Origin: a virus
Virus record (IMG/VR): IMGVR_UViG_3300030109_001083
Location: 1-20,228 of that record
DNA length: 20,228 nucleotides
Reading direction: 5' to 3' (one strand)
Shown: positions 1 through 20,228 of the stretch, in pieces
Position numbering within the stretch: the first letter of the stretch is position 1
Layout of the letters: each line of letters opens with the position of its first letter
Translations under genes and position numbers: made by a program
The notes under the pieces: generated by a model
Databases searched by the model: none
What the model saw: only the letters and a program-made list of their open reading frames with translations
What the model was told of the DNA's origin: nothing

Positions 1-1
1 A

Positions 2-172
2 ATAATCAAAAGAGTAGAACAAATGTATAGAGAAAGAAATAAACTTTTTGAGGCTACTGGACTTGGTGATTATACTTATTCTGATGCAGAAATTGAAAAG
101 TTTGTAGCAGAAGCAATTGAGAAAGATATTAGTAAAAGATTAAATAAAGCAGTTAAGGATAGTGGATTATAA
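2..172 (+). CDS. C-terminal fragment of an upstream neck/connector-region protein
   Basis: The frame is open from the left edge of the window and ends at TAA 170-172, giving 56 residues of a protein whose start lies outside. The fragment is mostly helical-looking and charged, running from IIKRVEQMYRERNKLFEATG to a lysine-rich end (DISKRLNKAVKDSGL). Its stop overlaps the next start as TAATG, so the two genes are probably translationally coupled. In siphovirus tail operons this slot usually holds a head-tail connector or neck protein, but nothing in the fragment itself identifies it. The function is inferred from position only. Confidence 0.75.
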   Translation: MIKRVEQMYRERNKLFEATGLGDYTYSDAEIEKFVAEAIEKDISKRLNKAVKDSGL

Positions 173-759
173 TGGATGAAGTAACATATATGGTTAATTT
201 GCTTAGAGACAATTGGCCTAGTGCAAGTGTTATGCAAAACACTTTGGGGATTGCTTCTGCTCATAGAGTTAAACCTACAATTCTTGACATTCGTAATTTA
301 TCTTCAGGTGGAGCAACAGATGGAACAAGTGGTAAGGTTAGTAGAGGACAGGCTAGACAATATAGTTTGTTAAATCAGACTAGCCCTGCTGTTGGTGCGG
401 CAACTTCTTCAGACTTAATTGTGGTATTTGAGGATGGACAAGAAACAGAATATCCTACTATTGGTTGGGATGTTCGTAATGAAACTTTTAATTTGACTTG
501 TCATATTAGAACTGTAAGTGGTGGTGATACAAGAGCCGCAGATAACATGTATTCACACCATAGGTTGGAATCACTTTATAAATCGCTTCGTTACACGCTT
601 GAATCACAGAGGAAGGGCGCAACCGTTACGATAGGCAGTGATTCGTTAAAAATGCATCAAATACATTTAGGAGGAAGAACAGAATCTAATAACAAAGCAA
701 AGAGGTTATTAGGGTATAAAGTCAATGTAACAATGAAACGATTCGCCATCTCAATATAG
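172..759 (+). CDS. probable tail terminator / tail completion protein
   Basis: This 195-residue protein starts at the ATG of a TAATG stop-start junction and ends at TAG 757-759. It is a mixed alpha/beta sequence without signal peptide or membrane segment. It has a central strand-like stretch (SDLIVVFEDGQETEYPTIGW), a helix-like segment with HHRLESLYKSLRYTLE around residues 127-142, and a beta-rich end (LLGYKVNVTMKRFAISI). Its size and its place immediately before the tail-tube gene match tail terminator or completion proteins, which cap the finished tube and join it to the head. I recognise no diagnostic motif, so the assignment rests mainly on gene order. A neck protein is the main alternative. 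Confidence 0.55.
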   Translation: MDEVTYMVNLLRDNWPSASVMQNTLGIASAHRVKPTILDIRNLSSGGATDGTSGKVSRGQARQYSLLNQTSPAVGAATSSDLIVVFEDGQETEYPTIGWDVRNETFNLTCHIRTVSGGDTRAADNMYSHHRLESLYKSLRYTLESQRKGATVTIGSDSLKMHQIHLGGRTESNNKAKRLLGYKVNVTMKRFAISI

Positions 760-773
760 TAAGTAAGTAAGTA
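758..773 (+). repeat. (AGTA)4 tetranucleotide repeat, multi-frame stop
   Basis: Four perfect AGTA units lie between the stop of the terminator gene and the ribosome-binding site of the tail-tube gene. Together with the preceding T they give stop codons at 757, 760, 764, 768 and 772, which covers all three forward frames. The repeat is seen directly; a role in isolating the tail-tube gene from read-through, or in varying the spacing by slippage, is inference. Confidence 0.6.
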
Positions 774-778
774 GGTGA
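773..778 (+). promoter_or_regulatory. ribosome-binding site of the tail-tube gene (AGGTGA)
   Basis: AGGTGA ends 7 bases before ATG 786 and is complementary to the 3' end of 16S rRNA (AUCACCUCC). It supports the ATG at 786 as the start. Confidence 0.7.
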
Positions 779-785
779 AAAAACA

Positions 786-2432
786 ATGGTAAATACAGAA
801 ATATTTTTAGGTAGTGGGGCAAGTTTAACTTTTATTCCAGAAGTGGATTATCATATTAAACCTGCTAGTATGGATAGTGCAAAAACAATAATAACTTTAT
901 CAACTAATCATACTAATGATTACGATTTAGTAACTAATTTATACACTGGTTGCACAATTGATTATTATAATGCTGGTTCTTATTCATCTACTCATACTAT
1001 AAAATCAAATACCGCAACAACCATTACAGTATCACCTGCTGTTCCTAGCGATGAATCTAGTGGAAATTATTTAGATGCTTCTGCTGATTGGTTTATTATT
1101 AGAGGATATGCTATGCCTACTCCTAGTTCTAGTGGTAGTTCTAACTTAAAGAGATTGAGTGCAGATAACTGGTTGGGATTAGTTGAATCGGCTACATTTC
1201 CTAGTGTAGAACAAGAAATGAAACAAATGAATCTTCAATTAGGAGGAAGTAGAAACTTTACTCATCAATATAAAGGAATAAGAACTTCTAGTGGTGGTAG
1301 TATAAATTTAGTTGCTAATCATGGAACTTGGTTATATTACGCTTTAGGACAATGCACTAATATCGCTTGCACTTTTACAGGTCAAGCACCATCAGGTATG
1401 TTTTCGGCTCATGACGCTAATGGTAATGTTTACTTAGATACTGGGGATGCGGGAGGAGGCAGTTCTGCTACTTCTAGCACGTTTTTATCTACTGGGCCTA
1501 TATTTTATAGAACTGCTAGAAATGGAGAAACATCAGGAACAGTAAATAACACTAATCATTTAACCCCTACTGTTTTAAGAGGATTTGATACTTTTGAAAA
1601 TTTAGAATTACTAACTAGAACTACTTCAACTGAATCGACTTTAACTGCTCCAATTACATATACCTTTACAGAATTAAATACTGGAGAATTACCTTCATTT
1701 AGTTTAGAACAATCTTTGGCTAAAGACCCATCAACTTTAACTACTGAAGTAGGTAGTGCAAGTGAATCCCAAACCTTTGTTAGAATTGCTAGAGGTAATA
1801 GAGTTAATACTTTAACTATGACGGCTAATGAAAATGAAGAAGTTAAAATGACTATGGACTTAAACACTGCCGCTGTTAATAAATTACCACAATCTGAAAA
1901 ATATGAAGCGAGGGCTGGAGTAACTACTCATACTAATTTATTTAATTATCCCCCATCAGGTTCAGAAGCATTATTAGAACCATTCTTTTTTTCTGATGGT
2001 TCTTTCAATATATTCGGGCAAGAATTTATGAAAATAACTAATTTTACTTTAACTATAAATAATAATTTACAAGATAAAAGATTTGTTGGTGTAGGAACTA
2101 GAGATTTGAAAGTAGGTATTCCAGCACAAAGAAATTATGAAATATCTTTCACTGCTTTAATCACTGATGATTTATTATTTGAGGAGTTATTTAATGAAAC
2201 AGAATCTACATCTACATCTGATGTTTCTGATGGAAGTTCTAATGGAGTTATACAATTAATTTTTGAAAAGGATAATGGAGAAAAAATAACTTTAAAATTT
2301 AAAAACTATTTCTTAAACTCATCCAATGTAACAATCCCAGATGATAAAGGACCGATTACAGTGGAAGGAACAGTTATGCCTAGAGATTTACATTTATGTG
2401 AAGTGCATACTCATTGGATTTTACAAGGGTGA
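786..2432 (+). CDS. major tail tube protein (enlarged)
   Basis: This 548-residue beta-rich protein forms the shaft of the tail by polymerising into rings. Tube-type signs are NHGTWLYYALG near residues 179-189 and a C-terminal half with alternating strands (FTLTINNNL, GIPAQRNYEISFTALITDDL, then KITLKFKNYFL). These resemble the tube fold where each subunit adds strands to an inner barrel. It follows the terminator and precedes the chaperone and tape-measure genes, the canonical tube position. At 548 residues it is more than twice the usual siphovirus tube protein. The excess includes a Thr/Ser-rich beta module at residues 28-112 (TIITLST to WFIIRGYAMP) and a GGGSS-rich stretch near 222-232, probably exposed surface domains. 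No sheath gene adjoins it, so a non-contractile tail is likely. Confidence 0.75.
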   Translation: MVNTEIFLGSGASLTFIPEVDYHIKPASMDSAKTIITLSTNHTNDYDLVTNLYTGCTIDYYNAGSYSSTHTIKSNTATTITVSPAVPSDESSGNYLDASADWFIIRGYAMPTPSSSGSSNLKRLSADNWLGLVESATFPSVEQEMKQMNLQLGGSRNFTHQYKGIRTSSGGSINLVANHGTWLYYALGQCTNIACTFTGQAPSGMFSAHDANGNVYLDTGDAGGGSSATSSTFLSTGPIFYRTARNGETSGTVNNTNHLTPTVLRGFDTFENLELLTRTTSTESTLTAPITYTFTELNTGELPSFSLEQSLAKDPSTLTTEVGSASESQTFVRIARGNRVNTLTMTANENEEVKMTMDLNTAAVNKLPQSEKYEARAGVTTHTNLFNYPPSGSEALLEPFFFSDGSFNIFGQEFMKITNFTLTINNNLQDKRFVGVGTRDLKVGIPAQRNYEISFTALITDDLLFEELFNETESTSTSDVSDGSSNGVIQLIFEKDNGEKITLKFKNYFLNSSNVTIPDDKGPITVEGTVMPRDLHLCEVHTHWILQG

Positions 2433-2433
2433 T
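2427..2433 (+). promoter_or_regulatory. ribosome-binding site containing the upstream stop codon (GGGTGAT)
   Basis: GGGTGAT sits 4 bases before ATG 2438 and contains the TGA (2430-2432) that ends the tail-tube gene. It supports translation of the very short downstream ORF and suggests coupling. Confidence 0.6.
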
Positions 2434-2437
2434 TTAA

Positions 2438-2551
2438 ATGAATAAATGGGAAAAAAGAGAACTATTTATAAAAAAGAATAAACCTAAAAAGGGTCGCCCA
2501 AAAAAGAAAAAGGAGGTAGTTAAGGAAGAAACTCCAGAAACTACTGAATAA
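2438..2551 (+). CDS. 37-residue basic AT-hook-like peptide
   Basis: This short ORF runs from ATG 2438 to TAA 2549-2551. Its first two thirds are strongly basic and contain PKKGRPKKKK at residues 16-25, which matches the AT-hook core (basic-GRP-basic) that binds the minor groove of AT-rich DNA. The last third is acidic (KEETPETTE). It lies between the tail-tube and chaperone genes, behind a good ribosome-binding site, so it is likely translated even though it is too short for routine ORF calling. The AT-hook match is short and could be chance in a Lys-rich peptide. A small assembly cofactor is an alternative. The function is unknown. Confidence 0.5.
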   Translation: MNKWEKRELFIKKNKPKKGRPKKKKEVVKEETPETTE

Positions 2552-2562
2552 TATTACATTCC

Positions 2563-2589
2563 ACCAACACCGTTTGTTTGTATGTTGGT
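2563..2589 (+). other. intergenic hairpin before the chaperone gene
   Basis: ACCAACA (2563-2569) and TGTTGGT (2583-2589) form a perfect 7-bp stem around a 13-base loop. It lies in the 58-base gap between the small peptide and the chaperone start. An A-run follows on the + strand, not a T-run, so it is not a standard intrinsic terminator. It could affect mRNA stability or decouple translation of the chaperone from the genes upstream. Confidence 0.35.
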
Positions 2590-2599
2590 AAAAAAAGAA

Positions 2600-2606
2600 G
2601 GTGGAT
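2600..2606 (+). promoter_or_regulatory. ribosome-binding site that fixes the chaperone start (GGTGGAT)
   Basis: GGTGGAT lies 3 bases before ATG 2610. An in-frame GTG at 2601 falls inside this site and would itself have no well-placed ribosome-binding site, so ATG 2610 is the better start. Confidence 0.65.
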
Positions 2607-2609
2607 AAA

Positions 2610-2996
2610 ATGTTAAACGAAAATAAAAAAATTGTTAGTGATAAGAACTTGCTGTTTGCGGCAAATGAACCGAAATTACACTATCTCAAGATAAGTGAGA
2701 ATAGTGATGAATACCTGAAAATATGGATTAAAGAACCAACTTGGCTACAAGTAGAACAAGGAATGGCTTCTGTAATGAATATTAATCCTAAAACACAGGA
2801 GATGGATATAGATTTAAATAATTTATACCATTATATGATTGATAACTTTGTAGAAAAAACTGAACCTAGTTTATCTAAAGTAGATTTAATTAGGCTAAGT
2901 CCATACTTAGGAAGTCAATTAAAAGATATACTTCCTAATCCCCTTCAAGACCTAGCGGGGGATGATACAAAAAACGACAAGTCAGAGACACAATAA
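2610..2996 (+). CDS. tail assembly chaperone, short form (lambda gpG-like)
   Basis: The unshifted product is 128 residues and ends at TAA 2994-2996. It contains helical, acidic segments (TWLQVEQGMASVMNINPKTQ; LSKVDLIRLSPYLGSQLKDI) and shows no membrane segment. In siphoviruses the protein between tube and tape measure is the G-type chaperone, which coats the tape measure and is absent from the mature virion. The position, the size and the frameshift at its 3' end all fit. Only six codons follow the slippery site before the normal stop, as in lambda-type systems where most ribosomes make the short form and a minority shift. I base the identity on this arrangement, since these chaperones diverge too far to be recognised by sequence. 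Confidence 0.8.
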   Translation: MLNENKKIVSDKNLLFAANEPKLHYLKISENSDEYLKIWIKEPTWLQVEQGMASVMNINPKTQEMDIDLNNLYHYMIDNFVEKTEPSLSKVDLIRLSPYLGSQLKDILPNPLQDLAGDDTKNDKSETQ

Positions 2997-3193
2997 GAGG
3001 TAGGGGTAAACCCAACCCAGAGATTGTATCTCTGATAACCGTTTATAGTCTTTCTAAGGCTTTAGCGATAAGTCCATTAGAGGTTTATCAGATGCCAGCC
3101 CGTTTGGTTAGAGATATGTTAATGGTTCATGGCGAAGTGGAACAGTATAAAGCGGACGAAATGGATAAAGAAATGAAGAAGGCTAATAGGTGA
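2610..3193 (+). CDS. tail assembly chaperone, -1 frameshifted long form (gpGT-like)
   Basis: This is the predicted product of a -1 shift at 2969-2975. The first 122 codons are shared with the short form, and 72 more are read from 2975 to TGA 3191-3193, for a total of 194 residues. The extension begins RQVRDTIRGRGKPNPE, followed by hydrophobic and amphipathic helices (VSLITVYSLSKALAISPLEV, then MPARLVRDMLMVHGEVEQY). That is typical of the T domain, which recruits tube subunits while the G part holds the tape measure. The -1 frame is open from 2966, just upstream of the slip site, and its first ATG (3092) leaves only 33 codons. Independent translation is therefore unlikely. The tape-measure ribosome-binding site overlaps its stop. 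Confidence 0.85.
2969..2975 (+). promoter_or_regulatory. -1 programmed frameshift slippery heptamer A AAA AAC
   Basis: In the chaperone frame the codons are ACA AAA AAC, giving the canonical X XXY YYZ heptamer A AAA AAC. A one-base backward slip allows both tRNAs to re-pair on AAA AAA and continues at CGA 2975 in exactly the frame that stays open to 3193. A GGGGGAT stretch at 2956-2962 lies just upstream and could act as a stimulatory Shine-Dalgarno-like site, which is speculative. Confidence 0.85.
2982..3035 (+). promoter_or_regulatory. candidate frameshift-stimulating RNA structure
   Basis: TCAGAGA at 2982-2988 pairs perfectly with TCTCTGA at 3029-3035 (7 bp, plus a G-U pair outside). It starts 6 bases after the slippery heptamer, a spacing typical of stimulators. 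The enclosed 40 bases contain GGGG/CCC tracts able to form a small inner hairpin. A competing local hairpin, CAGAGAT 3018-3024 with ATCTCTG 3028-3034 around a 3-base loop, uses the same 3' strand, so only one can form at a time. Both pairings are visible in the sequence; which one operates is unknown. Confidence 0.5.
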
Positions 3194-3194
3194 T
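3189..3194 (+). promoter_or_regulatory. ribosome-binding site of the tape-measure gene (GGTGAT, contains upstream stop)
   Basis: GGTGAT lies 3 bases before ATG 3198 and contains TGA 3191-3193, the stop of the frameshifted chaperone. Ribosomes finishing the long chaperone form therefore terminate on the tape-measure ribosome-binding site. Confidence 0.65.
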
Positions 3195-3197
3195 TAA

Positions 3198-4988
3198 ATG
3201 AGTAGTTTCGAGGATAAAGAAAAACAAGCAAAGGGGTTAACCCGACAACTTGAGATTTTAACCGAAACTACTGATAGTTTTGCTTTATCTGCTATTAATG
3301 CATCTAATGAAAGTAAAAAATGGACAGCAGTTTCAAGGTTTTTATCAGGTTCAGGATTATGGAGATTACAAAATTATTTACGGGGAGCATTACAAGTAAT
3401 GTCTTTCTTTAATGATAGTCAAAGAGAAGCAATAGAAGCAAATATAAAACAAGCACAAACTTTATCCGATTTATACGATGTTCAAGAAGAAAGTCAAAAA
3501 CAAATGGACCTCATTAAAAAAATAAAAGATGAGGGTATTGAGTCTATTAATAAAGAAATAGCCGCTAATGATGAATTAGCAATAGCAATACAAAAACAAT
3601 ATAAAGTTATTAAAGGCACTATTGACCAAGCAAGAAAAGATAAAAAAATACAGATGACAGAAGAACAAGCACATGCAGAAGCCATTAGAAGAACTGCAAC
3701 TGCTTACGAATATGTAGGGACACAAATTAAAAAAAATATGGCTAGTAGGGTCAAGGGTTTTGCTAAATCTATAGCGAGAGAAATGAAAGTAAAAGCAAAA
3801 ATAGAAAAAAGGGCGACTTTAGAAGCAAGAAAACAGAAAATAAAAGATAGACAATATGATATTGATACTCTTGAACGTTTAAAGGAAGAAGGAGTTTTTC
3901 GTTCTTTTAGCCTTGAAAAAAGAAAAGAAGAACAAGGTAGGTTATTAGGGCTTAAAACTCAACAAAAAAGGGCTCAAGAAAGGGTAAAGAAAGAAGAAAA
4001 AGAGATTAGCCCCCTTACTAATATAATGGCGGGATTTAAACCAATTCGTAATATGATGAGAGGTTTATATGATATATTTACTTTAGGCCCGTTTTGGAAA
4101 AGTGTATCTCTTATATCAAAAAAAGTTCAAGATATGGGGGGCTGGATTAAGGGGTCTTGGAAGTTAATAAAAACAGTTGGAGGCTTCGTTAAAAAATATA
4201 TGCTACTAGGATTAATGTTTATTCTTGGTGCTTTCCTTGTCTTTTCTTTTATTAGAGAAATTCTAAAAAACGCAGAAGTTATGAATACAATAATAACAGC
4301 GTTGCAAGAAATATTCGGCGCTGTCTTTTTAGTGCTTTCTGGATTCTTCGATATATTCCAAGCATTCTTTGGTGGAGGAACTTTTGGTGAAAGATTAGGA
4401 ACATTATTATCTGGGTTTATGAAAATCTTTGGTGGTTTAGGGGCTATAATTTTCTCTGTAGGAAAAGGAATATTAAAGTTAGCAGTTGGTTTACTAATAG
4501 GAATAGCAACAACTTATATTAAAATAATTGTAGGGTTATTTTCGGCATCTACGTGGGTAGGTATTTGGGATAAACTAAAAGAAAAAGTATTCAATAAATT
4601 AGGAGAGTGGTGGGCTAATCTTGACATAAAGGGTAAATTACGTGGGTTCTTTGCTGGATTAATTAATAAAATGTTAGGGCCGATTAATAAAATGTTAGGT
4701 TGGTTTGGCGCTGGACCAATCCCAATGATGGCTAAAGGTGGAATTGCTAAAGGTGGTTTAACTTTAGTTGGAGAAAGAGGACCAGAATTAGTTAATTTAC
4801 CTAAAGGAGCAAGGGTTCATTCAAACGCTGAAAGTAGAAGAATGGGTGGTAATACTATTAATGTAAATGTAAGTGGTAGAGTTGGAGCATCAGATTCAGA
4901 GTTAAGAGATATAGCAAAGAAAATAGGACGAATGGTGAATACGGAAATAAATAGAACTACTTCCTCGTCTACTAATGTGAGGTATTAA
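3198..4988 (+). CDS. tape measure protein
   Basis: This 596-residue protein sets tail length and is ejected with the DNA. Residues about 90-275 are highly charged and predicted helical/coiled-coil (for example EQGRLLGLKTQQKRAQERVK). Hydrophobic membrane-type segments lie near residues 333-352 (LLGLMFILGAFLVFSF), 375-391 and 410-450. The C-terminus carries the hallmark GERGPELVNLPKGARVHSN near residues 525-543, preceded by a Gly/Lys-rich stretch, and ends in a polar tail. At about 0.15 nm per residue, the usual rule for tape measures, the tail would be near 90 nm. I see no lysozyme or peptidase domain. A tandem seven-residue repeat INKMLGP/INKMLGW occurs at residues 489-502. It follows the chaperones, its expected partners. 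Confidence 0.93.
   Translation: MSSFEDKEKQAKGLTRQLEILTETTDSFALSAINASNESKKWTAVSRFLSGSGLWRLQNYLRGALQVMSFFNDSQREAIEANIKQAQTLSDLYDVQEESQKQMDLIKKIKDEGIESINKEIAANDELAIAIQKQYKVIKGTIDQARKDKKIQMTEEQAHAEAIRRTATAYEYVGTQIKKNMASRVKGFAKSIAREMKVKAKIEKRATLEARKQKIKDRQYDIDTLERLKEEGVFRSFSLEKRKEEQGRLLGLKTQQKRAQERVKKEEKEISPLTNIMAGFKPIRNMMRGLYDIFTLGPFWKSVSLISKKVQDMGGWIKGSWKLIKTVGGFVKKYMLLGLMFILGAFLVFSFIREILKNAEVMNTIITALQEIFGAVFLVLSGFFDIFQAFFGGGTFGERLGTLLSGFMKIFGGLGAIIFSVGKGILKLAVGLLIGIATTYIKIIVGLFSASTWVGIWDKLKEKVFNKLGEWWANLDIKGKLRGFFAGLINKMLGPINKMLGWFGAGPIPMMAKGGIAKGGLTLVGERGPELVNLPKGARVHSNAESRRMGGNTINVNVSGRVGASDSELRDIAKKIGRMVNTEINRTTSSSTNVRY
4662..4699 (+). repeat. 21-bp tandem duplication in the tape measure gene
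   Basis: ATTAATAAAATGTTAGG occurs at 4662-4678 and again at 4683-4699, a 21-base period. It encodes the consecutive heptapeptides INKMLGP and INKMLGW. It looks like a recent in-frame duplication of one heptad. Confidence 0.75.
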
Positions 4989-4989
4989 G

Positions 4990-5796
4990 ATGACAACATT
5001 TTCTAATTCAGCGCTAGAGTCTCATTACGTTTATCTTGATTTAAGTGCAAGAAGTCCTGTTAGTGGTTCTACTGATTCTATGAAAAACTTTCAAACAAAT
5101 AGAATAGCACTTAAATGTGATAATGTTTCTATTTCTACATCTAAAAACATAATGGCCTTTCCTACTCCAGCGATAGGTATTGCTACTGGTGAATCAGTTT
5201 CTCTTGGTTTAGATTTAGGGATGGCTACAAAGGCTATTAGTCTTAGTGGGATTATAACTGAACAGTATGTTCAAAAACAGTTTAACTCTGGTGATTTTGC
5301 AACAGGTCTAACAGACCCTACAGATGCAACTATCAATATGACAGCAAGTGATGGAGATGGTAGTGATATTAGAGTATATATGACGGCTCAAGAAGTCGCT
5401 CAACTAATACATTCTTATGTGGATTCATCTTTTATGCAAACACAACAGAACTTAAACAGATTAGTTGTTTTAATTCCATCAAGAGTAGGACCAGACTTTT
5501 TATATCATACTGAGGATGCAGGGGGTAATACATTATCAACAACAGTTGGTTCTACCTTAGCATCTGAAAGTTGTCCTTTAATTCCTTTTACTTATGCTGT
5601 AAGAGATAAAGGTGGTAGTGAATTAGATGCCTCAATGAGTGTTCCAATAACTAAATTTCCAAAACCCATAGATGTTAGTTTAAATGAAACGCAAGGATTA
5701 GATGGGTTTGTTCGTTCATTCGATACTACATTTGTTGGGGGTTCTCCTTTTATTGAATTTAATTTATCATTTGAGATAGCCTTTGCAAGTATGTGA
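4990..5796 (+). CDS. probable distal tail (Dit-like) / tail-tip protein
   Basis: This 268-residue beta-rich soluble protein is placed directly after the tape measure, where siphoviruses encode the distal tail protein that forms a ring joining tube and tip. It starts at ATG 4990 with GAGGT at 4979-4983. Strand-rich features include GESVSLGLDLGMATKAISLS around residues 58-77, followed by GIITEQY. It ends with a beta stretch (FIEFNLSFEIAFASM), and a helix (MTAQEVAQLIHSYVDSSFMQ) lies near residues 131-150. No catalytic motif is visible. The pattern 'I.L.G.I' in the N-terminal half is common in distal tail proteins but weak as proof, so the call rests mainly on order and fold type. Another tip component is the alternative. 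Confidence 0.5.
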   Translation: MTTFSNSALESHYVYLDLSARSPVSGSTDSMKNFQTNRIALKCDNVSISTSKNIMAFPTPAIGIATGESVSLGLDLGMATKAISLSGIITEQYVQKQFNSGDFATGLTDPTDATINMTASDGDGSDIRVYMTAQEVAQLIHSYVDSSFMQTQQNLNRLVVLIPSRVGPDFLYHTEDAGGNTLSTTVGSTLASESCPLIPFTYAVRDKGGSELDASMSVPITKFPKPIDVSLNETQGLDGFVRSFDTTFVGGSPFIEFNLSFEIAFASM

Positions 5797-5797
5797 T
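5793..5797 (+). promoter_or_regulatory. ribosome-binding site that fixes the LamG-like gene start (GTGAT)
   Basis: GTGAT lies 3 bases before ATG 5801 and contains TGA 5794-5796, the stop of the preceding gene. The in-frame TTG at 5783 lacks such a site, so ATG 5801 (MSYRIYSGNKK) is preferred. Confidence 0.6.
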
Positions 5798-5800
5798 ATT

Positions 5801-8254
5801 ATGAGTTATAGGATTTATAGTGGAAATAAAAAGTCATTAGTATTTCCTATTATGGGTGACGGTTATGTTCATTTAGATTATAGTAAACATATACCCTCTG
5901 GAACTGAGACAACACAAGTTGGAGAAGGTTATGGATTATGGGGGCATAAGAGTTCTTTTACAATTGAAGGTATTATAACTCCTTATGATATAAATGGATT
6001 TGGTTGGACTTTAGGTGCTGACTTTATGACTAAAAATAGTGCTGGTTCTGCGGCTGGAACTCCTTCTATTAGCACTAATGTAGATGCAACTAATTTAGAA
6101 TTACCTTTTAACGATAAAGCCTTTTCAGCAGTAGGTAATGTAGGAGTTGCTAGTTCTCGTTCATCTGCTTATTTTTCTCATAATCATGTTGCTTATTTAG
6201 GAGTAGCCATTAATAATTCAGTTGTTGATATTGTATTGTCTAATGTAGAAGACTTAAGAGGAAATAACTATATTAGAATAAATAATGAAAAAATGGAAAT
6301 AGTATCTATTGAAAAAACATTTGGTAAATATACTAAAGTTAAAGTCACAAGGGGATATGATGGAACTACTGCTACTGCTCATGCTTCTCAAGATAAAGTT
6401 TATACAGATAATAGATTATATCAAAAAATGACATTATTTTATAATAACAATTGTGAGTTTTATTTAAAGAATATGACTAGAACAAATATGAATCAACCCG
6501 CTGAATATAAAATTGGCTGTGTAATAAAAGGTAAAGATAAAAATGGAAACACTAGAACAGTAACTACTGAAAGTATTAATCCAGTTATAACTGCTGATAA
6601 AGAATATTATGGTGCGACAATAGAACAAACCACTCAAACAACGAGAACATTCGGTAAACCAGTTTATCTGAATAGCGAAGATAGAGTAAAATATCATAGA
6701 TTAACAGATGATTTTGTGTTAGATTGTGAACCTATACTACCTTCTAATCAAAATATTACTACTAATGGAACTGTAACTACTTTAACTTTTAGTGGTCTTA
6801 CTATAACTTTAGGTGGTTCTGGTAGTCCTACTTGGACTGATTATGTTAGTTTAGCGGCTGGAAGGGCATTAATAAAAATTATAGGAAGTTCTAGTAATGA
6901 TGGGTATTATACAGTAAGGGCTTCAAGTTCCACTGTTCTTACAGTTGACAATACTCATGGTTTTACTGGATTTACGAGTGAATCTGTAGCAGACGCTACA
7001 ACTGTAAAGTTTTATTATCATACTAAAACCATTAGTGATAGTTTTAGTTCTTTGAGTTTTATGAGAGCAGGTTACACTAGTTATTTATTTGATGGAGCAT
7101 CTGCAATAGATATGTCAGAAAAGTTATGGAGAGGAAGAAAATTATATGGTCAACAACATTCTTCTGGAACTTATTCTGCTTCTGTTGAACAAAAAGAACC
7201 AACTTATCTAGGTTATGTCGAAGATATACATTATTCTAGCGTCCTTGATTATGTTTTTATGGCCGCTTGTAAATTAGTTAAACCTATAAGAACTACAACT
7301 GAAACTAAAATTTATGTTGATGATGCTAGGGATATATCTGTAAATGATAAATTAAGATTAGGAACTGAATTGATGAAAGTTACTGGTATTTCTGGTAATG
7401 TTCTTACTGTCGTAAGGGGGGATATTAGCACAACTGAAGTCACTACTTTTGTGAATGCTTTTAATGGCTCAACAGATAATCAATATTCTGGTAGTGGGTA
7501 TGGTTCTAATGCTAGTGTTCCAGTAAAAGAAGAATATAATTTTTCAAGAACTTTATACAAAGTTATTCCATATGGGACATTAAATGGATTTAAAATGGGA
7601 AGTGAATCGGGTGCGGCTTCTGATGAATTCGGTTTACATTTATTTGGGGAAACTTGGAAAGAAGCATCTTATGTTTTAAGACCATTTCATTTGGCTATAG
7701 GTTATGACGTTAATGCTAAAAAAATAACTTTAATGGTTGATGGAGTTCCAGTTTCAACTCAAACTTTTAATGAAGGAGATTTAAGAATAGCAAATATAAC
7801 AGGAACAGGTAATACAACTGTAACTATTACTACAATAGACCCACATGGTTTAACTGTTGGGGATGAAGATGCTGGTGAATGGATTTCTCTTGATTTAACT
7901 ACTGACGCTAATGCAAGTGGAATTTGGAAAGTTCAAGATATTATAGATGGTAATACATTTGAAATAACAACCCAAATTAATGTAACATGTAATGATGCAC
8001 AGGGAACTTTAAAAGATGTTACCATTAGAACTAATAATTCTATAGTGGAATTTGAATTTGATGCTACTGATTGTTATTTAGGTTCTAATGGTAATTCTGT
8101 TTTAGAAAATAGAAGGGCTTCTCAGTTTATGGGAGAGATGCACGAATTTACTATCACTAAAGAGTTTAAAGATAATTTTAATAGTTTAGATACATTGTTA
8201 CCTAACTTTAGAAACACTTTACTTTATTTTAGATTTGAGGGGGATAATCCATGA
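5801..8254 (+). CDS. large tail-tip protein with interrupted LamG/concanavalin-like fold
   Basis: This 817-residue beta protein has LamG-type signatures far apart: SSFTIEGIITPYDINGF near residues 51-67, LRPFHLAIGYDVNAKKITLM with VDGVPV near 626-651, and FMGEMHEFTITKEF near 776-789. LamG domains are jelly-roll lectin-like folds that bind glycans or proteins, so surface binding at the tail tip is plausible. Between these parts sit small beta modules: two of the 'VxRG' type (residues 148-201 and 501-547) and two of the 'NDGYYTV' type (354-384 and 692-724). The gene overlaps the giant hub gene by four bases (ATGA), so the two are coupled and probably assemble together. No membrane segment or enzyme motif is seen. 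The LamG call is by pattern; its interruption by modules is inference. Confidence 0.6.
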   Translation: MSYRIYSGNKKSLVFPIMGDGYVHLDYSKHIPSGTETTQVGEGYGLWGHKSSFTIEGIITPYDINGFGWTLGADFMTKNSAGSAAGTPSISTNVDATNLELPFNDKAFSAVGNVGVASSRSSAYFSHNHVAYLGVAINNSVVDIVLSNVEDLRGNNYIRINNEKMEIVSIEKTFGKYTKVKVTRGYDGTTATAHASQDKVYTDNRLYQKMTLFYNNNCEFYLKNMTRTNMNQPAEYKIGCVIKGKDKNGNTRTVTTESINPVITADKEYYGATIEQTTQTTRTFGKPVYLNSEDRVKYHRLTDDFVLDCEPILPSNQNITTNGTVTTLTFSGLTITLGGSGSPTWTDYVSLAAGRALIKIIGSSSNDGYYTVRASSSTVLTVDNTHGFTGFTSESVADATTVKFYYHTKTISDSFSSLSFMRAGYTSYLFDGASAIDMSEKLWRGRKLYGQQHSSGTYSASVEQKEPTYLGYVEDIHYSSVLDYVFMAACKLVKPIRTTTETKIYVDDARDISVNDKLRLGTELMKVTGISGNVLTVVRGDISTTEVTTFVNAFNGSTDNQYSGSGYGSNASVPVKEEYNFSRTLYKVIPYGTLNGFKMGSESGAASDEFGLHLFGETWKEASYVLRPFHLAIGYDVNAKKITLMVDGVPVSTQTFNEGDLRIANITGTGNTTVTITTIDPHGLTVGDEDAGEWISLDLTTDANASGIWKVQDIIDGNTFEITTQINVTCNDAQGTLKDVTIRTNNSIVEFEFDATDCYLGSNGNSVLENRRASQFMGEMHEFTITKEFKDNFNSLDTLLPNFRNTLLYFRFEGDNP
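6242..6403 (+). repeat. VRG-type beta module, copy 1
   Basis: This stretch encodes NNEKMEIVSIEKTFGKYTKV followed by KVTRGYDGTTATAHASQDKV. It matches the copy in the giant hub (8770-8940) in the segment RGY-x-x-TTAT-x-H. Confidence 0.7.
6860..6952 (+). repeat. NDGYYTV-type beta module, copy 1
   Basis: This stretch encodes IKIIGSSSNDGYYTVRASSS, then a strand VLTVDN. It has the pattern of a strand, a G/N turn, 'G-aromatic-x-V', and a further strand. Confidence 0.5.
7301..7442 (+). repeat. VRG-type beta module, copy 2 (diverged)
   Basis: This stretch encodes DDARDISVNDKLRLGTELMK then VTGISGNVLTVVRGDISTTE. It keeps the order strand, ND/GD turn, 'E-(K)M', strand and 'V-x-RG', but has lost the TTATxH tail. 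Confidence 0.55.
7874..7972 (+). repeat. NDGYYTV-type beta module, copy 2
   Basis: This stretch encodes NASGIWKVQDIIDGNTFEIT, a close match to the 'G-aromatic-x-V ... t-F-x-I' pattern found in many phage tail proteins. Confidence 0.5.
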
Positions 8255-11200
8255 CAAAAGGTATGGGTAACATTACAAATGTTTTTGCTATGGGCAAAGG
8301 TAATACCGAAGGCACAACAGTTTCTACTACTCCTGATACTGCTGGTAATTATACTGGTAACTTTTTAGAAAAAGCAATGTATAAAACTCCTTTAAATCCA
8401 TTATTGTGTAGAGGAAATCTTAGTGAGGATTTTGCAGATTTTAATGTTACTCAAGCGGCTACAACAGAACAGCCTCTCGGAGCATCTTTAGCGGCACTTG
8501 CTAATACTACTGGTATAAATAGTTATGAAATACATAAAGCAGATAACGCTACACTAACTAATTCTGTAACTGGTATAAATAAATCTAATAGTGGAACTCA
8601 GACTTATTCTTCTGTAAATAGAAAATATCCAGATTCTACAACTATAAGTGACCACTTATCTAATTTAGAAACTACTAGAGGTAATGTATTAAAAACTTAT
8701 AATTATGATACTAATGTTGGTCAAAGATTAGTCACAGATATAACTACATTAGGTGAAGTATTGGATGCTACTGAAACTCACATTTTAGTAGCAAGTATAA
8801 GTGGTATTTCGGCTGGAGATATTATAGTAGTTAATAATGAAGAAATGTTAGTAGAAATATCACATAGTTCACATTTACATGTAGTTAGGGGATATAATCA
8901 CACTACTGCCACTACTCATTCTAATGGAGATAAAGTTTTATTAAAAGATAATGTTAGTAATTTATGGGTTTTAGTTTATTCGGATGACCCTAATGCTCAT
9001 CATTTTGCTAAAGTTACAGAGATATTAGAACATGATATATGGGGAGATGCTATAGAATTTAGTCCGTCTTTAGGTATTGATATTGCTAAAGATACTAAGT
9101 TTGCAATTTTTGATTCTAACCAATCCTTCTCAGAAATAGATGCAGATAACCAGACTTTAGTTGCTTGTGGTTATGGGTTACAATCTGACGCTTCTAATAA
9201 TAGACATTATCTAAACACTCATGTTTCTCGTCCTTTCTTTTATTTCTTAAATGGTGAAGATAAATTAGAACCCGCTACAAGATATGTTTTAAGAAGTTCT
9301 TTTTGGGATGGCTCATCTCACACTTATACTTACTCTACATTTGTTACTGACCAAGAATACGGAACAGATATTATTGATTATGGCCCTTACACTATGGAAG
9401 CAACTTTAGTAGATATGATGTATAAAGCAGACAGCCCAGCCGCTATGAATTTCTTAGAATATAGTGATAACAGTTTAAATTTAGAAGAAAATGGGGGGAG
9501 TGCAGATACTATTACGGTAGCATCTGATACTAGTTTTGATAATCTATATACAGACTTAGATGGAACAGAAGGAACTAATTGGGGTTTAACAGGTATATTA
9601 AGAGATTCAAGATTTAGTATCATTAGTAGTGGAACATCGGGAAATAATGATGTTTATTGTGTAGATAGCGCAACGGATTCTACTTCTACAACTCTAACTT
9701 TAGATGTTGGAGATTTAACTGCGGATGACGATGTAGGCACAACAGCGGCATTAAGATTAAGATTCTTAGCCCATTCAGTAGATTTAGACCACAATAAAAT
9801 GTATTGTGCTTTTGATTCTTCTAACCATTTAAAAAATTCATTTAGAATGGCTCATAGACCTAATGATAATGGTAATTATTACGCTCATAAAATTGGACAA
9901 ACAAGATATATGCATTATACTGATTCACCGTTAACTAATAATATTTCTCCTAATGCTATGGAGATGATTGATTATGAATCTGTTACTGCTAGTGGTGGAT
10001 ATGTGGATATTGTATTCGCTGATACACAAAAGATACTGGCTAAGAAAATGAAAGAAGGCGACCCACTTTATATTCACGAAATAATATTTAATGAAGAACA
10101 GGGGTTAAATAGAGTTTCAGAAATTGGAACTTTTAATTATTTTATTGGAGATACAACTCTAACCGTTGATAATTTAACTGAAAACGAAGATATAAGATTT
10201 TTATTAATGAGTCCTATTCCAGATTCAGAAACAGATACATCAGGAGATTTTGACCCCTTATATGATGGATTTACAGTTGATGTTTCTGGAACTTTATATC
10301 ATATAATTCCAGATAGAATTACAAATCCTTCGGGTGGTTCTCAGACTATTACTCCTAGATTATGGAGAAAGGCTACTGATACAGAATATAATACAACCAC
10401 GTTGGCGGCAGGTTCAGTTCCAAGTTTTAGTGCTAAAGGATATAGAAGAAAGTATTCTTTTATTGCTGATAACATTATGACTGATATACCTATTGATTCC
10501 CATATTTTAGATTATAGTTTAGATTATGATGGTGATTCTGCCGCACCAACTAATAGAGGTTTAACTACATTTGATAATTTATTCTCCGAAGGTCTTGATG
10601 CTCAAGGCACTACTATAAATGTAGGTTCTAACGTTATGGAGAAAGAAAGTCATAGTAGAATTAATAATATTAATTTAGTTTTACGGGGAGGTTCATCTAC
10701 AGGGCATAGACTACATGTTGAATACGGAGATAAATATAATAAATTTATTAAACTTAAAACTCACCTTAAAGATGAAAGGTTTTTAGAATCTTATAATAAA
10801 ACTGATTTTCTTCCTTATTCTTATGGTTTGTCTAATGTATCTTTATATGGTTATCCTATTAATACAGGGAGTGTTCCTGTTAGTGGTAGTGAAAAAAGAT
10901 ATGATTTAAGTGAAAATGGCTTAACTACTAATAACCATGTTAGAGGAACTTTATCTTATTTAGATTATTTTAAAGGAACTTATGATATAGAAAGAAAAGT
11001 ATTCTCTGGAGTTATTGAAAGTATAGAACAAGTTGTAGAAGATGGAATGTTTAAATTAAAAGTTAGAGGAAGAAACGATGTTGGTAAATTACTAGGACCA
11101 ATAGTAAATAAAGATTTTAAATTTACAGAGGACATTGTTTATTCAACAGTAGGACCAATAGCAAGGACGGCTTTTTATGGTAATATTAATCATGGAACTG

Positions 11201-14200
11201 ATAGGGGAGTTTATGAAGTTGGTGCGACTGAAATTATAATTGATGTAGATGGTGATAGTTTAACTAATGGGGCTAAAGGTGATTTATTATTTACACATTT
11301 AGGGGTTTTTATAGGTAGAATATATAACATAGTAGGTTCTGATGGTTCAGCAACATTATCTGGTAGTAATGAACCATACACTATTACATTAGAAGAAGGG
11401 CTTCCTACTAGAATAAAAGATGTAGAACCAATTTATATCTCTGCTCAATTATCTTTAACAGATATTGTTCCAGATAATATTTCTGATACATCAACTGATG
11501 CCTCATTAACTTCACAATTTATCAGAGGTAATACTATTAGTTTCGCTAAAGCATTAAGTTCTAACCCCTTTTCCACTACTAGAGTTAACTCTTTATTAGG
11601 TGCTAGTGATAAGGGAATTATTTTCAATAGTGGTAATTCTTTGACTTTAACAGATGGTGCGCCAGTAGGAGAAGGTAATACATTAGTAGGAACTTCTAGT
11701 AGTTCTCATCCGTTGGCGAAGGGATATAGTATTCATGCTATAGATGGTATAGATTATGATTTTCCATTTTACTGTCATTTAGCAGATGAGATAACTGATA
11801 AATATACTGTTGATTATGTTAATTTACATACTGTTAATTCTTTAACTGATTACGATATTATCAGTGTTACTAATACTGATAATGAAACATTAATAGAAGT
11901 TGCTCCGATTTGTCCAGCAGTATTAGGACGAATAGATGATAACCCATTAGATAGTAGAGATAAAACTTTAGTTAGTATGGGAACTTTTCCAGATGCCACA
12001 GAAGTTACGGGCGCTGATTTACTTCCAAAAGGATATAATGGTATTTTCCAATATAGCACTTGGATAGAAGAATTAAATGAAGGGGATTTTATTTTTGATT
12101 CTGATGGTAATTTATTTGGTAGAATAATAGATATTAGTGTAGGCGCTAGTAATGGGTTACTAAATAATAGAATCGCTTTTACTTTAGATAGGCCGTTGTT
12201 TAAAAACGTCACTAGTAGCACTACTATTCATAAATATTATTTCGCCGCAAGTCCACCACAATATATAGCAAGTGATGATATTGAATTTAATTCTTTTAAT
12301 AGCACTGGGATTACTGGTGGAAGTGAAAGTACTGATTTAGATTATAGAGTATCTACTATAGAATCTTCAGATGCTACTACTAGATTATTTTTAGATAAAT
12401 TAGAAGCAGGGATGAGAATAAAAATAGAAGGACATGCGTTTAGAGATAATAATGGAGTATTTACTATTTCTCATGTTTTTACTGACGATAATAATAAATT
12501 TGTAGTTTTTCACTCTAGGAAACAGGGTAGTGGGTATAGAGTTGGAGATGATACCAGTAACAATTTAGGTTATGGTGGAATGACAGATGACGGAGAAGGG
12601 GATAATGTTAGAATAACTGTATTAACAGATTACTTTACTCAAGGATTATATTTCTTAAACACTCAGGGATTAGGACAAGGGGGAGTTGTAACTTTAGTTA
12701 ATAATTCTCTTTCTAGTCCTAATGCGGCAGATAATATTTCTAAACCCATTAAATGGTGTGGAGGTTTATATCATTATATAACTGATAATAGTGTTGCTTC
12801 AGGAAGGGGTAGTAACTCAGATGGATATAGTTATTATAATCCAAATGCTTCTGCTCATAGCATATTTTCTGATATGATAGATAGATATGGTAATACTAAA
12901 TGGAGATATTTTGGATTACAAAGAGGTAAATATTTATCATATATTAATAGAAGAAGAAAAGACGGATTAATTAAAGATGCCTATACTACAGAAAAGGGTA
13001 GAGTAAATGGTTATGCTACTGCTTATAGAATAAGTGATGCTAAGTTTGGTTCTAATAAAATAATGAAATATCCTTATGGTTATCACAATAATGATTTTGC
13101 ATGGTCTGTTAGAATGTATGATGATAACGCTAATGCTTATGTAGAGTTATTCGAATCAGAAAATAAAATTAGAACTCACCCTTATTTCTTAGAATATCTT
13201 TCTCCAGAATCAAGAGACTTTAGACCAGTAATGGGAAGTAACTTTACTGACTTTACTAAACATGGAACTACAGTTACTTCTCCCGAACATTCCGATTATA
13301 GGCTTTTACAATATCCTAGATTTATGCCTAGATTACATGATAACTTTAGAGGGGGAGACTGGCAAGAAGATACAGAAAGTCCTCTTAATAGTGATTTACC
13401 ATCAACTTTATTACAATATAGAAGATGGAAAACGGATTCAACTAATGCTTATGATTACGATATAGATTATGCAACAGGGGATGCTCCTACTTATCTTGAC
13501 CCTGCCGCCGCTAATGATAGTATATTCACCACAAGTTTAGCGAGTCAATGGGTTAAATTAAGTGGATGGCCCGATAGAAATAATAATAGAACATTTAAAT
13601 TATCTGCTCTAAGTGCAGATGTTTCTAATAAATTAACATTAGATATTAGTAAACCACCGTTTTCTCAAATAGGAACTCAAGGAAGTGTTAGTAATTCGGT
13701 TGCTGTGGGAGGTTCACAAGATGACTCTACTGGACATGAAGAAATTAGTGTTCTTTATCCTCCTTGGATTGGGCCAAAGTTTGACGGTATAACTAGAGCA
13801 AAAGACCACTGGGAATTACCAGACCCTAAAACAATGAGATGGTTTATCTTTTCTCCATCTGATTTATACCCTGATTCTATGTCAAGAAAAAACCATATAG
13901 GTTATTCAGGAACAGTTGATAGCACAACTATTAGTAGGAGTTTTACAGATTATAATTTATTATTAAAAGCCCCTAGTTCTTTTTCATCTTCAAATGTTTC
14001 TCATGAGTATTATGAAGGTTCTTTAGAAGAAGAACAGGAAATAGATGACCAATATGAATCTTTACCAATTAGTAGTGCATCTATTGTTCCTTCTAAAATG
14101 AAACGATTCGGATTAATGCGTTTAGTTGATTGCACTTATGACTGGCATTTTAATCTCATAGACCCTGAAAGACTACCAAGTGATATGTCTAAACTTAATA

Positions 14201-17200
14201 CTCCTAACTTTGAATACACTAGGTATCAACCATTAAAAAGACTTAACTTATTAATTTCTGATTATACTAATAGTGATACGAGATTAACTGTAAGTGCAAA
14301 CCCAACTAGTCTAGTTACAGCGGGCGACCAAGTATTTACAGATAAAGGATTTTATTTAGGTAAAGTTAAAACAAGAATAACTGGTGGTACTCATGCTATT
14401 GAATTACAACAAGCCGCTAGAAAACCCATATTACAATCAAGTGGAACTGCGGGAGAATATCATGGTTATGTTTATGTTTGTGGAGATGGAGTCACAACAA
14501 TATCAACACAAGATTATTATGATTCCTTTTATAGATTTCAAGTTAAAGGTAGAGCAGGGGAGAGTTCTTTTACAGAAGTTAATTTTTCTCAACCACTTAA
14601 TATGTTACAGCAAATGTGGAATGGGTGTTATCACTACCCAGAAGGCACATCAGTTGTGGGGAGTGTCGCTGGAACATCCTTTACTGATGAAATTGTAACT
14701 GATAGCGCCAACTGGGAATTTTGGCAGATACCCTATGGGGTTACTGATGGGGCTTCGGGAAGTGTTAGTTTAGGGCATAAAGGATGGTCAATAGCAGATA
14801 ATGATTATAGAAAAAATAATTTAACAAGTAGTGATAATCAAGATGTGGATGCTAATATATCATCTGCTAAATTTTTTAATCATTTTAATAAAAACTTTTT
14901 AGATGTCGTCTCTAAATCAGCATATGATTCTTATTCTAATTTAGTAGGTATTACAGCCGTTAGTCCATTTATTGCCTTACCTCCAGCATTTAGAACCTTT
15001 TATGGAACTGCTTATTCTAATGCATCTACTGGTAAAACAATTAACGTTATGCAAGAAAAGAAATTCATAACAACTAAAACTGAAACACCCGCTGTAACTG
15101 GCGTAACTAAAAACGGCACGTTAAGTGCTGATGGTGGAACTTCAATAGTTGTAAATGGTAATGATGCAGATGACCACTTTTCGGTGGGAGATATATTATA
15201 TGATAATACTGGGGCTGTTTGTGGTTTAATTAAAGCAATACCAGATGCAAATACTATAACTTTATATGAAAATAATTTAACTACTTTATCTGACACTGAG
15301 GATTTGAAGAAGGTTACATTTAATCCAATAAATACTGAATATACTCACCCTTCTAATATTTTAGAATGGCAACAATTAGGGGGTAATCCTTACGTTGGTT
15401 GTCAAGTGATTTCTTTAGGAAGATATAATGTTGAAAACTCTATAGGTGTAAATATTCATACAGGCGCTAGAAGTCAAGTATGGGATTCATGGCAGAAAAA
15501 CATGTTAGAACATTTCCCATATTCTAAAACTAGTTCAACTGCTATTCCAACGGCGGATAGTGAAGCAGAATCTAATATACCTTATGGGAATGGATTTGGT
15601 TTAATAACTGGTAGTGATTATTATTCTGATGTAAGTGGGGAGTATTCATTTTCGGTAACTAAAGGTAATTCTTTTTGGGGGTATGGTGTTTGGAATGCTG
15701 ATACAGAAGGGTATTATGGTGGTCATGTAGGTGATGGAAAAGGATATGTTGCTGATGGTGTTTTTGGTGTATTTCATCCAATATTACATGTAGGCACTAA
15801 TAAAAAATTAACTTTAACAAATGGAGATGTAGATGAATCAAGAAAAGGGATATTTGCATTTAATTCTGTTAATGGAAATACTAAAGAAGGGGTTTTAAGA
15901 TTAACTTCTGGTCCAGATGATTTAGAAGATAATAATGCTTGGTTAAATTTTGTGGATTTAACTGGTATGTATTTAGTAGGTAATATAGGAACTACCGTTA
16001 AAGGTAACTCAACTAGATTAAATTATGCCCCTTTTAATGGGGATGTATATGATATACCAGCATGGTTTAATTATAAAGAACGTAGTGATAATAAAATAAA
16101 CTTAAGACCTGATGTATTTTTTATGAGCGTTACAACCACTAGTGGGAGTGCTGTTGTTAATTATGGACCAAGCGCTTCAGGTAGCCCCGCTAATGCTAAA
16201 TTAGAGGCTGGAGATGTTTTAACTATAATAGGTGGTAATGGAGTAAATTATAGAACAATTTCTTCTGTTGATACTTCTTCTAATCAAAAGAACTTCACCA
16301 TGAGTGCAACTGCTAGTGCTAGTGGAACTATAGATGTAGCAATATATAGAGCATCTGCTTCTGCCGCAGGGGGTTATACTTCTATGGCTGATACTATGGT
16401 TGACCCTAATCATATTATTTATGTTAAAGAGCATAGAAGAAATATAACTGGTAAAACCGTTGCTCATGAATTATTATTAGATAACGTTCCTTATAATTTA
16501 TCTGGAAATGTTCAGTTTTTTGATAATTATAGAGTTATGCGACCTGCTGAAACTTGTTTATGGAGAAATTCTCCAGAAGAAATAGATATGTATAAGTTAT
16601 CAGCACAAACCACAAAGATGCCTCAAGAGGATAAAATGTATAATTATGTTCCCTCTCTATATAGAGTGCATGATGATAATTCTATTGCTGGTATTGATAA
16701 TACTGCTGAGAATATATATCTTGAAGGTAGTGTTGGTTCTAATGAAGCAGTAATGTCAATGTATGCGGCAATAGATATGGACGCTAGACATTCACAATAT
16801 ATCAGCATAGGGAATGTAAGTGCGGTTAATAATTCAAGTATAATAACTAGTAGTTCTTTATTCGGTAATTTACAAGAAGGAGATACAATAAAAGTGGGTA
16901 ATCAAAAGTGTTATGTTAAGCATAAAACTAGTGTTTCTTCCATAACTATAGCGGGTAAATATGTAGGCTCAACTGCTACTGTTGCTTGTAATTTGTTAAA
17001 TAATACCTATACAGTTTTAAGAGATTATATTCATTTGTTTAACCCAACTGGTAATAGAAATACGTTTAAATCTGGTTCATCTTATAATATGTTATTAACT
17101 GATGGATTATCAAAACAGAAAATTTCTATGACTCCCGATGTAGATTACTATGATGATAGAGCATTATGTAGATTATCAATTGGTAAAATAGAAAATGATA

Positions 17201-18222
17201 TGCTAGGTATAGTTTCTTTTGGTGAAACGTTTACACTTAAATCTAACAAGCCAGCAAAATCAGAAAATTATACTTCTGCTAAAATAGGTTCAACTGTAAT
17301 TATAGGGCAAGAAGTTGAGGACGTAATAAATAATTTATTAGGTTCAGAAGATATACAATATGATATACAAGATGATAGAGAATATCCATATTACATAGCG
17401 CCTAACTATCAAGGAGTTGACATATTTAATGCGGCTAACTTTGCGGCTAAATATAAAGAAAAAGAAATTAGATTAGATGAACTAGGTATATCTTTAATTA
17501 AACAAACTAACGTTAGAGATTATAGACCAATTGTTTTATCTTATGATAATACAGATTTAAAGATTATAAGTGTAACTAGAAACAAATCAACTTTTGACCT
17601 GTATAATGAAATCATTGTCTATGGGAATGGATTGAAAGCGATTAAGCGAAACCGCAAGAGTATAGAGAAGTTTGGTAAGAAAACTCTTGAAGATGTAAAT
17701 ATGGAACTTATTTCACAAGATGATGTTGATTCGAGAGCCAAGACTTTACTAAAAGCACACTCTGAAGGTGATGATAGATTTACAGTTAAGATGGCTAAAA
17801 CTGGAATTGAGTTAATTAGGGCTGGAGACATTATTACTTTGGATTTTCCAGCAGAAGGAATTGATAGCGGCCAATATAAAATATATGAAATTAGACGTGA
17901 GTTGATGGGGTTAGTTGAATTAGAAGTAGGAACTTATCGTAAAGATTTAGCCAATAGATTTGCTGAACTATCTATGTTAAATAAATCAAATGCTTCTTCA
18001 ATTAGAGGTTCCCAGTTCACATCAACTACTGCTCCTTTGGACTTTTTCGATACTGTTAAACTGAAAGAATTAAGACTAGTTATTAAGAAGATTAGTTTAG
18101 CGGACGAGGACGCATTCACTATAGGTTTCCAAACTTTAGAAGCAAGAAAATTAGATTTCGGCACAACAATGGCCCCATTAGACACAGTAACAACAATAAT
18201 AACAGATGAGGATTTGATATGA
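8251..18222 (+). CDS. giant baseplate hub / tail-tip protein (3,323 residues)
   Basis: The ORF starts at ATG 8251, with GAGGGGGAT at 8237-8245, and ends at TGA 18220-18222. Two regions look like a hub scaffold. Near residues 911-960 there is KVFSGVIESIEQ followed by FKLKVRGRNDVGKLLG, the pattern of the first hub domain in D/gp27-type proteins. Near residues 3037-3240 there is IQYDIQDDREYPYY, KYKEKEIRLDELGISLI, KTGIELIRAGDIITLDFP and YKIYEIRRELMGLVELEVG, the later hub domain. About 2,000 residues separate them, rich in Asn, Ser, Thr and Tyr and carrying four related 'GDxxF...GxxxGxI' beta modules. The N-terminal 900 residues are also beta-rich and contain a VxRG module at 174-230. I see no lysozyme, peptidase or membrane segment. 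The hub nucleates tail assembly; the insertion probably builds an exposed tip. Confidence 0.75.
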   Translation: MTKGMGNITNVFAMGKGNTEGTTVSTTPDTAGNYTGNFLEKAMYKTPLNPLLCRGNLSEDFADFNVTQAATTEQPLGASLAALANTTGINSYEIHKADNATLTNSVTGINKSNSGTQTYSSVNRKYPDSTTISDHLSNLETTRGNVLKTYNYDTNVGQRLVTDITTLGEVLDATETHILVASISGISAGDIIVVNNEEMLVEISHSSHLHVVRGYNHTTATTHSNGDKVLLKDNVSNLWVLVYSDDPNAHHFAKVTEILEHDIWGDAIEFSPSLGIDIAKDTKFAIFDSNQSFSEIDADNQTLVACGYGLQSDASNNRHYLNTHVSRPFFYFLNGEDKLEPATRYVLRSSFWDGSSHTYTYSTFVTDQEYGTDIIDYGPYTMEATLVDMMYKADSPAAMNFLEYSDNSLNLEENGGSADTITVASDTSFDNLYTDLDGTEGTNWGLTGILRDSRFSIISSGTSGNNDVYCVDSATDSTSTTLTLDVGDLTADDDVGTTAALRLRFLAHSVDLDHNKMYCAFDSSNHLKNSFRMAHRPNDNGNYYAHKIGQTRYMHYTDSPLTNNISPNAMEMIDYESVTASGGYVDIVFADTQKILAKKMKEGDPLYIHEIIFNEEQGLNRVSEIGTFNYFIGDTTLTVDNLTENEDIRFLLMSPIPDSETDTSGDFDPLYDGFTVDVSGTLYHIIPDRITNPSGGSQTITPRLWRKATDTEYNTTTLAAGSVPSFSAKGYRRKYSFIADNIMTDIPIDSHILDYSLDYDGDSAAPTNRGLTTFDNLFSEGLDAQGTTINVGSNVMEKESHSRINNINLVLRGGSSTGHRLHVEYGDKYNKFIKLKTHLKDERFLESYNKTDFLPYSYGLSNVSLYGYPINTGSVPVSGSEKRYDLSENGLTTNNHVRGTLSYLDYFKGTYDIERKVFSGVIESIEQVVEDGMFKLKVRGRNDVGKLLGPIVNKDFKFTEDIVYSTVGPIARTAFYGNINHGTDRGVYEVGATEIIIDVDGDSLTNGAKGDLLFTHLGVFIGRIYNIVGSDGSATLSGSNEPYTITLEEGLPTRIKDVEPIYISAQLSLTDIVPDNISDTSTDASLTSQFIRGNTISFAKALSSNPFSTTRVNSLLGASDKGIIFNSGNSLTLTDGAPVGEGNTLVGTSSSSHPLAKGYSIHAIDGIDYDFPFYCHLADEITDKYTVDYVNLHTVNSLTDYDIISVTNTDNETLIEVAPICPAVLGRIDDNPLDSRDKTLVSMGTFPDATEVTGADLLPKGYNGIFQYSTWIEELNEGDFIFDSDGNLFGRIIDISVGASNGLLNNRIAFTLDRPLFKNVTSSTTIHKYYFAASPPQYIASDDIEFNSFNSTGITGGSESTDLDYRVSTIESSDATTRLFLDKLEAGMRIKIEGHAFRDNNGVFTISHVFTDDNNKFVVFHSRKQGSGYRVGDDTSNNLGYGGMTDDGEGDNVRITVLTDYFTQGLYFLNTQGLGQGGVVTLVNNSLSSPNAADNISKPIKWCGGLYHYITDNSVASGRGSNSDGYSYYNPNASAHSIFSDMIDRYGNTKWRYFGLQRGKYLSYINRRRKDGLIKDAYTTEKGRVNGYATAYRISDAKFGSNKIMKYPYGYHNNDFAWSVRMYDDNANAYVELFESENKIRTHPYFLEYLSPESRDFRPVMGSNFTDFTKHGTTVTSPEHSDYRLLQYPRFMPRLHDNFRGGDWQEDTESPLNSDLPSTLLQYRRWKTDSTNAYDYDIDYATGDAPTYLDPAAANDSIFTTSLASQWVKLSGWPDRNNNRTFKLSALSADVSNKLTLDISKPPFSQIGTQGSVSNSVAVGGSQDDSTGHEEISVLYPPWIGPKFDGITRAKDHWELPDPKTMRWFIFSPSDLYPDSMSRKNHIGYSGTVDSTTISRSFTDYNLLLKAPSSFSSSNVSHEYYEGSLEEEQEIDDQYESLPISSASIVPSKMKRFGLMRLVDCTYDWHFNLIDPERLPSDMSKLNTPNFEYTRYQPLKRLNLLISDYTNSDTRLTVSANPTSLVTAGDQVFTDKGFYLGKVKTRITGGTHAIELQQAARKPILQSSGTAGEYHGYVYVCGDGVTTISTQDYYDSFYRFQVKGRAGESSFTEVNFSQPLNMLQQMWNGCYHYPEGTSVVGSVAGTSFTDEIVTDSANWEFWQIPYGVTDGASGSVSLGHKGWSIADNDYRKNNLTSSDNQDVDANISSAKFFNHFNKNFLDVVSKSAYDSYSNLVGITAVSPFIALPPAFRTFYGTAYSNASTGKTINVMQEKKFITTKTETPAVTGVTKNGTLSADGGTSIVVNGNDADDHFSVGDILYDNTGAVCGLIKAIPDANTITLYENNLTTLSDTEDLKKVTFNPINTEYTHPSNILEWQQLGGNPYVGCQVISLGRYNVENSIGVNIHTGARSQVWDSWQKNMLEHFPYSKTSSTAIPTADSEAESNIPYGNGFGLITGSDYYSDVSGEYSFSVTKGNSFWGYGVWNADTEGYYGGHVGDGKGYVADGVFGVFHPILHVGTNKKLTLTNGDVDESRKGIFAFNSVNGNTKEGVLRLTSGPDDLEDNNAWLNFVDLTGMYLVGNIGTTVKGNSTRLNYAPFNGDVYDIPAWFNYKERSDNKINLRPDVFFMSVTTTSGSAVVNYGPSASGSPANAKLEAGDVLTIIGGNGVNYRTISSVDTSSNQKNFTMSATASASGTIDVAIYRASASAAGGYTSMADTMVDPNHIIYVKEHRRNITGKTVAHELLLDNVPYNLSGNVQFFDNYRVMRPAETCLWRNSPEEIDMYKLSAQTTKMPQEDKMYNYVPSLYRVHDDNSIAGIDNTAENIYLEGSVGSNEAVMSMYAAIDMDARHSQYISIGNVSAVNNSSIITSSSLFGNLQEGDTIKVGNQKCYVKHKTSVSSITIAGKYVGSTATVACNLLNNTYTVLRDYIHLFNPTGNRNTFKSGSSYNMLLTDGLSKQKISMTPDVDYYDDRALCRLSIGKIENDMLGIVSFGETFTLKSNKPAKSENYTSAKIGSTVIIGQEVEDVINNLLGSEDIQYDIQDDREYPYYIAPNYQGVDIFNAANFAAKYKEKEIRLDELGISLIKQTNVRDYRPIVLSYDNTDLKIISVTRNKSTFDLYNEIIVYGNGLKAIKRNRKSIEKFGKKTLEDVNMELISQDDVDSRAKTLLKAHSEGDDRFTVKMAKTGIELIRAGDIITLDFPAEGIDSGQYKIYEIRRELMGLVELEVGTYRKDLANRFAELSMLNKSNASSIRGSQFTSTTAPLDFFDTVKLKELRLVIKKISLADEDAFTIGFQTLEARKLDFGTTMAPLDTVTTIITDEDLI
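8770..8940 (+). repeat. VRG-type beta module, copy 3 (in the giant hub)
   Basis: This stretch encodes ISGISAGDIIVVNNEEMLVE then LHVVRGYNHTTATTHSNGDK. It is clearly related to the copy at 6242-6403 in the neighbouring gene. Confidence 0.7.
11221..11409 (+). repeat. GD-F-G-GxI beta module, copy 1
   Basis: The core is GDLLFTHLGVFIGRIYNI, followed by strand YTITLEEGLPT (hub residues 991-1053). Confidence 0.6.
12055..12207 (+). repeat. GD-F-G-GxI beta module, copy 2
   Basis: The core is GDFIFDSDGNLFGRIIDI, followed by strand RIAFTLDRPLFKN (hub residues 1269-1319). Confidence 0.6.
12406..12522 (+). repeat. NDGYYTV-type beta module, copy 3
   Basis: This stretch encodes MRIKIEGHAFRDNNGVFTIS and then NNKFVVFHS, the same strand-turn-strand plan as the copies in the LamG-like protein. 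Confidence 0.45.
13543..13644 (+). repeat. NDGYYTV-type beta module, copy 4
   Basis: This stretch encodes SQWVKLSGWPDRNNNRTFKL then NKLTLD. It is the most diverged copy. Confidence 0.4.
14272..14427 (+). repeat. GD-F-G-GxI beta module, copy 3
   Basis: The core is GDQVFTDKGFYLGKVKTR, followed by strand HAIELQQAARKP (hub residues 2008-2059). Confidence 0.6.
15115..15294 (+). repeat. GD-F-G-GxI beta module, copy 4
   Basis: The core is GDILYDNTGAVCGLIKAI, followed by strand NTITLYENNLTTL (hub residues 2289-2348). Confidence 0.6.
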
Positions 18223-18626
18223 TAACAGATACAATAAAAAAGAAATTAGCCTTATTTTTAAAAGAAACAATAAATGGCGGAACTACAAAATTAGGAACTG
18301 GTGGTGGAGGAACAAATCCTACTGCTACAGATTTAGATGTTCCATTAAGCACTACCGCAACTAACACAGCAACATCTTCTGATGATAAAGTAATAGAAAT
18401 AAAATCAGAATTTTTGGGAAGTAGTTTACAAGGATATACTATTAGAGAAGTAGGGTTTTTCGGAACAGTGCCTAAAGATGACCAATTCGATGAAGCACTA
18501 GATACTAGTTCTCATCCTACATTTACTACTGATACTGTTATGTTCGGAAGAATTAACTTTGATGCAATAGGAAACTTTTCAACTAGTGACGTTATAGATG
18601 TAATATACACAGTGGAGGTTGAATGA
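18219..18626 (+). CDS. tail-collar / fibre-attachment protein
   Basis: This 135-residue protein starts at ATG 18219, overlapping the hub stop as ATGA, with GAGGAT at 18208-18213. It has an N-terminal helix (IKKKLALFLKETINGG), then a Gly/Thr-rich GTGGGGTNPTATD stretch near residues 26-38. Next come strands ending in GYTIREVGFFGT near residues 72-83 and a final beta stretch (GRINFDAIGNFSTSD, then VIDVIYTVEVE). This layout is like the N-terminal attachment domains of tail-collar fibre proteins (P2 gpH-like), where a short 'xxIxExGLF' strand is characteristic. It lies between hub and fibre and probably links the fibre to the baseplate. It is a stand-alone protein here, not fused to the fibre. Function is inferred from pattern and context. 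Confidence 0.6.
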   Translation: MITDTIKKKLALFLKETINGGTTKLGTGGGGTNPTATDLDVPLSTTATNTATSSDDKVIEIKSEFLGSSLQGYTIREVGFFGTVPKDDQFDEALDTSSHPTFTTDTVMFGRINFDAIGNFSTSDVIDVIYTVEVE

Positions 18627-18627
18627 T

Positions 18628-20228
18628 ATGGTAGTGGTTGGTTCAGGTATTTTAAGTTCTATGGGAACAACAGGTACAACTCAATTAACAGATAAATTTG
18701 ATTCACCACATTCAGGTTTGTTTAAAGCGTTACATGCTATGTCTCAAGGTAATTTAGCATTAGATTTTGGTGGTACGGATTCCGCAGGTAATTTTGGATT
18801 TAGCCATACTTATACTGCTCCAACTGGAGGAAGCGGATGGAGTGTTGTAGTTCAAGGTGGAGTTATTTTAAATGAAGGAAAACTAGTAACTATTGCTGAT
18901 AGTTCTAGTCTAACTTTAAATCAATTAGGTTCTGGAACTTTATATCATTGGATTGTTGTAGAGAATGGAGCATCGGTTCTTAGTAGAGTTTCAGGAACTA
19001 CCGATAGTGTTGTTCCCGACATACCAGCACAAGCAACTCCTATATCTTTAATTAAAGTTCAGTCAACAGATACTAGTGGAGATTTAGCGACACAATTCTT
19101 TACAACAACTAAACAATCTAATTCGGTTTCTATCGGTTATGATAATAGTGGAGAATATACTGAGGCTATGTCGATAGAAGGAAGTGCTACTAGAACTTTA
19201 TTTAAAAATAAGATTGCTGATGCTGATATTAGATTCGTATTAGCAGATAATACGGCGGCTGAAAGATTTGAAATTTATAGTGATGATGATTCTGATGGCG
19301 ATGAAGGAGATACTGCTTTATTTACAGTAGATGGATTAGGTGCAACTACAATTGCTGGTGCTTTAACTTTAAGCACTATAGCATCGGGTGATGGTAGTAG
19401 TGAAAATTTCTTAGTAGAAGAAAGCGGAGTAATAATGAAAAGAACCCCTACACAAGTTAGAAGTGATATAGGTGCGGGAACAAGTAGTGTAGCCGCATTA
19501 AATGACTTATCAGATGTTTCATATTCGAGTGGGGATTTAACTATAACTAGTTTAGATAAAATTGTTTACGCTAATGGCGGAAATGCAGAATTAAGTGTAG
19601 TTGCTTCGGGGTCTGGAGTAGTTGGCAGAGATTTAACTATCTCTGCTGGTTCAACAACTGCCGCTTCTGGTGATACTGATGGTGGAGATTTAATCCTTAA
19701 ATCAGGATTGGCTGATGGAACGGGTTCATCTTTTATTGCATTTCATACTTCTACTGCTACTTCTGATGATGCGGTTGCAGAAAGAATGAGGATTCACACA
19801 GACGGTAATGTTGGTATTGGAACTGCAACTCCTTCTGCGCCATTACATATTGTTGATAGTGGAACTGATGATACATTAAGGTTAGAATCTACAGACGATG
19901 GTGCTAATCTTGCTCCAGATTTAGTATTCAAAAGAACTACTGCAACTCCAGTAAACGGAGATTTAATCGGTAGTATTAGATTCTTAAGTATGAATTCTGA
20001 CCAAGATGACGGTGCAGGTACAGAAGCAGAACATGAATTTGTGGATATATATGCTAGAGTAAATGATATTACTACTAATTCAGAATCGGGAGAATTATAC
20101 ATTAGAACTTTTAATGCTGGTACTCAAACAAGAAGAATGGATATGTCTTTATTGAATACAGTTTTTAATGAAGATGGAATAGATATTAACTTTAGAGTAG
20201 AAAGTGATGATGAAACTCATATGTTATT
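18628..20228 (+). CDS. tail fibre / receptor-binding protein (3' end outside window)
   Basis: The frame opens at ATG 18628, preceded by GGAGGT at 18614-18619, and runs without a stop to the window edge, giving 533 complete codons. The first 30 residues form an attachment segment (MVVVGSGILSSMG...). After that come repetitive Gly/Ser/Thr/Asp-rich beta stretches. ERMRIHTDGNVGIGTATPSA near residues 386-405 is the motif found in trimeric beta-helical fibres, often repeated ahead of an S74-type self-cleaving chaperone. A second unit starts at the edge (FRVESDDETHML). I expect more repeats and perhaps the S74 domain just beyond 20228, but that cannot be seen. The protein should bind the host surface. 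Base use is similar to its neighbours, although four of the six GTAC sites in the window fall here. Confidence 0.85.
   Translation, partial: MVVVGSGILSSMGTTGTTQLTDKFDSPHSGLFKALHAMSQGNLALDFGGTDSAGNFGFSHTYTAPTGGSGWSVVVQGGVILNEGKLVTIADSSSLTLNQLGSGTLYHWIVVENGASVLSRVSGTTDSVVPDIPAQATPISLIKVQSTDTSGDLATQFFTTTKQSNSVSIGYDNSGEYTEAMSIEGSATRTLFKNKIADADIRFVLADNTAAERFEIYSDDDSDGDEGDTALFTVDGLGATTIAGALTLSTIASGDGSSENFLVEESGVIMKRTPTQVRSDIGAGTSSVAALNDLSDVSYSSGDLTITSLDKIVYANGGNAELSVVASGSGVVGRDLTISAGSTTAASGDTDGGDLILKSGLADGTGSSFIAFHTSTATSDDAVAERMRIHTDGNVGIGTATPSAPLHIVDSGTDDTLRLESTDDGANLAPDLVFKRTTATPVNGDLIGSIRFLSMNSDQDDGAGTEAEHEFVDIYARVNDITTNSESGELYIRTFNAGTQTRRMDMSLLNTVFNEDGIDINFRVESDDETHML

Follow-up and report, generated by a model that had tools for sequence, protein, structure and literature searches.

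What a single protein of more than three thousand residues does in a viral tail operon is the question raised by the locus studied here. The DNA analysed (the window) is a virus record of 20,228 bases, in which one open reading frame, P0001, accounts for 9,972 of 20,228 nt. The initial annotation had described a baseplate hub of 3,323 residues, half of the window, split by an insertion of about 2,000 residues. The single frame from 8251 to 18222 confirmed the length, and the motifs on which the proposal was based start where they had been placed: FSGVIES at residue 918, GRNDVGKLL at 940, KEIRLDELGISL at 3071 and AGDIITLDFP at 3191. According to our analyses P0001 is probably the tail-tip hub of a magrovirus with a non-contractile tail, in which an ordinary hub is split by an insertion of 2,051 residues, so that the size first estimated for the insertion was right.

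The giant gene and its virus

The window is a fragment and contains only tail genes; among its IMG/VR relatives are contigs of 87-94 kb. The P0001 gene overlaps the neighbouring gene by 4 bases at each end and is located downstream of the tape measure gene in the tail operon, as expected for a Caudoviricetes hub. Features of the window and of P0001 are listed in the table.

Features of the window and of the P0001 protein
Feature	Position (nt)	Strand	Basis
Tail tube protein (Phage_tube_2, PF18906)	786..2432	+	Pfam E 5e-13
Probable tail assembly chaperone	2601..2996	+	phrog_25860, E 0.0025
Tape measure protein	3198..4988	+	phrog_991, phrog_19914
Conserved tail-tip protein, possibly distal tail or connector	4990..5796	+	inferred from position
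P0007, large tail-tip protein, 823 aa, directly upstream of hub	5783..8254	+	
P0001, giant probable hub protein, 3,323 aa	8251..18222	+	ATG to stop, one open frame
Residues 1-901, N-terminal region before hub motif	8251..10953	+	~520 residues common with distant relatives, 28% identity
Residues ~555-630, conserved block	9913..10140	+	conservation
Residues 902-967, probable end of hub domain I (F-G-E-GR-KLL-P motif)	10954..11151	+	gap-free; position on hub profiles
Residues 968-3018, likely insertion, 2,051 aa	11152..17304	+	alignment; L171 core model
Residues 1258-1330, predicted small beta-barrel module	12022..12240	+	L171 piece, model residues ~280-363
Residues 1702-1839, insertion block absent in most distant relatives	13354..13767	+	alignment
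Residues 2050-2120, predicted second small beta-barrel module, approximate boundaries	14398..14610	+	L171 piece, model residues ~662-737
Residues 2593-2702, block absent in most distant relatives	16027..16356	+	alignment
Residues 2869-2916, optional small beta module	16855..16998	+	only stretch with pLDDT above 60 in 2700-3323 model
Residues 3019-3235, putative hub domains II-IV region, homologous to ordinary phage hubs	17305..17955	+	profile comparison
Residues 3236-3323, conserved C-terminal extension	17956..18219	+	alignment
Small protein, weakly like baseplate/fibre-network components	18219..18626	+	
Tail-fibre-like protein, runs off window	18619..20226	+	inferred from sequence style (GNVGIGT...APLHI style repeats)

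The unusual length could have resulted from a fusion of separate genes by misassembly or read-through, and nothing else speaks for such an origin. Since intact homologues of 3,253-3,555 aa and of 2,020-2,819 aa are encoded on independent contigs, the length is genuine and did not arise by fusion during assembly. One single open reading frame with the conserved blocks in the same order is found in many independent contigs, which refutes the fusion and leaves it a negligible probability.

Judged by gene content, the window is probably a fragment of a marine archaeal virus, with close relatives that carry magrovirus genes. Reading the translations of the 87-94 kb relative G001 by eye revealed open reading frames for PolB, a PCNA-like protein, a clamp loader, a TFB-like protein, a chaperonin, a PriS-like primase, an ERCC4 nuclease and an HMG-CoA-lyase-like protein; apart from PolB, these genes were identified by this reading and not by family searches. 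From the set that marks Magrovirales (PolB, clamp, clamp loader, TFB, chaperonin, HMG-CoA-lyase-like protein and a tailed-virus module), PolB was confirmed by model in the records of four of five relatives and the rest was recognised by eye in G001. The assignment to the magroviruses is made because this gene content matches that described for Aoguangviridae/magroviruses, for which non-contractile tails are predicted and which are linked to marine Poseidoniales (PMC10768690). All knowledge about the magrovirus families comes from metagenomics (PMC10768690).

Two neighbouring genes were also compared with their counterparts. P0002 (195 aa, 172-756), encoded ahead of the tail tube gene, shows 82-93% identity between close relatives, far above the conservation of the tip proteins, and is a good probe for the group. 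P0007 has 823 aa in the window, whereas the genes that take its place in distant relatives encode 259-450 aa; growth of a second tail-tip protein therefore seems to have occurred in the clade of the window. Residues 134-211 of P0007 match phrog_7578, which is also matched weakly by hub residues 164-230.

Two conserved segments and their relation to phage hubs

Close relatives of P0001, with lengths of 3,253-3,555 aa, are 50-69% identical to each other and to P0001, except for a few near-identical pairs. A wider search, in which conserved neighbour genes and then a profile of the C-terminal part were used as probes, yielded 116 relatives, of which 80 were kept; 31 distant forms, all between 2,020 and 2,819 aa long, were used for the comparisons. 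No homologue was found in the genome_contigs collection. With the full-length protein, Pfam and PHROG returned weak matches only, tblastn of P0001 and its pieces against phages gave nothing significant, and sequence searches of the PDB gave nothing meaningful. In the 37 aligned homologues, two segments are essentially gap-free, residues 902-967 (66 residues) and residues 3019-3235, and these are the best conserved parts of the protein. Their mean identities to the 31 distant forms are 42% and 37%, respectively, compared to 25% for residues 968-3018 and 28% for residues 1-901.

The C-terminal segment can be related to ordinary phage hubs, as the initial annotation had suggested for its motifs. 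Comparison with a profile of 16 phage hubs of 361-588 aa, which includes hubs of Streptomyces, Rhodococcus and Arthrobacter phages, gave an hhalign probability of 96.8 and an E-value of 3e-10, and comparison with 10 actinophage hubs gave E 9.8e-8; hhalign E-values are those of single pairwise comparisons. The 16-hub set contains the "baseplate hub protein" of Streptomyces phage Samy, whose record note relates it to PDB 1WRU, which we take to be Mu gp44. A profile comparison with four actinophage tail proteins covered 190 columns (probability 91%, E 1e-6), and PHROG tail families match the C-terminal part. The Pfam family YQBQ (PF24032), presumably a hub family, is found above cut-off over this part in the relative L171 (E 2.4e-6), where only positions 166-293 of 294 match; P0001 itself stays below the cut-off. 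The actinophage hub Orchid gp26 contains the same family (E 3e-10) and also matches two PHROG baseplate-hub families. Tblastn with the C-terminal part of another relative, L110, gave matches to minor tail, tail and J proteins at E 0.04-3, which are weak leads to actinophage tail proteins. An AlphaFold2 model of residues 2700-3323 made with close relatives reached a pLDDT of 35. Altogether, the profile comparisons support the identification of residues 3019-3235 as hub domains II-IV.

The motifs had been thought to be consecutive parts of one hub, which requires that residues 902-967 precede the C-terminal segment in ordinary hubs. Their position agrees with this: on Orchid gp26 the N-terminal segment aligns at 297-361 and the C-terminal one at 355-563, so that the two are adjacent, and the same placement was obtained with a deeper profile and in all four actinophage-hub profiles. 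The score of the segment is within the top 1-5% of 131 control windows, with 7, 2, 1 and 5 controls scoring as well in the four profiles. Taken alone, it reached E 0.03-0.2 against hub profiles, which is below significance, and scans against Pfam and PHROG gave no match; with the HCTV-1 hub a similar score was obtained at the wrong place. Joining both segments raised the score with the profile of 10 actinophage hubs to 64.3, compared to 60.1 +/- 0.55 for 95 control joins. With the broadest hub profile there was no gain (77.5 versus 78.0 +/- 0.8) and the 212 control windows were not beaten. Because the score alone is weak and one of the two joined tests failed, residues 902-967 are regarded only as the probable end of hub domain I; the order of the two segments stood, and the likeness of the first to a hub came out weaker than proposed. 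Further upstream, the pattern of residues ~555-630 could, with low confidence and by our own reading, represent the first strands of this domain, which were not seen in the profile test.

Hub domain I could also lie in another protein, since this is the case in lambda and RcGTA (PMC10721106). The C-terminal 300 residues would then be hub domains II-IV, domain I would be provided separately (as by lambda gpL or RcGTA gp13), and residues 1-3018 would be a giant N-terminal extension with no insertion at all. Such an arrangement would fit the lack of significance of the N-terminal segment alone and the failed joined test, and lambda and RcGTA split their hubs likewise. It does not account for a segment that is gap-free and the best conserved in 37 homologues and that all four actinophage-hub profiles place immediately ahead of the C-terminal match, and we consider this arrangement improbable. 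The split-hub anatomy is likely, not proven. The boundaries of the insertion, 967 and 3019, would be located in the region between domains I and II (hdI and hdII), provided that residues 902-967 do belong to domain I.

Structure and content of the insertion

The insertion is present in all 37 aligned homologues with a length that varies between 1,146 and 2,209 aa, and no insertion-free form was found among the relatives. It is shortest in L171, the most compact form (about 1,147 aa), and about 1,935-2,210 aa long in the clade of the window; around 800 residues of P0001 are located in blocks that most distant forms do not have. The region had been described as a Tyr/Asn/Ser/Thr-rich beta region. 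These four residues make up 31.7% of the insertion; since the other proteins of the window have 28.4% and residues 1-901 of P0001 have 33.2%, the insertion is not specially rich in them. Its L171 homologue is beta-rich in the predicted model.

For this homologue (L171 residues 541-1740), AlphaFold2 with 55 homologues gave a model with a pLDDT of 77.8 and a pTM of 0.84, with few helices, and it predicts that the conserved core of the insertion (~1,150 aa) folds as one confident assembly. Model residues 1-24, the end of the N-terminal segment, have a pLDDT below 50, which is to be expected of a domain fragment modelled without the remainder of its domain. Foldseek of the core model against the PDB gave no match at E <= 0.001. 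VIA-align found matches at Z 6-8.1 on two small barrels only (model residues 280-363 and 662-737); those of the first barrel include a tail tube protein, EF-Tu domain 2, T5 pb9 and a JBD30 baseplate protein. At such Z values the resemblance of the modelled barrels may be due to a common arrangement only. Two matches without a name were found in BFVD (E 2e-25 and 5e-7), which we take for unnamed relatives.

We did not adopt the view that a single beta-barrel module was copied to give the optional blocks, as cross-matches were weak (best iE about 0.008 in P0001). A peptidoglycan-degrading (lysin) domain was not found in P0001 by Pfam, and a library miss is not proof of absence. The highest Kyte-Doolittle mean over 19 residues is 1.7, and no stretch reaches the strength of a membrane span.

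Known hubs and a model of the tail tip

Hub insertions as such are known; what is new here is how large this one is, that every relative found carries it, and how it folds. T5 pb3 is one precedent: hdII and an insertion have developed from the linker that connects its two tube domains, and this insertion closes the tube and opens when the receptor is bound (PMC10038345). P0001 would share with T5 pb3 the interruption of the hub domains at the hdI/hdII region and, as predicted for magroviruses, a non-contractile tail. The insertion of the P0001 family is far larger (1,146-2,209 aa), its role in closing the tube is putative, and a sequence match between the two was not found. Lambda gpJ has hub domains II-IV and a similar hdII insertion, into which a further domain, FNIII-A, is set (PMC10721106). 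Unlike P0001, where the extra mass would lie before hdII, lambda has hdI in gpL, a fibre after hdIV and a far smaller insertion.

The closest sequence relatives found for the C-terminal part are the actinophage hubs of phrog_1887 (Gordonia phage Orchid gp26, 585 aa, and a 366-aa form in L132), in which, unlike in P0001, the two hub segments are adjacent and without a large insertion. These hubs occur as a 366-aa form (L132:2501-3598) and a form of roughly 580 aa (L119:2298-4055). The long form is larger by ~215 residues, which lie in the N-terminal part of the hub; this is hub growth on a smaller scale. The Druskaviridae, a related family of archaeal tailed viruses, have a hub of ordinary size (HCTV-1 gp127, 697 aa; the HCTV-16 homologue is annotated as "baseplate hub") that shows no significant profile match to P0001. 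Near its hub gene, HCTV-1 encodes a 1,045-aa protein with a poly-gamma-glutamate hydrolase domain (L074:35758-38895). In the archaeal tailed virus HFTV1 the hub is a trimer from which three globular domains point downward, with a possible role at the S-layer (PMC12494034); the likeness of this hub to that of magroviruses is one of analogy only.

In the model that we favour, hub domain I, the part that connects to the tail tube, would end with the residues around 902-967, and residues 3019-3235 would be domains II-IV of an ordinary hub. The chain would pass from the hub into the insertion, and back again, at the junction of domain I with the first helix of domain II, and the clade of the window would have added optional blocks to the conserved core of ~1,150 aa. 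As in T5 pb3 and lambda gpJ, three copies might ring the end of the tube. Their insertions would together be a closed tip, which would contact the archaeal surface and, once open, let out the tape measure and the DNA. A closed tip of three copies that reaches the host surface is proposed because the extra mass is at the place corresponding to the T5 pb3 and lambda gpJ insertions; trimer state, tube closure and host contact are assigned to P0001 by this analogy. Contact of an exposed insertion with an S-layer or glycocalyx, as originally envisaged, is likewise what we infer only.

The split-hub anatomy is also compatible with another function: the insertion could mainly be a structural shell on which other tip proteins or fibres are mounted, with no host contact of its own. 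A conserved core common to all relatives and a separate fibre-like gene downstream would suit a shell. Against it speaks that conservation is lower in the insertion than in the hub and that the differences are greatest in the optional blocks, as is often so for contact surfaces; we see in the shell a possible but not the expected function. More speculative, and rather unlikely in our estimation, is the proposal that marine archaeal viruses use the insertion as a self-contained machine at the tail tip. It would bind the archaeal envelope and open the tube in place of the plug and the central fibre that bacterial siphophages have, and its assembly of folds would be one not seen in solved phage tails.

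A literature search for magroviruses together with baseplates returned a family profile, which names the baseplate without detail, and one metagenome survey that also contains both terms. Our analysis points to P0001 as the likeliest candidate for the machine with which magroviruses form the tail tip and contact the host, and gives its domain limits in 37 relatives. The expansion of the hub would go far beyond the precedents of T5 pb3 and lambda gpJ, and host recognition becomes testable by expression of the core of roughly 1,150 aa.
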